Assembly: GCA_021781795.1 (NCBI GenBank)
Contig: JAJXWA010000003.1
Location: 1-64,000 of the forward strand
DNA from: Acidobacteriota bacterium
GTDB taxonomy: Bacteria > Acidobacteriota > Terriglobia > Terriglobales > Acidobacteriaceae
DNA: 64,000 nt
Direction of reading: 5' to 3'
This document shows, piece after piece, positions 1 through 64,000 of this stretch. Position numbers and translations under genes: made by a program. The notes beneath the pieces were generated by a model. It was not told the origin of the DNA. It made no database searches and was given only the letters and a program-made list of their open reading frames with translations. The first letter of the stretch is position 1. Each line of letters begins with the position of its first letter.

Positions 1-8
1 CCCCAGAC

Positions 9-38
9 AAAAAACGGCCCCCATCTTTGATGGGGGCC
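9..38 (-). terminator. Intrinsic terminator of the OmpA-domain gene
   Basis: A perfect 10-bp inverted repeat (16-25 and 29-38) encloses a 3-base loop. Read on the minus strand it is followed after one base by six T residues (complement of 9-14). It lies about 100 bases downstream of the OmpA-domain gene stop at 141 and is a textbook rho-independent terminator for that transcript. Confidence 0.9.
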
Positions 39-140
39 AAGTTGCCTTGGTTCTCTCGTGTTGCGAGAGCTTGGTTGGCGGCCAGACGGCGGGGGGGCCG
101 TCCGGGCGGATTGGAGCCTCAGGGGGGTGGCTGTGCAGCC

Positions 141-1010
141 TTACGGCTGCTCCGCGCCGGTCGAGGAAGCCGCGCCATGGGGGGACGCTGCATCCTGGGC
201 CGCCAAACTGTTTTCCATCAGCCGAATGTGCACGCTGCTGGTTCGCACCCGCGTCGAGTCGCCTTCATTCGAGGCCACCTGCGCGTTGCCCAGCGCCACC
301 GCGTGCATCCGGTAGACGGGAATCTGATGTTCGGTCACGAGGTAACGCTTGATCGCCTCGGCCATACGCTGTGAACTCTGGATCCCGGCCGTACCCGCCG
401 CCGGGGAGTGACCTTCAAGCTCGATGATGTATCCCTGACGGCCTGCCAGCTTCGCCGCCATGTCATCCAGTTGCTGCTTCGCCTCCGCGCTCAGCACCGT
501 GCTGCCGCCGCGGAACTTCACATCCACATCCTGAATCGGGTGGTACTGATCCAGACCATTCACCTTGGTATTGATCTGGCCCACCTGGCCCGTCGCGCTC
601 TGCGCCATCTGGTTCGCGCTCTGCGCCTGCGTCCCAGCCGCCGTCGCTGCCTGGTTCGCCGCATCCGCGGCCGACTGCGCCTTCTGGATGCCGGCCTGCG
701 CCCGCGCATCCACGTCTGAAATGTCCTTCGCGTTCTTCGCGTTCACCTGATCCAGCTCGGTCAGCCGGTCGTTGATCGGGTCAATCCGCTTCTTCACCCA
801 GCCCTTGCGCGCAAACGGATTCAGGTGGCCCCAGAAGCCTTCCTTATCCTGCGGCAGCGGCGCCGTGCTCGTCGTCGCCGTAGCGCTCGGCGGTGTGCTC
901 GTCGGCTGCTGTGCCTGCTGCGCCATCACCGGCACCGCCAGAGCGGCGCTCAGCACCATCGCTCCAAACTGCTCTTTCGTCAGGCCAAATATCCTCTGCT
1001 GCATCCTCAT
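141..1010 (-). CDS. OmpA-family C-terminal domain envelope protein
   Basis: Predicted periplasmic or outer-membrane protein of about 289 residues that probably tethers the envelope to peptidoglycan. A signal peptide spans roughly residues 1-31 (ends AVPVMA, then QQAQQ). A Thr/Ser/Pro-rich linker and an Ala/Gln-rich, probably coiled-coil stretch (about 95-150) follow. The C-terminal half resembles an OmpA domain: a predicted strand with VKFRGGSTVLS, then QQLDDMAAKLAG, IELEGHS, RMAEAIKRYLV and an R-V-R-T-S-S-V motif. The open frame extends upstream to 1142, but the ATG at 1010 has GAAGAGG seven bases ahead and starts directly before the signal peptide, so it is preferred. The usual Asp of the peptidoglycan-binding pocket is not obvious, so diaminopimelate binding is unproven. 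Confidence 0.8.
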   Translation of the reverse strand: MRMQQRIFGLTKEQFGAMVLSAALAVPVMAQQAQQPTSTPPSATATTSTAPLPQDKEGFWGHLNPFARKGWVKKRIDPINDRLTELDQVNAKNAKDISDVDARAQAGIQKAQSAADAANQAATAAGTQAQSANQMAQSATGQVGQINTKVNGLDQYHPIQDVDVKFRGGSTVLSAEAKQQLDDMAAKLAGRQGYIIELEGHSPAAGTAGIQSSQRMAEAIKRYLVTEHQIPVYRMHAVALGNAQVASNEGDSTRVRTSSVHIRLMENSLAAQDAASPHGAASSTGAEQP

Positions 1011-1257
1011 CGCTTTGCCTCTTCGTCTCGGTTTGAAGTCTCTTTGCCGCTGCTTCTTCCGTCTTGCCCTGCTATTTTGCAAGGGCCGTGCCAAAGCCAA
1101 AGGCGGCTTCCCATAATCTTCTATCTTGTTGATTTCATTCATCCATATGCCACTTCTCGTCCAGGCAGACCTCCGCCATCTCCGGGCGGTGACCCCGCCG
1201 GGCCATGTACTTTTTACCTTTCAGGGTAAGTTCTACTGCGTAAGGACCGTCCCGGCT

Positions 1258-1782
1258 CTACTGCGTCTCCACCCGCACCACGCGAATCTCCGGATACGCC
1301 CCGTCCCAGTCCGGCGAAACCCCATCAAAAATCAGACGAAAATCCCGCCCATCGCCCGGCTTCAGCGGCGCCGCAGACACCGGCTCCACATCAATATAGG
1401 GCTCCCGCATCCGAATCAGCTTCATCGACTGCGTCTCGTTCTGCGCCACTTCTTTGGCCACATCTCGGAATAGCACCTGCACCGTAATCCCGGTCACCGT
1501 CTTTGTCCCGGTATTCACAATGTGCCCGTCGAGATACGTCACCTTGCCCCCGGCCAGGTTGCCCGACTCGCTCATTGCCAGCCCGCTGATCGGCAAGCTC
1601 GCCGCATACGGATCCGGCTTGGCCGAGATGGGCGTCACCACCGGCCCCGTCCGGCCATGCTGCAGCACCGCCACCAGCACCACGGTCACCACCGCCACCA
1701 CGCCGGCTGCAATCGCCAGCGGCAGCCAATTTCGTTCCCGCATCTGCCCGGGAACCAACCCCAATGGAGAATTCGTACTCAC
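1258..1782 (-). CDS. Membrane-anchored DUF2393/FxLyD-like protein
   Basis: Protein of 174 residues with a short cytoplasmic N-terminus, one membrane helix at about residues 20-41 (LAIAAGVVAVVTVVLVAVL), and an extracytoplasmic domain. That domain reads like an FxLyD/DUF2393 immunoglobulin-like fold: GGKVTYLDGHIVNTGTKTV, then ITVQVLFRD, and near the end KPGDGRDFRLIFDGVSPDWD. Such domains are found in envelope proteins of Acidobacteria, but no activity is known. It lies on the same strand as the OmpA-domain gene and upstream of it, so the two may share a transcript. The family call is from pattern memory. Confidence 0.65.
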   Translation of the reverse strand: MSTNSPLGLVPGQMRERNWLPLAIAAGVVAVVTVVLVAVLQHGRTGPVVTPISAKPDPYAASLPISGLAMSESGNLAGGKVTYLDGHIVNTGTKTVTGITVQVLFRDVAKEVAQNETQSMKLIRMREPYIDVEPVSAAPLKPGDGRDFRLIFDGVSPDWDGAYPEIRVVRVETQ

Positions 1783-1977
1783 GAAAGGATTCTACCTCTG
1801 TTCGCGAAGGATTCCCTCGCGCGCTTACGTTCCAAGAAATATCAACCCGGCTCCAGCATCGCTCCCACCTTTGGTGGATACACACTGGCCCTCAATCGGC
1901 GTCTACTTGTAGCCGATAATCGCCGCAGGTTCCACGCCGGTCGCCGCTCCAGCACACCGGCAGAAAGGCAACCGACC

Positions 1978-2097
1978 ATGGCCATCTCAACCCGCGCCAC
2001 CTGTCCGCAGCAGGAGTCCTTCCGGGCCAACCTCGCCTACCAGGCCCTCACCATCGGAGCCATGCTCCTCGTCGTCGCCACTGCCGTCGTCCTTTAG
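1978..2097 (+). CDS. Putative 39-residue single-pass membrane protein
   Basis: A short open frame on the strand opposite its neighbours. An ATG at 1978 is preceded by AGAAAGG at suitable spacing. The product has a polar N-terminus (MAISTRATCPQQESFRANL) and one hydrophobic helix at the end (ALTIGAMLLVVATAVVL), typical of small membrane proteins. Its stop overlaps the last codons of the convergent DUF1648 gene by four bases. From memory, similar small proteins (SF-x-NL-x-x-QALTIGAMLL) occur next to membrane genes in Acidobacteria, but this was not checked. It fills most of an otherwise gene-free gap. Confidence 0.5.
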   Translation: MAISTRATCPQQESFRANLAYQALTIGAMLLVVATAVVL

Positions 2098-2573
2098 GCC
2101 CGCGGACTGCCCAGCCGCACCAGCGACACCATAAACCACGCAATCGTCCCCATCACCACGACCAGAAACACAGGCATCAGCCACGCCAGCTCCGGAGCTC
2201 GTCCCGCCCGCGCCGCGCCCAGCACCGCCAGTTGCAGCGCGCAGAACAGCCACGCCATCTCTGTCCGCAGCCACGCAATCATATCCAGCGCCAGCTCCTG
2301 CGCCCGCTCCCGATACTGCGGCAACACCTTCGCCGGATAGTTGAACGCCGATGGAAACCGCGCCACCAGCCCCATCATCAAGTACATCCCCACGCCCACC
2401 ACCGGCAGGATGAACAACCCCTTTGGCGATCCCCATCCGTTCGGATTCCCCGCAATGTCAAAATGAATCGGAATCCGCTCCGGCAGCGGAGCCGCGCCCC
2501 ACAGCGCCTCATAGGTCTTCCATCCCATCCAGATCAGAGCCAGCCATCCCGCCACTTCCAGCGTCCTGCGCAT
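2094..2573 (-). CDS. DUF1648 domain integral membrane protein
   Basis: Small membrane protein of about 159 residues. The N-terminal part carries the DUF1648 signature LPERIPIHFDIAGNPNGWGSP between two hydrophobic helices. This is the same arrangement as the N-terminus of SdpI/YhfL-type proteins. Two more helices follow (about 105-155). The function of stand-alone DUF1648 proteins is unknown. A GTG directly after the stop of the upstream ATPase gene (2597) keeps the frame open, but the ATG at 2573 has AAAGAGG seven bases upstream and is preferred. It lies 24 bases downstream of the DnaC-like gene, so they are probably cotranscribed. Confidence 0.72.
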   Translation of the reverse strand: MRRTLEVAGWLALIWMGWKTYEALWGAAPLPERIPIHFDIAGNPNGWGSPKGLFILPVVGVGMYLMMGLVARFPSAFNYPAKVLPQYRERAQELALDMIAWLRTEMAWLFCALQLAVLGAARAGRAPELAWLMPVFLVVVMGTIAWFMVSLVRLGSPRA

Positions 2574-2597
2574 CTCGTGCCTCTTTCCCCAACTCAC

Positions 2598-3359
2598 TCA
2601 CCCAAACCGAGCCCGCTTCACCGACTGTCGAAAGTCCTCGCCCTGCACCTCCACGCGCACGCACATCTCGGCCAGCCGCGACCGCATCCGGTCCCCGATC
2701 CGGTCCCCCAGCGTATCCTCGTTCCTCGCCGGACGGTTGCCCTCCGCCTTGAAGCCCCCACCCGCCGGCAGATCCGCATAGTTCGTCGTGATCAGCGTCG
2801 TCAGCTTGTCGTTGTAGCGCGTGTTCAGGATCAGCGCCACCATATCCCACACCCACTCATTCGGCTTCTGCGCGCCAAGGTCGTCCAGCACCAGCACCTC
2901 TGCCGCAAACACTGGCTTCAGCAGCTCCAGCTCCGTCGTCGCCACCTGCGGGTTATAGCTGTTCTGGATATTCTTCAGCAGCTCCCGGTAGTCGCAGAAC
3001 AGTCCCCGCACCCCGCGCTCCTGCACCAGCCGCTGCAGCACGCCCACCGCAAGGTGCGTCTTGCCCAACCCCGCCGTGCCCACAAACATCAGCCCGTTGC
3101 CGCCCGTCTCCACGGGATACCCCTCGGCAAACCGCCGCGCCTTCATCAGCGCCTGCCCCAGCGAGGCATTCGCCCCATTGAACGCCGTCTCATACGTGTC
3201 CAGCGAGCAGTGCCGGTAGCGCTCCGGAATCCGCGCCGCCGCCAGCCGCCGGTGATACCGCGCCATCTGCTGGCACTCGCACGTCCGCGTCCGCAGCACC
3301 CCGTCCGCCGACCGCTCCTCAACCAGCCCCACGCCCCCGCAAATCACGCACTCACTCAT
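2598..3359 (-). CDS. DnaC/DnaI-like AAA+ ATPase (helicase loader type)
   Basis: Cytoplasmic AAA+ ATPase of 253 residues related to the helicase loaders DnaC and DnaI and to IstB. Walker A is GTAGLGKT (about 94-101), Walker B is VLVLDDLG (about 155-162), and the sensor region reads LTTLITTNY. The C-terminus has DRIGDRMRSRLAEMC, an arginine-finger-like segment. The N-terminus has two cysteine pairs (C4/C7 and C27/C29), consistent with the zinc-binding module of DnaI-type loaders. No transposase is adjacent, so a chromosomal role in loading the replicative helicase is more likely than an IstB role. This is inferred from the family. Confidence 0.8.
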   Translation of the reverse strand: MSECVICGGVGLVEERSADGVLRTRTCECQQMARYHRRLAAARIPERYRHCSLDTYETAFNGANASLGQALMKARRFAEGYPVETGGNGLMFVGTAGLGKTHLAVGVLQRLVQERGVRGLFCDYRELLKNIQNSYNPQVATTELELLKPVFAAEVLVLDDLGAQKPNEWVWDMVALILNTRYNDKLTTLITTNYADLPAGGGFKAEGNRPARNEDTLGDRIGDRMRSRLAEMCVRVEVQGEDFRQSVKRARFG

Positions 3360-3496
3360 GCTCTACAAAGCCTAGCGCATTCCCCTCGCGCGCAACCCCG
3401 TGCACAAACCCCCACCGAATGTGGAAAATCCCTCCGCAGAACCCAATGTCTCGCATTTGATCCGGGAAAAGCACCAACCCAGCCTCGCCACCAGCC

Positions 3497-3530
3497 AGCT
3501 GAGAGCTGAGGGCTGAAAGCTGAAAGCTAG
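3497..3530. repeat. Degenerate AGCTGAA heptamer tandem repeat
   Basis: Nearly five consecutive 7-base units: agctgag, agctgag, ggctgaa, agctgaa, agctag. Related units recur at 6094-6126 in another intergenic gap, which suggests a dispersed heptamer family rather than chance. Confidence 0.75.
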
Positions 3531-3755
3531 GCCCACCAGCCCGCCCAGCGTCTTCCCAGCCTCTCACCCCGTCCACCCATCAGCGTCTATCTAGCAGCAC
3601 GCGTGCCCTGGACGAATCCGTCCTCTGCGGGCGCATCCTCTCCTGGGCGACCAAAGGGGGATGCATGAGCAACTCCGCGCGGCATCACAATTCCCTCGCT
3701 CGCTTCGCCTCCCTCACTCGCTTCCAACCCATCCGCACCGTTGCACAGCTCTGCC

Positions 3756-3760
3756 GGAGG
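3756..3760 (+). promoter_or_regulatory. Ribosome-binding site deciding the tannase-family start
   Basis: GGAGG six bases before an in-frame GTG at 3767. It places the start directly before a well-formed signal peptide, whereas the upstream ATG at 3665 would add 34 residues of unlikely composition ahead of it. Confidence 0.7.
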
Positions 3761-3766
3761 TGCCTT

Positions 3767-5563
3767 GTGAACACACCCGTCTCGCGCATCCCAGCGTACC
3801 CTCGCCTTCTTTCATTCTTCCTGCTTACCCTTGCACTGGCCGGCACGCTCTGCCTCGCTGCCCCGCCCGCCCAACTGCCCGTCATCCCGCCCGTTATGGA
3901 CTGCGCCCAGCTCACCCGCATCGACATCAGCCGCGCCGTCGGCGCCAAAACCCGCATCACCGAAGCCATCCCCCTCCAGGACGGCAAGCCAGCTCCCTAC
4001 TGCCACGTCACCGGGTACATCGAGCCCACCGTGCACTTTGAGGTCCGCCTGCCACTCCACACCTGGACCCAGCGCTACGTCCAGACCGGCTGCGGCGGCC
4101 TCTGCGGCAACCTCGACATTCGCCTCGGCAACGCTTCCGGCTGCATCCCCGCCGACCGCGGCGAGCTCGCCCTTGCCTCCACCGACATGGGTCACAGCGG
4201 CGGCATGGACGGCTCCTTCGGCGACGACAACCGCCTCCGCATCGACTTTGCTTATCGCGGCGTCCACCTCACCGCTCTCGCCGCCAAAGCACTCATCGCC
4301 CGCTTCTACGGCCAGCCGCCCCGGTACTCCTACTTCACCGGCTGCTCCGACGGCGGCCGCGAAGCCCTTATGGAAGCGCAGCGCTTCCCGACTGACTTCA
4401 ACGGCATCACCGCCGGCGCCCCAGCCATCAACTTCACCACGCAGAACACCTTCTACCACGCTTGGAACGCTCTGCGGAACACCGGCTCCGACGGCAAGCC
4501 CATCCTCACCACCGACGATCTCCCGCTCCTCCATCAGGCCGCGCTCCTCGTGTGTGACACCGCCGACGGCCTCAAAGACAGCCTCATCAGCAACCCCATC
4601 GCCTGCAAGCCGGCGCCGGAACGCGTCGCCTGCAAACCCGGCCCCAATGCAGGCCGCTGCCTCACACCCGCGCAGGTTGAGGCCGCCCGCGAGATCTATG
4701 CAGGTGCTCATACCGCCAGCGGTAACAAGCTCGTCCTCAGCGGCCCGCTCCTCGGTTCCGAACTCGCCTGGGCAGGCGTCTTCGTGCCCTTCCCCGGCGA
4801 GCACCTCATCATGAGCTCCATGATCGCCACCGGCTCTCTCAAGCACCTCGTCTACCTCAAGAATCCGCCGGACGCCTACACTCTCAACAACCTGAAGTTC
4901 ACCCGCGCATCCTTCTCCGTCACCACGCAGTTGCACGGCCTCTATGACGCCACAGATCCCTACCTCGGGCCCTTTGCCCGTAGCGGCGGCAAGCTCATCC
5001 TCTGGCATGGGCTCGCCGACCCGCACATCTCGCCCCTCAACACCGTCGCCTACTACACCGCCATGACGCAGCTCATGGGAGAAGCAGAGGTGCAGAAGTT
5101 TGCCCGCCTTTATCTCTTCCCCGGCGGCTACCACTGCGGCGGCGGTGAGGGCCCCTTCCAGTTCGATCTCCTCAGCATCATCATGGCCTGGGTCGAGCAG
5201 CGCTCCGCGCCCGGCAAGATCCTTGCAACGCAGCAGTCGCTTCAGCCCAACGCTCCCATTGCCGGCGTTCCCAACGGAATGCCAGCCGCCGGTCGTCCCG
5301 GCTCCATGCCGCCTGCTGGCAAGCAGTTCGCCCCGCCCGCAGCCATCCCGGATCGCACCCGCCCCGTCTACCCCTATCCGCTCACCGCGCAATACACGGG
5401 CAAAGGTAGCGTCAACGACGCGCGGAACTTCATCGCGGGCCCGCCCAACCCCGTCCCCGCCGCCCGGCTCCAATGGCTCGGCAGCTCGTTCTACAGCCCG
5501 CACTACGAGCTCTGGTGCGAAGCTCAGGTGACCGGACCCATGACCTGCAAGCCGGGCCCATAA
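3767..5563 (+). CDS. Tannase/feruloyl esterase family secreted hydrolase
   Basis: Secreted serine esterase of about 598 residues that probably hydrolyses ester bonds in plant phenolics (gallate or feruloyl esters). Residues 1-31 form a signal peptide (LLSFFLLTLALAGTLCLAA). The alpha/beta-hydrolase nucleophile is S194 in TGCSDGGREAL. A lid and calcium-site region follows with CDTADGLKDSLISNP and paired cysteines. Near the end come the acid region (LILWHGLADPHISP) and the histidine in FPGGYHCGGGEGP. The flanking cysteines match the disulphide that joins the Ser and His loops in this family. The start is set by GGAGG before the GTG. Substrate specificity cannot be read from sequence. Confidence 0.88.
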   Translation: MNTPVSRIPAYPRLLSFFLLTLALAGTLCLAAPPAQLPVIPPVMDCAQLTRIDISRAVGAKTRITEAIPLQDGKPAPYCHVTGYIEPTVHFEVRLPLHTWTQRYVQTGCGGLCGNLDIRLGNASGCIPADRGELALASTDMGHSGGMDGSFGDDNRLRIDFAYRGVHLTALAAKALIARFYGQPPRYSYFTGCSDGGREALMEAQRFPTDFNGITAGAPAINFTTQNTFYHAWNALRNTGSDGKPILTTDDLPLLHQAALLVCDTADGLKDSLISNPIACKPAPERVACKPGPNAGRCLTPAQVEAAREIYAGAHTASGNKLVLSGPLLGSELAWAGVFVPFPGEHLIMSSMIATGSLKHLVYLKNPPDAYTLNNLKFTRASFSVTTQLHGLYDATDPYLGPFARSGGKLILWHGLADPHISPLNTVAYYTAMTQLMGEAEVQKFARLYLFPGGYHCGGGEGPFQFDLLSIIMAWVEQRSAPGKILATQQSLQPNAPIAGVPNGMPAAGRPGSMPPAGKQFAPPAAIPDRTRPVYPYPLTAQYTGKGSVNDARNFIAGPPNPVPAARLQWLGSSFYSPHYELWCEAQVTGPMTCKPGP

Positions 5564-5676
5564 CGGATGCCGACGCGTGCGAGGCAGGCCCCCGCGACAA
5601 CCTCCGTCGAAACGCTTCGCCAGTCCTGCGCCCGCGTGCTACGCTTGGCCCATTCGCACGCCATCCCGCGTGAGTT

Positions 5677-5685
5677 CCCCCCCCC
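5677..5685. repeat. Homopolymeric C9 tract
   Basis: Nine consecutive C residues in the 155-base gap upstream of the DUF3303 gene, about 34 bases before its start. It is potentially slippage-prone, but no phase-variable role can be shown. Confidence 0.5.
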
Positions 5686-5718
5686 GAGAAATTCAGGACC
5701 CCATGGAGGTACGTTCCC

Positions 5719-6036
5719 ATGAAGATGATGTCCATTTACACCATTCGCCCCGGCCAGATCCACGAGGCTGCCCAGCGCTTCCTCGCGGGCAAGGATTCGC
5801 CCCAGCCCGGCATCAAAGTCCTCGGTCGCTGGCACAAGTCCGACGCCAGCGGCGGCTATTCCCTCTTTGAATCCGACAACCCGGCATTGCTCTACGAGTT
5901 CGCCGCCTCATGGTCCGACGTGCTCGAAACCCACAGCACCGTCGTCATCGACGATGCAGAGGCCGGCCCAGTCCTAGGCCGAGTCTTCGGCAAATGGAAA
6001 ACTCCTCACCACCCAGCCCGGGTATCCCATCCATGA
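5719..6036 (+). CDS. DUF3303 family small protein
   Basis: Protein of 105 residues with the DUF3303 pattern: an N-terminal strand MSIYTIRPG, then PQPGIKVLGRWHKSDASGGYSLFESDNP and a helix ALYEFAASWSDVLE-type segment. It resembles a dimeric alpha/beta-barrel (ABM-like) domain of unknown function. GGAGG lies nine bases before the ATG; a second ATG three codons on is equally possible. The last 12 or so residues (from KTPHHP) and the stop codon are encoded by the dispersed repeat starting near 6012, so the natural C-terminus may have been replaced. It stands alone on the plus strand between the esterase and the repeat region. Confidence 0.72.
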   Translation: MKMMSIYTIRPGQIHEAAQRFLAGKDSPQPGIKVLGRWHKSDASGGYSLFESDNPALLYEFAASWSDVLETHSTVVIDDAEAGPVLGRVFGKWKTPHHPARVSHP

Positions 6037-6083
6037 CGCGTGCGCAGCATGCGGCATGGGTGGGAAAGCAAGAACCCATCCCC
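6012..6083. repeat. Dispersed repeat, copy A
   Basis: About 72 bases that align along their length with copy B at 6326-6396. Both share cccgggt-(a/g)-(t/c)-cccatcc, tgacg, cggcatgggtgg and a closing run of C residues. The cccatcc and gggtgg parts are partly complementary, so the element can fold. The copy supplies the stop codon of the DUF3303 gene. Confidence 0.72.
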
Positions 6084-6093
6084 GCCACCGATA

Positions 6094-6126
6094 AGCTGAA
6101 GGCTGACGGCTGGCTGCCGAAAGCTG
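6094..6126. repeat. Degenerate heptamer repeat, second copy
   Basis: Units agctgaa, ggctgac, ggctggc, then a diverged stretch ending gaaagctg. They are of the same family as the repeat at 3497-3530 and directly follow dispersed-repeat copy A. Confidence 0.55.
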
Positions 6127-6305
6127 TTTTCCGTCAAGCCCTCGCGTCGAAAAAATCTTCTAACCCGCTCATTTCACTCACTAAAAACCCCACGCAGTTT
6201 TGCATGTTCACTCCATGCAAACGCGCATACTAAGAACATCAGCCTGAGATCCGCGCCCACCGGCCCGCTTCTCAGGCCATTTCATTTCCAGGAGAGACTC
6301 TCGCC

Positions 6306-6434
6306 ATGCCGAACACCTTCGCAGACCCAACCCCGGGTGCCCCATCCGTGACGGGCGCGAAGCGATCGGCATGGGTGGAAAATACCCACCCCCCCCTAAA
6401 TTTATTTGCACTTTTCCAGATTTTCCTTGCATAA
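6306..6434 (+). pseudogene. Possible 42-codon remnant ORF interrupted by repeat copy B
   Basis: An ATG at 6306 has AGGAGA about nine bases upstream and opens MPNTFADPTPG. The frame then runs through repeat copy B and a T-rich stretch (LNLFALFQIFLA) to TAA at 6434. A good ribosome-binding site followed by a frame consumed by a repeat suggests the 5' end of a former gene, or simply a spurious ORF. No family is recognised. Confidence 0.25.
6326..6396. repeat. Dispersed repeat, copy B
   Basis: Second copy of the 72-base element, in the same orientation as copy A and about 240 bases from it. It contains gggtgccccatccgtgacg and atgggtgg and ends in a run of eight C residues (6389-6396). The gggtgcccc core also occurs in the hairpin inserted in dusB. 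Confidence 0.72.
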
Positions 6435-6554
6435 AATCCGGTCCTCAAACTCCGACCCAATCAATCCGGCTCACCGCCGCGTCCACCCCAGTTGCCACCC
6501 ACACCCTTCGCGTAGGAGAATCGATTTTCTTGAAGTAAACCGGAGGTTCCTCAC

Positions 6555-7358
6555 ATGAAATCGGCCGTCCTGCGCTCGCTCTTCGCCGCCACGCTCGCCC
6601 TCACTCCAGCGCTGCTCGCCGCCCAGCTCGCCGGCAAACAGGAGCCCGGATCCAAACCCGAAATGCCCGCTCCGCCGCAGAAGCTCACGCCCTCCGGTCA
6701 CCCAGACAATGACTACTGGCGCAAGCACGACGCCCTCATGCTCTCCGATTTCCCATGGCTCGCCCACTTCCGCGACGAAGACGCCAAACTCGGCCTGCCC
6801 GCGCCCGGCGAAAAGCGCGTCGTCTTCATGGGCGACTCCATCACCGAGGGCTGGCACCTCGACAAGGACTTCCCCGGCAAGCCCTACATCAACCGCGGCA
6901 TCAGCGGCCAGACCACCCCGCAGATGCTCCTCCGCTTCCGCCAGGACGTCATCCATCTCCAGCCCAAAGCCGTCGTCATCCTCGCCGGCACCAACGACAT
7001 CGCCGGAAACACCGGCCCCGAAACCCTTGAGCAGATTGAAGACAACATCGCCTCCATGGCCGACCTCGCCACCGCCAACCACATCCGCGTCGTCCTCTGC
7101 TCCGTCCTCCCGGCCATCGACTACTGGTGGCAGCGCGGCATGCAGCCCGCGCACAAGATCGACACCCTCAATGCCTGGATTAAGCAGTACGCCGCCCAAA
7201 AGCACTACGTCTACGTCGACTTCCACTCCGCCATGAAGGATGCCGAAGACGGCCTGCCCAAAAACCTCAGCCCCGACGGCGTCCATCCCAACGAGGCCGG
7301 CCACGCCATCATGGATCCCCTCGTCGAGGCCGGCATCCAGAAGGCCCTGCGCAGGTAG
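6555..7358 (+). CDS. Secreted SGNH/GDSL-family hydrolase
   Basis: Secreted esterase or lipase-like hydrolase of 267 residues. A signal peptide spans residues 1-23 (LFAATLALTPALLAA). The SGNH blocks are clear: block I GDSITEGW with nucleophile S95, block II NRGISGQTTPQ with the oxyanion Gly, block III LAGTNDIAGN with the Asn, and block V SPDGVHPNEAGH with the catalytic Asp and His. The arrangement resembles the platelet-activating-factor acetylhydrolase-like or acetylxylan-esterase branch, typical of carbohydrate deacetylation. GGAGG lies eight bases before the ATG. It follows the repeat-rich gap and precedes rpmE, which has its own promoter. The natural substrate is not deducible. Confidence 0.87.
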   Translation: MKSAVLRSLFAATLALTPALLAAQLAGKQEPGSKPEMPAPPQKLTPSGHPDNDYWRKHDALMLSDFPWLAHFRDEDAKLGLPAPGEKRVVFMGDSITEGWHLDKDFPGKPYINRGISGQTTPQMLLRFRQDVIHLQPKAVVILAGTNDIAGNTGPETLEQIEDNIASMADLATANHIRVVLCSVLPAIDYWWQRGMQPAHKIDTLNAWIKQYAAQKHYVYVDFHSAMKDAEDGLPKNLSPDGVHPNEAGHAIMDPLVEAGIQKALRR

Positions 7359-7379
7359 CGCCGCGGGCGGCCGCTCCGA

Positions 7380-7408
7380 TTGCGCATCCGCCCAAATCCC
7401 CATACAAT
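7380..7408 (+). promoter_or_regulatory. Sigma70-type promoter of rpmE
   Basis: A -35 box TTGCGC (7380-7385), a 17-base spacer and a -10 box TACAAT (7403-7408). This would start transcription near 7415 and give a 5' leader of about 25 bases before the rpmE ATG at 7441. Confidence 0.65.
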
Positions 7409-7440
7409 AGAAGAATTGCAGGAAAGGTCTGTCTCACAAG

Positions 7441-7668
7441 ATGCCCAAGGAAAAGATTCACCCAGCTTACGAGGCCGTGCGCGTTGTCTGCGCCTGCGGC
7501 AACAACTTTGAGACCCGGTCGACCCACAAGGGCGATATCCACGTGGAAATCTGCTCGGTCTGCCACCCGTTCTTCACCGGCAAGCAGCGCCTGGTCGACA
7601 CCGCGGGGCGCGTCGAGCGCTTCCGCCGCAAGTACGCCAAAGCGGGCGAGGCGGCCCCGGCCAAGTAA
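7441..7668 (+). CDS. rpmE: 50S ribosomal protein L31
   Basis: Ribosomal protein L31 of 75 residues, a late-assembled component of the large subunit at the intersubunit bridge. It has the family start [13 protein letters not shown] and the zinc-ribbon cysteines C17, C19, C38 and C41 (CACGNNF and [10 protein letters not shown]), so it is the zinc-binding C+ form. The typical ending [12 protein letters not shown] is followed by a short Ala-rich tail. It is transcribed from its own promoter and followed by a GC-rich hairpin. Confidence 0.97.
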
Positions 7669-7701
7669 CCGCGCCGCGGCCCATGGGCCGGTGCTAGCAT
7701 C

Positions 7702-7725
7702 GGGCCTCCGCCACGGCGGAGGCCC
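7702..7725 (+). terminator. GC-rich hairpin after rpmE, probable terminator
   Basis: A 10-bp stem (gggcctccgc with gcggaggccc) and a 4-base loop, 33 bases after the rpmE stop. It is followed by acgttcgttc, which is only weakly T-rich, so termination is plausible but less certain than at other sites here. Confidence 0.5.
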
Positions 7726-7784
7726 ACGTTCGTTCAGGGCCGTTTCTCAGCTCCGGGCGAACCGCTTCAGGTAAGGCAGTCAGT

Positions 7785-9053
7785 ATGACGCAACGAGGTA
7801 TCACGGTGAAAAAGAGCTGGGACAATCCGCGCGAGCACACCATGCCGGCCCAGGCCCGTGTGCCCGCCGAGTTGCGCATCGGCGCCGTCCGCGTCGCTCC
7901 CGCCACGGTCCTCGCGCCCATGGCCGGAGTCACAGACACCGTCTTCCGCCGCTTCATCCGCCACGCGAGCCTCTTCGCCACCCAGCCACATGCGGATCTG
8001 GGTGCCCCGGGTCCCGATTCTGGGACCTGGGAAAGCGACACGGCCAGCATCGACGCCGACGTCACCAACACCCAATCCGGCTGCGGCCTCATCATGACGG
8101 AGTTCACCTCCGCCGACGGCCTAAGCCGCATGCGCGAGTCCAAGCGCCGCCGCTACCTCACCTTCTACGACGACGAGCATCCCATCGCCGCGCAGCTCTT
8201 CGGCTCCAACCCCGAAACCCTCGCCGAAGCCGCCCGCATCGTCCAGGACACCGGCTTCGACCTCGTCGACCTCAACCTCGGCTGCCCCGCCAAGCGCGTC
8301 GTCGGCTGCAACGGCGGCTCCGGCCTGCTCCGCGACCTGCCCCGCATCGGCGAAATCTTCCGCGCCGTGCGCCAGGCCGTCACCATTCCCTTCACCGTCA
8401 AGTTCCGCCTCGGCTGGAACGACGCCCAGATCATCTGCGTCGAGCTCGCACGCATGGCGGAGTCTGAAGGACTCAACGCCGTCGCGCTCCACGCCCGCAC
8501 CCGCGAGCAGGCCTACAGCGGTCAGGCTCGCTGGGAGTGGATCGCCGCCATCAAGCAGGCCGTCCGCATTCCCGTCATCGGCAACGGCGACATCCGCACC
8601 CCCGAAGACGCCGCCGCCATGATTGACCAGACCGGCTGCGACGCCGTCATGATCGGTCGCGCCGCGCCGTCCAATCCCTGGATCTTTCGCCAGATTGCGC
8701 AGTACACCGCCACCGGCCGCTACGACCAGCCCACCGTCGCCGATCGCTACCACATGATCCGCGCCTACTTCCAGATGCTGCTCGACGAGACCGAAGCCGC
8801 CGCCAGCGACAAGCCCGGCTCCGCAGGCAAGGAGACCGCCGGCAAGATGAAGCAGTTCGCCTCCTGGTTCACCCACGGCGTCCCCGGCGGAGCGAAACTG
8901 CGCGCCTCCATCTACCAGATGCGCACCGGCGCTGAAATCCTTGCTGAGGTCGATGCCTTCTTTCAGGCGCGACTCGCCGCCGGCGACACCGAGCCCGAGC
9001 CATTTCCCGCCGAGCCAGCCGAATTCCCCACTGACGCCCTTGTCTGCGACTAG
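7785..9053 (+). CDS. dusB: tRNA-dihydrouridine synthase, with repeat-derived insert
   Basis: FMN enzyme that reduces specific uridines in tRNA to dihydrouridine. The TIM-barrel motifs are present: APMAGVTDTVFRRF (about 44-57), MTEFTSADGL, HPIAAQLFGSNPE, DLNLGCPAKRVV with catalytic C167, FTVKFRLGWN, ALHARTREQAYSGQARW, IGNGDI and MIGRAAPSNPWIF. The call is firm; assignment to the DusB branch is by overall similarity. Residues about 67-83 (QPHADLGAPGPDSGTWE) are encoded by a hairpin repeat inserted in frame between the first barrel strand and GCGLIMTEF. The start is uncertain: ATG at 7785, GTG near 7809 (after ACGAGG) and ATG at 7842 are all in frame. It ends three bases before the convergent thiolase gene. 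Confidence 0.9.
   Translation: MTQRGITVKKSWDNPREHTMPAQARVPAELRIGAVRVAPATVLAPMAGVTDTVFRRFIRHASLFATQPHADLGAPGPDSGTWESDTASIDADVTNTQSGCGLIMTEFTSADGLSRMRESKRRRYLTFYDDEHPIAAQLFGSNPETLAEAARIVQDTGFDLVDLNLGCPAKRVVGCNGGSGLLRDLPRIGEIFRAVRQAVTIPFTVKFRLGWNDAQIICVELARMAESEGLNAVALHARTREQAYSGQARWEWIAAIKQAVRIPVIGNGDIRTPEDAAAMIDQTGCDAVMIGRAAPSNPWIFRQIAQYTATGRYDQPTVADRYHMIRAYFQMLLDETEAAASDKPGSAGKETAGKMKQFASWFTHGVPGGAKLRASIYQMRTGAEILAEVDAFFQARLAAGDTEPEPFPAEPAEFPTDALVCD
7997..8036. repeat. Hairpin repeat inside the dusB reading frame
   Basis: Contains ctgggtgccccgggtccc and a 9-bp stem (8007-8015 with 8022-8030, one G-T pair) around the loop gattct. It shares the gggtgcccc core with intergenic copy B. The element keeps the dusB frame open. 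Confidence 0.65.
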
Positions 9054-9056
9054 CGG

Positions 9057-10259
9057 CTACTCCCGCTCCACCGCCAGAGCCACCGCGTTCCCGCCGCCCA
9101 GGCACAGCGACGCAATCCCGCGCTTTGCATTCCTCTGCTGCATCGCATAAAGCAGCGTCACCAGCACCCGCGCGCCGCTCGCGCCAATCGGATGCCCAAT
9201 CGCCACCGCGCCGCCGTTCACGTTCACGCGCGCCGGGTCCAGTTCCAACTCGCGCAGCACTGCAAGCGCCTGCACGCTGAAGGCCTCATTCAGCTCAAAC
9301 AGCTCCACTGAGTCCAGCGTCCATCCAGCCTTCTCCGCCACCTTCCGCACTGCATCCACCGGGGCCACGCTGAACCACGCCGGCTCCCGCCCGCTCGTCG
9401 CCTGCGCGCGAATCGTCGCCAGCGGCTTCATGCCCAGCGCACGTGCACGCTCCGCGCTCATCACCACCATCGCCGCTGCGCCGTCGTTCACGCCCGGCGC
9501 ATTGCCCGCCGTCACCGTGCCGCCTTCTTTGAAGGCCGGCTTCAGCCGCGCCAGAGTCTCGATTGTCGTCTCCGGCCGCACCGCTTCATCGGCGGCGAAC
9601 ACCCGCACCGGCTCACCCTTTTTCGCTGCAGGAATCTCCACTGGCAGAATCTCTTCGCGGAACCTTCCCGCTGCCGTCGCCGCAGCCGCGCGCCGGTGCG
9701 ACTCCGCCGCGAACGCATCCTGCTCCTGCCGCGTAACGCCGTACTTTTCCGCCACCATTTCCGCAGCGGCGCCCATGTGGAAGTTGTTGTACACATCCCA
9801 CAGCCCGTCATTCACCATCACGTCCACCAGCGCGCCGTTGCCCATCCGGTAGCCTGTGCGCGCCTGCTGCAGCACATACGGCGCGTTCGACATCGACTCC
9901 ATGCCGCCCGCCACCACCACCTCCGCATCGCCCGTCTGGATCGCCTGAGCCGCCAGCGACACCGCCTTCAGCCCCGACCCGCACACCTTGTTGATCGTCA
10001 GCGCGCCCACCTGCGGCGGCAGTCCCGCAAAGATCGCCGCCTGCCGCGCCGGAGCCTGACCGAGGCCGGCCTGCAGCACGCAGCCCATGATGCACTCGTC
10101 CACGACGTCGAGCCCCGCTGCGCCCTCGCCGATCCCCGCCCTCCGCACCGCTTCGCGCACCACCATCGCGCCCAGTTGCGGCGCACGAATTCCCTGCAAC
10201 GATCCCTGAAACTTCCCCACGGCGGTTCGCACCGCCGACACAATCACTGCTTCTCTCAT
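9057..10259 (-). CDS. Acetyl-CoA acetyltransferase (thiolase)
   Basis: Thiolase of about 400 residues that condenses two acetyl-CoA to acetoacetyl-CoA or cleaves 3-ketoacyl-CoA. The acyl-accepting cysteine is C93 in [11 protein letters not shown]. The C-terminal motifs are [21 protein letters not shown] with the catalytic His, and [16 protein letters not shown] with the second catalytic Cys. Motif order and length fit the biosynthetic and degradative homotetrameric family (AtoB/PhaA/ThlA). The open frame reaches 10304, but the ATG at 10259 begins exactly at the conserved [17 protein letters not shown], so the extra 15 residues are rejected. No beta-oxidation or polyhydroxybutyrate gene is adjacent, so its pathway is undecided. 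Confidence 0.92.
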
Positions 10260-10459
10260 CGCATCACTCTTCGCTGCGCCTGCATGCGCTGCTTTCAGAT
10301 TCAACGCGCGCGTTCCCTCGTTGGGTCTTGCACCACGGGCATCTTAACGCAGTTGTCACGCAATCGGCCATGACGGGACAGATTGTTCCGAGCCAACTTC
10401 ATCGCAGTGTGCCGAAGCCACCGGCGTCGCATGCATCCCACATTCATCTTTGCGTAGCT

Positions 10460-11881
10460 CTATACCTGCCGCCCCGCAAATGGCCAGATTCGTTTCTCGA
10501 AAGCTCGCACAAGATAAATCGCTGTGCCGGAAGCGCCGATGACGCCCGCAACCGCCACTCCCTGCCACGCGTGGCTACGATTGAACAGAATGAACAGAAA
10601 TCCCGCCATGGCCAGAAGCGGCGGCAGCGGATACAAAGGCATACGGAAGGGGCGATTCAGGTGGGGATGGCGCACGCGCAACCAGATGACGCCGATGTGC
10701 TGCAGCAGGAATTGCAGCAGGATGCGCGTAATGACCAGCATTGTGATCACCTGCTGCAGCGAAAAGAAGCAGAACGCTGCGGCAACAAAGCCCAACGCAA
10801 GCAGCGAGCGGTGCGGGATTCCGTGGCGCGGATGAATCGCATCGAGGAAGCGGAAGTAGTTGCCGTCTCGCGCCGCTGCATACGGCACGCGCGAATAGCC
10901 CAGCAGCAGCGAAAAGACTGACGCAAACGCTGTCCAGATAATCAGTGCCGCCATCAGCCTTCCAGCCCACAGACCAAAGGCAGAGCGTGCAATCTCCGCC
11001 ACCAGTTGCAGGGGCGGCGCTGAGCCCGACAGCGAATGCTCCGCCATGCTGTGCAATGCGGGGAGCACCGCCAGATTCATCGCCAGATAAAACGCAGCGA
11101 CAAACACGACCGACAACAGAATTGCGCGCGGAATCGTGCGCTCTGGCCGGCGTACCTCGCTGCCCAGAAAACAAATGTTGTAGTAGCCCCAGTAGTCATA
11201 CGTCGCAATCAGCGTTGCCTGCGCCAGCCCACCCATCACAAGCGCCGTAGAATGCGTCGCGGACGCCGGCATGTGCCACCCGCCACTCGCCGCCGCTGCA
11301 CTGAAACCCGAGACAATGACACCCGCCAGCGCCGCCATCACCCCGCAAAACAGCACCCATGCAAGCCTCGTAATCGAGCTCAGATTGCGATAGAGCAGTG
11401 CCGTAACCAGCAGGCACGTCGCCGCCGCGACAACATTGCTGTAGTGCAGCGCGGGCAAGGCGTGAACAGGCGCAGACTCAAGGCCAGGCCAGAACCATGC
11501 GAGAAACCCGGAGAGGCCAATGCAGCCCGACGCAATCGAAAGCGGAGCCGAAAAGCTCAACTGCCACACATAAAGAAAGCTCAGCCAGTTGCCCGCGCGC
11601 TTCGGCCCGTAGATCTCATGCAGGAATGCATAGGACCCGCCGGCGCGCGGAAACGCCGCGCCCAGCTCTGCCCAGACAAGCCCATCGGCAACCGCAATAA
11701 GAGCCCCAAGCAGCCACGCATAGATCGAAAGCCGATAGCCGGCCGCCTCAATCACCAGGGGCAGTGTGATGAATGGGCCGACGCCAATCATCTCCAGCAT
11801 GTTGAAGAGCACCGCCGCACGCAGGCCGATGCGCCGGCTGAGGTGATCGCTGACCGCCGCATTGGAATGAAGTGCTGTCAT
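10460..11881 (-). CDS. APC-superfamily amino-acid permease
   Basis: Integral membrane transporter of about 473 residues with some twelve hydrophobic helices, of the amino acid-polyamine-organocation superfamily. The first helix has the broken-helix substrate motif (MLEMIGVGPFITLPL). The second region has AELGAAFPRAGGSYAFLHEIYGP, a classical APC signature. Later parts (PERTIPRAILLSV, PYAAARDGNYFRFLDAIHP, GIPHRSLLAL) also match. It probably exchanges or imports amino acids or related amines across the inner membrane. The ATG at 11881 is chosen; a GTG at 11899 is in frame. It diverges from the PIG-L deacetylase gene with only about 40 bases between starts, so their promoters overlap the coding ends. 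Confidence 0.88.
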   Translation of the reverse strand: MTALHSNAAVSDHLSRRIGLRAAVLFNMLEMIGVGPFITLPLVIEAAGYRLSIYAWLLGALIAVADGLVWAELGAAFPRAGGSYAFLHEIYGPKRAGNWLSFLYVWQLSFSAPLSIASGCIGLSGFLAWFWPGLESAPVHALPALHYSNVVAAATCLLVTALLYRNLSSITRLAWVLFCGVMAALAGVIVSGFSAAAASGGWHMPASATHSTALVMGGLAQATLIATYDYWGYYNICFLGSEVRRPERTIPRAILLSVVFVAAFYLAMNLAVLPALHSMAEHSLSGSAPPLQLVAEIARSAFGLWAGRLMAALIIWTAFASVFSLLLGYSRVPYAAARDGNYFRFLDAIHPRHGIPHRSLLALGFVAAAFCFFSLQQVITMLVITRILLQFLLQHIGVIWLRVRHPHLNRPFRMPLYPLPPLLAMAGFLFILFNRSHAWQGVAVAGVIGASGTAIYLVRAFEKRIWPFAGRQV

Positions 11882-11921
11882 CGGGCCAATTCGCTCCACG
11901 GATTGTACACTGGCGAAGACT

Positions 11922-14768
11922 ATGTTTTTTGCCGAGAGAGTTCATCGCGCAGCCATGTCGGCGGCCCTTGCGGGCTTGATTGTTGCGGGCTTTGGCCCCT
12001 TGTGCCTGGATGCACAGCAGCCTGCTTCCAGTTTCCTTGATCTGCCGCCGGCAGAGCCTTCCTCCATCGCGCTTCCTCTGCCCGAGGACCGCGGCGAGGC
12101 TGCGCTGGAGCAGACCCTGAAGCGCCTGGGCACAACGGCCAGTGTGCTGATGATCGTCGCGCACCCCGACGACGAAGACGGCGCTTTGCTGACCTTTCTC
12201 TCGCGCGGACTGGGCGCGCGCGCGACGCTCTTCACGCTGACGCGCGGCGAGGGCGGTCAGAATGCGATGTCCGCAGAGCAGGATGATGCGCTCGGAATCA
12301 TTCGCACCAATGAGCTGCTGAAGGCCGATGAGTACTATGGCGCGCAGCAGATGTGGGGCACTGAGGCGGACTTCGGCTTCTCCAAGACGCAGGAAGAAGC
12401 CTTTGCGCGATGGGGTCATGAGCGCGTGCTCTATGACGCAGTGCTGGCCGTGCGCAGGGCGCGTCCGCAGATAATCGTGGCCACCTTCGTCGGCGGCGTG
12501 AGTGATGGCCACGGGCAGCACCAGGTTTCCGGCGAAATTGCCCAGGAGGTCTTCAAGGCGGCGGCCGATCCCACCGTCTTTCCAGACCAGATCAAGGCCG
12601 GCCTGCAACCCTGGCAGCCGCTCGCGGTCTACTCGATGGTCCCCTTCGCGCCCATCACGGACAAGGGCATGTTTGACTACGCCACAGGGAAATGGGCTCC
12701 CGCAAAGTTTCATAACTACGCCACGGGCGAGTGGATCGATGGAACGCCTTCCACCGACGTAACGCTGCAGGTAGGAGTTCGCGACGCCACGCTGGGCCGC
12801 AGCTACCAGCAGATTGCGCGCGAAGGCTGGGGCATGCAGAAGTCGCAGAATGGCGGCGCCAATCCCACGCTGAGCGGACCGGGCACCGCACGCTACCACC
12901 TGTGGATTGTTGCCGCATCAGCCAAAGCACAGGCGGGAGCAACCGGCAAGGACGACCTCTTCCACAACAGCCGCGTCCGGGTCGATACGTCTCTCGCCGG
13001 GCTTGCGCGCCTCGTGGATGCGCCGCCTGCATGGCTGAGCGATAGCCTCAAGCAACTCAACAATGACATGTCGCAATTGAATCGCGAGCCTACCGGGCAG
13101 AGCGGAGCGGTGACTGCCGATGCGCTCACACCTCTCTATCGCCAGACCCTGGAACTACGGGCACGCGTCGCAGCAAGCGCATTGACTGAACCCGGGAAGA
13201 GCAGCCTGCTCTTCGAACTCGACGTAAAAATTAGCGAATTTCAAGCCGCGCTCGCCAATCTCCTCGGCCTGGACATGATGGCCTTCCGCACCAGCGAAAC
13301 CCATCCCGACGGCGGCGGCTTCCGCGGCAACACAGCGGACGAGACTCCGCGCAGCGTCGCACCCGGTGAGGCCTTCCGCGTGCGCGTGCACACAGCGCAG
13401 GCAACTGCTTCCACGCGGCTGGCGAAGGTCTGGCTGCAGAGCGCAACAGGCAGCGCATGGCCGTACTCCCTCACTGCCGGCGCGGTCAGTACGGACGCGC
13501 CCGTCTCGGATCCGATCTTCAGTGTGCGCGCAGCCGATGATGCACAACCGACCGCTCCTTATTTTACGCGCCCCTCGGTCGAGCAACCATACTATGACGT
13601 ATCGCCGGCCAAGTTACGCGGGCACTCCTTCGTGCCGTATCCGCTTGCAGCATGGGCGCAGTTCGACTTTCATGGCCTGCCAATCCGGCTCGGGCAGGTG
13701 GTGCAAACACTGCAGCGCGTCACCGGCCCCGGGGGCTTCTATGAACCGCTGGTCGTGACACCCGAGATTGGGTTGCGCCTTGAGCCAGACGCACGCATTC
13801 TGCCTCTGGATGGAAGCGCCCTGCCCGTTCGCGTGACGGTGCACACGGAAGATTCCGCCGACGGCATTGTGACGCTCAAGCTGCCGCAGGGCTGGCGATG
13901 CGAGCCCGCCTCGGCGCCGTTTCATCGCACGAGTGCCGGTGATACTGAGCCCATCACCTTCAAGGTAACGCCCGGACGGGCGCAGTCTGGCGCCTACACC
14001 ATTGAAGCCGTCGCTGAGTCGAATGGCCGCTCGTATCAGACCGGCTGGAAAAACGTCAGCTACGCAGGGCTGCGCCCCTATGACCAGTACAAGCCGGCTC
14101 AGTTGCTCACGCGCAAAGTCGATGTGGCGCTGGCTCCAGGATTGCGCATTGGCTACGTCATGGGCACGGGCGACCGCGTGCCGGAAGCAATCGAAGGCCT
14201 TGGAGCAGCGGTCCATATGTTCTCAGACTCCGAGCTTGCTTCGGCTGACCTGTCGGCATGGAATGCGATTGTTATTGGGATCCGCGCGTACTCTGTACGA
14301 CCTGCACTGATTGCCGCGCAGAATCGTCTGAATGATTTCGTTCGCAGTGGTGGAACTCTGATTGTGCAGTATCAGAGCAGCAACTTCTCTGCCCCGTTCC
14401 CGCTCTCGATGGGCCGCATCCCTGAACGTGTCGTCGATGAAAAGGCGCCTGTCAGGCTGCTTGCGCCGGACGATTCATTGCTGACCTGGCCAAACCGAGT
14501 TACGTCCGCGGACTTCGATGGATGGGTCGAAGAGCGCGGGCACTCGTTCCTTGACTCGTGGGACCCAGCCTATACTGCGCTGACCGAAACGGCGGATGCC
14601 GGTCAGGATCCTCAGCGTGGAGGGCTGCTCGTGGCGCATCCCGGAAAGGGCACATATATCTATGCGGCCTTTGCCCTCTACCGTCAGCTCCCTGAGTTAG
14701 TGCCAGGCTCGTATCGAATCCTTGCGAACCTGTTGAGCGCAAAGCAAGGAGCAGCAAAGCTTCACTGA
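11922..14768 (+). CDS. Large secreted PIG-L (LmbE-like) deacetylase
   Basis: Predicted exported zinc-dependent N-deacetylase of 948 residues, far longer than single-domain LmbE proteins (about 230-300). An N-terminal hydrophobic segment (about 8-30, ending CLDAQQ) is a likely signal peptide. The PIG-L domain begins near residue 70: VLMIVAHPDDED with metal ligands H81 and D84, then FTLTRGEGGQNA, RTNELLKADEYYG and the second metal motif DGHGQHQVS. After about residue 320 come beta-rich regions and a C-terminal domain (LRIGYVMGTGDRVPEAIEGLG onward, with SGGTLIVQYQSSNF) that looks like a glutamine-amidotransferase-type (ThuA/BPL-like) fold. It probably removes acetyl groups from aminosugars, but the natural substrate is unknown. 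Confidence 0.85.
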   Translation: MFFAERVHRAAMSAALAGLIVAGFGPLCLDAQQPASSFLDLPPAEPSSIALPLPEDRGEAALEQTLKRLGTTASVLMIVAHPDDEDGALLTFLSRGLGARATLFTLTRGEGGQNAMSAEQDDALGIIRTNELLKADEYYGAQQMWGTEADFGFSKTQEEAFARWGHERVLYDAVLAVRRARPQIIVATFVGGVSDGHGQHQVSGEIAQEVFKAAADPTVFPDQIKAGLQPWQPLAVYSMVPFAPITDKGMFDYATGKWAPAKFHNYATGEWIDGTPSTDVTLQVGVRDATLGRSYQQIAREGWGMQKSQNGGANPTLSGPGTARYHLWIVAASAKAQAGATGKDDLFHNSRVRVDTSLAGLARLVDAPPAWLSDSLKQLNNDMSQLNREPTGQSGAVTADALTPLYRQTLELRARVAASALTEPGKSSLLFELDVKISEFQAALANLLGLDMMAFRTSETHPDGGGFRGNTADETPRSVAPGEAFRVRVHTAQATASTRLAKVWLQSATGSAWPYSLTAGAVSTDAPVSDPIFSVRAADDAQPTAPYFTRPSVEQPYYDVSPAKLRGHSFVPYPLAAWAQFDFHGLPIRLGQVVQTLQRVTGPGGFYEPLVVTPEIGLRLEPDARILPLDGSALPVRVTVHTEDSADGIVTLKLPQGWRCEPASAPFHRTSAGDTEPITFKVTPGRAQSGAYTIEAVAESNGRSYQTGWKNVSYAGLRPYDQYKPAQLLTRKVDVALAPGLRIGYVMGTGDRVPEAIEGLGAAVHMFSDSELASADLSAWNAIVIGIRAYSVRPALIAAQNRLNDFVRSGGTLIVQYQSSNFSAPFPLSMGRIPERVVDEKAPVRLLAPDDSLLTWPNRVTSADFDGWVEERGHSFLDSWDPAYTALTETADAGQDPQRGGLLVAHPGKGTYIYAAFALYRQLPELVPGSYRILANLLSAKQGAAKLH

Positions 14769-15092
14769 GTGCTCCTGATGACGGCACGCATCGATGAATA
14801 TCATGTGAATTCATCGCACATTCACATTGATATCCACATTCATGCGTGCTGTGTTAAATGCCCGTGAATTCGTCATCTATTCATATAGTTCTGCGAACCT
14901 CGATACAGACAGGAAGAAGAGTGCAGCGAGTCTTCAGACCACGCGAATCACTCTTTGCCCTTCGAGATTTCTTCTGTTCAACCTTGCCGATGAGTGTGCA
15001 CTGATTCATTCATCGCGTGAGTGTGGCAGGAAGCGTGTGCAGCAAAGGTACGCGCATCTCGAATCAATCTGTTCTTGAGAGGAAGAGGCCCA
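14769..15092 (+). promoter_or_regulatory. Upstream region of the porin gene with interleaved inverted repeats
   Basis: No convincing gene; unlike the surroundings it is AT-rich. Two perfect inverted repeats interleave: GATGAAT/ATTCATC (14793-14799 and 14809-14815) and ATGTGAAT/ATTCACAT (14803-14810 and 14820-14827), each with a 9-base spacer. ATTCATCGC recurs at 15008-15016, and further ATTCAT words lie near 14838 and 14878. The layout suggests an operator array controlling the porin gene, though no regulator is identified. Confidence 0.4.
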
Positions 15093-16898
15093 ATGAATCT
15101 GAAGCTCAACACTGCTGCCGCAGCAATTCTGGCAGTGAGCCTGGCAGGATCGCTTGCTTTTGCAGGCGCTCCCCCCGAGTCTGCGCAAAAGAAGAGTGAA
15201 ACCGCAAAGAAGGCGGCCAAAGCCGCAAAGCCTTCGGTGGAAGAACAGATTCAGGCACTGCGTGAAGAGATGCAGCAGCAGATCAATAGCCTGAAGAATG
15301 ATCTGGCCGAGAAGAATGCCGAGTTACAGAAGGCTCAGCAGGCAGCCGCAGACGCACAAACTGCTGCCTCCAAGGCCGAAGCTGCTGCCACGGCGCAGCA
15401 GCAGGCTGCAACCGAGAATGCCACCGCTGTCTCGACGCTGCAATCCACCGTGAACGACCTGAAGCAGAACTCTGTTTCGCTCGCGACCACGGTTTCGGAT
15501 GAAACCTCCGCGATCAAGCAGCGGATCGCCAATCCCGATGCAATCTACTTTAAGGGCATTGCGCTCTCGCCGACAGGCAGCTTCCTGGCTGCTGAATCTG
15601 TGAATCGCACGGCGGCCACAGGTGGCGGCCTGAACACTCCCTTCGGCGGCATTCCGCTTCAGTACTCCGACGCAGCGCAGATGTCCGAGTTCAACGCCTC
15701 TGGCCGTCAGTCACGCGCAGCCCTCAAGGCTTCCGGCAAGCTGGCCAACGTCACGCTGTCCGGCTACTACGAGGCTGACTGGCTCGGCACCGGCATCACC
15801 TCCAACAACAACCAGAGCAACAGCTATGTTCTTCGCCAGCGCCAACTGTGGGCCGATGCCAAGCTGAGCAATGGCCTGGACATCTCGGGCGGTCAGGGAT
15901 GGTCGCTTGCAGCAGAAACGACGCAGGGTTTGACGCGCGGTTCCGAGATTCTGCCGGCAACCATCGACCCTCAGTACGAAGCGGGCTTCGTATGGACCCG
16001 TCAGTACAGCTTCCGCGTCAGCAAGGACTTCAACCGGAAATTCTTCCTCGGCGCCTCTGCTGAGAATGCGCAGACTCTGAATCCTGCTGGCTCGAATCTT
16101 CCGACCAACCTGCTCATCGGCTCGGCCGGCAACGGCGGCGGACTCTACAACCCCACTGCCAACTACTCCTTTAACCTCGCGCCGGACTTCGTGGCCAAGA
16201 TGGCCTTCGAACCGGGCTGGGGCCACTGGGAAATCTTCGGAATCAGCCGCTTCTTCCGCGATCGCATCTACCCGAACGCCGGCAGCTCGGCGGGCGCGTA
16301 TAACGACACAATTCCCGGCGGCGGCATTGGCGGCGGTTTTCGCGCGCCACTGGCAGACAAGAAGGTCACCATCGGCCTCAAGGGCCTCTACGGCAAGGGC
16401 GTGGGCCGGTATGGCTCCTCGACGATTGCCGACGTAACGATTCGGCCCGACGGCCAGTTGGATCCGCTCAAAGCCTTCTCGGCTCTGAGCACGGTCGAAC
16501 TCAACCCGAACCCCAAGTTGATGGTCTACCTCAACTACGGCGGCGACTACGTGTACCGCGATTTCTGGGGCAAGATTGGTTATGGCTCGCCGCTCACCAA
16601 CATGAGCGGTTGCAACACCGAGACTGTGACGGGAAGCGGCGCCACCAATGGCGGCATCGGATACTCGCCCTCGACGCCAGCCAACTGCGGCGGCAACACA
16701 AAGGACGTGCAGGAAGGCACTGCCGGCTGGTGGTACTACTTCTACAAGGGTCCGAAGGGCGGTCTGCGTCAGGGCTTCCAGTACAGCTACTTCACGCGGA
16801 ACATCTGGTCCGGCACCGGCGGCCCCCTGAACATCAACGGCGGCGCGAAGGGCACGGATAACGTGATCGAGACCTCGCTCCGCTATTACCTGCCGTAG
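15093..16898 (+). CDS. Outer-membrane porin with N-terminal coiled coil
   Basis: Predicted outer-membrane beta-barrel of 601 residues. A signal peptide (residues 1-24, AAAAILAVSLAGSLAFAG) is followed by a Lys/Ala-rich segment and a strong heptad coiled coil (about 48-145, starting EEQIQALREEMQQQINSLK) that probably trimerises and reaches toward peptidoglycan. From about residue 155 the sequence alternates Gly-rich strands and turns (VTLSGYYEADWLG, VLRQRQLWADAK, YSFRVSKDFNRKFFLG) and ends in an aromatic-terminated strand ETSLRYYLP. The ATG at 15093 has GAGG six bases upstream and starts the signal peptide; the frame extends back to 15021 without support. Substrate unknown; it may take up sugars or organic acids. 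Confidence 0.82.
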   Translation: MNLKLNTAAAAILAVSLAGSLAFAGAPPESAQKKSETAKKAAKAAKPSVEEQIQALREEMQQQINSLKNDLAEKNAELQKAQQAAADAQTAASKAEAAATAQQQAATENATAVSTLQSTVNDLKQNSVSLATTVSDETSAIKQRIANPDAIYFKGIALSPTGSFLAAESVNRTAATGGGLNTPFGGIPLQYSDAAQMSEFNASGRQSRAALKASGKLANVTLSGYYEADWLGTGITSNNNQSNSYVLRQRQLWADAKLSNGLDISGGQGWSLAAETTQGLTRGSEILPATIDPQYEAGFVWTRQYSFRVSKDFNRKFFLGASAENAQTLNPAGSNLPTNLLIGSAGNGGGLYNPTANYSFNLAPDFVAKMAFEPGWGHWEIFGISRFFRDRIYPNAGSSAGAYNDTIPGGGIGGGFRAPLADKKVTIGLKGLYGKGVGRYGSSTIADVTIRPDGQLDPLKAFSALSTVELNPNPKLMVYLNYGGDYVYRDFWGKIGYGSPLTNMSGCNTETVTGSGATNGGIGYSPSTPANCGGNTKDVQEGTAGWWYYFYKGPKGGLRQGFQYSYFTRNIWSGTGGPLNINGGAKGTDNVIETSLRYYLP

Positions 16899-16919
16899 TT
16901 CTTGGTATCACGCAGCTAG

Positions 16920-16950
16920 AAGGGCAGCCTGCTCAGGCTGCCCTTTTTTA
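16920..16950 (+). terminator. Intrinsic terminator of the porin gene
   Basis: AGGGCAGCCT/AGGCTGCCCT forms a perfect 10-bp stem with loop GCTC (16921-16944), and the stem's final T begins a run of six T residues. It sits 22 bases after the porin stop and lies between the convergent porin and binding-protein genes. Confidence 0.93.
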
Positions 16951-16983
16951 TTGGCTCAGCACTCGTTGCATGAACATGGCATC

Positions 16984-18999
16984 CTAACGCGTCCTCGAGT
17001 CGCCCGTGGGCAGAAATGCGACGCCGGCGACCTCTTCCCCTGAAGACAACACGTCGCGCAGCCTCTGTGCATTCGGTCCGCTGCGCGCTTCGGCTGCTTG
17101 CAGAACGCGCAGAGCTTCGGCTGGAGACGTTGCGGCCGTCAGCCTGAAGATCCAGGCGATATTTGTGGATGTGAGCGCGGTATCGTCGCTGAGGGCAACA
17201 ACGGGAACAAAAGCCTTCAGCGAGAGCTGCTCCGCCAGATGAGCAGAATTGCGGTCCAGCGCGATGATCGCCAGTGCGCGGTGGTCCCAGAGAGCATGCA
17301 CGAGCTGCGTGGACGCTGCACCCCAGTTCTGATCGCTGGCTACAGGCACCAGCTCCCACGCCCTTTGGTTATGTTCTCCCGGAAGCAACTGCCGCATTGC
17401 GCCCGAGGCGACCACCTCCTGCGCGTGCGGTCCGAAGACCACAACCCGCAAGGCCCCGGCAAGCAGGCTGGGTCGCGCCGGCCCCTGATACTTCACGCCA
17501 TCCTCACCGACACGCGCATAGGGAGTGGGCGTTGACCCATGCACGCGCAAAGGTATCGAAGCATCATTCGAAGCGCCCGCAGGCTTCTTGCTGGAAGAGT
17601 CCACAGCCACAGATTGCGCGGGCTGCTCCTTTTCCATCGTCGCTCGCCTGTAGCTTACCGTTCCGTTGTGAACCGTGCCGATGTACATGGGCGCGACGTT
17701 CTTCTGGTTTGGATCGAACACCATGTGGCCGGTGACGCCGTCGTATTGCTCCAGATCCGCAAGCGCGTCATGAATACGCGGGCGATTCAGGCCTGCCTCA
17801 CAAATCGCATGCAGCAAAATATTCATTGCGTCGTACGCCAACGATGCAAACTGCTCCGGCGGTTCATGAAAGCGCGCCTCAAATCGCTGGTTGAATTCAA
17901 TCCACTTTGGATCCCTGCGCGTGGGGTCGTAAGGAAAGACGGCTTCGAAGTTTTCCGCCGCAGGACCTGCTGCGGCAAGCATGTCAGGCCCGAGTGTTCG
18001 GTACGAGCCAAATACGCGCTGCTTCATTCCAAGAGTCTGCATCTGTTTAAGGATGTTTGCGGTTGGAATTTCATCGCCCCAGATCACAATGGCATCCGCG
18101 CGCGACTCCTGTATGATCCTCAATTCCCGCGTAAAGTCTGTGTCGCCGGGCATGTACTTCTGTTCGATCACAATGGGATGGCCCAGGCGCCGGGACGCAT
18201 CGCGCATCTTGAGCACGCCGAATCGTCCGTATCGGCTGTTAACGCGCAGCAGAGCCACGCGCTTGAGTCCCAGCTGCGTGAAGATGCGCCGCGCCAGCGT
18301 GAGACACTGCACACGATCATCCTGCAGATCCGTAAAGAACCAGGGAATGTAGGTCTCAGGAATGGTAGGGTCCGTCGATGCGGAGTTCACGATCGGAATC
18401 TCCGCTTTCAATGCCACGCGCAACGCGATATGCGTCGACTCGGAGCTGATGGAGCCGAAGATTGCCCAGTCCTGATCGTCATACACCATCTTGACGGTTT
18501 CGTCGGAGGGCGATCCCCAGATGCCTGGATCGGTGGGTCGGTCTGGTCCACTGACCGTCATCGCCTGCCAGTTGTCGTAGTCGTTGTGCAGCATGAGCCT
18601 GAAGGGCTTGCCGCCATAGCCACCGCGCGCATTGGCTTCCTCCACAGCCAGTTGCGCGCCGTTCAGCATTCGCTGCCCGAAGAGAAGCTCCGGGCTGTGC
18701 TCGATGGGGCCAAAAAAGCCAATGCGCACCTCCTTCAGGTTCTTCGGTTCGGGAATGTCGCGTCCGGCTCCTGTGTAGATATTGGGATGTGTGTAGTTGA
18801 GGTCGTACGGCTTCACAAACTTTTCGTACGGGCTCATATCCGCAGGCTCACCGGCATACGGCTCGACAACCCGGTCCTTAGGCGGGCCCGGCGGATGCGC
18901 TCCGCAAGCGCAGCCCTGCTTGTCAGCTGACTGTCCGTTCGCGATGGTTCCCGCACAGGCGATAAACACGCACGCCGCAATCCACCATCCCTTGCGCAT
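16984..18999 (-). CDS. Leu/Ile/Val-type periplasmic substrate-binding protein, extended
   Basis: Exported binding protein of about 671 residues. A signal peptide covers residues 1-22 (WWIAACVFIACAGTIANG). The mature N-terminus has a Cys/Pro-rich stretch, then a type-1 periplasmic-binding domain: VRIGFFGPIEHSPELLFGQ, GAQLAVEEANARGGYGG, WAIFGSISSESTHIAL and IPIVNSASTDPTIPE. After a Ser/Pro linker (about 455-500) a second, incomplete domain of the same kind follows (VVALSDDTALTSTNIAWIFRL). Usual LivK-type proteins have about 370-400 residues, so this is a tandem or fused form. The ATG at 18999 is preferred over a frame start at 19029. No ABC permease or ATPase lies nearby. It is the last gene of the nine-gene run, five bases after the Rid gene. 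Confidence 0.8.
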   Translation of the reverse strand: MRKGWWIAACVFIACAGTIANGQSADKQGCACGAHPPGPPKDRVVEPYAGEPADMSPYEKFVKPYDLNYTHPNIYTGAGRDIPEPKNLKEVRIGFFGPIEHSPELLFGQRMLNGAQLAVEEANARGGYGGKPFRLMLHNDYDNWQAMTVSGPDRPTDPGIWGSPSDETVKMVYDDQDWAIFGSISSESTHIALRVALKAEIPIVNSASTDPTIPETYIPWFFTDLQDDRVQCLTLARRIFTQLGLKRVALLRVNSRYGRFGVLKMRDASRRLGHPIVIEQKYMPGDTDFTRELRIIQESRADAIVIWGDEIPTANILKQMQTLGMKQRVFGSYRTLGPDMLAAAGPAAENFEAVFPYDPTRRDPKWIEFNQRFEARFHEPPEQFASLAYDAMNILLHAICEAGLNRPRIHDALADLEQYDGVTGHMVFDPNQKNVAPMYIGTVHNGTVSYRRATMEKEQPAQSVAVDSSSKKPAGASNDASIPLRVHGSTPTPYARVGEDGVKYQGPARPSLLAGALRVVVFGPHAQEVVASGAMRQLLPGEHNQRAWELVPVASDQNWGAASTQLVHALWDHRALAIIALDRNSAHLAEQLSLKAFVPVVALSDDTALTSTNIAWIFRLTAATSPAEALRVLQAAEARSGPNAQRLRDVLSSGEEVAGVAFLPTGDSRTR

Positions 19000-19004
19000 C
19001 GAAG

Positions 19005-19514
19005 CTACTCCTTGTTGCTGTGGCAGCACTTCTTTTCGGTACGGAACATCGCGATGGCCTCGATCTCAATCAGCAGTTCGGGGCGGCAGAGGTGAGCCTG
19101 GATGCCGGTCGAAGCAGGCAGAGGGTCCAGCCCCTGCTCCTTGAAGAAAGCCGTGCGCTCTTCGTTGAATGCGTCATAGTCGCGGTCAATGTCGCGCAGG
19201 TAACAGCTGGTGCGGACGATGTCATGCCAGGTGCATCCCTCGCTGGCAAGGAGCCCCGTGATGTTGGACAGCGTGCGCTTCATCTGCGCGCGAAAATCGC
19301 CGATGTGGACGCTGACGCCGTTTTCGTCGATGGACGCGGTACCCGAAATCAGCAGGATTGTAACGCCGTTCAGATCAATTCTCATGCCGCGCGAAAACGA
19401 ACTCGGCTTCCCGTAGCAATACGCTTCATTGAGGACGGAGTGGTTGGTCATGGCACGCTTCGCAATGGCGGTGTGCCCGATATGTTCCATTACATCTGCA
19501 ATTCCCTGCATCAT
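19005..19514 (-). CDS. Rid/YjgF-family protein lacking the catalytic arginine
   Basis: Cytoplasmic protein of 169 residues with the Rid (YjgF/YER057c/UK114) trimeric fold: GVTILLISGTASIDENG, FRAQMKRTLSNITGLLASEG, DIVRTSCYLRDI and LLIEIEAIAMFR. RidA deaminates reactive enamine or imine intermediates with an Arg (R105 in E. coli, in PARSCVEV). Here the ungapped equivalent is PASTGIQA, with Ser at that site, so classical enamine deaminase activity is unlikely. An N-terminal extension of some 30 residues precedes the fold and the C-terminus ends KKCCHSNKE. AGGAG lies six bases before the ATG. It lies 28 bases after the propeller gene in the same run. Confidence 0.85.
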   Translation of the reverse strand: MMQGIADVMEHIGHTAIAKRAMTNHSVLNEAYCYGKPSSFSRGMRIDLNGVTILLISGTASIDENGVSVHIGDFRAQMKRTLSNITGLLASEGCTWHDIVRTSCYLRDIDRDYDAFNEERTAFFKEQGLDPLPASTGIQAHLCRPELLIEIEAIAMFRTEKKCCHSNKE

Positions 19515-19542
19515 GTTGGCTCCTTAAAAATTCTGCAACGAG

Positions 19543-20631
19543 TTAGTTTTGAAAGATTCCGTGGCTCAGACCCCTGGCAGTCGCTACCCAGATGTCATTG
19601 CCCTGAAAGTCAATTCCGAGGATGTAGTGGTGCGCAGGCGCCGTCGTCACCGGGACTGCGGTGACATGGCCCTGCGCATCGCGCACCGTCATCTCCGGCC
19701 TTCCTGTTGTGAGCGAAGGCCGATAGACTGCCCAGTTGGTTCCGTCGTAGTAAGCAAGACCCCTGTCCGTACAGAACCACGCGTGATTGGCGTCCACGCC
19801 CTTCACGAAATTGGTAAAGTTGGACGGGAGGCCGCTGTCCTTGGTCAGGAAGTTATGCCAGTAACGGCCGTCGTAGCGGCTGTCACCAAAGTAGGTCGAG
19901 ACCCACAGAACTTTATCCACGAAGCTAACCGAGCTGGTGATCTCATGAATGAGGCCCTGATCCTTGAAAAGCACCATCTCAGTTTCGCCGTCAGGGTCCT
20001 CATATTTGTCCCACGTCTTCGTGCTCTGGTCGTATTCGAGGACACCGCTGCCCCATACGGCGTAGTAGACCTTGGTGGGCGAGGCACTCACCCCGTAGAC
20101 CCATATCTCGACCATCGGCGTGTTGCGCTCGTTGTAGAGAGCCCACTGGCCAGTGCGCAGATTCAGCCGGCTGCCGCCCGCAGCCGTCGCAACCCAGACA
20201 TCTTCGCCCTGCACGGCGACACCGTACACCACATCGTTGCTGAGTCCAGAGTTGAGTTGCGTAAAGGAATCAATGTGGCCACCGGAGATACGGCTCAGCC
20301 CGCCCATCGTTCCAGCCCACACATCGCCGGTGTTCCTGTCGAGCGCGAGGGAGAGGACCGCGCGATGCGCGAGGCCGTCTTTCGTCGTGTAGGTCTTCCA
20401 CGTGTGGTTTTCGTATACAGCCAGACCGTTGTCCGTGCCCGCCCAGATGCGATCCCCATCGACGAGGACGCTGTAGACGTGATCGTCAGGCAGACCGTTC
20501 GCGGTGGTGAAGTTCTCAAATCGGTAGTGCGGCATTTGCGGCACGTGGTTGACCGCAGGAACCGTCGAAGGCGCAGCCCATGTAAATGCTGCGGCCGCCG
20601 TCAGTGTCATCGTCGCCAGAGAGATCTTCAT
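19543..20631 (-). CDS. Secreted Reg_prop-type beta-propeller protein
   Basis: Exported protein of 362 residues. A signal peptide (about 1-20, LTAAAAFTWAAPS) precedes at least six propeller blades of the two-component-regulator propeller type. Recurring elements are TTANGLPDDHVYSVLVDGD-RIWAGTDNGLAVYENHTW, RAVLSLALDRNTGDVWAGTMGGLSRIS and DVWVATAAGGSRLN, closing with DIWVATARGLSHGI. Such propellers usually form the sensor part of hybrid kinases; here no kinase is attached. Its ATG overlaps the stop of the YVTN-cytochrome gene by four bases, so the two are translationally coupled. A scaffold or ligand-sensing role in the periplasm is inferred. Confidence 0.8.
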   Translation of the reverse strand: MKISLATMTLTAAAAFTWAAPSTVPAVNHVPQMPHYRFENFTTANGLPDDHVYSVLVDGDRIWAGTDNGLAVYENHTWKTYTTKDGLAHRAVLSLALDRNTGDVWAGTMGGLSRISGGHIDSFTQLNSGLSNDVVYGVAVQGEDVWVATAAGGSRLNLRTGQWALYNERNTPMVEIWVYGVSASPTKVYYAVWGSGVLEYDQSTKTWDKYEDPDGETEMVLFKDQGLIHEITSSVSFVDKVLWVSTYFGDSRYDGRYWHNFLTKDSGLPSNFTNFVKGVDANHAWFCTDRGLAYYDGTNWAVYRPSLTTGRPEMTVRDAQGHVTAVPVTTAPAHHYILGIDFQGNDIWVATARGLSHGIFQN

Positions 20632-22535
20632 CGTGTCCTCAGATACTCAATCAGATCGTTCAGCTCATCCTTGGTCAGGTCATTCGTGCGGCCGTGCTTG
20701 TCCTCGGGATTAAACACAGTCCAAATCTCTTCGAGCGTCGCTGCGGAGCCGTCGTGCAGGTACGGCGCGGTCAATGCGATGTTGGAGAGTTGCGGAGTAT
20801 CGAAGCGCCCGGAGTTATCCGTTAGCTTCCTGGTGCCTACATCAAAGGATTTCTGATCGGTCCCTTTCGGGCCGCTGTGACAGTACGAGCATCGATTCTG
20901 CAACGGAATCGGTGCGCCAAACTTATCGACCGCACGATCGAAGATGGCCTTACCGCGCTCCTGGGCAGGGGATAATTCATACCCCGGAAGTCGCCAGCGA
21001 TTGGGACGCAGAGGAAGGCTTAGCATGTAGGTCACGAGATCGGCGAGGGTCAGGTCGTCATAGTTCGCCGAGCGCCAGAAGTACTTCTCTGTGCGCGGCC
21101 CGCATTCCGTGGGAAGGTTGGGATTACCCCCATTCCACTTGTATGGCTCGGTGCCTTTGAGATCCTCGATCAGACGGTTGTCCACAATGTCACGCCCAAA
21201 GCCGTCCGGCTCAAGATCCCACTCCAACCCATCAAAGGTGGAATCGATGTGGCAATTCGCGCAACCTATCTGCCCCTGAAAGGAGTACCGCGCAGTGTAG
21301 AAAGTCTGCTCGCCGTAACGCAGAACAGAGAGCTTCGACGGGCTGGCCAACCGGATGGTCGAGCCCACGCGATTCGTCTGCGTGTCGATGACGCTGATGG
21401 TGTCATCGAGCCGGTTGGCAACCAGCAGCTTGCGGCCGTTGTCTGTGATGAGCATGCCGCGCGGGTCACGCCCTACCGGGATGCGGGTGACCACATAGTT
21501 GGAACTCGCGGAGAGATCCTGCACAAAAGGCGCGTGGTGCGTCTGCACATAGTTCAGCAGGCGGCGGACATCAATGACCGTAACGATCTCAGATCCACCG
21601 CTGGTGACATAGAGGTGAGACTTGTCCGGCGTAATGGCGACATCGAAGGGTCTCGCTGCGTAACGTTCCAGCTCATCTAGCGGAACTTCAACGGTGCGAT
21701 TGCCAACATCTGCGCCAAAAAGCATCAGCGTGTCTTCAAATGCGCCGCCGTGTTCAAGATGCGCCAGGGGAACGAGGTTCTTGGGATGCAACTCGGCGGC
21801 CACGCCGAGACGCCCGTCCGCAGAGACTGCCGCGTGAAATACGCCGGCAATGCCATGAAGCTGGATGCGGTCAACTACGACTGCTCTCTGCGCATCGATG
21901 ACGGTGATCTCCGATTCGGGCTCTGTCCTGTGCGGCGATGGATTGGGATATACATGGGTGACGTAGACTTTGCCGCCGTCGGGCGCCATGGCCATGTAGC
22001 TGGCGCCGCGGCCCGCGGCAAGTCGCTTGATCTCAGCGCCAGTCTGCGCACTGAGAACGGCAACGTCATTGGAGATGCGGTTGGCGACGAAGAGATAGCG
22101 ACCGGTGCGATCCTCGACTACGCTGGATGGCTCTGCACCAACCTTCCATGTCGCGGCAACTTCCAGGGAGCCGGTGTCGATGACGGAGATCGTATCGTCC
22201 CAGGAATTGGTGACAAAGAGGCGCGATCCATCTGGCGAGAGGGCGATTCCGCGCGGCACGTGACCAACCGAGATCGCCTTGACCGCGGTGCCGGTCGCTG
22301 AATCGAGTACACGCACCTCATCGCTCTCATTGCAGAGCACGTAGAACTGCTTTGCATTTTTGGAGGAAAGGATCTCGAGAGGCGATGGGTAAGTCAGCCG
22401 CTCTCCTACCCGACCCGTAACGACAGCTCCCACTGGCTGCACCGTCCAGATCCAGGTGCAGAGAATCGTGGCGCACACCAACACGGTGAGGCCGGATCCG
22501 GCAACGAAAACGCGGAGTATTCCCTGACGCCTCAT
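20628..22535 (-). CDS. YVTN beta-propeller fused to di-haem cytochrome c domain
   Basis: Exported 635-residue redox protein. An N-terminal membrane segment (about 8-30) acts as signal or anchor. Residues about 45-400 form YVTN-type propeller repeats (GHVPRGIALSPDGSRLFVTN, DTISVIDTGSLEV, DTISVIDTQTNRV). The C-terminal part resembles the MauG/cytochrome c peroxidase family, with two haem c sites: CANCH at 425-429 and CSYCH at 549-553, followed by SGRFDTPQLSNIALTAPYLHDGS, a highly characteristic CcpA/MauG stretch. It probably transfers electrons in the periplasm to or from an oxidised substrate or a partner. It overlaps both neighbours by four bases (ATGA), so it sits within a tight operon. Confidence 0.85.
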   Translation of the reverse strand: MRRQGILRVFVAGSGLTVLVCATILCTWIWTVQPVGAVVTGRVGERLTYPSPLEILSSKNAKQFYVLCNESDEVRVLDSATGTAVKAISVGHVPRGIALSPDGSRLFVTNSWDDTISVIDTGSLEVAATWKVGAEPSSVVEDRTGRYLFVANRISNDVAVLSAQTGAEIKRLAAGRGASYMAMAPDGGKVYVTHVYPNPSPHRTEPESEITVIDAQRAVVVDRIQLHGIAGVFHAAVSADGRLGVAAELHPKNLVPLAHLEHGGAFEDTLMLFGADVGNRTVEVPLDELERYAARPFDVAITPDKSHLYVTSGGSEIVTVIDVRRLLNYVQTHHAPFVQDLSASSNYVVTRIPVGRDPRGMLITDNGRKLLVANRLDDTISVIDTQTNRVGSTIRLASPSKLSVLRYGEQTFYTARYSFQGQIGCANCHIDSTFDGLEWDLEPDGFGRDIVDNRLIEDLKGTEPYKWNGGNPNLPTECGPRTEKYFWRSANYDDLTLADLVTYMLSLPLRPNRWRLPGYELSPAQERGKAIFDRAVDKFGAPIPLQNRCSYCHSGPKGTDQKSFDVGTRKLTDNSGRFDTPQLSNIALTAPYLHDGSAATLEEIWTVFNPEDKHGRTNDLTKDELNDLIEYLRTR

Positions 22536-24226
22536 TGCGGCTCCACGACGGTAAGAACGCGGTTGATGGGTTGATCGGCGAGCGTCTGCTCGCGGCCGCT
22601 CGGCCAGTGGATAACAATCCTCTCGGCGCTCGTGGCGGGGCCAAGTCCGAAATGCAGGCGATCGTCGTTTTGCGAGAGGTAGCCGGAGCCGGCGACTCGC
22701 TCCGCTGTGTAGCGCTTTCCACCGGCAATCACCTCGACTTTGGCACCGATGCCGTCGCGATTGCTCTTTGCGCCGCGCAGCTTAATGGCCAGCCAATGTC
22801 CCGTACCGGTGGAGATGTTGTGCAGCAGAGTCGCCTTGTCGCCAAGATTCACAAGAAAGGCGTCGACTTTTCCGTCGTTGTCGTAGTCCGCAAAGCAGGC
22901 GCCGCGAGCCACCGTTCGTTTGCTCAGCACAGGACCCGCTAATCGCGATACATCTTCGAACTTCCCATCGCCGAGCCCGCGAAAGAGCGTGTGCTCCTGC
23001 GGAATGAGATGAATCAGGCCGCCATGAAAGATGAGAATGTCGAGCAGCCCATCGTTATCGAAGTCGTAGACACCCGATCCCCAACTCACATATTGGGCAT
23101 TGGCCTGCGAGACTCCATTCGTCGCGCCAATATCGTCGAAACCCTGTTTGCCCGCGTTACGAAGGAGCCGATTGTAGTGGCCGTCGGTAACCCACAGATC
23201 GAGCGAGCCACGCCCTTCCAGGTCCGCAAAGACCGGGCCCATCGACGACGTGGACTCGCCGTTCTGCCCGAAGGCGGTCCCAGTGTCATTGCCCACTTCC
23301 TCGAAGGTTCCGTCATGCTTATTGCGGAAGAGGAAGTTTTCGGTGCGATCGTTGGCAACATAAATATCGTCCCAGCCGTCACCATCAAAGTCGGCCGCCG
23401 TCACACCCATCGTCCGGCCCACATAAGCGCCGATGCCGGACTTATCGGTCACGTCTGTGAACGTGCCGTCGCAATTGTTGTGATAGAGGCGATTCGTTTC
23501 TCCGGCGTAGTCCAGCGGACCGGGATAGTTGTCAGCCGCATAGTAGGCCCGGTACTTGGGGTCGAACTTGACATAGCGACCGATAAAGAGGTCCACGCAA
23601 CCATCGCGGTCGTAATCCAGAAATGTCGAGCTGATCGACCACCCGTCCACCTTGATGCCCGCTTTTGCGGTCACGTCAGTGAAATGGCCGTTGCCGTCGT
23701 TGTGATAGAGAATGACGCGTCCGTACCCCGTCACCAGCAGGTCGACATACCCATCGTTGTCATAGTCCGCTGCCGTAACGGCCATGCTGTAAAGGTCGGG
23801 CGCGAGACCGGCCTTTTCCGTCACGTCGGTGAATCTTCCGTTGCCGTCATTGCGATAGAGATGATTGTGCGGCATCGGGTCGGGTTTCACCTGCAGAGGA
23901 TACGGGTGCATTGAATCGTCGAGCGGGCGTCCGTTGACCACGTAGAGATCGGGAAGACCATCATTGTTGTAGTCGAACCAGACACAACCCGCGCCGGTTC
24001 CTTCCAGCAGAGATCCCAACTTGGCTGAGCCAAAGCTGTGCACGAAATCTAGATTGGCTTTGTCGCTGGCATCTTCAAAGCGAATGACCGGCTGAGCGGC
24101 GCTCTGCGATGAAGGGCCGGCCTCCGGCGCTGTAGCAGGTACGCTTGGTGCAGCCTGCGGCTGCTGCGCTCCGATTGCTGCACAGGCGGCGAGCGTGATG
24201 GCGAGGATCAGGGCTGGTCTTCTCAA
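22532..24226 (-). CDS. CRTAC1-like FG-GAP/ASPIC-UnbV secreted protein
   Basis: Exported protein of about 564 residues. A signal peptide (LRRPALILAITLAACAAIGA) and a Pro/Ala linker precede FG-GAP/VCBS repeats with calcium-binding-like Asp loops: VWFDYNNDGLPDLYVVNG, DYDNDGYVDLLVTG, DYDRDGCVDLFIG, DFDGDGWDDIYVAN. They build an integrin-like propeller. The end carries an ASPIC/UnbV domain (GIGAKVEVIAGGKRYTAE, then IVIHWPSGREQTL). The frame runs up to 24610 inside the upstream gene, but a TTG at 24226 has GGAGG eight bases before it and starts the signal peptide one base after the upstream stop. Its stop overlaps the next gene by four bases. ASPIC/UnbV proteins have no settled function. Confidence 0.85.
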   Translation of the reverse strand: MRRPALILAITLAACAAIGAQQPQAAPSVPATAPEAGPSSQSAAQPVIRFEDASDKANLDFVHSFGSAKLGSLLEGTGAGCVWFDYNNDGLPDLYVVNGRPLDDSMHPYPLQVKPDPMPHNHLYRNDGNGRFTDVTEKAGLAPDLYSMAVTAADYDNDGYVDLLVTGYGRVILYHNDGNGHFTDVTAKAGIKVDGWSISSTFLDYDRDGCVDLFIGRYVKFDPKYRAYYAADNYPGPLDYAGETNRLYHNNCDGTFTDVTDKSGIGAYVGRTMGVTAADFDGDGWDDIYVANDRTENFLFRNKHDGTFEEVGNDTGTAFGQNGESTSSMGPVFADLEGRGSLDLWVTDGHYNRLLRNAGKQGFDDIGATNGVSQANAQYVSWGSGVYDFDNDGLLDILIFHGGLIHLIPQEHTLFRGLGDGKFEDVSRLAGPVLSKRTVARGACFADYDNDGKVDAFLVNLGDKATLLHNISTGTGHWLAIKLRGAKSNRDGIGAKVEVIAGGKRYTAERVAGSGYLSQNDDRLHFGLGPATSAERIVIHWPSGREQTLADQPINRVLTVVEPQ

Positions 24227-24227
24227 C

Positions 24228-25640
24228 TTAGCGGCCTCCGGATGCGACGCGGTGAGCGGAAGAGGCTGGCTGAACCGCGGTGAGAGCGACGGGAGTAGTG
24301 GTGCGCAGCAGAACTGCGGGAACGCGATTATCCGAAGATCGCTCTGGGCCTGTGTGACAGCCAACACAAATGCGCTGCTCTCCGCCGCGAGACCAGAACC
24401 ACCCATGCTCCTGCCGCAGTACACTCCCCTTCGCATCCAACAACGAAATGCGCAGCGGCCTGTCCCCTGGCACCTGGATGAAAAAGGAACCATCCTGCTC
24501 AACCGGCGCAGTGCCCATAATGAACGCTTTGCCGTCGGCATCCTGCGCCTCCAGCCGGACCCGAGCCGGAGTTCCCTTGAGTACGCCATCCCGCGAGAGA
24601 CGTGCGTCAAGCGCTAAAAGATTTGCGTAGTCCCATGGATGCAGCCCAGATGGAAACCGCGTGGGCATGGTACGCGGCGCCACCAGAACAGGCTCGACCA
24701 GATCCTGTGTGCTTTCCGCAAGCTCTGTCCTCATCGTGGATGTGCCCGGCTTCCAAAGCTTGAGAACGTAGTGCATGCCCGCAGGCTGTCGGACGCTCAC
24801 CAGCCACTCGCCTGAAGGCGCCTCAGCAATTGAGCCCGCATACTGGCCTGGCGGCGCTGCAATGCGCACTTCATGCGCAAGAGGTGAAGTGAATCGCGCA
24901 AGGCCGTCTCCATGCGTGAAGACCACGTCGCCGGAAGACGACTGCTCTCCGGCCCAACGCGCAACGCCATGGTCGCACCGGTACGACTCGACGCCAGACC
25001 CGTCTGGATAAACGAGGAACATCTCGGCCGCTTGTCCATTGCCCAGCGGGTAGTTGGATTCAAACAGAACGCGGCCATCCTGCAGTACATCGTCTGGGAA
25101 TGAGCTCCCGCGCGTGTAGGCGAGCTTCATCTCACCGGGGCCTGTTGTCGGATTCAGCGGTGTCGATAAGAGCGGATGGCCATCGTCATTCGAGTCCAGC
25201 CGAAAACCGCCGGGCGTGCGCAGGCCGAAGACTACTCGCCCGGCGGGCAGGTACAGTGGGCGCTCTGCGTCACTCGCTGTAGTCAGTACGTGGCGCAGGG
25301 AGTGATCTTTCAGCGAGAGCTCCCAAATCTGCCAAGGATCGCCCGGCTTTTGCTTGCCCGAAAAGATCACCCGACTTCCGTCGAAGTAGACATTGGCATC
25401 TGCGCTCGCAGCAAATTCAGGTATGAGCGGTTCAGCTTTGCCATCACGCACCAGGAGAAGATGCGCCCCTTTGGGGAAGCGCTCCTCCCCGCGCAGCTCT
25501 GCACGCGGCACATACACGGGAGCAGCGGTCACGATGATGTCCGCAGCGATGCGGTCCACATGGGAGTCGGGCTGCGGAGCCGCAAACAGCGGCACGGCAG
25601 TAAAAGAGATTAACGTGACGATGCCCCTGAAACCCCTCAT
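24228..25640 (-). CDS. Secreted mono-haem cytochrome c with TolB/HZS-alpha-like propeller
   Basis: Exported protein of 470 residues. The signal peptide spans about 1-20 ([15 protein letters not shown]). The middle has propeller-like blades ([55 protein letters not shown]), as in TolB-like and hydrazine-synthase-alpha middle-domain proteins. The end has one haem c site, CVGCH at 425-429, within [21 protein letters not shown]; this GEQR-x-C-x-G-CH context is known from HzsA-like proteins of many non-anammox bacteria. A role in hydrazine metabolism is not implied, as the other subunits are absent. The ATG overlaps the stop of the DAHP-synthase-like gene by four bases. Confidence 0.75.
24235..24239 (-). 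promoter_or_regulatory. Ribosome-binding site for the TTG start at 24226
   Basis: GGAGG on the minus strand, within the last codons of the mono-haem gene and eight bases before a TTG that opens a good signal peptide. It decides the start of the CRTAC1-like gene. Confidence 0.65.
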
Positions 25641-26446
25641 CCAACGGCCTCCAGCGAGCGCGTAGCCGGGGCGTCTTTCACCTCGGCCTCTCGCAAGGCA
25701 ATGTAGGGATCGAGCGAGTCCATCATCCCCTCAAAGTCCGCGAAGTCCAGCGATTGATCGCCGTCGCTCCATGCCTTCTCAGGATGTGGGTGCACCTCTA
25801 TCAGCAAGCCATCCGCGCCAGCGGCGACAGCGATACGCGCCAGGGCCGGGACCAGCTCACGGCAGCCCGCGGCATGGCTCGGGTCGGCAATGACCGGGAG
25901 GTGCGAAACCTGCTTGAGCAGAGGAATCGCAGTCACATCGAATGTGTTGCGCGTTGCAGTCTCAAACGTGCGAATGCCTCTTTCGCACAGGATGACGTTG
26001 GGATTTCCGTTGTCGAGAATCAACTGGGCCGAGCGGAGCAGATCGGCAATGGTCGCCATCATGCCGCGCTTCAGAAGAACCGGTCGTCCAGAGCGAGCCG
26101 CGGCCTCCAGCAGGGAGTAGTTCTCCATGTTGCGGGTGCCAATCTGCAGGATGTCCGCGTATTCGGCGACGAGTGAAACATCGCACTCCGACATGACCTC
26201 TGTGACGATGGCCAGTCCGCTCTCTTTGCGCGCGCGGGCAAGCATCTTGAGGCCTTCGACGCCATGCCCCTGAAACGAGTACGGAGAGCTGCGTGGCTTG
26301 AAGGCGCCTCCGCGAAGGATGCGCGCCCCGCAGCGGCGTACATGATGGGCAGTCGCCATGAGCTGAAATTCGGTCTCGACCGAACATGGTCCAGCCATGG
26401 TGACGAATTCCCCGCCCCCGATCTCAAGATCCAGAATCCGCACCAT
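25637..26446 (-). CDS. 3-deoxy-7-phosphoheptulonate synthase-like enzyme (type I-beta core)
   Basis: Enzyme of about 269 residues of the DAHP/KDO8P synthase superfamily, which condenses phosphoenolpyruvate with an aldose phosphate. DAHP synthase is the first step of the shikimate pathway. Conserved segments are [80 protein letters not shown] and [19 protein letters not shown]. The metal ligands (Cys in GPCS, His in DPSH, Glu in IEVH) are in place. The ferredoxin-like N-terminal regulatory domain of many type I-beta enzymes is missing, as in unregulated archaeal forms. The start is uncertain: ATG at 26446 matches the core; a TTG at 26614 would add 56 atypical residues. Its stop overlaps the next gene's ATG. 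Confidence 0.85.
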
Positions 26447-26671
26447 CGTCTGTGCGCAATCCGAACTTTTCAACACACCGGGGCTCTCGGCAAACTGTTC
26501 TTGCCAACTACCGCGCAACGTCTGCGCTCCAATCTGGGGAAGTGTCAGACTATCGTGAAGCTTAGGTCCTCGCCTCAACCCAAAGTTGGAGGTCCGGGAA
26601 CGAGTGAGATGCAATCAAAGTGAGGCATCAGACCAGCGCGACAGAGCACGCTCACCGCCCACATCAGGCGC
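26447..26671 (-). other. Gap between the amidase and DAHP-synthase-like genes
   Basis: The largest gap (225 bases) inside the nine-gene run. It could hold a second promoter for the downstream seven genes. No strong -35/-10 pair or terminator hairpin was recognised. The DAHP-synthase-like frame remains open through most of it. Confidence 0.35.
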
Positions 26672-28084
26672 TCAGAAATGATTTGCGAGAGGCGGCACGC
26701 GGTAGCCAAACGCCGCATCCACGACACCCGCAATGGCCAGTGCGGCTTCGTCCTCAAATGGCCGGGCGACGACCTGCACGCCGATGGGGAGGCCATCCCT
26801 CAAACGGCCCACAGGGACGACCGCCGCCGGAGCCGCCAGCGTATTGAACCACTGCGTATGCCGCACTGCGTCGAGGTAGGCGACTGATCGGCCGTCTATG
26901 GACCACTGGCGTTCACCGTGACGGAACGCCGGAATGCTGGCGACGGGACAAAGCAGCACGGGCCAGGCTGCGAGTTCCTCCAGAGCCTTCGAGCGCAGAA
27001 GGTCCAATTGCGCCCATGCGTCAAGAAGCTGTTCGGGAGTGAACGGTCTTTCAGAAGCTGCGATCCCAAGAAATTCTCGAAAGATGGGGCTCAGCTTTTC
27101 CTCTTGCCCGCGGATTGCGGGAGCATAGAACATGGCTCCGCACTGCACGAAGAGCTTCCACCAAAGGCGCCGCAATGGTTCCAGCATGCGCGGACGGAAT
27201 GGTTCTACGCGGAATCCAGACTCACGCAGTGCAGAGGCCGCCGCATGCACCGCTGCGCGTGTCTCCGGTGTGACAGGCACAAGCCCGTCGTCTTCAAAGA
27301 AGCCGATGGTCTGGCTGCGTAGCTCCTCGAGCGACCGCTCGCGGTATGCGATGGGCGGGCTGGAAGGGTCGAGAGGATCGTGTCCGCCCAGTGTGCGAAA
27401 GAGCAGATTGACATCTTCCATCGTGCGCGCCATGGGGCCAATCGCTCCGAGAACAGAGAACGGTCCCACGCAAGGCGGCAAGTGTCCTCTGCCCGGAAAG
27501 CGCCCCGGAGTTGGCTTGAACGAGCAGATCCCTGTAAAGTGCGCTGGAACGCGAACCGATCCACCGCTGTCCGATCCGAGTCCGGCCGCTGACATGCCCG
27601 CAGCAATCGCAGCCGCCTCGCCTCCGCTTGAGCCGCCCGGTGTGCAATCGAGATTCCACGGGTTCGATGTGCGGCCGTGCAGCAGGTTGTCCGTCTCGTA
27701 CGCCATCAGAAACTCGGGGCAGTTGGTCGTCCCAAGAATGAGTGCGCCGGCAGCGCGCAGGCGAGCCACCGCAATGGCGTCCACATGGGGCACGTCGTCC
27801 TTGTGGAGCAGACTGCCAATCTCGCAGCGAAACCCTGCTGCCGCAATGGACGACTTGACCGTGACCGGCAAGCCGTAGAGCGGACCGCGCAGCGCGCGCG
27901 ATTCGTCCATCTGCAGGGCCCGCACGCGCACCCGGTTCGCATCGAAATCGACCAGCGCGTTCAGCTTAGGATTCAGGCGCTCAATCTGGCGAATGTGCGC
28001 CTCGGCGAGTTCAACCACGGAGACAGCCCGCGACCGCAGCATGTGCACCTGCTGCGTCGCAGGCTGCAGAACAAGTTCGTTCAT
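26672..28084 (-). CDS. Amidase-signature family amidase
   Basis: Cytoplasmic amidohydrolase of 470 residues that hydrolyses a carboxamide to acid and ammonia. The Ser-cisSer-Lys triad is visible: K77 in GLPVTVKSSI, S153 in CTPGGSSGGEAA and the nucleophile S176 in GSDSGGSVRVPA. The central region (ICSFKPTPGRFPGRG, GPMARTMEDVNLLF) and the end (NTLAAPAAVVPVGRLRDGLPIGVQVVA) match the family. It resembles the stand-alone amidase branch rather than GatA, and no gatB or gatC is nearby. Its ATG overlaps the stop of the TPR/FG-GAP gene by four bases, so it is coupled to a secreted-protein gene despite having no signal peptide. Confidence 0.9.
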   Translation of the reverse strand: MNELVLQPATQQVHMLRSRAVSVVELAEAHIRQIERLNPKLNALVDFDANRVRVRALQMDESRALRGPLYGLPVTVKSSIAAAGFRCEIGSLLHKDDVPHVDAIAVARLRAAGALILGTTNCPEFLMAYETDNLLHGRTSNPWNLDCTPGGSSGGEAAAIAAGMSAAGLGSDSGGSVRVPAHFTGICSFKPTPGRFPGRGHLPPCVGPFSVLGAIGPMARTMEDVNLLFRTLGGHDPLDPSSPPIAYRERSLEELRSQTIGFFEDDGLVPVTPETRAAVHAAASALRESGFRVEPFRPRMLEPLRRLWWKLFVQCGAMFYAPAIRGQEEKLSPIFREFLGIAASERPFTPEQLLDAWAQLDLLRSKALEELAAWPVLLCPVASIPAFRHGERQWSIDGRSVAYLDAVRHTQWFNTLAAPAAVVPVGRLRDGLPIGVQVVARPFEDEAALAIAGVVDAAFGYRVPPLANHF

Positions 28085-31000
28085 CGAAGTGCCGGCAGGC
28101 TGGGCGAAGGTAAGCGATCGTCCTGCGGCGTGGACGGCAGCTGTTTGTAGTCGAAGCGGTAGGATCGTACCGGCTCGCCCGTGTCGAAGCGATCGTTCCA
28201 GTTCAATTGATACGCCACGGAGTCCGTACCGTCCGGAAACCTCTCACTGGTTGGATACGGGTAGGACGACATGCCGTGGAACGGAAGCTGGGCAACGGTG
28301 AACGGCGATGCGTCCCACCAGTCCATATCCTTCACGTATCCATTTGCATAGAAGAAGTAGTCGCGCTTCCAGTGCGCAGGCAGCGTGGGCAGGCGACTGA
28401 CATCGAACTCCGCTGCAATCTCTTCACCGCTGCCGAAGATTGCGTAGCGGTCGTCTTTGCCGCTCACCAACTGCGTCACATCGCCGTAGTGGGTATAACT
28501 GCCGCGCTGATGCTGGAAGGGCCCGGTGAGACTCACGCGATCGTAGTCATAGTCGAGATCACCGGGGCTCTTGCCTTCGACCTGCAACGGATATCCGCGG
28601 AACTGTTCCGTCGCAAGGGTCAGCGGCACCTCAGTGGTGCGTGTTTCAGCGTCCGGATGATTATCAATCAGCACCTGGTCCCAATAAATCTCGAGATTGC
28701 TGATCAGCCGGATCCGATGCACGCCGGCCGGCAACTTGTGCGACAAATCGACGACAATCGTACGTTCTAGTCCTGCCGGGAATCCCGCTTCGCCGGGAAT
28801 GCGCTGCCAGGTTCCATCCGGAAGTTGTGCCTCCACATATGGCGAAATCGGCTGAATGCCGGCCTGCCACGCGGAGTAGAGCGAACTTGCGCTGAAGTAA
28901 TTGACATAGCCGGCCATGAGCAAACGCAAGGATGCATCGGTACGAATCAAGCCAAGATCCAGCGTAAGCGTGTGCGTGTTCGCGAAGCCGTCGTAGGGAG
29001 TCGGCGTAAAGCCTCCCGCAAAGACGTGATCCCGATGCGTGAGCGCCGCGAGCACATCGTGGCCTTCGCCATCCCATGCGCCGACAGGCAACATTGCACC
29101 GGCGGAAGCAACCAGGCGGCCGGAAGCAAACGGCGGGTCATCGAGAAATTTCTCATCTGGGTTGACTTCCACATCATCAGGATGGTCGATGGCGACGAGC
29201 CGAAGCTGGTCGATGTAGTTGACCTCTTCCATGGGCTCGATGAAGCGCAGGCTCAACCTGCCGTCGACGGGCGCGGCAGAAGCGCCGTCCACCTTAATCC
29301 ACTCGCTAGGGTTGGGCGTGTTGCGCCGCGTGGGAGTGAACCAATGGCCCACAACACCCGCGCCAATCACGTCAGTGACGAGTTTGTACTTGTGCCCATT
29401 CCACACAAAGAGCACCGGGCAGGAGCTGCCGCGCCGGTCTGCTTCCTTCATCGCAATTACCTGCTGATGCGGCAGGTCGATCTCGTCCTGAAGAATGCCG
29501 GTCGGCCAAAGAATGCGCAGCAGGTCGATATGGTCCGCGCTTCCGAGGCCGACGAGAATCTGCGGCGGCGCCTGCGTCTGAAAGCCCGACGCTCCGGCCA
29601 GCTCCCACTTCTGCCACTGGCCATTTGCAAAGATCTCCACTTTTGCGCCCAGCGCCGTCTTGTTATCCGCGTAGCCGCTCAGGTCGAGGCGCGCGAAATG
29701 ATTCCTGTTTGCGCCCACGTTGCGCAGCAACACGGGCGGAGCATCGGCCTTTGTCACAATCAGGTCCGGCGCACCATCCCCATCCACATCAGCGGCAATC
29801 AGACCTCGCGCATGCTGCAGATGCATCTTGCTGAGGCCCAGGACTGCGCTCACATCCTCAAAGCTTCCATCGCCACGATTTCGAAAGACCTTCAACTGTG
29901 TACCGGTGCGTGTTTGCACAAGCGCGGCCAGGTCCACCCAGCCGTCATTATCGATATCGACCGGCGTCACGCCCCATCCACGCACCGCTCCATGCAGCGG
30001 CAGGACAACGCGCTCAAACCCGCGGCCGATTTCGTGAGGCCCGGAAATGTTGCGCCAGAGAGTCACGCCCGGAGCGCCCTGATGCGTGACGGCGATGTCC
30101 ATCCAGCCGTCTTTGTCGAAGTCGAGAACGGCGATGCCCTCACTTGCGGGCAGCTTCTCGCCGTAGATGGGCTGGGTAGGGTATTTGCCTTCGCGCGGAT
30201 TGACATAGAGGAGCGGCGCTGCGCCGGAGCCCGTAACGCCAAGATCGACGGCTCGATCGTTGTTGAAGTCCGTAAGAATAGCAGCCCGTGTTGGAGCGCT
30301 GCCGCCAAGCCCGGTCGGGGCCGTCCACTCCGTGAAGGTCCGGTTGCCGTTGTTGCGCCAGAGCACATTGGCTTCGCTGCCCGCGGCAAGCGGAGCGCCG
30401 GTCACAAACAAATCCAGATCGCCATCGTGATCAAAATCAACAAACGTAATTCCACTCGGGTGATTGCGCGCGCCGAGACCTGCCTCTGCAGTCACATCCT
30501 GAAATTTACCCTTGCCCAGATTCCGAAACAGCCGCACGCCATCGTCCATGGCGACGGCAAGATCGTTCAGGTTGTCCGCATCGTAGTCACCGACCGTGCA
30601 GGCAACGCCGCGGCCAGCAGCTTTCAGGCCCATCCCTGCGGCATCCAACTGTTCAAAGCTGCCATCGGCGCGGCGATGGAGCACTGCGATGGCCTGAGCA
30701 CCCGACTGCATCAGAACCAGATCCATCTGGCCCGATCCGGTCGCGTCCATCATGCAGGCGGCGCCGGTGAGGCCACTTCCGCTGAATCTCCCCAACATCG
30801 GCTGCGCTTCGAGATGAACGGGAATCATACTCGTTTCGATCTTCTGCCGCTCTTCAATCGGCGTCACCGTGGAATAGTGGCCCTGCTCGCCATACGCAAG
30901 TCCGATGGCCGCAGAGATCTTCGTGCTCGTCATGTGCTGGAAGAGCTTGAAGTGCTCCTTGGCTTCCTGTGTGTGGCCGGTGCGCTGCAGCGCGCGAGCC

Positions 31001-31524
31001 ATCGCGAACTCGGACGACGCATGAAGAGGCTGAATGGCAAGCGCCTGCTGCAAGGCTGCAATCGCCTTGTCGAACTGGTGCATCTCCTGGTAGCAGACGC
31101 CTTCAAAGTAGTAAGAATCGGCGTCTCTCGGGTCTGCCTTCACCGCGTGCTGGAAGCTGGCCAATGCTGCGTCCAGATCGTTGTCTGCATGTTGCGCAAG
31201 ACCCAGGTTGTACCACGCCTGAGGGTTGTCGGGCTCCAGCGAGAGTGCCGCCTTGAGCGACTTCTCTGCATCGGGCAATCTCTGCAGAGTCATCAACGCG
31301 ATGCCGTCATTGATGGCCGCCTGCGCCATCGCCGGATCTTTGGCAAATGCGCCCGCAAAGGCCTGTTCGGCCTTCTCGGTAAACTGCTGCCCCATCAGTG
31401 CCACACCGCGATTGTTGAGTTGAATCGCTTCGTTCTTGAAGCGCGCCTGCGCGCCCCCGTGAGGCGAGGCCATTGTGCACCAGATAGCGGCAACTGTAGC
31501 TGCAAGTCTTGCTGTCTTTCCCAA
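28081..31524 (-). CDS. TPR + FG-GAP + ASPIC/UnbV giant secreted protein
   Basis: Exported 1147-residue protein, first gene of the nine-gene run. A signal peptide (about 1-25) is followed by about five tetratricopeptide repeats (about 30-185; for example PQAWYNLGLAQHADNDLDAALASF). FG-GAP/VCBS repeats follow (about 230-590: DYDADNLNDLAVAMDDG, DFDHDGDLDLFVTG, DVDGDGAPDLIVTKAD). An ASPIC/UnbV domain spans about 595-670 (GAKVEIFANGQWQKW, LLRILWPTGILQ). The C-terminal third (from RRGSSCPVLFVWNGHKYKL) is beta-rich, with a motif rich in Tyr and Asp (YDYDRVSLTGPFQHQRGSYT), and has no recognised family. The TTG start at 31524 has GGAGAG six bases upstream. It probably forms a protein-interaction platform in the periplasm or at the surface. 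Confidence 0.85.
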   Translation of the reverse strand: MGKTARLAATVAAIWCTMASPHGGAQARFKNEAIQLNNRGVALMGQQFTEKAEQAFAGAFAKDPAMAQAAINDGIALMTLQRLPDAEKSLKAALSLEPDNPQAWYNLGLAQHADNDLDAALASFQHAVKADPRDADSYYFEGVCYQEMHQFDKAIAALQQALAIQPLHASSEFAMARALQRTGHTQEAKEHFKLFQHMTSTKISAAIGLAYGEQGHYSTVTPIEERQKIETSMIPVHLEAQPMLGRFSGSGLTGAACMMDATGSGQMDLVLMQSGAQAIAVLHRRADGSFEQLDAAGMGLKAAGRGVACTVGDYDADNLNDLAVAMDDGVRLFRNLGKGKFQDVTAEAGLGARNHPSGITFVDFDHDGDLDLFVTGAPLAAGSEANVLWRNNGNRTFTEWTAPTGLGGSAPTRAAILTDFNNDRAVDLGVTGSGAAPLLYVNPREGKYPTQPIYGEKLPASEGIAVLDFDKDGWMDIAVTHQGAPGVTLWRNISGPHEIGRGFERVVLPLHGAVRGWGVTPVDIDNDGWVDLAALVQTRTGTQLKVFRNRGDGSFEDVSAVLGLSKMHLQHARGLIAADVDGDGAPDLIVTKADAPPVLLRNVGANRNHFARLDLSGYADNKTALGAKVEIFANGQWQKWELAGASGFQTQAPPQILVGLGSADHIDLLRILWPTGILQDEIDLPHQQVIAMKEADRRGSSCPVLFVWNGHKYKLVTDVIGAGVVGHWFTPTRRNTPNPSEWIKVDGASAAPVDGRLSLRFIEPMEEVNYIDQLRLVAIDHPDDVEVNPDEKFLDDPPFASGRLVASAGAMLPVGAWDGEGHDVLAALTHRDHVFAGGFTPTPYDGFANTHTLTLDLGLIRTDASLRLLMAGYVNYFSASSLYSAWQAGIQPISPYVEAQLPDGTWQRIPGEAGFPAGLERTIVVDLSHKLPAGVHRIRLISNLEIYWDQVLIDNHPDAETRTTEVPLTLATEQFRGYPLQVEGKSPGDLDYDYDRVSLTGPFQHQRGSYTHYGDVTQLVSGKDDRYAIFGSGEEIAAEFDVSRLPTLPAHWKRDYFFYANGYVKDMDWWDASPFTVAQLPFHGMSSYPYPTSERFPDGTDSVAYQLNWNDRFDTGEPVRSYRFDYKQLPSTPQDDRLPSPSLPALR

Positions 31525-31620
31525 GAAACTCTCTCCGGCTCAGATGTGCGAAATTGGGGTTTAAGAACCGCGGAACTAGCCAGTGTATGCGAGCAGGCAT
31601 CTCTTGCGCACGAGTGTTCC

Positions 31621-32775
31621 ATGCCGATTTCCTCTCATCAAAAGCGACAAGGCCTGCGAATTTATACTCAATGCGTGCCCCCTTCGCTTGCAGAGATCGA
31701 CTGGCAGAGGTTTCTCCAGCGCCCGCTTCTGGAGCCGGCCCCGGTGCGGATGAGCGACAATCTCCGCGCGCGCTCGATTCTCATCACCGGAGCCGGCGGA
31801 TCGATCGGCGCCGCACTGGCGCTGCGGTGTATGGCGATGGGTGTACGTTCCTTATCGCTGCTCGAAGCCTCCGAAAGCAGGCTTTTCCAATTGCAGCAGC
31901 AATGCAGCAGCCAATATGGTTCGCTACAGCCAACCTTTCTCCTAGGCAATGTGACCGACCCCGGCATGCTCGAAGAAGTGTTCGCCCGATCCGCACCTGA
32001 TCTTGTCTTTCACGCCGCTGCGTTCAAACATGTCCCTCTGCTGGAGGAGCAGACAATCGCGGCGATCGCCAACAATGTGCTGGCCACGGAACTGGTCTCC
32101 AAAACGGCTTCGGCATATGCGGCGCGCGTGGTGCTGGTCTCCACTGACAAGGCAGTAATGCCTGTCTCCATTCTTGGCGCTACCAAGCGAGCAGCCGAAC
32201 AGATCGTGTTGAGCCAACATGGCGTCGTAGTCAGGCTTGGAAATGTTCTCGCATCGAGCGACAGCGTCGCCGAGATCTTCGCTCATCAGATTGCAAGTGG
32301 CGGACCCATCACCATCACGGACCCTGCCGCGCGCCGATTCTTCCTCACGATCGATGAGGCGGTTCACATTGTCCTGGCAGCTTCGTCGGAGGAGAACTGC
32401 TTACTCATCCCGGCGCTCGAACAACAGCACTTTATCGCGGATCTGGCTCGTTTTCTCGCATCAGAGCTTACGCCGAATCGACCCGTTCCAATCGTCTTTA
32501 CCCAATTGCGCGCAGGCGACCGGGAGGCGGAGCGTCTGTACGCCGACGATGAGGTGCTGGGTCCAGAGGTCCTGCCGAATCTGCACTGCGTCACTACGCC
32601 CAAAATTCAGTCTCACACAATTGAGGAATTGCTGACGAGGATGCGCACGGCGGTGGCTTCGCGCGACCGCTCTGCTGCGCTTGAGTGTCTGCTGACTCTT
32701 GTGCCGGAGTTTGCGCCGCATGCGAAGGCGCAATCCATCGCGCCCAACCATGATTTGCGAGTCACGCGATCATGA
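31621..32775 (+). CDS. CapD/PglF-like nucleotide-sugar 4,6-dehydratase (extended SDR)
   Basis: Soluble NAD-dependent dehydratase/epimerase of about 384 residues, likely acting on UDP-N-acetylhexosamine. The Rossmann motif is SILITGAGGSIGAALA (about 52-67); further motifs are DLVFHAAAFKHVPLLEEQ, NNVLATELV, VLVSTDKAVMPVSILGATKRAAEQ and ARRFFLTIDEAV. As in other CapD/FlaA1 proteins the usual SDR Tyr is replaced (here ILGATKR, the family often has VMGATKR). The N-terminal membrane helices of PglF are missing. The ATG at 31621 is used; a GTG at 31675 is possible. Its stop overlaps the NeuC-like gene by four bases, so the trio is one operon. A much longer open frame extends upstream to 28825, but this is antisense to the TPR gene. 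Confidence 0.8.
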   Translation: MPISSHQKRQGLRIYTQCVPPSLAEIDWQRFLQRPLLEPAPVRMSDNLRARSILITGAGGSIGAALALRCMAMGVRSLSLLEASESRLFQLQQQCSSQYGSLQPTFLLGNVTDPGMLEEVFARSAPDLVFHAAAFKHVPLLEEQTIAAIANNVLATELVSKTASAYAARVVLVSTDKAVMPVSILGATKRAAEQIVLSQHGVVVRLGNVLASSDSVAEIFAHQIASGGPITITDPAARRFFLTIDEAVHIVLAASSEENCLLIPALEQQHFIADLARFLASELTPNRPVPIVFTQLRAGDREAERLYADDEVLGPEVLPNLHCVTTPKIQSHTIEELLTRMRTAVASRDRSAALECLLTLVPEFAPHAKAQSIAPNHDLRVTRS

Positions 32776-33956
32776 AGATGGCGCTTGGCAAGAGGAGAAT
32801 CGGCGTCATCACCACGTCGCGCGCGGACTACAGCCATCTCTACTGGCCGCTGCGAGAATTGGCCGCACATCCGGGCGTCGAGCTGGGCGTCTTTGTGCTT
32901 GGGCCGCATCTGGCGCCGGCGTTTGGGATGACGATTCACGCGATTGAGAGCGACGGCTTTCCGGTCAAAGCGCGCATCGAGTGCCTTCTGCACTCCGACA
33001 GCGACACGGGCATGGCCAAGACGATTGGTGTGGCCATCCTTGGCCTCGCTGATGCGCTGACCACATGGCGTCCTGACATCCTGCTTCTCATCGCAGACCG
33101 GTATGAGATGTTGGCGCCTGCCTCGGTGGCTGTTGCTCTGCGCATTCCCATCGCGCATATTGAAGGCGGCGAAGTATCACAGGGGGCGATTGACGACCAG
33201 GTGCGGAATGCTCTCACCAAGCTCGCGCATGTCCATTTCACCTCCACTGAGACAGCGCGACGCCGCGTCATTGCGATGGGCGAAGAGGCCTGGCGCGTAC
33301 ACCACGCCGGCGCCCCCTCGCTGGATCATCTGCGCTGCTCGAAGTTGCTCAACCGCGAAGAACTGGAGTCGAAGCTGGGTCTTGCGCTCCACGCGCCTTC
33401 CGTGCTGGCGGCGTGGCATCCGGTCACCATCCTGCGCGACACCAATGCGGAGGCCGATGCATTCTTTTCTGCGCTGGCGCATATCCCGTGCCAGTTGATC
33501 TTTGTCTATCCCAACACCGATGCGGGCAGCCTGGCGCTGATTGAGCGAACGCAACAACTCGCCGCAACCCGCCGCGACACGCATGTGTTTGTGAATCTGG
33601 ACGCGATCACCTACTGGAGCCTTCTGCGCGATGTGGATGTGATGGTGGGCAATTCCTCCAGCGGGATCATGGAGGCAGCCTCGTTTGGCCTGCCGGTTGT
33701 CAATGTAGGCATGCGCCAGCAGGGGCGCGAGCGGGCGCGCAACGTCATCGACGCGCCCGCGGAAAAGGAGTCGATCTCTGCGGCGCTGCGGCGCGCCCTG
33801 ACCCCGGAGTTGCGCGCTTCGCTTAAAGGCATGAGCAATCCTTACGGCAATGGAACCGCAGCGGAAACGATAGCGGAGGTGCTGACGACAGTCCGATTAG
33901 AAGACCTGCTCATCAAGCAGCCGACTCCAGTGGTGGCAATTCAGGAATCGCAATGA
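32772..33956 (+). CDS. neuC: NeuC-like UDP-N-acetylglucosamine 2-epimerase (hydrolysing)
   Basis: Enzyme of 394 residues that converts UDP-GlcNAc, or a 4,6-dideoxy derivative, to the corresponding mannosamine with release of UDP. This is the committed step in sialic or legionaminic acid synthesis. NeuC/WecB signatures are RIGVITTSRADYSHLYWPLREL, DILLLIADRYEMLA, PIAHIEGGEVSQGAIDDQVRNALTKLAHVHF, AGAPSLD, LAAWHPVT and VGNSSSGIMEAASFGLPVVNVGMRQQGRE. The GT-B fold and UDP-binding residues are intact. It is coupled at both ends by ATGA overlaps to the dehydratase and aminotransferase genes. NeuC and LegG cannot be told apart here; the neighbours favour a LegG-like substrate. Confidence 0.88.
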   Translation: MKMALGKRRIGVITTSRADYSHLYWPLRELAAHPGVELGVFVLGPHLAPAFGMTIHAIESDGFPVKARIECLLHSDSDTGMAKTIGVAILGLADALTTWRPDILLLIADRYEMLAPASVAVALRIPIAHIEGGEVSQGAIDDQVRNALTKLAHVHFTSTETARRRVIAMGEEAWRVHHAGAPSLDHLRCSKLLNREELESKLGLALHAPSVLAAWHPVTILRDTNAEADAFFSALAHIPCQLIFVYPNTDAGSLALIERTQQLAATRRDTHVFVNLDAITYWSLLRDVDVMVGNSSSGIMEAASFGLPVVNVGMRQQGRERARNVIDAPAEKESISAALRRALTPELRASLKGMSNPYGNGTAAETIAEVLTTVRLEDLLIKQPTPVVAIQESQ

Positions 33957-35086
33957 CGATGCAGATTCCGCTGTCTGCTCCCGACATCTCCGGCGAGGAG
34001 ATCGATGCCGTTAGCCGCGTCCTGCGCACACCGCATCTCAGTCTCGGTCCTGAACTCCAGGCATTCGAAGATGCTCTCGCCACCTATCACCGCGTAGATC
34101 ATGCCGTCGCGGTCAGTTCCGGCACGGCGGGCCTGCACCTTGCCCTGCTCGCGCTCGATATTGGGCTGGGCGATGAGGTCATTGTGCCCTCGTTCACCTT
34201 CATCGCGGTGGCTAATGCGGTGCTGCAGGTGGGCGCAACGCCGATCTTTGCTGAGATTGACCTGGTGACGCTCAACCTCGACCCCGCTGCGGTGAAACAG
34301 GCTATCACCCCGCGCACAAAGGCCGTTCTTGTGGTGCATACCTTCGGCGTGCCTGCGCAGATGGACGCGCTGATGACCCTTGCGCGCCGCCACCGGCTTG
34401 TCGTGATTGAAGACGCCTGCGAGGCAATCGGAGCACGCATTGGGGAAGACGGTCAGGCTCGGCTCGTCGGGACCTTTGGCGACATGGCGGTCTTCGGCTT
34501 CTACCCGAACAAACAGATGACGACTGGCGAGGGTGGCGCAGTCCTCACCCGTGACGCAGCACGCGCCGCTCGGCTTCGGACTTTGCGGAACCAAGGGCGA
34601 AGACCTGGAGCAGACTGGCTCGATCATGCGGAGGTTGGGTACAACTATCGCCTTTCCGAGCTCGCCTGCGCACTGGGCAAGGTGCAACTTAAGCGACTGG
34701 ATGCGATGCTCGATCTGCGTCGTGCGGCTGCGGAGAGGTACAGCCAACTACTGAAAGACTTACCGGAACTGGATCTGCCGCCGCTGGAACTGCCCAGGCG
34801 TACGATCAGCTGGTTTGTCTATGTCGTGCGTCTACCGGAGGGAGCTTCCCGCGACTCCGTGCAACTCGCCTTACGTAACCGCGGAATCGCGACAGGTCGG
34901 TATTTTCCGCCAATCCATTTGCAACCCGGCCTGCGAGCTGCCCTCAAGGGCGCGCAGGTTGCCTTGCCGGTGACTGAATCCATTGCGCGCCGGACCCTGG
35001 CGCTGCCCTTCTTTAATCGCATCGAGGCGTCGCAGCAGGCCACCGTTGCGCAAGCGCTCGGCGCCGCCCTGACCAAGGCAGAGTGA
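33953..35086 (+). CDS. DegT/DnrJ/EryC1 family sugar aminotransferase
   Basis: PLP-dependent aminotransferase of 377 residues that converts a keto-sugar nucleotide to the amino sugar. The DegT motifs are VAVSSGTAGLHLALLALDI, VIVPSFTFIAVANAVLQVGATPIFAEID, VVIEDACEAIGA and the cofactor lysine K187 in GFYPNKQMTTGEGG. The C-terminal part has VGYNYRLSELACALGKVQLKRLD. It follows a 4,6-dehydratase and a NeuC-like gene, the same enzyme order of functions (dehydration, transamination, 2-epimerisation) used for bacillosamine or legionaminic acid precursors. The ATG overlaps the preceding stop by four bases. Confidence 0.88.
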   Translation: MTMQIPLSAPDISGEEIDAVSRVLRTPHLSLGPELQAFEDALATYHRVDHAVAVSSGTAGLHLALLALDIGLGDEVIVPSFTFIAVANAVLQVGATPIFAEIDLVTLNLDPAAVKQAITPRTKAVLVVHTFGVPAQMDALMTLARRHRLVVIEDACEAIGARIGEDGQARLVGTFGDMAVFGFYPNKQMTTGEGGAVLTRDAARAARLRTLRNQGRRPGADWLDHAEVGYNYRLSELACALGKVQLKRLDAMLDLRRAAAERYSQLLKDLPELDLPPLELPRRTISWFVYVVRLPEGASRDSVQLALRNRGIATGRYFPPIHLQPGLRAALKGAQVALPVTESIARRTLALPFFNRIEASQQATVAQALGAALTKAE

Positions 35087-35230
35087 TAGCTCATCCGGAA
35101 GGATCACTTCCTCCGTCCCCCTCAGTCCGCCTAACCATTCGCTCACCAATTACATAGAAGCTGCATCTAAGAAATAGGCGGTTAAGTCGCCCGATCATTT
35201 AGGACTGTTTGTTCGCAAACTCTGACGCGC

Positions 35231-35398
35231 ATGGATGAAACATACCCTTCACTGCATCGGAAGGTTCTTGACACGGTTTCAAAGGCAGAGCACTATCGCA
35301 CTAGAACAGCGTTCCGGCGGACTCTGGAATCCGCGAGTCTGCGTTGGTCTCCCCTAACCAAGCTAGCCGAGCTCATGAAATTCAACTCTGAGAAGTAG
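35231..35398 (+). CDS. Possible 55-residue small protein
   Basis: Open frame in a 320-base gap of lower GC content. It begins [15 protein letters not shown] and ends [11 protein letters not shown], is Arg/Lys-rich and has no membrane segment. No good ribosome-binding site precedes the ATG. Its stop is seven bases before the start of the next small gene, which suggests possible coupling. No family is recognised; it may be spurious. Confidence 0.3.
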
Positions 35399-35405
35399 GT
35401 ACGCT

Positions 35406-35759
35406 ATGGTGGTTCGAACGCAATGTAAAGGTCGCGGCATCACTGGCTTACACGTGGGAGTCAATAATGTTCGCCGCTATTTTCCAAGAGATACGCCGGC
35501 CATCGAATTGCAGCTTGATCATTTGCGCATTCAGTGCGGCCTTTCGCCAGAGTTCTGGCAGGGACATCCGGACATCTTCGATCCACGGCTTTGTGCATGG
35601 CTAGAAGCGCGCCACATGCATAGCCGATGTGACCGCACCCCGGTTCCCCTTGCCATGATTCCTGCGGGCGAGAACGCATTTCGGCTGCAGCCGGTCGAGC
35701 GGCGACATCGAGGACCGGTGAGTGAGCGCGTGCATCATACCGAGGCTCACGCGGCGTGA
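35406..35759 (+). CDS. Conserved hypothetical small soluble protein
   Basis: Frame of 117 residues with a plausible folded core: [53 protein letters not shown] and [20 protein letters not shown]. From memory, proteins with this RRYFP ... [10 protein letters not shown] ... [16 protein letters not shown] pattern recur in Acidobacteria, with no known function; this was not checked. There is no signal peptide or membrane segment. The start may be the ATG at 35406 or a GTG at 35454, directly before the conserved core. The C-terminal 20 residues are low in hydrophobic content. It lies between the sugar operon and dapD. Confidence 0.5.
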
Positions 35760-35874
35760 AATCGCATCCTCAACGGATGATCTCTCCCGCTGAACGACGG
35801 CATCACGAGGCGTGTGCTTTGGGCAGACCCGCTTCTGCTGCGCCCCGGAAGCTGCTTGATAAACTCAAAGTGCG

Positions 35875-36735
35875 ATGACACTTTTACAACTGGAACAGGC
35901 TGTTGAGCAGGCGTTCGCAGCGGGCGCAGCTGCCATCGGCGATTCGTTTGCGATGGATGCATTTCTGGCGCTTCGCTCCGCACTTGAGAAGGGCGAGGTC
36001 CGCGCCGCTGAACCGTCTTCCTCCTCCCCGACCGGCTGGCGCGTGAATGCCTGGGTCAAGCGCGGAATTTTGCTCGGCTTCCGGCTGGGCTCGCTGCGGG
36101 AAGCCCCTTCTGAGGGCTTGTCTTTTGTTGACAAGCACACCTATCCCGCGCGTCACTTTGCTGCCAGCGACGGCATCCGCATTGTGCCGGGCGGATCATC
36201 GGTTCGCGCCGGTGCGTACCTTGCGCCCGGGGTAGTGTGCATGCCGCCCATGTATGTGAACGCCGGCGCCTGGGTGGATGAAGGCGCCATGGTGGACTCC
36301 CATGCGCTGGTCGGTTCCTGCGCACAGGTCGGCAAGCGAGTGCATCTGAGCGCCGCGGCACAGATTGGCGGCGTACTCGAACCAGTGAATGCAAGCCCCG
36401 TCATTATTGAAGATGATGCGCTCGTTGGCGGGAACTCGGGCGTTTACGAAGGGACCATCGTGCGGAAGGGTGCGGTGCTGGCTGCTGGAACCATCCTCAC
36501 GCGCGGCACTCCGGTCTTCGACCTGGTGCGCGGCGAGGTCCTGCGTGCGACAGCAGAGCTGCCACTCATCATTCCGCAGAATGCCGTCGTCGTGCCTGGG
36601 TCGCGCGCTGTCGCCGCTGGTAAAGGACACGCGAACGCAAGGGAGTGGGGATTGTCGCTCTACGCACCTGTAATTGTGAAATACCGTGACGACAAGACGG
36701 ACCTGAGCACCACCTTGGAAGACCTGCTCCGCTGA
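35875..36735 (+). CDS. dapD: 2,3,4,5-tetrahydropyridine-2,6-dicarboxylate N-succinyltransferase
   Basis: Enzyme of 286 residues in the succinylase branch of lysine/diaminopimelate synthesis; it transfers succinyl from succinyl-CoA to tetrahydrodipicolinate. The N-terminal helical domain holds [19 protein letters not shown]. The left-handed beta-helix follows with hexapeptide repeats and the signature [48 protein letters not shown], then [40 protein letters not shown]. The family length is about 270-285 and all segments are present. No other lysine gene is adjacent. Confidence 0.93.
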
Positions 36736-36780
36736 CGCACTGCGACTCCTCGCAAACGTAACGCAGGATAACCAGCGAGC

Positions 36781-37800
36781 TTGTCTCACAACCGTTACCG
36801 TAGATCAGTGACCCGCGTGAATCGATTGAGACACCGAATCCGTTGGGGGATTGTGGGCCCCGGACGCGCCGCCGCACGGTTCGCACAGGGCCTGACCGCG
36901 GTGCGTGATACTTCGCTGTCGGCCATCTGGGGGAGGACCGCCGAGAAAGTTGCAGCCTTCGCGGAACGATTTGGCGCGGAGTGCGCCGCTCCCACGCTGG
37001 ATGCGCTGCTTGCGATGGATCTCGATGCGGTCTATATTGCCACGCATCCCGATACGCACGCCGAACTCTGCTTGCGCGCTCTTGCCGCCGGAAAGCATGT
37101 GCTTTGCGAAAAGCCGGCAGCGATGAACGAACGGCAGCTCCAGCAGGTAATCGCCGCGGCTGGTCGGCATGGGCGCCTCTTCATGGAAGCGATGAAGCCG
37201 CCATTTTTCCCTCTGTACAAGAAGCTGAAGGAGCATCTTGCCGCTGACCCGATTGGCGCCATCGGCTATGTACGCGCTGGCCACTGCGACGCGACGCTCG
37301 CGCCGGATTACCCTTTGCATTTTCCGGAACTGGCCGGCGGGGGCATCATGGGCATCGGCCCCTATGAAGCATTCCTTGCATTGGACTGGCTGGGGCCTCT
37401 GAAGCAGGTGCAGACGATGGGGCGGCTCAGCGACAGAGGAGTGGACGCCTTCGCACTATTCCAGACCGAGCATGAGCGCGGCATGGCACAACTGCACACG
37501 GGACTCGATCTGCTGAGCCGCGGCGACGCCATGCTGGCCGCGACGCGCGGCTATGTCATCCTGCACGCGAACTGGTGGAACCCGACGCGGGCCACGATCC
37601 ACTTCCTGGACGGCCGCCGTGTGGAGCTGCATGAGCCGTTCAACGCAGGTGGTTTCAACTACGAGACGGAGCATTTTTGCCAGCTCATCCGCGATGGACG
37701 ATTGGAAAGCCCCGTCATCCCTCATATTCTCTCCATCGGCATGGCGCGGCTGCTTGAGGCCGCGCGCACCGCTCTCGGGGTGCATTTTCCGGGCGAGTGA
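36781..37800 (+). CDS. Gfo/Idh/MocA-family NAD(P)-dependent oxidoreductase
   Basis: Cytoplasmic oxidoreductase of up to 339 residues acting on a sugar, inositol or similar polyol. The N-terminal Rossmann domain reads IRWGIVGPGRAAARFAQGL, then ISAIWGRTAEKVAAFAERFGA-type sequence and AVYIATHPDTHAELCLRALAAGKHVLCEKPAAMNERQL. EKPAA carries the conserved lysine. The C-terminal domain is the usual beta-sheet dimer module, with HCDATLAPDYPLHFPELAGGGIMGIGPYE. The start is unsettled: TTG at 36781 or in-frame GTG codons at 36808 and 36817. It follows dapD by 45 bases and may be cotranscribed. Substrate unknown. Confidence 0.85.
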   Translation: MSHNRYRRSVTRVNRLRHRIRWGIVGPGRAAARFAQGLTAVRDTSLSAIWGRTAEKVAAFAERFGAECAAPTLDALLAMDLDAVYIATHPDTHAELCLRALAAGKHVLCEKPAAMNERQLQQVIAAAGRHGRLFMEAMKPPFFPLYKKLKEHLAADPIGAIGYVRAGHCDATLAPDYPLHFPELAGGGIMGIGPYEAFLALDWLGPLKQVQTMGRLSDRGVDAFALFQTEHERGMAQLHTGLDLLSRGDAMLAATRGYVILHANWWNPTRATIHFLDGRRVELHEPFNAGGFNYETEHFCQLIRDGRLESPVIPHILSIGMARLLEAARTALGVHFPGE

Positions 37801-37812
37801 GGCGGATTGGGT

Positions 37813-38997
37813 TCAGTAACCGTGCTGCGCGGGCAAGGCGGATGCGCCGGTCAACGCTTCGGTGATGGCTCCCAGCAGCTCTCTAGATGGATCATTGAAG
37901 TAGCTCCAGAACATCACCCCCTGCAACCCGTGACGCACGGCATAGCGGCACTTGGCCGCTGCCGATTCCGCATCCTCGTAACTCACGAACTCGCGTGTCT
38001 GCGGGTTATAGAGATACGGAACCTGTGCGGCAGCGTCCCAAAAGCGCGTGACTCCGGGGCCGACCAGCATGGTCCGGACGGTACTGAAGGGAAGATCTCC
38101 CGTTGCCGCCGGTTTTCCGGGCTGAAAAAGCCCATGCTGCACGTCGGGAACATCGCTCCACATGCGACCGTAGAATGGGATGCCAAGAACAATCTTCCCT
38201 GCCGGGACACCCGCGGCCATAAATGCTCGAACGCTGGCGTCGGCTGAGACCGCCTTGGGATCTGCTGGGTCGGTCATGAGGGGGGAATGATTGCCCGTAA
38301 CCGGGTCGGAGGCAGGACCGTAATAGTCGTAGGTCATCAGATTCACGGCATCCACATACCGCTGCGCCCTCGTCATCTCGGTGTGCTCCAGATAGTCCTG
38401 GGACGCTCCCGCGGCGATGGTGAGATAGAGCCGATGGTGTGACTTCATCTCTTCCTGACTGAAACGCACCCGCAGATCTTTGAGCAGACGCGTAAAGTTC
38501 TGCTTATCCGCGCTGCGAAAGGGGTGCCCCGCTCCGGCCTGACCTGGATATTCCCAATCGACGTCCAACCCGTCAAGCTGGTAGCGGCGCAGAAAGTCGA
38601 TGACGCTCTCTACGAAAACCTTGCGGTTCTGCACCGTCCGCGCAACGTCTGAGAAGCCGTCCGACCATGACCACCCTCCCACGGAGATCAGCACGGCGAG
38701 CCCTGGATTCTGCCGGCGCAGGGCCGTGATCTGCGCAAGATTGACCGCATCAGACGGGAAACCCTCAACGATCCGTCCATCCTGAATGCGCGCAAAGGCA
38801 TAGTTGATGCGGGTGAGCTTCCCGGCATCCACATCTCCCGGAGCAATTTGTCTTCCCTGAGGGAAAACGTAGCCGGTCACCACAGGAGCTGCTGCGGCTC
38901 GCTGTGAAAGGGGCGCAGCGCAGAGTGCCAGACTCACCCAGAGTAAAAAGACGCGCGAGCCAGAACCGGCAAACGCGGCACGTATTGAAGCGATCAT
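37813..38997 (-). CDS. Secreted glycoside hydrolase family 18 chitinase-like protein
   Basis: Exported protein of 394 residues. A signal peptide covers about residues 1-36 (RVFLLWVSLALCAAPLSQRAAA). The GH18 barrel has VVTGYVFPQGR, LTRINYAFARIQDGRIV, LAVLISVGGWSWSDGFSD and the catalytic DGLDVDWEYPG with acid/base E149. Further conserved parts are INLMTYDYYGP-like VNLMTYDYYGPASD, KIVLGIPFYGRMW and GVMFWSYFNDPSRELL. It probably cleaves beta-1,4-GlcNAc polymers such as fungal chitin using the substrate N-acetyl group. The ATG at 38997 has GAGG eight bases upstream and starts the signal peptide; 12 extra codons upstream are unsupported. It diverges from the RNase J gene. Confidence 0.92.
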   Translation of the reverse strand: MIASIRAAFAGSGSRVFLLWVSLALCAAPLSQRAAAAPVVTGYVFPQGRQIAPGDVDAGKLTRINYAFARIQDGRIVEGFPSDAVNLAQITALRRQNPGLAVLISVGGWSWSDGFSDVARTVQNRKVFVESVIDFLRRYQLDGLDVDWEYPGQAGAGHPFRSADKQNFTRLLKDLRVRFSQEEMKSHHRLYLTIAAGASQDYLEHTEMTRAQRYVDAVNLMTYDYYGPASDPVTGNHSPLMTDPADPKAVSADASVRAFMAAGVPAGKIVLGIPFYGRMWSDVPDVQHGLFQPGKPAATGDLPFSTVRTMLVGPGVTRFWDAAAQVPYLYNPQTREFVSYEDAESAAAKCRYAVRHGLQGVMFWSYFNDPSRELLGAITEALTGASALPAQHGY

Positions 38998-39090
38998 CCA
39001 GGGCCTCTTGTCATGGACGCAGGAGCAGCGCATCGGGCACCCGGTAGATTGAAGGCCAATTTAGGCCTTGCTGCTCCAAAGGCCGCCGGA

Positions 39091-39099
39091 TGGTAGCAT
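39091..39099 (+). promoter_or_regulatory. Possible extended -10 promoter of the RNase J gene
   Basis: TGGTAGCAT matches a TGn-TAxxAT extended -10 element and ends 12 bases before the ATG at 39112, implying a leader of only a few bases. No Shine-Dalgarno is present. TAGCAT also lies six bases before the ATG of the short-chain dehydrogenase gene at 49083. Confidence 0.35.
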
Positions 39100-39111
39100 C
39101 AAAGCTGACAG

Positions 39112-40767
39112 ATGCACACCAAAAAGCTGAAAATCATCCCCTTAGGCGGACTCGGCGAGTTCGGCATGAACTGCCTTGCTCTGCGCTGGGAAGACGACAT
39201 CATCGTAATTGACGCCGGGCTCATGTTTCCTGAGACGGAACTGCTCGGCGTTGACATCGTCGTACCCGATATTTCCTACCTCGTCGAGAACAAAGAGCAT
39301 GTTCGCGCCATCATCCTCACCCATGGCCATGAGGACCACATTGGCGGGCTGCCCTGGATTCTGAACGAGATCAAGGTGCCGGTCTATGCCACGGAGTTCA
39401 CCCTCGCTTATGTGGAGGGCAAGCTCGAAGAGCATCAACTGCTGGACGAGACCGAACTGATTGAAATCGCCCCGAAAGAGAAGTTCTCGATTGGGCCGTT
39501 CACGATTGAGCCGATCCGCGTGACGCATTCCCTTGTCGATTGCGTGGCGCTGGCCATTGATACGCCGGTCGGCGTCGTCATCCACACCGGCGACTTCAAG
39601 ATTGACCTTTCGCCACTGGACGACAAGCCGTTTGATCTGCACACCTTTGCCGAGTACGGCAAACGCGGCGTACTGGCCCTGCTGCAGGACTCAACCAATG
39701 TCGAGCGATCGGGCTACACGCCGAGCGAACGGGCAGTAGTGCCGCGCCTCGACGAGATCTTCTCGCGGGCCAAGCGCAAGATCTTCTTCAGTTGTTTCTC
39801 TTCGTCGATCTACCGTATCCGCATCGCAATGGAGCTCGCGCGGTCCCACGGGCGCAAGGTTGCTGTCATCGGCCGGTCTATGATGGAGAGCACCGAGATT
39901 GCCCAGGACCTCGGCTATCTCGACCTGCCTCCCGGCCTCGTCATCAATCCGGGACAAATTCGAGACTACGCGCCGGACGAGCTGATGGTACTCATCAGCG
40001 GCACGCAGGGCGAGCCGATGAGCGCACTGAGCCGCGCCGCTGTGGACAACCACAAGCATGCAAAGATTGACGCTGGCGATACGGTCGTCCTGAGCTCGCG
40101 CATCATTCCCGGCAACGAAAAGGGTATCTTCCGCGTGATTGACCACCTCTTCCGTCGCGACGCGCAGGTGATCTGCGACGACGGTTCGAGCGGCCTGATT
40201 CACGTAAGCGGCCACGGCAGCCAGGAAGAGATGCGGTTGCTCATCAATCTGGTTCGGCCCAAATTCTTCATCCCGGTTCACGGCGATTATCGCTATCTGC
40301 GTCGTCATGCGCAGGTGGCGATGGAAACCGGCGCCGTGGAACATGCCATCGTGATTGAAGATGGCGATGTGCTGGAACTGGACAAGAACGACGCGCGCAA
40401 GAAAGACAAGGTCACCGCTGGGCGCATTCTCATCGACTCCGGTTCGTCCATCGATGTGGTGGAGGATCTGGTTATACGCGACCGCCGCATCCTGAGCGAA
40501 GACGGCATCGTGCTGGCCGTGCTGGCCATCAACAAGAGAACCGGCAGGATGGAGCTGACACCAGAGGTAGTAATGCGCGGCTTTGGCGGCGCGGATATTA
40601 CCGAGCAGGCGCGCGAGCAAGTACTGCGGACACTGGACGAACTGAGCGACGAGCAGAAGGCCGACTATGGCATGGCGAAGGACAAGATCCGCGCCGATCT
40701 GAAGCGCCTGATCCAGAAGACGACCGGACGCAGACCGCTCATCATGCCGGTGATTCTCGAGATCTGA
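39112..40767 (+). CDS. rnj: Ribonuclease J
   Basis: Metallo-beta-lactamase/beta-CASP nuclease of 551 residues with endonuclease and 5'-3' exonuclease activity, central to mRNA decay and rRNA maturation in bacteria with this system. The zinc motif is THGHEDHIGG (H71, H73, D75, H76), with further ligands in VTHSLVDC and HTGDFKID. The beta-CASP region has CFSSSIYRIRIAMELA, VIGRSMMEST and SGTQGEPMSALSR. The RMMBL segment has IHVSGHGSQEEMRLLI and FIPVHGDYRYLRRHA. The C-terminal dimerisation domain is intact, and the length is typical. It appears to have its own, almost leaderless, promoter. Confidence 0.95.
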   Translation: MHTKKLKIIPLGGLGEFGMNCLALRWEDDIIVIDAGLMFPETELLGVDIVVPDISYLVENKEHVRAIILTHGHEDHIGGLPWILNEIKVPVYATEFTLAYVEGKLEEHQLLDETELIEIAPKEKFSIGPFTIEPIRVTHSLVDCVALAIDTPVGVVIHTGDFKIDLSPLDDKPFDLHTFAEYGKRGVLALLQDSTNVERSGYTPSERAVVPRLDEIFSRAKRKIFFSCFSSSIYRIRIAMELARSHGRKVAVIGRSMMESTEIAQDLGYLDLPPGLVINPGQIRDYAPDELMVLISGTQGEPMSALSRAAVDNHKHAKIDAGDTVVLSSRIIPGNEKGIFRVIDHLFRRDAQVICDDGSSGLIHVSGHGSQEEMRLLINLVRPKFFIPVHGDYRYLRRHAQVAMETGAVEHAIVIEDGDVLELDKNDARKKDKVTAGRILIDSGSSIDVVEDLVIRDRRILSEDGIVLAVLAINKRTGRMELTPEVVMRGFGGADITEQAREQVLRTLDELSDEQKADYGMAKDKIRADLKRLIQKTTGRRPLIMPVILEI

Positions 40768-40789
40768 GAACAGCGGCACGAGGATTCTC

Positions 40790-41770
40790 ATGGCAGAGTC
40801 TCTTGTCACCCTCGAGGCAATCCGCGCGGCGGCGGCGCGCATCCGCGGCATTGCCGTCCAAACGCCGCTCGTTCATGCGCCGTTCCCCGGCGTCGCGGGT
40901 GAGGTTTGGCTCAAGGCTGAAAGCCTTCAGCCGATTGGGGCGTTCAAGATTCGCGGCGCGGCCAACAAGATTCTGCAGCTGACTCCGGAAGAGATTCAGC
41001 GCGGCGTGATTACCTACTCCAGCGGCAACCACGCGCAGGGCGTGGCCTATGCTGCGCGGGCAGTCGGCGCCAAGGCCGTCATTGTGATGCCATCCAATGC
41101 TCCGGCCATCAAGCGGGCCGCAACTCTGGCTCTGGGCGCGGAGGTCGTCGAAGTCGGTCCGGCGTCGAGCGAGCGGCTCGCTAAGGCGGAAGAGCTTGTA
41201 CGCGCGCATGGCTACGTGGTGGTGCCGCCCTATGACGACATCGACATCATCACCGGCCAGGCGACCTGCGGGCTGGAGATTGCAGATGCGCTTCCCGACG
41301 TCGATCTGGTGCTCGCGCCTGTCTCCGGCGGTGGCCTGCTCAGCGGTATAGCTGCTGCCATCAAACAGACATGCCCTCATGCAAAGGTCTTTGGCGTAGA
41401 GCCTGAGCTCGCCGGCGACACAGCTGAGAGCTTTCGTAAAGGCTCGGTGGTGGAGTGGCCCGCAGAGCAGACCAGCCAGACCATCGCCGACGGTCTGCGC
41501 ACACAGAGCGTGGGAGCATGCAACTTTGCGCACTTGCAGGCCTTTGTGGACGGCATTGTGACCGTGACCGAAGGGGAGATTCGCAGCGCCATGCGGGCCA
41601 TAGCGACCACAGCGCGCCTCGTTGCCGAGCCCAGCGGAGCCGTGGCGGCGGCGGCGCTGCTCTTTCACGCCGGCGAGTTGCCGAGCTACCGCAAGGCTGT
41701 TGCCGTGGTGAGCGGCGGCAATGTCGCCCTCGAGCTGCTGGCCGAGGTGCTCACTGAAACCGCCTCGTAA
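40790..41770 (+). CDS. Threonine/serine dehydratase-like PLP enzyme
   Basis: PLP enzyme of 326 residues, fold type II, that deaminates threonine or serine to 2-oxoacid and ammonia, or acts as serine racemase. The cofactor lysine is K53 in QPIGAFKIRGAAN; the phosphate-binding loop is VSGGGLLSGIAAA. The segment YSSGNHAQGVAYAARAVGAKAVIVMP is diagnostic, and the final strand has VVSGGNV. There is no C-terminal ACT regulatory domain, so it matches the short catabolic type rather than IlvA. GAGG lies before the ATG. It follows the RNase J gene by 22 bases and could be cotranscribed. Threonine dehydratase and serine racemase cannot be separated from sequence alone. Confidence 0.87.
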   Translation: MAESLVTLEAIRAAAARIRGIAVQTPLVHAPFPGVAGEVWLKAESLQPIGAFKIRGAANKILQLTPEEIQRGVITYSSGNHAQGVAYAARAVGAKAVIVMPSNAPAIKRAATLALGAEVVEVGPASSERLAKAEELVRAHGYVVVPPYDDIDIITGQATCGLEIADALPDVDLVLAPVSGGGLLSGIAAAIKQTCPHAKVFGVEPELAGDTAESFRKGSVVEWPAEQTSQTIADGLRTQSVGACNFAHLQAFVDGIVTVTEGEIRSAMRAIATTARLVAEPSGAVAAAALLFHAGELPSYRKAVAVVSGGNVALELLAEVLTETAS

Positions 41771-41782
41771 CGTCGTTGCACT

Positions 41783-42802
41783 ATGATGCTTTCTGTGATG
41801 AAGCTTCGCACCCTGGCGTTTGGATTGGCCCTGCTCTGCGCTGGCGCCGCGCAGAGCCAGAAGCGTCCGCCCCAGTTAGTCAAGCCCCTCGCCGGCCCGC
41901 GCGCAACCGCCCTCCGGATTACCTGGCTCTATATCTCTCCCGACAAAAGCGCGCAGAAGGTAGACCGCGTCCAGATTGGCCGCGAGATGGTGGTCGCCGA
42001 GAAGAGCGGAAACTGGCTGCGCGTCTACGCCAATACCGATATTGAAGAAGAGCAGTCAAGCGACCAGCCCATCTTTGGCAGCAATGACACTCCGCCGCCC
42101 ATCACCGGTTGGATGGAAGCCAAAGGCATCGTCATCGAGAATACGCCCAACGGAGACCAGATTCTGATGGGCACGGCGGCCACCGAAGAGGCGCTTGCAT
42201 CCGATCCCCGCGGACCCGCGAACGCTGCACAGGCTGCGCGGCTGCTCTACCGCCGTATTGTCGAGATGTTTCCCAACTCCCCTTTCGCTGCCGAAGCGGC
42301 GTGGCGAGCCGCCGACATTCGCTGGCAACTACAAAAGGCTGACTACAGCTCCCTTCCCTCGGCCAAGCTGCAAAATCCGGTCCTGCGCAACCAGATGGAT
42401 GAAGATGAGCTCAAGCAGGTGGTGAAGTACTATCCCCACACACGCTGGGCCGACCTCGCAGACTTTGACCTGATCGACAACAAGCTTTGCGGCGACTGGC
42501 AAGGCCAGGAGAAGTGTCCAGAGAGAGAATCAGACATCTACGAGCGTTACGCGGCTGAGCACCCTAATGGCCCGCGCACGGCTCGTGCGCTCTATGAGGC
42601 CTGCTACAGGCAGGCCGTGCTCAACGATCTCTACAGTGCGGATGAAAACAGCAAGCGCCAGGACGAAGCGCATCGTCACGCTGCTGCTCTTGCAGCGCAG
42701 CTGAAGGACAAGTTTCCACAATCGGATTACACATCGCGCGCCGTGGCGCTCGTGTTCAAATTGGATCAGGGAGTTCCTGTCTACGGCATTGACCGGCCTT
42801 AG
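41783..42802 (+). CDS. Secreted SH3-like and TPR-like protein
   Basis: Exported protein of 339 residues. A signal peptide (about 6-25, LRTLAFGLALLCAGAAQS) precedes a bacterial SH3-like domain: TALRITWLYISPDKSAQKVDRVQIGREMVVAEKSGNWLRVYAN and ITGWMEAKGIV, as in SH3b proteins that contact the cell wall. The C-terminal part has Ala-rich helical repeats like TPR or outer-membrane-lipoprotein BamD/YbgF units (RLLYRRIVEMFPNSPFAAEAAWRAADI, VKYYPHTRWADLADF, IYERYAAEHPNGPRTARALYEA). This pairing suggests a periplasmic scaffold near peptidoglycan. The second ATG at 41798 is also possible. It lies 12 bases after the dehydratase gene and 18 before uppP. Confidence 0.7.
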   Translation: MMLSVMKLRTLAFGLALLCAGAAQSQKRPPQLVKPLAGPRATALRITWLYISPDKSAQKVDRVQIGREMVVAEKSGNWLRVYANTDIEEEQSSDQPIFGSNDTPPPITGWMEAKGIVIENTPNGDQILMGTAATEEALASDPRGPANAAQAARLLYRRIVEMFPNSPFAAEAAWRAADIRWQLQKADYSSLPSAKLQNPVLRNQMDEDELKQVVKYYPHTRWADLADFDLIDNKLCGDWQGQEKCPERESDIYERYAAEHPNGPRTARALYEACYRQAVLNDLYSADENSKRQDEAHRHAAALAAQLKDKFPQSDYTSRAVALVFKLDQGVPVYGIDRP

Positions 42803-42820
42803 GCATCCATCGGAGGTTTC

Positions 42821-43702
42821 TTGAACGTCTATCTTCAATCGGTTCTGTTGGGCATCGTCGAGGGCCTGACCGAGTTTCTTCCTGTCAGTTCAACGGCGCA
42901 TCTTCGCATCACGGAAGCTCTGATGCGGATTCCGCTCGACGATGCGTATTGGAAGATGTACACCATCGTGATTCAGGCAGGCGCGATTCTGGCGCTTCTG
43001 CTGCTTTATCTGGGCCGCATCGTGAGCTTTCTGCGCACTTTTCCTGAAGGCGAAAACGGCGACCGCAACTGGCTCACCCATCCCTTGTCGCTCACGTTCA
43101 TCGCATTCGCATTCACTTCTGCGCCGGCGCTGTTGCTGAAAAAGTGGAGCGATCACAACCTCGGCAGCCTCTCGGTGATGGCCCTGGCGCTGCTCATCGG
43201 CGGCGTGGTCATGTGGATCGTTGATGTCTGGTACTCGCAAAAGGAAGCCTTGGTGACCCACGTCGAAGAGATGAGCCTGGGCCAGTCGATTTGGATCGGT
43301 CTCTGCCAGGCTCTTTCTGCGATCTTTCCCGGCGTTTCGCGGTCGATGTCCACTATCGCAGCCGGCCAAATCGCCAGTCTGGATCGCCCTTCGGCGCTGG
43401 AGTTCAGCTTTCTGCTCTCCATCCCCACCATGTTGGCCGCCACAGGCTACGACCTCGTGAAGGAAATTCATCCGCACAAAGCAGCCGGAGCCGCAGCGGT
43501 CGCCGCGGCGCATGTGGCGATGAGCGGCGAACGCTGGATCGTGCTCGCGATTGGCTTCGCGGTTTCGTTCGTCGTTGCGCTCGGAGTCGTCGAGTGGTTT
43601 CTTCTCTGGGTGCGACGGCACGGATTCGCCGTGTTTGCACTCTACCGCATCGTGCTCGGCATTGCACTGCTTCTCTTTGGCGCTCGCTATATCTCCAGCT
43701 AA
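42821..43702 (+). CDS. uppP: Undecaprenyl-diphosphate phosphatase
   Basis: Integral membrane enzyme of 293 residues that dephosphorylates undecaprenyl diphosphate to recycle the lipid carrier of peptidoglycan and polysaccharide synthesis. The BacA/UppP signatures are present: GIVEGLTEFLPVSSTAHL with the catalytic Glu and Ser/Thr region near the N-terminus, and ALSAIFPGVSRSMSTI with the second active-site Arg and Ser. About eight hydrophobic helices follow the family topology. The TTG start has GGAGG six bases upstream, and no ATG fits. It closes the rnj-to-uppP cluster and is followed by a terminator. Confidence 0.93.
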   Translation: MNVYLQSVLLGIVEGLTEFLPVSSTAHLRITEALMRIPLDDAYWKMYTIVIQAGAILALLLLYLGRIVSFLRTFPEGENGDRNWLTHPLSLTFIAFAFTSAPALLLKKWSDHNLGSLSVMALALLIGGVVMWIVDVWYSQKEALVTHVEEMSLGQSIWIGLCQALSAIFPGVSRSMSTIAAGQIASLDRPSALEFSFLLSIPTMLAATGYDLVKEIHPHKAAGAAAVAAAHVAMSGERWIVLAIGFAVSFVVALGVVEWFLLWVRRHGFAVFALYRIVLGIALLLFGARYISS

Positions 43703-43723
43703 ATCTATTGAATTGAGGGATTC

Positions 43724-43762
43724 GGCGGGGGTGGACAGCAAGGTTCCCCCGCCTTGCTTTTG
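43724..43762 (+). terminator. Terminator after uppP
   Basis: GGCGGGGG (43724-43731) pairs with CCCCCGCC (43746-43753) across a 14-base loop and is followed by ttgctttt. It lies 21 bases past the uppP stop and separates it from ftsK. Confidence 0.72.
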
Positions 43763-43876
43763 CCTGAAAGACAATGGGCTGCACCTTCATAATAGGAATT
43801 GCTCTGGGATTTCTTATCCGTGTCGCCGGCCGCAGGTTTCGACTTGAAATTTCTGGCGAGCGGGAGCGTCCCCACC

Positions 43877-46459
43877 ATGAAGCCGATTCCGATCGCTTTG
43901 CCACCGAAGCGTAACCGTGCCCTTGAGATTTTCCTTGGGCTCGGGGCCTCGCTCGTCGCTATCCTCCTTTTTCTCTCGCTCGCCACCTATCACGCCTCCG
44001 ATCCCTCGCTCAGCACCTCAGTCGATCCGGCGCTGGCGCACGCCGTGCGCAACTGGGCAGGTGTCTTCGGAGCCTGGGTCGGCGACCTGCTTCTGCAATG
44101 GCTGGGACTGTCTGCGTTTCTGCTCCCCTTCTGGATCGGGGCCATTAGCTGGAGTTGGCTGCGCTCGCATGAACGCGGTCCGGCCTGGCTCCGCTGGGTC
44201 GGCAGCCTGCTGGCTTTAGCGTTCGTTCCCGCCACCTTTGGGCTACTGCCGTGGCATTGGCGCTGGATGCACGCCGTGCCGGTCGAAGGAGTCACGGGCC
44301 GGCTCATGGCCGGCTTTCTGGTCGCTTACTTCAATATCCAGGGAGCCTGGGTGGTTGCGCTGGGACTCGCCGCTGTGGGCCTGTACTTTGCGGCAGACAT
44401 CCGCTTCTGGGCGCTGAAGCAATTCCTCACGGATCGCTGGATTCACTTCATGGCTCTGCGGGACCGGTGGCGGAACTGGCGTGAAGAGCGCGCCGAGCGC
44501 AACGCGGAAGCCGAAGCAGCCCGCGAGGAACAAGCCTCACCCGGCCCCGGCCAGCAGCTCTTCTCCGGGACCATCGACAGCGAAGACCCAGCGGCCGAGA
44601 CTCCCCGGCAGCATCGGCCTAGCCGCCTGTCTCTTCTCTTCGGCCGCAGGGATCGAGCCGCGGTGAGCGATCCTGTGGACGAGATTCCGGCGTATCAACG
44701 GATGCCGGCCAACGCAGCCGAGACGCAAGCTCCAGCCGAAGACGAGCCGCGCCGGGCCAGCATCTGGGAGCGTAAGGCCTCTCCTGCGCCAATGGCCGAA
44801 GCCACGCCAGCGACTGCCCTTGCGGCACCGCCGGTTGCGCCGCGCCTGGTGGAGATGCCCTCTGCGGCTTCGCCAGTTCCTGTTCCCGCTCCCGCTCCCG
44901 CTCCCGCTGCTCCAGCGACAGGGGAGATCGCCATCCATGAGCGCGCCGATGCGGAGATGCGCACGGTTACGGTTGCCCCCAAGCATGTAAGCGGCTTCAA
45001 GCTGCCGCCCAGCACCCTGCTCAACGCGGGCAGTGGGCCGCAGGCTATTCGCGAAGAAGAATTGCGCGAGGAGGCGCGCGTCCTGGTAGAAAAGAGCGCG
45101 GAGTTCGACGTGCGCGGGCAGGTCGTGCAGATTAACCCCGGCCCAATGGTCACGACCTACGAGTTCAAGCCGGAGGCGGGCGTGAAGTACTCGCGCGTCA
45201 CCGGGCTGGCGGAAGACCTGTGCCTCGCCATGCGCGCGGAAAGCATTCTGATTGAGCGCATGCCGGGCAAAAGCACAGTGGGCATTCAAGTGCCCAACCA
45301 CGAACGCGAAACGATTCAACTGCGCGACGTGCTGGAGTCGGAGACCTTCGCCAAAGCAAAGTCGCGACTGACGCTCGCCATGGGCAAGGACATTAACGGC
45401 CGCATCGTCACGGCGGACCTGGCCTCCATGCCGCATGTGCTCATCGCCGGCTCGACGGGCTCGGGTAAATCCGTGGCCATCAATGCGATGATCATGAGCC
45501 TGCTTTTCCGTACCACACCCGCGCAGGTCAGACTCATCCTTGTGGACCCCAAGCGCGTGGAGCTAGGCATGTACGAGGGCATCCCGCACCTCTTCACGCC
45601 CATCATCACCGAGCCCAAGCTGGCTGCGAATGCGCTCCGCAACGCCGTCCGCGAGATGGAGCGCCGGTTGAAGCTGCTGGCTTCGCGCAGTGTCCGCAAC
45701 ATTGACCAGTACAACAAGCTGTTTGAGGGCACAATGCCCTCCCTTTTTGACGAAGGAGAGCCCGAGGAACCGCTGCCCTACATCGTCATCATCATTGACG
45801 AGCTGGCGGACCTGATGATGCTCGACCGGGCCAATGTGGAAGAATCCATCACTCGGCTGGCGCAGATGGCCCGCGCCGTGGGCATCCACCTCGTGCTGGC
45901 CACTCAGCGGCCCAGCGTGGACGTCATCACGGGCCTGATTAAAGCCAACGTGCCCACGCGCATCAGCTTCCGGCTGGCCACCAAGGTGGACTCCCGGACC
46001 ATTCTCGATACCAATGGCGCCGAGGCGCTGCTAGGGCGCGGCGACATGCTCTTTCTGCCGCCCGGCACCAGCCGCCTGATGCGCCTGCACGCGCCCTACG
46101 TCAGCGAAAAAGAAACGGCAGCCATCGTTTCGTTCTGGAAAGACCAGGGTACGGCGGAATATGCTGAAGGCTTCCTGGAATCACCCCGCGATGAGCAGCC
46201 CGGCAATGAGGCCGGCGGTGGTGACAGCGAGGAGGACCATGATCCCTTGTTTGATGACGCGGTGCGCCTGGTCTTTGAATTTGGCAAGGCCTCCACGTCG
46301 CTTTTGCAGCGCAGGTTACGAATAGGATATGGCCGAGCAGCCCATTTGATTGATTTAATGGAACGCGATGGGCTGGTGGGACAGGCAGACGGTTCGCGCC
46401 CCCGGGAGTTGCTCAAAGCGCCAGGCTGGCTTCATGAAGTAGCGGTTTCGAACGAATAA
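43877..46459 (+). CDS. ftsK: FtsK/SpoIIIE DNA translocase
   Basis: Septal DNA pump of about 860 residues that clears chromosome termini during division. The N-terminal part has four membrane helices (about 18-185). A Pro/Ala-rich linker (about 215-370) contains a microsatellite-encoded Pro-Val/Pro-Ala stretch. The motor domain has GSTGSGKSVAIN (Walker A at about 525-533), LILVDPKRVEL, YIVIIIDELADLMM (Walker B) and LATQRPSVDVITGLIKANVPTRISFRLATKVDSRTILD. The C-terminal winged-helix gamma domain (STSLLQRRLRIGYGRAAHLIDLMERDGLVG) would read polar sequences such as KOPS. The ATG at 43877 is chosen because it precedes the membrane domain; the frame is open from 43799. Confidence 0.94.
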   Translation: MKPIPIALPPKRNRALEIFLGLGASLVAILLFLSLATYHASDPSLSTSVDPALAHAVRNWAGVFGAWVGDLLLQWLGLSAFLLPFWIGAISWSWLRSHERGPAWLRWVGSLLALAFVPATFGLLPWHWRWMHAVPVEGVTGRLMAGFLVAYFNIQGAWVVALGLAAVGLYFAADIRFWALKQFLTDRWIHFMALRDRWRNWREERAERNAEAEAAREEQASPGPGQQLFSGTIDSEDPAAETPRQHRPSRLSLLFGRRDRAAVSDPVDEIPAYQRMPANAAETQAPAEDEPRRASIWERKASPAPMAEATPATALAAPPVAPRLVEMPSAASPVPVPAPAPAPAAPATGEIAIHERADAEMRTVTVAPKHVSGFKLPPSTLLNAGSGPQAIREEELREEARVLVEKSAEFDVRGQVVQINPGPMVTTYEFKPEAGVKYSRVTGLAEDLCLAMRAESILIERMPGKSTVGIQVPNHERETIQLRDVLESETFAKAKSRLTLAMGKDINGRIVTADLASMPHVLIAGSTGSGKSVAINAMIMSLLFRTTPAQVRLILVDPKRVELGMYEGIPHLFTPIITEPKLAANALRNAVREMERRLKLLASRSVRNIDQYNKLFEGTMPSLFDEGEPEEPLPYIVIIIDELADLMMLDRANVEESITRLAQMARAVGIHLVLATQRPSVDVITGLIKANVPTRISFRLATKVDSRTILDTNGAEALLGRGDMLFLPPGTSRLMRLHAPYVSEKETAAIVSFWKDQGTAEYAEGFLESPRDEQPGNEAGGGDSEEDHDPLFDDAVRLVFEFGKASTSLLQRRLRIGYGRAAHLIDLMERDGLVGQADGSRPRELLKAPGWLHEVAVSNE
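44885..44908 (+). repeat. Four-copy CCCGCT microsatellite within ftsK
   Basis: Four perfect tandem copies of cccgct in the linker-coding part of ftsK, giving alternating Pro and Ala. Copy-number change would alter linker length without a frameshift. Confidence 0.8.
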
Positions 46460-46481
46460 GGAACCGGAAGGTACGAGAACG

Positions 46482-47240
46482 GTGAACAGCGGTTTGTTCG
46501 GCACCAGTGCAAGTCGGGATCTGCCAGTCGTCCTTCTGGTCGATGACGATCTGATATGCCGCGAGGTAACAGCTACGCTTCTGACTTTGCGCGGATACAC
46601 CGTCCACAGCACTGAAGATGGAGCCACTGCGCTCAACCTCCTGGATCAGGGAGCATTGACGCCAAAGCTCATCTTGATGGATGCTCAACTGCCGGGCATG
46701 CACGGATTGGATCTGATTCAAGCGCTCAAGACCCGCATCAACGCCAGGATTGTCGTCATCAGCGGCAGCGAAGGCGCGCCGGATGTGATCGAGGCCTCCG
46801 ACGGATTTCTGCTGAAGCCCTTTTCGGCTGAAGCTCTTGTGCAACTCATGGAAAGTGGGGACAGCCCAACTCCACCAATGTCTGCCGGCACCTCCGAGCC
46901 CGTCCTGAGCAAAGAGACCCTCGCCCGCTTCCGCGAAATCATGCCAGAGCCGATGGTGCGGGAGATCTATGCTGCCGTAGCCGCCGATCTGAAGGAGCGG
47001 AGCGAAGCCTTGAGAGCTGCCATCGCGAAAAAGGACGCGACCACGGTGCGGCGCATTGGCCACGCCATCAAGGGGGGGTGCGGGATGGCTGGTGTGCATC
47101 AGGCCGCCCGTCTGGGAGCGCTCCTGGAATCCGAGAGTGACCAACTGGATAACTCTGCTAAAGTTCTCAATGATTTACGTGCAGTGACTCAAAGCCTTGA
47201 GCGTATGCTTGAGGCTGAGTTTCCGGTGCAGGCAATGTAG
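46482..47240 (+). CDS. REC-Hpt phosphorelay protein
   Basis: Cytoplasmic signalling protein of 252 residues with a response-regulator receiver domain followed by a histidine-phosphotransfer domain. The receiver has the acidic pair (LLVDDD), phospho-acceptor D67 in LILMDAQLPGMHG, S94 and K112 in GFLLKPF. The Hpt domain (about 145-245) has H194 in RRIGHAIKGGCGMAG, close to the H-x-L-K-G-S/G-S pattern. This is the arrangement of a phosphorelay intermediate or the detached C-terminal part of a hybrid kinase; no histidine kinase lies nearby. The GTG start follows GGAAGG. A run of seven G residues falls in the HAIKGG codons. The LuxR-type regulator gene next to it is a possible partner. Confidence 0.85.
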   Translation: MNSGLFGTSASRDLPVVLLVDDDLICREVTATLLTLRGYTVHSTEDGATALNLLDQGALTPKLILMDAQLPGMHGLDLIQALKTRINARIVVISGSEGAPDVIEASDGFLLKPFSAEALVQLMESGDSPTPPMSAGTSEPVLSKETLARFREIMPEPMVREIYAAVAADLKERSEALRAAIAKKDATTVRRIGHAIKGGCGMAGVHQAARLGALLESESDQLDNSAKVLNDLRAVTQSLERMLEAEFPVQAM

Positions 47241-47329
47241 CTGTAACGAAAAGACTTCGGCCTTTGCTCGAAGTTCAGCTCCAGTTACAGGCTGTAGACG
47301 AAGACTCTTATCGGGGGTTAGAGGCTGGC

Positions 47330-47992
47330 GTGGAAAGACCGATCCGAATCGTACTGGCAGACGATCATCCGGTAGTACGCATCGGCGTGCGCAACATGCT
47401 GATGGTCGAGGAAGGCTTCAGCGTTGTGGGCGAGGCCGACGACGGCGACGATGCGATTACCCAGACGCTGGAACTGAAGCCGGATATCCTGCTGCTGGAC
47501 GTGGCCATGCCGCGCCTGCCTGGGTTGGAGGCGATGCGCGCCATCATGAAGGGCTCGCCGGAGGTGAAGATCCTTCTGCTGACCTCGACCATCTCGACGC
47601 AGCAAATTATTGAAGCGCTTCACATCGGCGCACGCGGCATCGTTCTCAAAGACGCGCTGGCCGGGCATCTCAAGGTGGCCATCCGGACCGTACACGCGGG
47701 AGACTTCTGGATCGGCGGCAAGCGGGTTGTCAATCTCGTCGCCGCACTGCACGATCTTATGCTGCAGGCTGCTCCGCCGCAGCACAAGACGTACGGGTTG
47801 ACTCCGCGAGAGCTTGAAGTCGTTGGCTGCATCGTGGAAGGCTGCAGCAATCGCGATATCGCCAAACAGTTTGGCCTGAGCGAAGAAACGATTAAGCGGC
47901 ATCTGTCGAATATCTTCGACAAGACCGGTGTCTCGACGCGGCTTGAACTAGCTCTGTTTGCAATTGCGCATCATCTGGTCACCCCGCAGTAA
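47330..47992 (+). CDS. NarL/FixJ-family response regulator
   Basis: Two-component transcription regulator of about 220 residues. The receiver domain has IRIVLADDHPVVRIGVRNML, phosphorylation site D57 in DILLLDVAMPRLPG, the Thr/Ser switch in LLLTSTIS and the lysine in IVLKDA. The C-terminal LuxR-type helix-turn-helix spans LTPRELEVVGCIVEGCSNRDIAKQFGLSEETIKRHLSNIFDKTGVSTRLEL. The GTG at 47330 has GAGG five bases before it and begins next to the first strand, so it is preferred over the TTG at 47264. It lies 89 bases downstream of the REC-Hpt gene, which could phosphorylate it through an unlinked kinase. Target genes unknown. Confidence 0.9.
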   Translation: MERPIRIVLADDHPVVRIGVRNMLMVEEGFSVVGEADDGDDAITQTLELKPDILLLDVAMPRLPGLEAMRAIMKGSPEVKILLLTSTISTQQIIEALHIGARGIVLKDALAGHLKVAIRTVHAGDFWIGGKRVVNLVAALHDLMLQAAPPQHKTYGLTPRELEVVGCIVEGCSNRDIAKQFGLSEETIKRHLSNIFDKTGVSTRLELALFAIAHHLVTPQ

Positions 47993-48115
47993 TCCGTCAA
48001 GCCTGGTCCCTACGCCCGCCCGCTGCCGTTCAATTACTAGGAATTACTGGCGGCAAGCCGTGGCGTTTCTCATTCCTCGCTGAATTCGGGCGGCCGCCGG
48101 AACGGAGCACATCCA

Positions 48116-49000
48116 ATGCAAGTTGCCTTTCTTGGTCTCGGGAAGATGGGATTCGCCATGGCAAAGCGTCTGCTTGCAGCCGGGCAGAGCGTCGTGGTGT
48201 GGAACCGGACCATCGACAAAGCACGGGATCTCTCAGCCCACGGCGCGAAGGTCGCAACCACCCCATCCGAGGCCGTCGCACACGCAGACTTGGTCCTTAC
48301 GATGCTCTTTGACGATGCGGCGCACGAGGATGTGCTGTTGGCGAAAGGCGTACTGGACGCCATGCGCGCGGGCGCTATCCACATTTCTCTTTCGACGATC
48401 AGTGTTGCTCTGAGCGAGCGGCTCACAGAGGAGCATCGCCACCGAGGCCAGCGCTTCGTCGCGGCTCCAGTATTCGGCCGCCCAAACGTAGCAGAAGAAG
48501 GCCGTCTCTGGATCGTCGTCGCTGGAGACGAAGCTTCCATCGGGCAAGCTCGCCCCATCCTTGAGCCCCTCTCGCGTGGCATTTCGGTGGTTGGCCCTGA
48601 ACCGCGCCAGGCGCACGCGCTTAAGCTAGGCGGCAACTTCCTGATCAGCGCCATGATTCATTCGCTGGCAGAGTCCTTCGTCTACGCGGAGTCTCAGGGT
48701 ATCGACCCCGCCGAGTTTCTGAGCGCCGTCAACAGCGCGCTCTTTCAGTCTCCTTTCTATGCAGCGTATGGCAGCGTCATGCTTCATCCTCCGGCTCAAC
48801 CGGGCGCCACGGTGGAACTCGGCGCGAAAGATCTTCGCCTGCTGCGTGAGGCTGCGTCAGACCGGAAGGTCCGCTTAAGTCTTGCCGAACAAATGGCGGA
48901 GATCTTTGCCGAAGCCCGAAGAGCCGGACTTGGACAGATAGATTGGGCGGTCGGGCAGTACCGCATGGCCCAACTGCGCGGGACTGCGAAGAGCCGGTAG
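48116..49000 (+). CDS. NAD(P)-dependent beta-hydroxyacid dehydrogenase family protein
   Basis: Cytoplasmic oxidoreductase of 294 residues from the 3-hydroxyisobutyrate/6-phosphogluconate dehydrogenase family. The N-terminal Rossmann domain reads MQVAFLGLGKMGFAMAKRLLAAG and VVVWNRT, the latter favouring NADP. The substrate motif region has HISLSTIS and FVAAPVFGRPNVAEEGRL. The catalytic lysine lies in ALKLGGNFLISAMIHSLAES, and the all-helical C-terminal dimer domain follows. Members such as glyoxylate/succinic-semialdehyde reductases have the same motifs, so the substrate is open. GGAG lies eight bases before the ATG. Confidence 0.87.
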   Translation: MQVAFLGLGKMGFAMAKRLLAAGQSVVVWNRTIDKARDLSAHGAKVATTPSEAVAHADLVLTMLFDDAAHEDVLLAKGVLDAMRAGAIHISLSTISVALSERLTEEHRHRGQRFVAAPVFGRPNVAEEGRLWIVVAGDEASIGQARPILEPLSRGISVVGPEPRQAHALKLGGNFLISAMIHSLAESFVYAESQGIDPAEFLSAVNSALFQSPFYAAYGSVMLHPPAQPGATVELGAKDLRLLREAASDRKVRLSLAEQMAEIFAEARRAGLGQIDWAVGQYRMAQLRGTAKSR

Positions 49001-49082
49001 CACCGGCTCGGGCGGAGAGGCGTCAACCAAGATTGTGGCTTCCATCACCGCGATCCCCATCTGGGTCCTTTAGCATGGTGCC

Positions 49083-49856
49083 ATGAGCTTACAGGACAAA
49101 ATAGTTTTGATTACGGGCGCGAGCAGCGGCATCGGCGCCGCATGCGCCATGGCATTTGCGGCGGAGGGCTGCCGGCTTATTCTAGCGGCTCGGCGCGCAG
49201 GCAAGCTGGCCGAGGTCAGCCTGCGGGCGCGCGAGCGGGGCGCCCATGCTGTCCATTGCATTGACCTGGATGTACGCAACCACTTTGCTGTTCAAACAGC
49301 CATTGATGAGTTGCCGCCCGAATGGGGTGAGATCGACATTCTGGTGAATAATGCCGGCCTGAGCAGGGGGCTGGAAAAGCTCTACATGGGCAAGATTCAG
49401 GACTGGGAAGAGATGATCGACACCAACGTGAAGGGCCTGCTATATGTAACCCGCGCGGTGGTGCCGGGCATGGTGGTGCGCGGACGTGGGCACGTGATCA
49501 ACCTCGGCTCCACGGCTGGTGAACTGACCTATCCGAACGGGGCAGTCTATTGCGCGACCAAGGCTGCAGAACGCTCGATCAACGATGGTCTGCGTCAGGA
49601 TGTGTTAGGCACGCCCGTGCGTGTCACCAGCGTCGATCCGGGCATGGTAGAGACAGACTTCAGTCTCGTCCGGTTCCGCGGCGACACCGAGAGAGCCGCA
49701 AAGGTGTACAAAGGTGTAAAGCCGCTCACCGCGGACGATGTGGCAGAAGTGATTGTGTGGGCGGCCAACCGACCAGTGCATGTCAACATTGCGCGCGTAC
49801 TGATGACACCCGTCCAGCAAGCCAATTCCCTGCTGTTTGCGCGCAACGAGACGTAG
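49083..49856 (+). CDS. YdfG-like short-chain dehydrogenase
   Basis: Classical SDR of 257 residues that likely oxidises 3-hydroxy acids or serine-type substrates with NADP. The cofactor motif is VLITGASSGIGAACAMAF with the basic pair in AARR at the second strand. The catalytic residues are N in DTNVKGLLYVTRA, S in NLGSTAGELTYPNG and Y/K in VYCATKAAE. VDPGMVETDFSLVRFRGD matches YdfG. A TAGCAT box six bases before the ATG and the lack of a ribosome-binding site suggest a leaderless mRNA. It converges with the coiled-coil small gene. Confidence 0.9.
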   Translation: MSLQDKIVLITGASSGIGAACAMAFAAEGCRLILAARRAGKLAEVSLRARERGAHAVHCIDLDVRNHFAVQTAIDELPPEWGEIDILVNNAGLSRGLEKLYMGKIQDWEEMIDTNVKGLLYVTRAVVPGMVVRGRGHVINLGSTAGELTYPNGAVYCATKAAERSINDGLRQDVLGTPVRVTSVDPGMVETDFSLVRFRGDTERAAKVYKGVKPLTADDVAEVIVWAANRPVHVNIARVLMTPVQQANSLLFARNET

Positions 49857-49930
49857 GGGTTCGGCTGTTCCGAGAGCGCCGCACGGATGCGCGTCGCTTT
49901 GCCCGGGAGACCTGAGACTCGAAAACTGTG

Positions 49931-50203
49931 TTACGTCTTTTCGAGCGCGGACAGTTGAGCCTCAATCTGGCTGAGCGCCGCTTCCAGAGCTGCGCGTCGG
50001 CCGGGATTGGAAGTGCGCTGCGAAAGGATTTGCTCCTGCTGCAGAAGAAGCGACTGGCGCTGGCGTGAGACCGCAGCACGTTTCTGCTCTGCCTCTCGAC
50101 GCTGCTCTTCGGTCTGAAACTCGTTCGAGGGCTTGACGCCGGACTCCTGTGAAGCACCTGCCATTTGCTCCTCCACGGATTTACTTTCCCAACCACGAGC
50201 CAT
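49931..50203 (-). CDS. Small coiled-coil hypothetical protein
   Basis: Protein of 90 residues rich in Gln, Glu, Arg and Ser, with no signal peptide. The segment from about residue 28 to the end (EEQRREAEQKRAAVSRQRQS, then ALEAALSQIEAQLSALEKT) is a strong heptad coiled coil; two Leu/Gln-rich helices probably pair. No family is known to me. It diverges from the following oxidoreductase gene and converges with the short-chain dehydrogenase gene. An overlapping frame in another phase (49783-50214) looks like a shadow. Confidence 0.6.
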   Translation of the reverse strand: MARGWESKSVEEQMAGASQESGVKPSNEFQTEEQRREAEQKRAAVSRQRQSLLLQQEQILSQRTSNPGRRAALEAALSQIEAQLSALEKT

Positions 50204-50285
50204 ATCTTCTTCATTGTACGGATTCTAGGTCGCGCGCTGTCTCGTACCGTGGCTCATGGAATCTGTGAGGGTTGATGGAGGGACG

Positions 50286-51293
50286 ATGCACGCCTGGCAG
50301 ATCTCGCAATTTGGCATTGATTCTATGGAGTTTGTCGAACGGCCCGTACACGAGCCGGGTCCACAGGATGTAGTGGTGAAGATTCATGCGGTTTCCTTCA
50401 ATTACAGGGACCTGCTGGTCGTGAAAGGCCTCTACAACCCGAAGATGGCGCTGCCCCGCATTCCCTGCTCGGACGGCGCCGGCGAGGTGGTGCGGGTGGG
50501 CGAACGAGTGCGCACGTGGAAACCCGGCGACCGGGTGACGGGCATCTTCATGCAGAACTGGCTGGACGGCGCTCCCACGCCAGCTAAGACCAAGGGTGCA
50601 CTGGGCGGCGATGTGGATGGGATGCTCACCGAGCTGGCCGTTCTCCACGAAGACGGGCTCGTTCGGATTCCCGATCACTTGAGCTTCGCAGAGGCATCGA
50701 CGCTGCCCTGCGCCGCTGTCACGGCATGGAATGCGCTGGCCGCGGCGCGACTGATGCCGGGCGCGACGGTTCTGATTCAGGGAACGGGCGGCGTCTCCCT
50801 CTTCGCACTTCAGTTCGCACGGCTGGCGGGCCACCGCGTGCTCGGAATCTCGAGCAGCGATGACAAGCTGGAGCGCGCGCGGAAGCTGGGACTCGATGCC
50901 GGTGTGAACTACCGTACGACGCAGGATTGGGACAAATGGGTACTCGACCAGACGAACGGCGAAGGCGTGGATCTCGTAGTGGAGGTGGGCGGTGCGGGAA
51001 CGCTGCCCGTATCTCTTCGCGCGGTGAGGATGGGCGGCCACATTGCCCAGATTGGCGTGCTGTCAGGCCCTTCCAATGCCGTGCCACTGCCGCTCATTCT
51101 TCACAAGCAGGTCCATATACGAGGCATTTATGTGGGATCTAGATTTGATTTTGAGCAGATGAATCACGCCATCCAGTTTGCGCGGCTGCGCCCTGTACTC
51201 GAAGCGCACCCATGGACGCAAGCTCCCGCATGGCTCCATCGGATGGAAGATGGATCGCATTTTGGAAAATTGGTGATGCGCCTGGACAGTTGA
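50286..51293 (+). CDS. MDR-family NAD(P)H:quinone oxidoreductase or alcohol dehydrogenase
   Basis: Medium-chain reductase of about 335 residues. The N-terminal GroES-like domain has VVVKIHAVSFNYRDLLVVKGLYNPKMALPRIPCSDGAGEVVRVGERVRTWKPGDRV. The nucleotide domain has ASTLPCAAVTAWNAL, ATVLIQGTGGVSLFALQFARLAG and VLGISSSDDKLERARKLG. The catalytic-zinc histidine motif of alcohol dehydrogenases (GHE) is replaced by SDGAGEV, so it is probably a zinc-free quinone or enoyl reductase. The ATG at 50286 follows GGAGGG; the spacing is short, and the ATG at 50256 is an alternative. Confidence 0.85.
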   Translation: MHAWQISQFGIDSMEFVERPVHEPGPQDVVVKIHAVSFNYRDLLVVKGLYNPKMALPRIPCSDGAGEVVRVGERVRTWKPGDRVTGIFMQNWLDGAPTPAKTKGALGGDVDGMLTELAVLHEDGLVRIPDHLSFAEASTLPCAAVTAWNALAAARLMPGATVLIQGTGGVSLFALQFARLAGHRVLGISSSDDKLERARKLGLDAGVNYRTTQDWDKWVLDQTNGEGVDLVVEVGGAGTLPVSLRAVRMGGHIAQIGVLSGPSNAVPLPLILHKQVHIRGIYVGSRFDFEQMNHAIQFARLRPVLEAHPWTQAPAWLHRMEDGSHFGKLVMRLDS

Positions 51294-51313
51294 GTTCGTG
51301 AATCAATGAATTT

Positions 51314-51360
51314 GCGGAGACGAACCGGGTGAGCATGAAGGGAAGCCGATTCGTCTCCGC
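51314..51360. terminator. Perfect inverted repeat between convergent genes
   Basis: GCGGAGACGAA (51314-51324) is repeated in inverse orientation at 51350-51360 with a 25-base spacer. It sits 20 bases after the oxidoreductase stop and upstream of the convergent stop at 51435. It lacks a good T-run on either side, so it may be a bidirectional mRNA-stabilising hairpin or a weak terminator. Confidence 0.45.
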
Positions 51361-51434
51361 TGTCTGTCTCGTCCTGCCAAAGCGGTCCTTGAGAGAGACT
51401 CCCGGCGAAGCCTCTTTCATGAGCCGCCGGGCCA

Positions 51435-51719
51435 TCAGAGAGTCAAGCGCACGCGCTCAACATTCAATTCCGTATTCGTTCCGTGTCCCAGCCACTCCAA
51501 CTGGCGGACCCGCGACACGGGGATCTGCACCCACACTGGAGTTGTGCAGGATTGGCTAAACGACAGGAAGCCCTGTACATCGCAGGGCATCACGTAGCCA
51601 TCGAGCGCAACGGGTTTCTTGGCGCCGATGAGAGATTGCAGAAACTTCTTCGATCTTTTGGGCGTGCATAAATCTAGAGCTTGAGGCGCCGTTGTGACGA
51701 ATCCCGTAAATGTACCCAT
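51435..51719 (-). CDS. Hypothetical 94-residue protein
   Basis: Small protein with no signal peptide or membrane helix. It starts MGTFTGFVTTAPQALDLCTP and contains KRSKKFLQSLIGAKKPVALDGYVMPCDVQGFLSFSQS and VWVQIPVSRVRQLEWLGHG, a beta-rich composition with two cysteines. The ATG at 51719 has GGAGG five bases before it, so the longer open frame to 51932 is rejected. I do not recognise the family. It stands alone between the convergent oxidoreductase gene and the divergent protease gene. Confidence 0.55.
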   Translation of the reverse strand: MGTFTGFVTTAPQALDLCTPKRSKKFLQSLIGAKKPVALDGYVMPCDVQGFLSFSQSCTTPVWVQIPVSRVRQLEWLGHGTNTELNVERVRLTL

Positions 51720-52212
51720 GCATTCCTCCGCAAACCTCATGGATTTTGTGGCCTTGGGGCATCTTTCAGGCGGTGGTCCGTGCTTGACCCAGCACGCAAG
51801 CCTGTATAGAGTCCCAGCTACGGACCGACGCGAGTCGCAGCGTCTTTGCCCATCAGCAAGTCCGACTATAAGCTTCATTGAGCCGGGCTGGAATCCTGCG
51901 CTGGTCGCATGGCTATGGCGAAAAAGTGTCATGCATCTTTCGTGTAGGCAGCCAGTTCCCGCACGGTTTTGCTTTCCTCAGAATCTCCGCATTCTACCGT
52001 GCTTGTGCGCCCCTGCTACGGTGCAAAGTGTCCGTGGCGGCGCATTCATTCAGGACCTGGCTATCTTGCCCGCTCTTTTCGCTCGCGCAAGGAAAGCTGC
52101 GCTACCCTTGATCATGAATTACGTCTTACGATTGAAGGCAAGTAGACGCGAGAAGGAAGGGAGCTTGCTCAAACCAGCACACAACAAGCTGATTCGCATC
52201 GGAGCGTCCTCC
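51720..52212. other. Intergenic region before the protease lipoprotein
   Basis: About 490 bases between the divergent 94-residue gene and the lipoprotein protease gene. The protease frame is open through it, but the implied protein (runs such as SVRGGAFIQDLAILPALFARA) lacks a signal peptide and the composition is unlike the rest. Promoters for both genes should lie here; none is convincing. Confidence 0.4.
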
Positions 52213-54465
52213 ATGCAAGTGCTGGTGTTCGGTCGTGTTTTGAGGAGATTGCGAGTCTTGGCGTTGCTTTCCGCCATCAGCCTGCTTGTGACCGGCTGCG
52301 GCAACGAAACATCGACAGTCTCCCAGTCTGCCAATGCATTTTTTGCCCTCACCCCTGGAACCACCGCCATCGACACAAACTGCACCGGGTGCAATGCAAG
52401 CAGATCGCACGGTGCAGCCTTTCTTCAATTCGAAGCGGCTTTGCCGAATGGTGATCCGGCCGATGTTGTCTGGACCCTATCCGGTGGCGATCCGGTGGCC
52501 GGCTCGGGCACCATCACTTCAACCGGAGCGTACTCCCCGCCTGGGTACCTTACTGCGGATCGTGTGCGGGTGGATGTGACTGCCGCGCTCAAAGATCATC
52601 CGCAGATTCGGGCGTCGGCAATCTTGACTGTCACGCCGGGCTTCCAGCAGCCATTGACACCGGAAGGCATTGCGCTTGGGCCCGGTGGAACTGTCACAGT
52701 CACTGGAACCCTTGCTGAAGCGGGTGGCGGCGCTGTCATCCATTTCGCCCTTTCAAATACTCCATCCGGAACCACTGGGGGCGCAGGGTCGCTCAGCACA
52801 CCGCTCTGCCAGCGCGCAACCAAGGCATTCACTACGTGCTCGGTCACTTTCAGCGCGCCTGCCACAATTACAACCACGGGCGTCACCTACATCGTTGCGA
52901 CCGCAGGCACAGCCGGGGCGCGTGCAGAAACAGCAGTCCTCCTGAATGCGGAAGGTGTGACAAGCAATCCCTTCAATCACCAGGGCCTGCTTCCCGCTCC
53001 CATCGCGCTGGGCAGTTCCGGCGGGAACAACAACGACTTCGACCGGCGTGGCAGTTCCGTAGCGGACTGCTGTAGTGGCACCCTGGGCGCTCTCCTACAG
53101 GACAGCTCGGGACGTCAGTTCCTGCTCAGCAATAACCACATTTTGGCGCTCAGCGATCACGCCAGCCCCGGCGACGCCATCGTCCATCCCGGACTCATCG
53201 ACAACAACTGCACCCCGAATGGTGACGGGCCGGGCACAATCCCTGTCGCATCTCTCACGGCTTGGCTGCCCTTGCGCGCTTCGGCAACCAATGTAGATGC
53301 TGCAATTGCGCAGGCCGCCTCTCACACGGTGGATCCAACCGGGAGCATCCTCGAACTCGGTGCGAAGCTGCCCGGTGGATCGCTGGCTGCTGCTCCCCCG
53401 GGCGTTTCATCCAGCGCCGGCAAAGGCGAGGTCGCGAGTCTTCGGATGCACGCGGCTAAGAGCGGACGCACCACAGGGTTGACCTGCGGCAGTGTATCTG
53501 TGCTCGCATTGGACGTTTCCGTGGACTACTTCAGCGACTGCGCCGAGACAAAGCCATATCTGACCAAGCTGTTCACAAACCAGATTGGCATCAGTGGGAA
53601 CCGGTTCAGCGATGCGGGTGACTCCGGCGCGCTGGTCGTCGATGCTGAGAACGCAGAACCCATTGGACTCTATTTTGCGGGTGGTACTGATGTAAACGGC
53701 GTTGTCCAAGGCGTGGCCAACCCAGCAGGCGAGGTTCTTGCTGAACTCAGCGCACCGCCTGTCAATCCGCCAATAAGCTTTGTTGGTGGTCCCGACCATC
53801 CGGTCAGTTGCCTCAGTTACGGCGACAGTACGATTGCAGCAGCGCAGACGAGTCCCCTGAGCGATGGAGAAATTGTCCGGCTACAAAAGGCGCTTGCGAT
53901 CGCACGCCAATGGGTGAATCCCTCTGCGGGCGTGCTCGGCGTGGCGATGGGTAAGAGTAGTGACCGGCCCGGAGAAGCAGCCGTGCTGGTGTATGTGGAC
54001 CCCAACGCGAAACCCGCCATCGCACCTGTCGTCGGCAGCGTGCGAACCGTCATCATCCCTTCAACCCTTCGCGCGGTGGCTCTTGGCGCGGCGCCAATGT
54101 CCGTCGCCTTGGAGAATGAGCCACCCCTCGGCGAGCAGGCGTTGAGCCATGCGCTCAACGTGAAGCGCGATGAGGTTGCTGCGCTGATGCGCGAACATCA
54201 CGATTTTTTTGGTGTCGGCGTGGGGCAGAGCCTCGACAACCCAAGCGAGCCTGCTCTGATTGTCTATGTGGATCGGCGGCATCTGCCGTCTCTGCTGCCT
54301 GCGACAGTACGGGGCATCCGCACCCGGTACATCATCATGGATCGTCTGCATGTGACGCGATCCTTTGTCGCCCCATCTGAGACACAGAATCACTGCGCGA
54401 TCCTGGCCGCAGGCCGCTCAACGTCCGCGGCAGCGCCAAAGCCGCCGAAGGTGGAGATGCCGTAG
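52213..54465 (+). CDS. Lipoprotein trypsin-like serine protease with duplicated C-terminal module
   Basis: Exported lipoprotein of 750 residues. The signal sequence ends in the lipobox VTGC (lipidated C29). A bacterial Ig-like region follows (about 75-140, VVWTLSGGDPVAGSGTITST). The chymotrypsin-type domain starts near 265: H309 in SNNHILAL, D362 in NVDAAIAQ, S471 in DAGDSGALVV form the triad. The C-terminal part has two copies of one module: LGVAMGKSSDRPGEAAVLVYVD and VGVGQSLDNPSEPALIVYVD, each followed by an Arg/Ile strand. Similar modules sit near the N-terminus of other bacterial trypsin-like proteins. GGAG lies nine bases before the ATG. It is probably an envelope protease, with unknown substrate. 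Confidence 0.82.
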   Translation: MQVLVFGRVLRRLRVLALLSAISLLVTGCGNETSTVSQSANAFFALTPGTTAIDTNCTGCNASRSHGAAFLQFEAALPNGDPADVVWTLSGGDPVAGSGTITSTGAYSPPGYLTADRVRVDVTAALKDHPQIRASAILTVTPGFQQPLTPEGIALGPGGTVTVTGTLAEAGGGAVIHFALSNTPSGTTGGAGSLSTPLCQRATKAFTTCSVTFSAPATITTTGVTYIVATAGTAGARAETAVLLNAEGVTSNPFNHQGLLPAPIALGSSGGNNNDFDRRGSSVADCCSGTLGALLQDSSGRQFLLSNNHILALSDHASPGDAIVHPGLIDNNCTPNGDGPGTIPVASLTAWLPLRASATNVDAAIAQAASHTVDPTGSILELGAKLPGGSLAAAPPGVSSSAGKGEVASLRMHAAKSGRTTGLTCGSVSVLALDVSVDYFSDCAETKPYLTKLFTNQIGISGNRFSDAGDSGALVVDAENAEPIGLYFAGGTDVNGVVQGVANPAGEVLAELSAPPVNPPISFVGGPDHPVSCLSYGDSTIAAAQTSPLSDGEIVRLQKALAIARQWVNPSAGVLGVAMGKSSDRPGEAAVLVYVDPNAKPAIAPVVGSVRTVIIPSTLRAVALGAAPMSVALENEPPLGEQALSHALNVKRDEVAALMREHHDFFGVGVGQSLDNPSEPALIVYVDRRHLPSLLPATVRGIRTRYIIMDRLHVTRSFVAPSETQNHCAILAAGRSTSAAAPKPPKVEMP

Positions 54466-54480
54466 CGTGACGAGACAATG

Positions 54481-54512
54481 AAAATGCCTGCCCGGCGCAC
54501 ACCGAACAGGCA
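54481..54512 (-). terminator. Terminator of pgi
   Basis: On the minus strand an 11-bp stem with two G-T pairs (TGCCTGTTCGG with CCGGGCAGGCA) and loop TGTGCG is followed by TTTTC. It lies 20 bases beyond the pgi stop, between convergent genes. Confidence 0.75.
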
Positions 54513-54531
54513 CTGTTCAGCACTGAGAACC

Positions 54532-56244
54532 TCAAGCCCGCAAAGCAGTCTCGATTGCCGCCGAAAGCGTCTTAAGCCCCGCCGCCACGTCCGCGCCAAG
54601 ATGCACACGGAGAGCACGCCTGCCTCGCGCCTCTAGAACGGCCAGGTCGCCCGCTGCCTGAGCGGCAATGACGATTCCGAAACTGTAGCGCTGACCTGGG
54701 ATAGCCAGGTCTATGGCGTGGTCTGCGGTCAGTTGCAGGAAGACACCTGTGTTTGGTCCGCCTTTGTAATCTTGACCAGTCGAGTGGAGAAAGCGAGGGC
54801 CGAACCCAAGGCAGGTCGCCACTTTCATTTTGTCGCGGATCTTGTGACGAAACATCTGGATTGTGGCCTCATGCTCAGGGAACATCGGCAGAAAAGCCAG
54901 CGTTGCGAAGTAATCCCCCTCGTGAATCTGGTCGAGATGCGCTTTTAGATAGCCAACCAGTGAAGCCTGAGGCGCGGCAGCCTTGAGCCGAGCTGCATAT
55001 TCGGGCGTTGCGAAGAGTTGGATGCCGCCGTCCAACAGAACTGGTTGGCGTTCCGGCAATTTGCCTGTCTCCTCATACTTGGATGTCAAGGCGCGCGTCT
55101 CCACCTTGGCGGACTCGACGTCGGGCTGATTGAAGGGGTTGATGCCCATGACGGAACCGGCGACCGCGGTGGCTACTTCCCACATGAAGAACTGCCCAAA
55201 GATCTCGTAACGGTCTGCAATTTCGAAGTACGCCACGGGATGGCCTGACGCTTCGAGTGCCGCCACCTTCGCATCGAGGCTCGTGTTGGTCGTCCCTTGC
55301 AGCTTCACATAGGCAAAGACACGATCCTGCCCGTAGACGCCGGGCGCGGCAATCGCTTCGCGATCCACAGGAGTAATGCCTTTGCCCACTTTGCCGGTAG
55401 ACTCCGCGATGAGTTGTTCGAGCCAGGCTCCCAGATCGTAAATCTCCGGTGAGGTGAAGATCGTGATCTTGTCGCGGCCCGCGTTCGCGCTCGTGCCTAG
55501 AAGCAACCCCAGCTGAACCGCCGCATTCTGCCCGGGCGCAAGCTTGGCCTGCGCGACACCTTTGGCGGCCTCGGCAAGCAGCCGGTTCGTATCGAGCCCG
55601 GCCACTGTGGCAGCGACAACTCCGAAATTCGATAAAGCAGAATAACGTCCGCCGATCTCGGGGTCGCCGTAAAAAATATGGCGGAAGCCGTCGGCCTTGG
55701 CCACCTGCTCCATCTTCGATCCTGGATCAGTGATGGCTACAAAATGACTGCCAGCCTTGTCTTTGCCGACGGCCTTCTCCATCTCTGCGAAAAAGTACTG
55801 TTTGAGAATATTGGGTTCGAGGGTCGAACCGGACTTGCTGGCGACGACGACGAGCGTCTCACGCAGATCGATCTTGCCTTGCGCGGCCTTCACCTGGGCG
55901 GGGTCTGTCGAATCAACGATGTGCAGGGCCGGAAACCCAGACTGTTGTCCAAAGGTCTCGGCGAGCACCTCCGGGCAAAGGCTGGAGCCTCCCATGCCGA
56001 GCAGCAGGGCGGACTTGAATCCGGTCGATCTCACATCCGCGGCCAACGCAGCAAACGATGCCGCGTCCTTTTGCTGGCGCTCCACGATATCAATCCAGCC
56101 AAGCCACTTCTCTTCGCCGTCGCTCGTCCAGAGGGTCGAATCCTTTTTCCAGAAGCGGTCCACCTTGTTGTGGTTCAGCCAGTCGGAGGAGACCGTTTTT
56201 ACTTCTTCTTGCAGCGCATGCGGGATTGCGAATCGGAAGTTCAT
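54532..56244 (-). CDS. pgi: Glucose-6-phosphate isomerase
   Basis: Glycolytic isomerase of 570 residues interconverting glucose-6-phosphate and fructose-6-phosphate. The two SIS domains show ALLLGMGGSSLCPEVLAETFG, VVVASKSGSTLEPNILKQYF, FYGDPEIGGRYSALSNFGVV with the conserved EIGGRYS, and EQLIAESTGKVGKGITPVDRE with the catalytic Glu. The C-terminal part has SVMGINPFNQPDVESAK and GFGPRFLHSTGQDYKGGPNTGVFLQ, the region of the catalytic His and Lys. It matches the branch seen in Tal-Pgi fusion proteins, but here it is unfused. It converges with the protease gene; no other glycolysis gene is adjacent except manA. Confidence 0.95.
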   Translation of the reverse strand: MNFRFAIPHALQEEVKTVSSDWLNHNKVDRFWKKDSTLWTSDGEEKWLGWIDIVERQQKDAASFAALAADVRSTGFKSALLLGMGGSSLCPEVLAETFGQQSGFPALHIVDSTDPAQVKAAQGKIDLRETLVVVASKSGSTLEPNILKQYFFAEMEKAVGKDKAGSHFVAITDPGSKMEQVAKADGFRHIFYGDPEIGGRYSALSNFGVVAATVAGLDTNRLLAEAAKGVAQAKLAPGQNAAVQLGLLLGTSANAGRDKITIFTSPEIYDLGAWLEQLIAESTGKVGKGITPVDREAIAAPGVYGQDRVFAYVKLQGTTNTSLDAKVAALEASGHPVAYFEIADRYEIFGQFFMWEVATAVAGSVMGINPFNQPDVESAKVETRALTSKYEETGKLPERQPVLLDGGIQLFATPEYAARLKAAAPQASLVGYLKAHLDQIHEGDYFATLAFLPMFPEHEATIQMFRHKIRDKMKVATCLGFGPRFLHSTGQDYKGGPNTGVFLQLTADHAIDLAIPGQRYSFGIVIAAQAAGDLAVLEARGRRALRVHLGADVAAGLKTLSAAIETALRA

Positions 56245-56403
56245 AGTAATTCTGATTTTGCCTTAAAAGGGCGCCAACGCGAAAACTCGCCCCCAAAACG
56301 ATTTTGGCCTCATGAGCGGTTCACAGTGGTGAGATTGAATGAACTTGCCCATTCTCCGTGACTTGATCGATCATCTGATTCGATCTTGACCGATTGTGAA
56401 CCG

Positions 56404-56999
56404 CTAAAACCGTTGCTGCGGTAATCGGAAATCGTATGCCACGCCAAACCTAAAGCCCCTGGGATGCAGGCCGGTGGTGAATAGCCCTGGCCAGACCTGA
56501 TGCTCATAATCCGCGTGCGCCCAGACACTTTCCCAAAGCCTGTACTGCCCGCCGCCGCTGAAAGAGTAAATTGATCGGCTATCGTGGGTATAGGAGTAGT
56601 CATTATTAATAAGAAAATTGAGACTTCCGTAACCAACCTTCGCTGATCCCATAGGATAGAAATTTCTGAAGTGGTGCCAAGCGTAGTTAGCCCCGCCAAG
56701 AAAGGACTCTTCCCCTACATTGGTCTGACTGGAAGAACGGTGCAGACTAATGTCCTTGAACTGCGCTTCGATCGCCAGCCCATGCACCCTGTTCGTTAGA
56801 AATGCAGGACTGTAGTCTCCCCAGATTGTGTATCCGAGCATCTGTCCCGAACCGATGTCTGGATTAAAAACAGAGAGTCCGCCGCCGGCTTCAAATGGCA
56901 GCACGTCCTGTTTGGCGGAAGGGACTACCTGCGCCTCAGACTTCAATCCAGCAAAAGCAACTGGACGCTGAACGCAATGACGATCGTTCTACGGAACAT
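56404..56999 (-). pseudogene. Outer-membrane beta-barrel gene with single-base frameshift
   Basis: An ATG at 56999 with AGGAG seven bases upstream opens a perfect signal-peptide start (MFRRTIVIAFSVQLLLLD) that hits a stop at 56943-56945. In the other phase, from 56946 on, the frame continues (LKSEAQVVPSAKQDVLPFEAGGG) for about 180 residues: a beta-barrel of the OmpW/acyloxyacyl-hydrolase-like type (GLAIEAQFKDISLHRS, SIYSFSGGGQYRLWES, GFRFGVAYDFRLPQQRF). Restoring one base near 56948 would join LLLLG to LKSEAQ and rebuild a normal precursor. It is a real frameshift, a slippage site or an assembly error. The C-terminus ends in Phe, as for outer-membrane proteins. Confidence 0.7.
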
Positions 57000-57345
57000 T
57001 TGGATCTCCTCAACGATTGCTGAACGCGCTGAGCCCCGGGATTATCCTAGCTGAGTATCCCGAACGGTGAGAACGAATCGCAAGGCAAGGAAAACGTAGG
57101 TAATTTGAATCTCTAAACTGTCGGACGCCAGGTGTCACCAACCAGACACGCCGCTCCGTTTCGTCACTATAACAGGTTTCCTGAGGCCGTCGATTGACTG
57201 GATCCCGCACCACCCAGTCGCTCGCGAGAATCGTCTGATAATCCTCTTGCAATTAGACGCAGCGATTTTGCCAATAGCACATCCGCTTGTTATCGATCTC
57301 GGCTGTCCTGATAAGACACTCAGGCAGCTTTCCGCTCGTCCTCGT
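57000..57345. other. Intergenic region between manA and the frameshifted barrel gene
   Basis: About 346 bases with no convincing gene. Short frames on both strands lack ribosome-binding sites and family features. The barrel gene's AGGAG is at 57006-57010. No terminator or promoter was clearly recognised. Confidence 0.45.
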
Positions 57346-58434
57346 TCAGTGAGATGCATTTTCGGGCCAGCGTGGCGAGATGCGAATCAGATCCAGTCCG
57401 CCCATATCCTGAATGGAGAAAACGGGCGATGCTGCAGGTACAGCCACAATCCCCCGTTCCGGCAAGTCCAGTGCCTCAAACCCAAGACTCGTCAGCCTCG
57501 CGGCCCCTGAAGCGGCGAAGAGATACGCAAGGCCCCGCGCTGGCTCATGTTGGCTGGGCAATGACCCGCTTGAACGGCTCACATTGATGGGAATTCGTTC
57601 CACGCAAAAATACTCGTCTTCGACCAACACAGTGCGATCTGCGAGAATGCGTGGGGTCAACTTGCCCGCGCGTGTCACCAGCCGCATCGCTTCGAGGGAC
57701 TTTTCAATTTGCAGTTCTCGCGGGCGACCATAATCGAAAAGCCTGTAGGTCAGATCGCAGTTCTGCTGCGTCTCAAGAAGAATCGAACCGGGCCATATCG
57801 CGTGAACCGTTCCCGCATCGACATAGACCATCTCTCCCGCTCCGATCGAGATTACCTTGAGATAGGTCTCCATCGTTCCGTCCTGAACGGCGGCTCGAAC
57901 CTGCTCCATGCTGGTCCCGGGCCTCAACCCGACCGCAACTTGAGCGCCTGGCCGTGCGTCGAGAGCATACCAGCACTCTGTCTTCCCGCGATCAAATCCG
58001 TATCTTCGCGCCAGCGCATCGTCTGGGTGGACCTGTACGCTTAGCTTTTCTTTGGCGAAAATGATCTTGATTAACAGCGGCGACCCGGCATCCTTCATCC
58101 CCCCCAGCATCGCTTCAGGCTCTTCCCTAAACAGGTCCCCAAGCTGCTTGCCGGCATGCGGCCCTGTCGAAATCATGCAGGCATCGCCCGTCAACCAAAC
58201 CTCGCCGATGGGCTCATTCTCTGAATGCAGTGGAAACCAGGGCTCAAGATTTGTGACGCCCCAAACGCGAGGAACATAACGGGGTGCGATGCGAAACGGT
58301 GCGATTGGTGCAAAAAGAGATTGAGAACCTGCGTCCAAAGGAATTGCTCCTGGTCGAAAAAATCGAAATAACCGGCTCTTGCGCATCTCACCCGCCCTGG
58401 GACCCTTTGTGCATGAATCACCGAACTCAAGCAT
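57346..58434 (-). CDS. manA: Class I mannose-6-phosphate isomerase
   Basis: Zinc enzyme of about 350-362 residues interconverting mannose-6-phosphate and fructose-6-phosphate, feeding GDP-mannose and exopolysaccharide synthesis. The motifs are PRVWGVTNLEPWFP, IGEVWLTGDACMI, LIKIIFAKEKLSVQVHPDD with zinc ligands Gln and His, GKTECWYALDARPGA with zinc Glu, and VYVDAGTVHAIWPGSILLETQQNCDLTYRLFDYGR with zinc His and the catalytic Arg. The start is unsettled between ATG at 58434 and ATG at 58386; the first 35 residues are not conserved. The shorter form resembles the small bacterial enzymes. Confidence 0.88.
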   Translation of the reverse strand: MLEFGDSCTKGPRAGEMRKSRLFRFFRPGAIPLDAGSQSLFAPIAPFRIAPRYVPRVWGVTNLEPWFPLHSENEPIGEVWLTGDACMISTGPHAGKQLGDLFREEPEAMLGGMKDAGSPLLIKIIFAKEKLSVQVHPDDALARRYGFDRGKTECWYALDARPGAQVAVGLRPGTSMEQVRAAVQDGTMETYLKVISIGAGEMVYVDAGTVHAIWPGSILLETQQNCDLTYRLFDYGRPRELQIEKSLEAMRLVTRAGKLTPRILADRTVLVEDEYFCVERIPINVSRSSGSLPSQHEPARGLAYLFAASGAARLTSLGFEALDLPERGIVAVPAASPVFSIQDMGGLDLIRISPRWPENASH

Positions 58435-58817
58435 TCACTCTAGCAAAGGCAGGCATGTCGAATGCGGCGAGACTCGCTGCCAATCTGACCTCAAATATAT
58501 AATTATCAATAATTTATTGCATTGCTTTGTTCTGAAATCGATCCGGCTTTGAAGCAATGAACTTTCGACGGGGAAGATGCGTCGAATAAAAGAAGGTGGA
58601 TTTGCGGTCAAGCCTCAAAGGAATACCTGGAATCCTGAGATTGTCAGTCGTCCAATGCGCTGCGCTAAGCTGCGCGAACTGATGTTCAGAAATCCAGTAT
58701 CCGTATGGCGCTGAGTTACGCGAGATGTACCTCCGCACAGGGCGGAATGACATGGAGCGATGCCCGCCTGCCACGACAGGTTGAAAAGACTCCACAACGG
58801 GTTAAACACCGGGAGAG
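58435..58817. other. AT-rich divergent intergenic region
   Basis: About 380 bases between manA (minus) and the secreted hypothetical gene (plus). The stretch 58491-58530 is markedly AT-rich (tatataattatcaataat), unlike the rest of the window, and probably holds promoter elements. A 93-codon minus-strand frame (58514-58795) has no ribosome-binding site and is not accepted. Confidence 0.45.
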
Positions 58818-60023
58818 ATGACTTCGATGAAACGGCATTTCGCACTCTTGATCGTCTTATTTGCTGCACTGCCGGGATGGTCCGCCAAGACCATCACTGT
58901 GGGGCAGCTCGAAGATATGCTGCGCACAATGCAGATGGACAAGAAATCGGACTCGGAGATCGCCGATGCGCTCAAGCAGGTTCAGCTGAGCGAGGAACTG
59001 ACCGTGAGCAGGATGAACGGGTTGATTGAGTACGTCCCCGGCAGGCTCACCACCGAGCAGATTTATGTACTGGAGGCACGCAGTGCTGACCTTGCGCCTC
59101 CTGCAGCAGACCTGCCAAAAACGGCTGCCCCCGACGCTGCCGCGCTGAAGGCAATGCTGGATAAGGCCCAGTCCTACGTCGATGGCGTCTACATGAAGTT
59201 GCCAAATCTGACCGTTACCAAGACCACCGTCCGTTTTCAGGACAACGTGGAAGCAGTCGTGGCAAGCTCCGGAGTCAAGGGCAGCGTCACCGACGTGGTG
59301 ACCAACTCAGGCTTTGTCAATCCGGCAACCTTCATCCACTACATCAACTCCAGCGAGGACGCGGTCGCAATCGATGGCGGCGTCGAAAAGCCGCCCGCAG
59401 CGAAGGACAAAACCCCCTGGGGGGCGAACCGGATGATTGCCGTTCAGGAACCGGATCCTAGCCTCTCCATGGTCTTCCATCAGGCGCAGGAAGCCGGAAC
59501 TATGCAGTGGCTGCGATGGCAGTTGGTCAACGGCAAGCAGGTCGGGGTGTTCTCCTTCTCCGTGCCCAAGAAGAGGGCCCATCTGGCGATCAACGTCTGC
59601 TGTTTCCCGGACGTCACGCAGGCCGGGATTGCGAGGTTTTACACAGCCACATCCAGCGCCGTCCTGGGCGGCAGCGGGGGGGGCGGAGGAGTCCTTGGCA
59701 ACATGCAGACCAACACCGACTGGCACAACTTTCGCACGATTGCGCCGTATCGCGGGCAGCTCTTCATCGAGCCAAACAGCGGCATCGTGGTGCGAATGAT
59801 AGTGGAACCGGAACTGAAGCTCTCCGACGTGGTGCATCAGTTGGATACGCGGGTCGATTACGGCCCTGTTCAGGTTGGATCATCGACGTACATCGTGCCC
59901 GTCAAGACCGTGCTCAATACAGTGGTTGTGCCAAACGGTGACTCGCAGGCCGGGACCTACAGCACCCGCTGCACTCTCTTTACGTCGGAGTACAAGGGCT
60001 ATCAGACGGCTTCCGGAAAGTAG
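58818..60023 (+). CDS. Secreted hypothetical protein of an Acidobacteria-type family
   Basis: Exported protein of 401 residues. A signal peptide (about 5-22, HFALLIVLFAALPGWSA) precedes a helical segment (QLEDMLRTMQMDKKSDSEIADALKQVQLSEELT). The remainder is predominantly beta: LPNLTVTKTTVRFQDNVEAV, TMQWLRWQLVNGKQVGVFSFSVP, HNFRTIAPYRGQLFIEPNSGIVVRMIVEPEL, VDYGPVQVGSSTYIVPVKT. Such proteins with a possible LolA-like beta-sheet are frequent in Acidobacteria (from memory). Function unknown. A Gly loop (GGSGGGGGV) is encoded by a run of eight G residues at 59676-59683. The start has two near ATGs at 58818 and 58827. Confidence 0.6.
   Translation: MTSMKRHFALLIVLFAALPGWSAKTITVGQLEDMLRTMQMDKKSDSEIADALKQVQLSEELTVSRMNGLIEYVPGRLTTEQIYVLEARSADLAPPAADLPKTAAPDAAALKAMLDKAQSYVDGVYMKLPNLTVTKTTVRFQDNVEAVVASSGVKGSVTDVVTNSGFVNPATFIHYINSSEDAVAIDGGVEKPPAAKDKTPWGANRMIAVQEPDPSLSMVFHQAQEAGTMQWLRWQLVNGKQVGVFSFSVPKKRAHLAINVCCFPDVTQAGIARFYTATSSAVLGGSGGGGGVLGNMQTNTDWHNFRTIAPYRGQLFIEPNSGIVVRMIVEPELKLSDVVHQLDTRVDYGPVQVGSSTYIVPVKTVLNTVVVPNGDSQAGTYSTRCTLFTSEYKGYQTASGK
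59676..59683 (+). repeat. Homopolymeric G8 tract inside a coding region
   Basis: Eight consecutive G residues within codons for a Gly-rich loop of the secreted hypothetical protein. A one-base change would truncate the product. Confidence 0.8.
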
Positions 60024-60059
60024 CCGGAAGTAGGCCTGTCTGGATGTACAAACAGGCGA

Positions 60060-60698
60060 GTGTGCGAAACATTGTGGCAACGATGCGCGGCAGCGCTTAT
60101 TCTCGTTGCCATGATGCTTCCAACCATCTTCCACGACATGTTCCAGCTTCCACTGCCGCTCGCAGAGAAGATTCTTCGACCGGTGCTGGTGTACTGCGCG
60201 CTCGTTGTTCTGCTCCGAATCTTTGGCAAGAGAGAACTGGCGCAGTTGAATCCCTTTGATCTGGTTGTTCTGCTCTCTCTGTCCAACACGGTCCAGAACG
60301 CAATTATCGGGGACGATAACTCTGTGTCCGGCGGCGTCATCGGCGCAGTTAGCCTGCTCGCCATCAACTGGCTCCTTGTACGCGTTCTTTATCGCTCGCG
60401 ACGCCTGACGCGTGTGCTGGAAGGCAGATCCACGATTCTGATCCACAACGGCCAGGTTGAGCGGAGGACCATGGAGCGCGAAATGCTCACGCGCGAGGAA
60501 TTGCTCGCCGTGGTCCATAGGCAGGGTTTTGAAGGCTTTCACCAGGTGCGTCGCTGCGAACTGGAACCGAATGGGACATTTTTCATCGAGGGATTTGAGC
60601 CATCAGCGGCAGATCTGAAACATTCCGAGTTGCTGACCAGGCTGGAATCTCTGAGCCGCGAGGTGCAGTCGCTGCGCGCTCAACCGTCTGGTCAGTAG
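60060..60698 (+). CDS. DUF421 (YetF-like) membrane protein
   Basis: Membrane protein of 212 residues or slightly less. Three hydrophobic helices (about 10-30, 40-55 and 75-110) precede a cytoplasmic domain. The DUF421 signature is complete: RPVLVYCALVVLLRIFGKRELAQLNPFDLVVLLSLSNTVQNAIIG and, later, GRSTILIHNGQVERRTMEREMLTREELLAVVHRQGFEGFHQVRRCELEPNGTFFI. YetF-type proteins are common in bacteria; their role is unsettled. The start could be GTG at 60060 or ATG at 60111. It lies 36 bases after the secreted hypothetical gene. Confidence 0.87.
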   Translation: MCETLWQRCAAALILVAMMLPTIFHDMFQLPLPLAEKILRPVLVYCALVVLLRIFGKRELAQLNPFDLVVLLSLSNTVQNAIIGDDNSVSGGVIGAVSLLAINWLLVRVLYRSRRLTRVLEGRSTILIHNGQVERRTMEREMLTREELLAVVHRQGFEGFHQVRRCELEPNGTFFIEGFEPSAADLKHSELLTRLESLSREVQSLRAQPSGQ

Positions 60699-60761
60699 CC
60701 GCTTTCATTTGTACGCAGGACTCGTCTACCCTGTAGAGGCCTGCCGGCTGGAGTCACCCAG

Positions 60762-62144
60762 ATGATTCGAATGCAAGTACGTAGGTACGCACTGGTCCCA
60801 GTGCTCGGAACTGCCATCTTTGGTGCGTGCTTGCAGAGTCAGATATTGCAGAAGCGGCCACCGGCCGCGCCGCCTGCCACGCCGGCGCTCGTGCAACAGC
60901 CCCAAGATGTCAAGCCTGTGGCGCCTGTCCTTCCCGCCGGAACCAGTTTGCAGGTCGAGGCCGCGCAGCACTATCCCATGAAGGCCGGCGAGGCAATCGA
61001 GGCCCGGTTGCTGCATCCGATCTACGCCGATGGAAAGCTGGTCGTTCCAGAAGGCACGATGCTCCATGGAAAGGTTGTGGCATTGCAGCCGGATAGGAAG
61101 ATGCGATGGGCCGGCCGCATCCGCGGAGACTTCACACCGTTTCACATACCGCAAGTGCAGTTCACGGACCTGGTGTTGCCTGAAGGTTCGTTGCCTTTGT
61201 CCGCTGCCAAGGTGACGAACGGCGCGCCCGTGCTGCATTTAACCGCGCCGGGTATTAAGCCGAAGCAATCGTTGTTCTCGCGTGAATGGGCACAGGCAAA
61301 GGCACGTGTGCGCGATCAGCTTTCTTTCTTCACTGCTCCCGGCCTTGGCGATCGAGCCCGGCGGCTCCTTTACAGCCAGTTGCCCTACCACGCCGAGCGA
61401 ATCCAGGCGCACACGGCGTGGTCGTTTGAGCTGACGTCCCCGCTCAAGCTGCCAGTGGTTGAGCAGGCGACGGCTGATCCACCCAGCCCTCCATCGCGGC
61501 CCGGCAATCCTGAGACGTGGAGCGTACACGCCCTGCTGCTTCGCGACCTGACATCAGCCAATGCGAAGGCCGGCGACCCGGTCCAGGCGCTGGTGGTGGA
61601 ACCGGTCTATGACAAAGAGAAGCAGCTCGTCGTGCCGGAAGGCGCGACTCTGATTGGCAAGGTATCGGCGGCCCGGCCTGCGCGCTCCTTCGGGCGGAAT
61701 GGAAAGCTACGGTTCACATTTCAGGAGGTTCACTTTCCTGAAGGCTTCCAGCGGGAAGTCCAGGGCTCGCTCGCCGGTGCCGCAACTGAAAAGTCACAGG
61801 ATCTTTCCCTGGATGCCGAAGGCACAATCAGCCCGCGGAACCAGGCCAGCGCCATTGCTCCACTCTTGTTGACGATGCTCGCAGGGCACGCCCTCGACCA
61901 GGACGGCAACATGACGCTGCAGACCGGCGTCGCGTCCAACGGATTCGGCTTGATTGGCCGCTTTGTCGGCATCGCTGCGGGTAGCAGGCCCATCGCCGCA
62001 GGGATTGGATTCTACGCAGCCGGCCTTTCGGTCTACGACAACTTTCTGCACTCGGGTCGCGATGTTGTTTTTCCGAAAGACACTCGCATCGAGATCGACA
62101 CCACTCCGCTGCGCGCGCCGGTGCTGAAGCCGGAAGGGCAATAA
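60762..62144 (+). CDS. Secreted protein with two VirB10/TrbI-like modules
   Basis: Exported protein of 460 residues. An N-terminal hydrophobic segment (about 8-24) is followed by a Pro-rich region (PPAAPPATPALVQ). Two related beta modules follow: LPAGTSLQVEAAQHYPMKAGEAIEARLLHPIYADGKLVVPEGTMLHGKVVAL (about 57-110) and DPVQALVVEPVYDKEKQLVVPEGATLIGKVSAARPARSFGRNGKLRFTFQ (about 270-330). The pattern P-x-G-T-x-L-x-G-K-V with a downstream R-x-G resembles the VirB10/TrbI beta-barrel domain, but no secretion-system gene is nearby. The central region (QAKARVRDQLSFF) is helical, and a hydrophobic segment lies near 390-425. Function unknown. Confidence 0.55.
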   Translation: MIRMQVRRYALVPVLGTAIFGACLQSQILQKRPPAAPPATPALVQQPQDVKPVAPVLPAGTSLQVEAAQHYPMKAGEAIEARLLHPIYADGKLVVPEGTMLHGKVVALQPDRKMRWAGRIRGDFTPFHIPQVQFTDLVLPEGSLPLSAAKVTNGAPVLHLTAPGIKPKQSLFSREWAQAKARVRDQLSFFTAPGLGDRARRLLYSQLPYHAERIQAHTAWSFELTSPLKLPVVEQATADPPSPPSRPGNPETWSVHALLLRDLTSANAKAGDPVQALVVEPVYDKEKQLVVPEGATLIGKVSAARPARSFGRNGKLRFTFQEVHFPEGFQREVQGSLAGAATEKSQDLSLDAEGTISPRNQASAIAPLLLTMLAGHALDQDGNMTLQTGVASNGFGLIGRFVGIAAGSRPIAAGIGFYAAGLSVYDNFLHSGRDVVFPKDTRIEIDTTPLRAPVLKPEGQ

Positions 62145-62196
62145 GAGTCTCCCTTCAGTAGCGCGAACAGGAAATTACCCATCGCCCGGTGGCTAC

Positions 62197-63747
62197 TTAT
62201 TCCCATTCGATGGTGCCCGGCGGCTTCGATGTGATGTCGTAGACCACTCGATTGATGCCGCGCACTTCATTCACAATGCGGCTGGAGATGCGCTTGAGAA
62301 CCTCGTGCGGCAGGGGTGCCCAGTCGGCGGTCATTCCATCTTCCGAGTGAACGGCCCGCACCGCGCAGGTGTAGGCGTAGGTGCGCTGGTCGCCCATTAC
62401 GCCGACGCTCATCACCGGCAGCAGCACGGCGAAACTCTGCCAGACCTTGGCGTAGAGACCTGCCGCCTTAATCTCGCTGACAACAATCTCATCGGCTTCC
62501 TGCAAAAGGGCAACACGCTCCGGTGTCACTTCACCCAGGATGCGCACTGCGAGGCCCGGCCCCGGGAACGGCTGGCGGCCGAGGATGTCCTCCGGCATAC
62601 CCAGATCGCGACCAATGCGGCGCACCTCATCCTTGAACAGGTCCCGGAGCGGCTCGATTAGTTTCAGCTTCATGTGTTCGGGAAGTCCGCCGACGTTGTG
62701 ATGGCTCTTGATGGTCTGGCTTGGCCCTTTCACGCTGCTGGACTCGATCACGTCGGGATAGAGCGTGCCCTGCACCAGCCAATCCACGCCGCCGGCTTCT
62801 TGGGCGATGCGGTGCGCCTCATCATCGAAAACTGCAATGAATTCGGCTCCGATGCGCTTGCGCTTGGTCTCCGGGTCCGTCACGCCAGCAAGCTGCTTCA
62901 TGAAGCGCTCACCGGCGTCGACGGCAACGATATTCAGTCCCAACTTGTCGCGCAGGTTTCGCTGCACATTCTGGAACTCGTTCTTACGCAGCACGCCGTT
63001 GTTCACGAAAATGCAGGTCAATTGCGACCCAATCGCCTTGTGCACCAGCACCGCGGCGACAGAAGAATCCACGCCGCCAGAGAGACCGCAAATCACGTGG
63101 CCCGTGCCGACCTTCGCCCGAATTGCCGCAACAGTGGTCTCTATAAAGTGCGTCGGCGTCCAATCCCCGCGTGCGCCGCAGATGTTGAACACGAAATTGT
63201 GGATCACTTGCGGGCCAAGTGGCGTGTGGTGAACCTCGGGGTGGAATTGCACCGCCCAGATGCGCCGCTGCTCATTCGCAATCCCAGCCAAGGCATTGGA
63301 CGTCACCGCCGTGCGATGGAAGCCCTGCGGAAGCTCAAGCGCCTCGTCGCCATGGCTCATCCAGGCCTGCATCGCGCCCGGCAATCCAGCAAAGAGTGCG
63401 GTCGCGCCGTCTTCAATCGTGACGTCAGCGTGACCGTACTCCCTCTTCGGAGCGGAGCGGACCTTGCCGCCCAGATGATGCACAACAAACTGCAGCCCGT
63501 AGCAAATGCCCAGAATCGGCGTGCGTAGATCGAGGATGCCCGGATCGGCCGCCGGCGCATCAGCATCGTAGACGGACGACGGCCCGCCGGAAAGAATAAT
63601 GCCGATTGGCTTGTGCGCTTGAATCTCACTGAGCGGCGCCGTGCAGGGCAACACGACGGAGAAGACGTTCTGCTCGCGTATACGGCGAGCGATGAGCTGC
63701 GTGTATTGCGAGCCAAAGTCGAGAATTACGATTGTCTGGGTGTCCAC
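62197..63747 (-). CDS. guaA: GMP synthase (glutamine-hydrolysing)
   Basis: Enzyme of 516 residues that aminates XMP to GMP using glutamine and ATP, the last step of guanine nucleotide synthesis. The class I glutamine amidotransferase domain has [10 protein letters not shown] with the nucleophile C82 and [13 protein letters not shown] with the catalytic His. The ATP-pyrophosphatase domain has [17 protein letters not shown] (PP-loop), followed by [13 protein letters not shown] and [13 protein letters not shown]. The C-terminal dimerisation domain ends [17 protein letters not shown], a GuaA hallmark. It is complete and of normal length. No guanine riboswitch pattern was seen upstream. Confidence 0.97.
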
Positions 63748-64000
63748 GTTTCAGTGTGGCAGGGCGTGCGGCGGCATGTAAAGCGGCGCAATCTCGCCTT
63801 ATCTCGCGCAGAAAGCCTGCCTGTGTCCCCCCCTGCGCGTGCAAATCGGGCTTGCACGGCCTGTACTTCGCCCATGCAGGCAAGATTTAAGGTGGATGTA
63901 TGACGATTTCCCTCCCCTGCTCGTCCAATGAACAACTGAAATGCTGCGGAATTGAGCAGGGCAGGGCTCCAAAAATGCCGGCACCTCGGCAAGCAGCCCT
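63748..64000. other. Window end with no assignable gene
   Basis: About 250 bases upstream of guaA to the window edge. Short frames occur on the minus strand, but none has a ribosome-binding site or recognised motif. It probably contains the guaA promoter; no clear boxes were identified. Confidence 0.45.

Follow-up and report, generated by a model that had tools for sequence, protein, structure and literature searches.

An Acidobacteriota operon encoding relatives of all three hydrazine synthase subunits together with an orphan binding protein

Among the enzymes that define anammox is hydrazine synthase, the origin of which is under debate. For its relatives outside anammox bacteria, no function was found in the literature covered. 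In the window analyzed here, i.e., the complete stretch of 64,000 nucleotides from an Acidobacteriota bacterium, homologs of all three subunits (alpha, beta and gamma) are encoded together in one putative operon.

Organization and conservation of the locus

Based on the window sequence and the ORF list, nine uninterrupted minus-strand ORFs (P0001-P0009) extend from position 31524 to 16984 (Table 1). Genes and junctions reported in a preliminary description of this DNA were reproduced on re-reading of the sequence. Four-base gene overlaps are located at 28081, 25637, 22532 and 20628, one base lies between the P0004 stop (ending at 24228) and the P0005 TTG start (24226), and spacings of 28 and 5 bases precede P0008 and P0009 (ATG 18999), respectively. 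A gap of 225 bases previously noted ahead of P0003 presupposes translation from ATG 26446, which is residue 57 of the frame; counted from TTG 26614, where the frame opens, it shrinks to 57 bases. As most P0003 matches within the genus have their first aligned residue at positions 4-41 of this frame, a gap of less than 225 bases is probable. Consensus promoter and terminator scans of the locus gave matches at a frequency no higher than in shuffled sequence, and transcription of the nine genes as one unit is what we infer.

Export was predicted by a hydropathy scan and not by a signal-peptide predictor. Hydrophobic N-terminal stretches (score 1.60-2.66) were detected in P0001, P0004, P0005, P0006, P0007 and P0009, the six products considered to be exported before; P0002, P0003 and P0008, considered soluble, scored lower (0.54-1.28). 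Profile searches also agreed with the earlier family assignments, namely UnbV/FG-GAP (two proteins), amidase, DAHP synthase, YVTN with di-haem domain, Reg_prop, Rid and Peripla_BP_6.

Table 1. Genes and sequence features of the locus (positions refer to the window).
Feature	Description	Position	Strand	Evidence
Gene 1, P0001	1147 aa, TPR + FG-GAP + UnbV/ASPIC, predicted exported, accessory	28081..31524	-	
Gene 2, P0002	470 aa, amidase-signature hydrolase, accessory	26672..28084	-	PF01425, E 4.7e-96
Gene 3, P0003	DAHP synthase, B. subtilis type; TTG 26614, ATG 26446	25637..26614	-	TIGR01361, NF006421
Gene 4, P0004	470 aa, HzsA-like, TolB-like propeller + HZS_alpha + one haem c motif, predicted exported	24228..25640	-	
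P0004 CXXCH	residues 425-429, aligned with haem alpha-I of hydrazine synthase	24354..24368	-	
Gene 5, P0005	CRTAC1-type FG-GAP/UnbV propeller, predicted exported, TTG start	22532..24226	-	PF13517, PF07593
Gene 6, P0006	635 aa, HzsBC-like fusion: YVTN propeller (beta-like) + di-haem domain (gamma-like), predicted exported	20628..22535	-	
P0006 CXXCH	gamma-I-like haem, residues 425-429	21249..21263	-	58/58 distinct sequences
P0006 Trp467	at gamma-His144 place	21135..21137	-	58/58, alignments
P0006 Cys478	at gamma-Cys165 place	21102..21104	-	55/58, alignments
P0006 CXXCH	gamma-II-like haem, residues 549-553	20877..20891	-	58/58
Gene 7, P0007	362 aa, Reg_prop propeller, predicted exported, core	19543..20631	-	PF07494, E 1.4e-8
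Gene 8, P0008	169 aa, Rid-family	19005..19514	-	PF01042
Gene 9, P0009	LivK-type binding protein, predicted exported	16984..18999	-	PF13458, E 8.7e-46

The nine-gene operon occurs in many Acidobacteriota, often from peatland, and all nine genes are present in a cultured strain. The respective nine-gene record (L073) is labelled Occallatibacter savannae strain AB23; for this species, PMC12935467 names DSM 25170 as a culture-collection strain. Identical order and strand were found in 26 of 49 related loci, while 12 of the other 23 reach a contig end; the underlying genome set and named-contig set overlap, and counts from the two are not independent. The gene order, on whose conservation the preliminary description had made its operon depend, is thus kept in relatives and conserved beyond chance. 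For six selected pairs, NG86 dN/dS could be computed in 50 of 54 gene-pair cells and ranged from 0.02 to 0.23, the latter originating from a pair with a dS of 0.05, and dS exceeded 1, i.e., was near saturation, in many pairs.

Equal weight had been given to all nine genes before; conservation, in contrast, separates a core from accessory genes. The core comprises the HzsA-like protein, CRTAC1, the HzsBC-like fusion, the Reg_prop protein and two binding-protein domains. Rid and DAHP synthase represent an accessory pair in some lineages, and the amidase and the TPR/FG-GAP/UnbV protein are less constant. In 10 of the 11 out-of-family loci with a continuing contig, gene 6 is followed by a relative of P0007. 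Genes 1-3 and 8 are missing from four loci (L044, L065, L068, L075); furthermore, L070 contains genes 4 and 6 only and L099 genes 5, 4 and 6 only. Rid and DAHP synthase were each detected in 7 of 20 out-of-family loci. Of the seven out-of-family loci showing both binding proteins, two have a clear Rid gene and four a DAHP synthase gene; of four Bryobacterales/Bryobacteraceae/Solibacter loci, one (L076) has Rid, and DAHP synthase is absent from all. A search of the protein database with an alignment of HzsA-like proteins (7999 candidates scored) yielded 3309 relatives, the best 120 of which are close ones, nearly all unnamed or annotated as 'hypothetical protein', and provided no functional clue.

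Hydrazine synthase relatives and the closest known systems

Sequence comparison firmly relates P0004 and P0006 to anammox hydrazine synthase, the former to its alpha subunit and the latter to its beta and gamma subunits in fused form. This relationship had been overlooked in the preliminary description, which listed P0004 as a mono-haem cytochrome; the single haem c motif was recovered, but the HZS_alpha domain (Pfam, over cut-off) had escaped notice.

Residues were counted in 47 distinct P0004-type and 58 distinct P0006-type sequences (from 48 and 71 rows after removal of duplicates). The P0004 CXXCH motif is kept in 47/47 sequences. An equivalent of alpha-Tyr591, the ligand of haem alpha-I, was found in none of the 47, with no Tyr up to 11 residues past the motif His; the aligned place is occupied by Glu in 41 and by Ala in six sequences. 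The second alpha haem (alpha-II) is absent, a single CXXCH being present in all 48 P0004-type rows. Cys222 and His224 are each conserved in 46/47 sequences, and the region of the alpha-Cys303 zinc site did not align, a site described in the main text of PMC12758564 as not universal even in anammox.

Within the di-haem domain of P0006, Trp replaces gamma-His144 and Thr aligns with gamma-Asp168 in all 58 sequences; the main text of PMC12758564 likewise places the MauG/peroxidase Trp at the gamma-His144 position. The gamma-Cys165 residue provides a third covalent haem bond in hydrazine synthase, and the Cys at its place in nearly all P0006-type sequences suggests that this hallmark is retained, the bond being predicted. 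Glu483 may represent a distal acid according to our own reading of an ambiguous alignment gap. In addition to the two haem motifs of P0006, a third occurs in 11 of the 58 distinct relatives. The structure model of P0006 showed pLDDT values below 50 at residues 417-491 and 554-599 of the di-haem half; the active site was therefore read from the sequence alignment, and a fold search with the model was informative on the propeller only.

Anammox, or hydrazine synthesis as such, was rejected on the missing residues and on the scores of the curated hydrazine synthase models NF052339 and NF052342, which remained at 56.7 bits (cut-off 800) and 159.9 bits (cut-off 1250). An octahaem protein encoded on another contig (L081) was considered as hydrazine-dehydrogenase partner and dismissed at 65 bits versus a cut-off of 900; its family, PF13447, is present in 14 of 60 relatives and does not follow the operon.

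Anammox hydrazine synthase (PDB 5c2v) and the operon products share the alpha and beta folds, with the beta propeller matching from end to end, both gamma haem motifs, the alpha-I haem motif and the gamma-Cys165 equivalent, whereas alpha-Tyr591, haem alpha-II, gamma-His144 and gamma-Asp168 are confined to the former. Moreover, beta and gamma are fused in the operon (as in Scalindua), and CRTAC1, Reg_prop and binding proteins are added. With MauG, bacterial di-haem cytochrome c peroxidases and MbnH, P0006 shares the C-terminal di-haem domain containing two CXXCH motifs and a Trp between the haems, but differs in its fused propeller and third haem cysteine and by sequence matches hydrazine synthase gamma (2e-22) more closely than it does 6e1c (4e-10), the next best among di-haem enzymes of known structure. 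PQQ-dependent catabolism-associated systems (TIGR03866) likewise combine a YVTN propeller with a binding protein; P0006 reached 159 bits versus a cut-off of 287.

The HzsA/CRTAC1/HzsBC trio was published in 2025 by Hagglund et al. (PMC12758564), who defined HZS-like clades I-IV. As far as the main text of that paper describes its clusters, they share with the window a CRTAC1 gene flanked upstream by an HzsA-like gene and downstream by a fused HzsBC-like gene, the Trp at gamma-His144 and the loss of Tyr591, and clades II-III also share the loss of haem alpha-II and of the last approx. 100 residues. Judged from its sequence, the window's operon fits the description of clade II given there, including the order alpha, CRTAC1, fused beta-gamma and the lack of an extra haem motif in P0006. 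In contrast, a pair of binding-protein genes is mentioned in the main text for clade III alone, the additional cysteine is reported for clade I (55 of the 58 sequences of the clade-II-like set have it here), and no Reg_prop, Rid, DAHP synthase or amidase gene is named. Neither 'Acidobacteri' nor 'Verrucomicrobi' occurs in this main text; Paludibaculum fermentans, listed there as a clade I species, is an acidobacterium. HZS-like genes of Phycisphaerae UBA1845 (PMC10732223) also comprise a fused HzsBC-like gene with an HzsA-like gene immediately upstream; blastp bit scores to Kuenenia were 89-163, anammox was regarded as possible by the authors, and an operon of the window's type is not described in the sections consulted.

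The nine-gene operon itself was not found described in the open-licence literature searched. The earlier statement that no system with this set is known therefore holds for the whole set within that literature, but not for the middle trio. New here is a phylum-wide core in which Reg_prop and twin binding proteins, and in some lineages DAHP synthase and Rid, are added to the trio.

Binding protein and accessory genes

P0009 resembles amino-acid binders, its nearest solved structure being 4gnr (3.6e-27), and additionally contains a partial second half of binding-protein type and, N-terminally, a CxCG..PPGP stretch. In distant relatives, the two halves are separate genes, the second of which also matches the C-terminal part. 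No match to the LivHM-type permease family PF02653 was obtained in the window's genome (G000, 87.7% complete). Among same-genus genomes with an HzsA-like gene, 26 of 30 lack a PF02653 match and four have one. Outside the genus, the family was detected in 4/7 genomes (G038, G040, G042, G058), never on the operon's contig, below cut-off only in G054, and not in G037 and G052. P0009 is thus an orphan binding protein in the window's genus, most genomes lacking a detectable permease, where LivHM permeases could be too divergent for detection and several genomes are incomplete.

Regarding the accessory genes, P0001 is present in all 26 nine-gene loci, and relatives are encoded beside the core in L101 (44%) as well as in L076 and L080 (28-29%). 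The amidase P0002 was found, among the out-of-window loci compared, only in those of the window's family and is outside the phylum-wide set. P0003 matched TIGR01361 with 365 bits (cut-off 267.75) and also exceeded the NF006421 cut-off, keeps the conserved active-site-type stretches GPC, KPR, LKRG, CERG and DPSH, and has two further paralogs of approx. 50% identity elsewhere in the genome. Its interpretation as a nonulosonate synthase beside sugar genes was discarded, the NeuB match being weak and far below that of DAHP synthase.

P0008, aligned to 1j7h, contains PAST where RidA has PARS and is missing the Arg, the catalytic Arg105 of RidA; Rid models remained below cut-off, and the solved relatives listed for P0008 are Rid-type proteins. 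The SGTASI and CRPELL stretches of P0008 are reminiscent of FkbO/XanB2. A role as FkbO/Hyg5 chorismatase was rejected (34.3 bits versus 325, covering model positions 186-310 only). Rid-like genes of the P0008 type were also observed away from the operon (G032, G057, G058 and others) in varying contexts; a similar small ORF lies nearby in L087 and L090, and no other shared partner was seen for these copies.

Proposed function and its alternatives

Although the identity of the hydrazine synthase relatives is firm, their substrate and chemistry are what we infer. Tentatively, and at somewhat less than even chances, the core is proposed to represent an extracytoplasmic assembly that captures an amino-nitrogen compound and oxidizes it in the manner of a peroxidase, and that is not a hydrazine synthase. 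The periplasmic oxidation system for a nitrogenous compound suggested previously is in line with a conserved operon for predicted haem-dependent oxidation, the nitrogenous nature of the substrate being plausible. In the proposed mechanism, P0009, for which no importer is detectable in most genomes of the genus, would either deliver the bound ligand to the haem complex or signal its presence to the cell. Peroxide (or oxygen) would oxidize the gamma-I-like haem of P0006, which has the Trp467 relay, the third cysteine link and Glu483 close by, and this haem would then attack the ligand. A second step could take place at the alpha-like site of P0004 with its single haem, which the reactive product would reach by passing the beta-type propeller. 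In the cytoplasm, Rid, DAHP synthase and, in the window's family, the amidase may process the product or supply an aromatic partner.

The role of the latter enzymes is disputable. It is possible, if rather doubtful, that only the core forms one system and that DAHP synthase, Rid and amidase are chance or general-metabolism neighbors, as the four loci devoid of genes 1-3 and 8, the Rid-like genes located elsewhere and the limited occurrence of Rid and DAHP synthase outside the family would suggest. However, the out-of-family copies adjoin the core in varied positions, which suggests repeated or retained linkage, and the DAHP synthase of the operon is an extra paralog.

It is unlikely that P0006 instead acts as a MauG/MbnH-type maturase oxidizing tryptophans of P0004, P0005, P0001 or P0007 into a cofactor. 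The conserved MauG/peroxidase-type Trp, matches to the CCP_MauG (34.6 versus cut-off 25.6), TTQ_mauG and MbnH-family models, of which only CCP_MauG exceeded its cut-off, and the partner proteins encoded beside P0006 in conserved order are consistent with such a role, but the closer similarity to hydrazine synthase gamma argues against it, and the fused beta-type propeller, the HzsA-like protein and the binding proteins would be left unexplained.

Sensors often contain Reg_prop and LivK-type domains. A sensing complex, in which a ligand is recognized by the binding protein together with the Reg_prop and FG-GAP propellers, redox state is signalled by the haem proteins and the enzymes are targets, would agree with these domains and with a binding protein devoid of a permease in most genus genomes; it is nevertheless considered improbable, as profile searches recognized no histidine kinase or regulator among the nine genes and two haem proteins with catalytic-type residues exceed the needs of a sensor.

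The least probable alternative is still hydrazine-synthase-like chemistry, converting NO or an N-oxide to a hydroxylamine-level product at the gamma-I-like haem and joining it with an amine at the alpha-like haem to an N-N/N-O product outside anammox: relatives of three subunits, the kept third cysteine and an amino-acid-binder-like P0009 that could present an amine speak for it, whereas the lost alpha-591 Tyr, single alpha haem motif, Trp at gamma-His144 and Thr at gamma-Asp168, the weak score of the one hydrazine-dehydrogenase-like match tested and the same conclusion drawn for its own clades in the main text of PMC12758564 speak against it. An even bolder reading is a long shot, namely that the complex of these peat and soil Acidobacteriota is a living relative of the enzyme from which anammox arose and, with a cross-linked gamma haem and two sites and fed by an orphan amino-acid-binding protein, forms N-O/N-N bonds on organic amines outside the cytoplasm.

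The operon supplies a recurrent genetic context for non-anammox hydrazine synthase relatives, characterized by a residue signature of peroxidase-type Trp and hydrazine-synthase-type third cysteine. Results obtained in this study furthermore call for caution in the use of hzs-like hits as anammox markers in metagenome surveys of peat and soil. Moreover, the presence of the operon in a cultured strain makes the function of this family directly testable.

Organization of the operon and its surroundings

Nine genes are arranged end to end, and signal-type hydrophobic N-termini were recognized by hydropathy in six of the nine products. The gene junctions listed in the preliminary description were reproduced from the sequence; the 225-base gap represents the only soft one, as its length varies with the start codon assigned to the DAHP-synthase gene. 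A single base separates genes 4 and 5.

Features of the operon region and of the same genome, with family-scan assignments
Feature	Position	Strand	Assignment
Operon, genes 1–9 (P0001–P0009)	31524 to 16984	-	
Gene 1		-	TPR/FG-GAP/UnbV
Gene 2		-	amidase
Gene 3		-	DAHP synthase
Gene 4		-	HZS_alpha domain, one haem
Gene 5	TTG start at 24226	-	FG-GAP/UnbV
Gene 6		-	YVTN propeller, two haems
Gene 7		-	Reg_prop
Gene 8		-	Rid
Gene 9		-	Peripla_BP_6
C-x-C-G-x-H/N/D-P-P-x-P stretch of P0009	~18880–18912	-	
Sugar set, three genes	31603–35086	+	Polysacc_synt_2 dehydratase; NeuC-type UDP-GlcNAc 2-epimerase (over cut-off); PseC/LegC-like aminotransferase
625-aa ORF	15021–16898	+	no Pfam or NCBIfam match
Octahaem c-type protein, 412 aa	L081 (another contig), 3787–5025		weak hydrazine-dehydrogenase similarity (65 bits)

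Judged by its sequence, P0003 appears to be an intact DAHP synthase; it represents an extra copy: elsewhere, the genome encodes two paralogs at ~50% and a further relative at 37%. P0008 is a Rid-family protein without the RidA arginine, and its relatives also occur outside the operon. Small ORFs of 255 and 245 aa, similar in N-terminal sequence and without a recognized family, are located close to such relatives in loci L087 and L090.

The sugar set is divergent from the operon. Among the 49 loci retrieved with P0004, single-linkage ORF clusters containing the 2-epimerase (23 loci) and the aminotransferase (26 loci) were located upstream in divergent orientation. The 625-aa ORF, convergent with the operon, looks like a candidate coiled-coil-plus-barrel porin; in 13 of these 49 loci, an ORF family taken to comprise its relatives was located directly downstream on the corresponding strand. 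The octahaem protein family was detected in 14 of 60 related genomes.

Haem and active-site residues

Four clades of HzsA-like, CRTAC1 and fused HzsBC-like genes are described in PMC12758564. According to PMC12607021, hydrazine synthase has a Tyr as its alpha-I ligand, contains zinc and binds the gamma-I haem through three cysteines. Residues were mapped by counting along the 5c2v_C sequence from the CASCH motif, of which Cys102, Cys105 and His106 are named in the former source; the counts landed on the expected His 144, Cys 165 and Asp 168. After removal of duplicates from 71 and 48 rows, 58 distinct P0006 and 47 distinct P0004 sequences were evaluated; almost all of them belong to the window's family.

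Both haem motifs, Trp at the gamma-His144 place and Thr at gamma-Asp168 were present in all 58 P0006 sequences, Cys at gamma-Cys165 in 55 (exceptions: L031, L069, L070) and Glu adjoining the gamma-Asp168 place in 56. The haem motif of P0004 was found in 47/47 sequences and Cys222 and His224 in 46/47, and none of the 47 has a Tyr near the alpha-591 place. These counts indicate that most residues of hydrazine formation are lost and one hallmark is kept, the Trp being of the MauG/peroxidase kind. The pattern agrees with that reported for clades I–III in PMC12758564, which also gives one extra haem motif for clade III. A third CXXCH motif occurs in 11 of the 58 HzsBC-like sequences (L048, L059, L065, L070, L079 and others), located between the propeller and the di-haem part in five aligned examples.

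Conservation within the family and across the phylum

The 49 P0004-search loci originate from 46 assemblies by accession; 48 carry an acidobacterial label and 20 a bog, fen, palsa or peat label, and the isolate Occallatibacter savannae AB23 is among them. Applying presence thresholds of 40% identity, 120 bits and 40% coverage, the complete nine-gene order on a single strand was found in 26 loci. In 12 more the contig ends within the gene set (L033, L034, L041, L047, L055, L056, L060, L061, L064, L071, L074, L077); gene 2 was not found in the available upstream sequence of L047 and L074, and the gene 3 match is short in L060 and L061. The other 11 differ (L044, L052, L059, L063, L065, L068, L070, L075, L076, L079, with little sequence upstream of gene 4, and L080). 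Five loci of the survey show the order 4-5-6-7-9. Furthermore, each of the nine genes had a low dN/dS in the six pairs selected. The HZS_alpha domain occurs in 37 of the 60 relatives (30/36 within the genus), with a P0006 match beside it in 35 of these 37; these counts and those of the 49 loci are not independent, since the sets overlap (13 identical P0006 pairs). Genes 3 and 4 are also present, at 55–63% identity, on L047, a contig that bears the label Betaproteobacteria and is possibly misbinned. L009 contains an HzsBC-like paralog (74–75%), with the other operon genes unmatched in the 1.5 kb examined on each side.

Across 396 sampled Acidobacteriota genomes, HZS_alpha was detected in 47, at 60 places. 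Twenty places were examined, namely 19 of the 21 strongest (G000, the window's genome, and G018 left out) and G084; apart from these two, the places outside the 20 are weaker matches, most in longer frames. Sixteen of the 20 lie outside the window's family, and 12 of these contain genes 4 and 6 together; sequence ends at or soon after gene 5 in L096, L097 and L104, and L114 has weak gene-4 matches only. Gene 6 is followed by Reg_prop in 10 of 11 loci with a continuing contig (exception: L099). Downstream of gene 6, nine of 10 loci encode a binding protein; seven of these nine encode two, and the remaining two end inside the first. The order 4-5-6-7-8-(3)-9-9b, where 9b denotes a second binding-protein gene, was seen in L083, L084, L093 and L095, four additional loci outside the family, of which three contain the DAHP synthase. 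Among the resulting 20 out-of-family loci (16 + 4), Rid (at least 59%) and DAHP synthase each recur beside the core in seven; the amidase was not found to recur there.

Binding protein and proposed function

Given the twin binding proteins of the out-of-family loci, P0009 looks, from sequence comparison, like their fusion with a shortened second half; two binding proteins are noted for clade III in PMC12758564. Its first half is nearest to branched-chain amino-acid binders. The LivH/LivM-type permease family PF02653 had no match in the window's genome and was present in 12 of 14 control genomes. Within the genus, 32 of 36 genomes lacked it, among them 26 of the 30 with the HZS_alpha domain; outside the genus, four of seven genomes with the domain encode it, on other contigs. 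Since the family is missing from most genomes of the genus, P0009 would mostly have no classical importer to serve there, which we consider the strongest lead to its role. The stretch following the signal region of P0009 is conserved, with the strict form CxC[GA]xH in 32/37, and may represent a metal or lipid site.

Searches of the open-licence literature found no description of the gene set around the trio, the phylum-wide core or the missing permease. In PMC10732223, HZS-like enzymes were proposed to constitute a broader family acting on other substrates. The core almost certainly consists of hydrazine-synthase relatives. More tentatively, and with somewhat less than even confidence, the complete system is predicted to be a periplasmic oxidase of an amino-nitrogen compound: P0009 would capture this compound, the gamma-I-like haem of P0006 would oxidize it and hand it on to the P0004 haem, and the products may then be processed in the cytoplasm.
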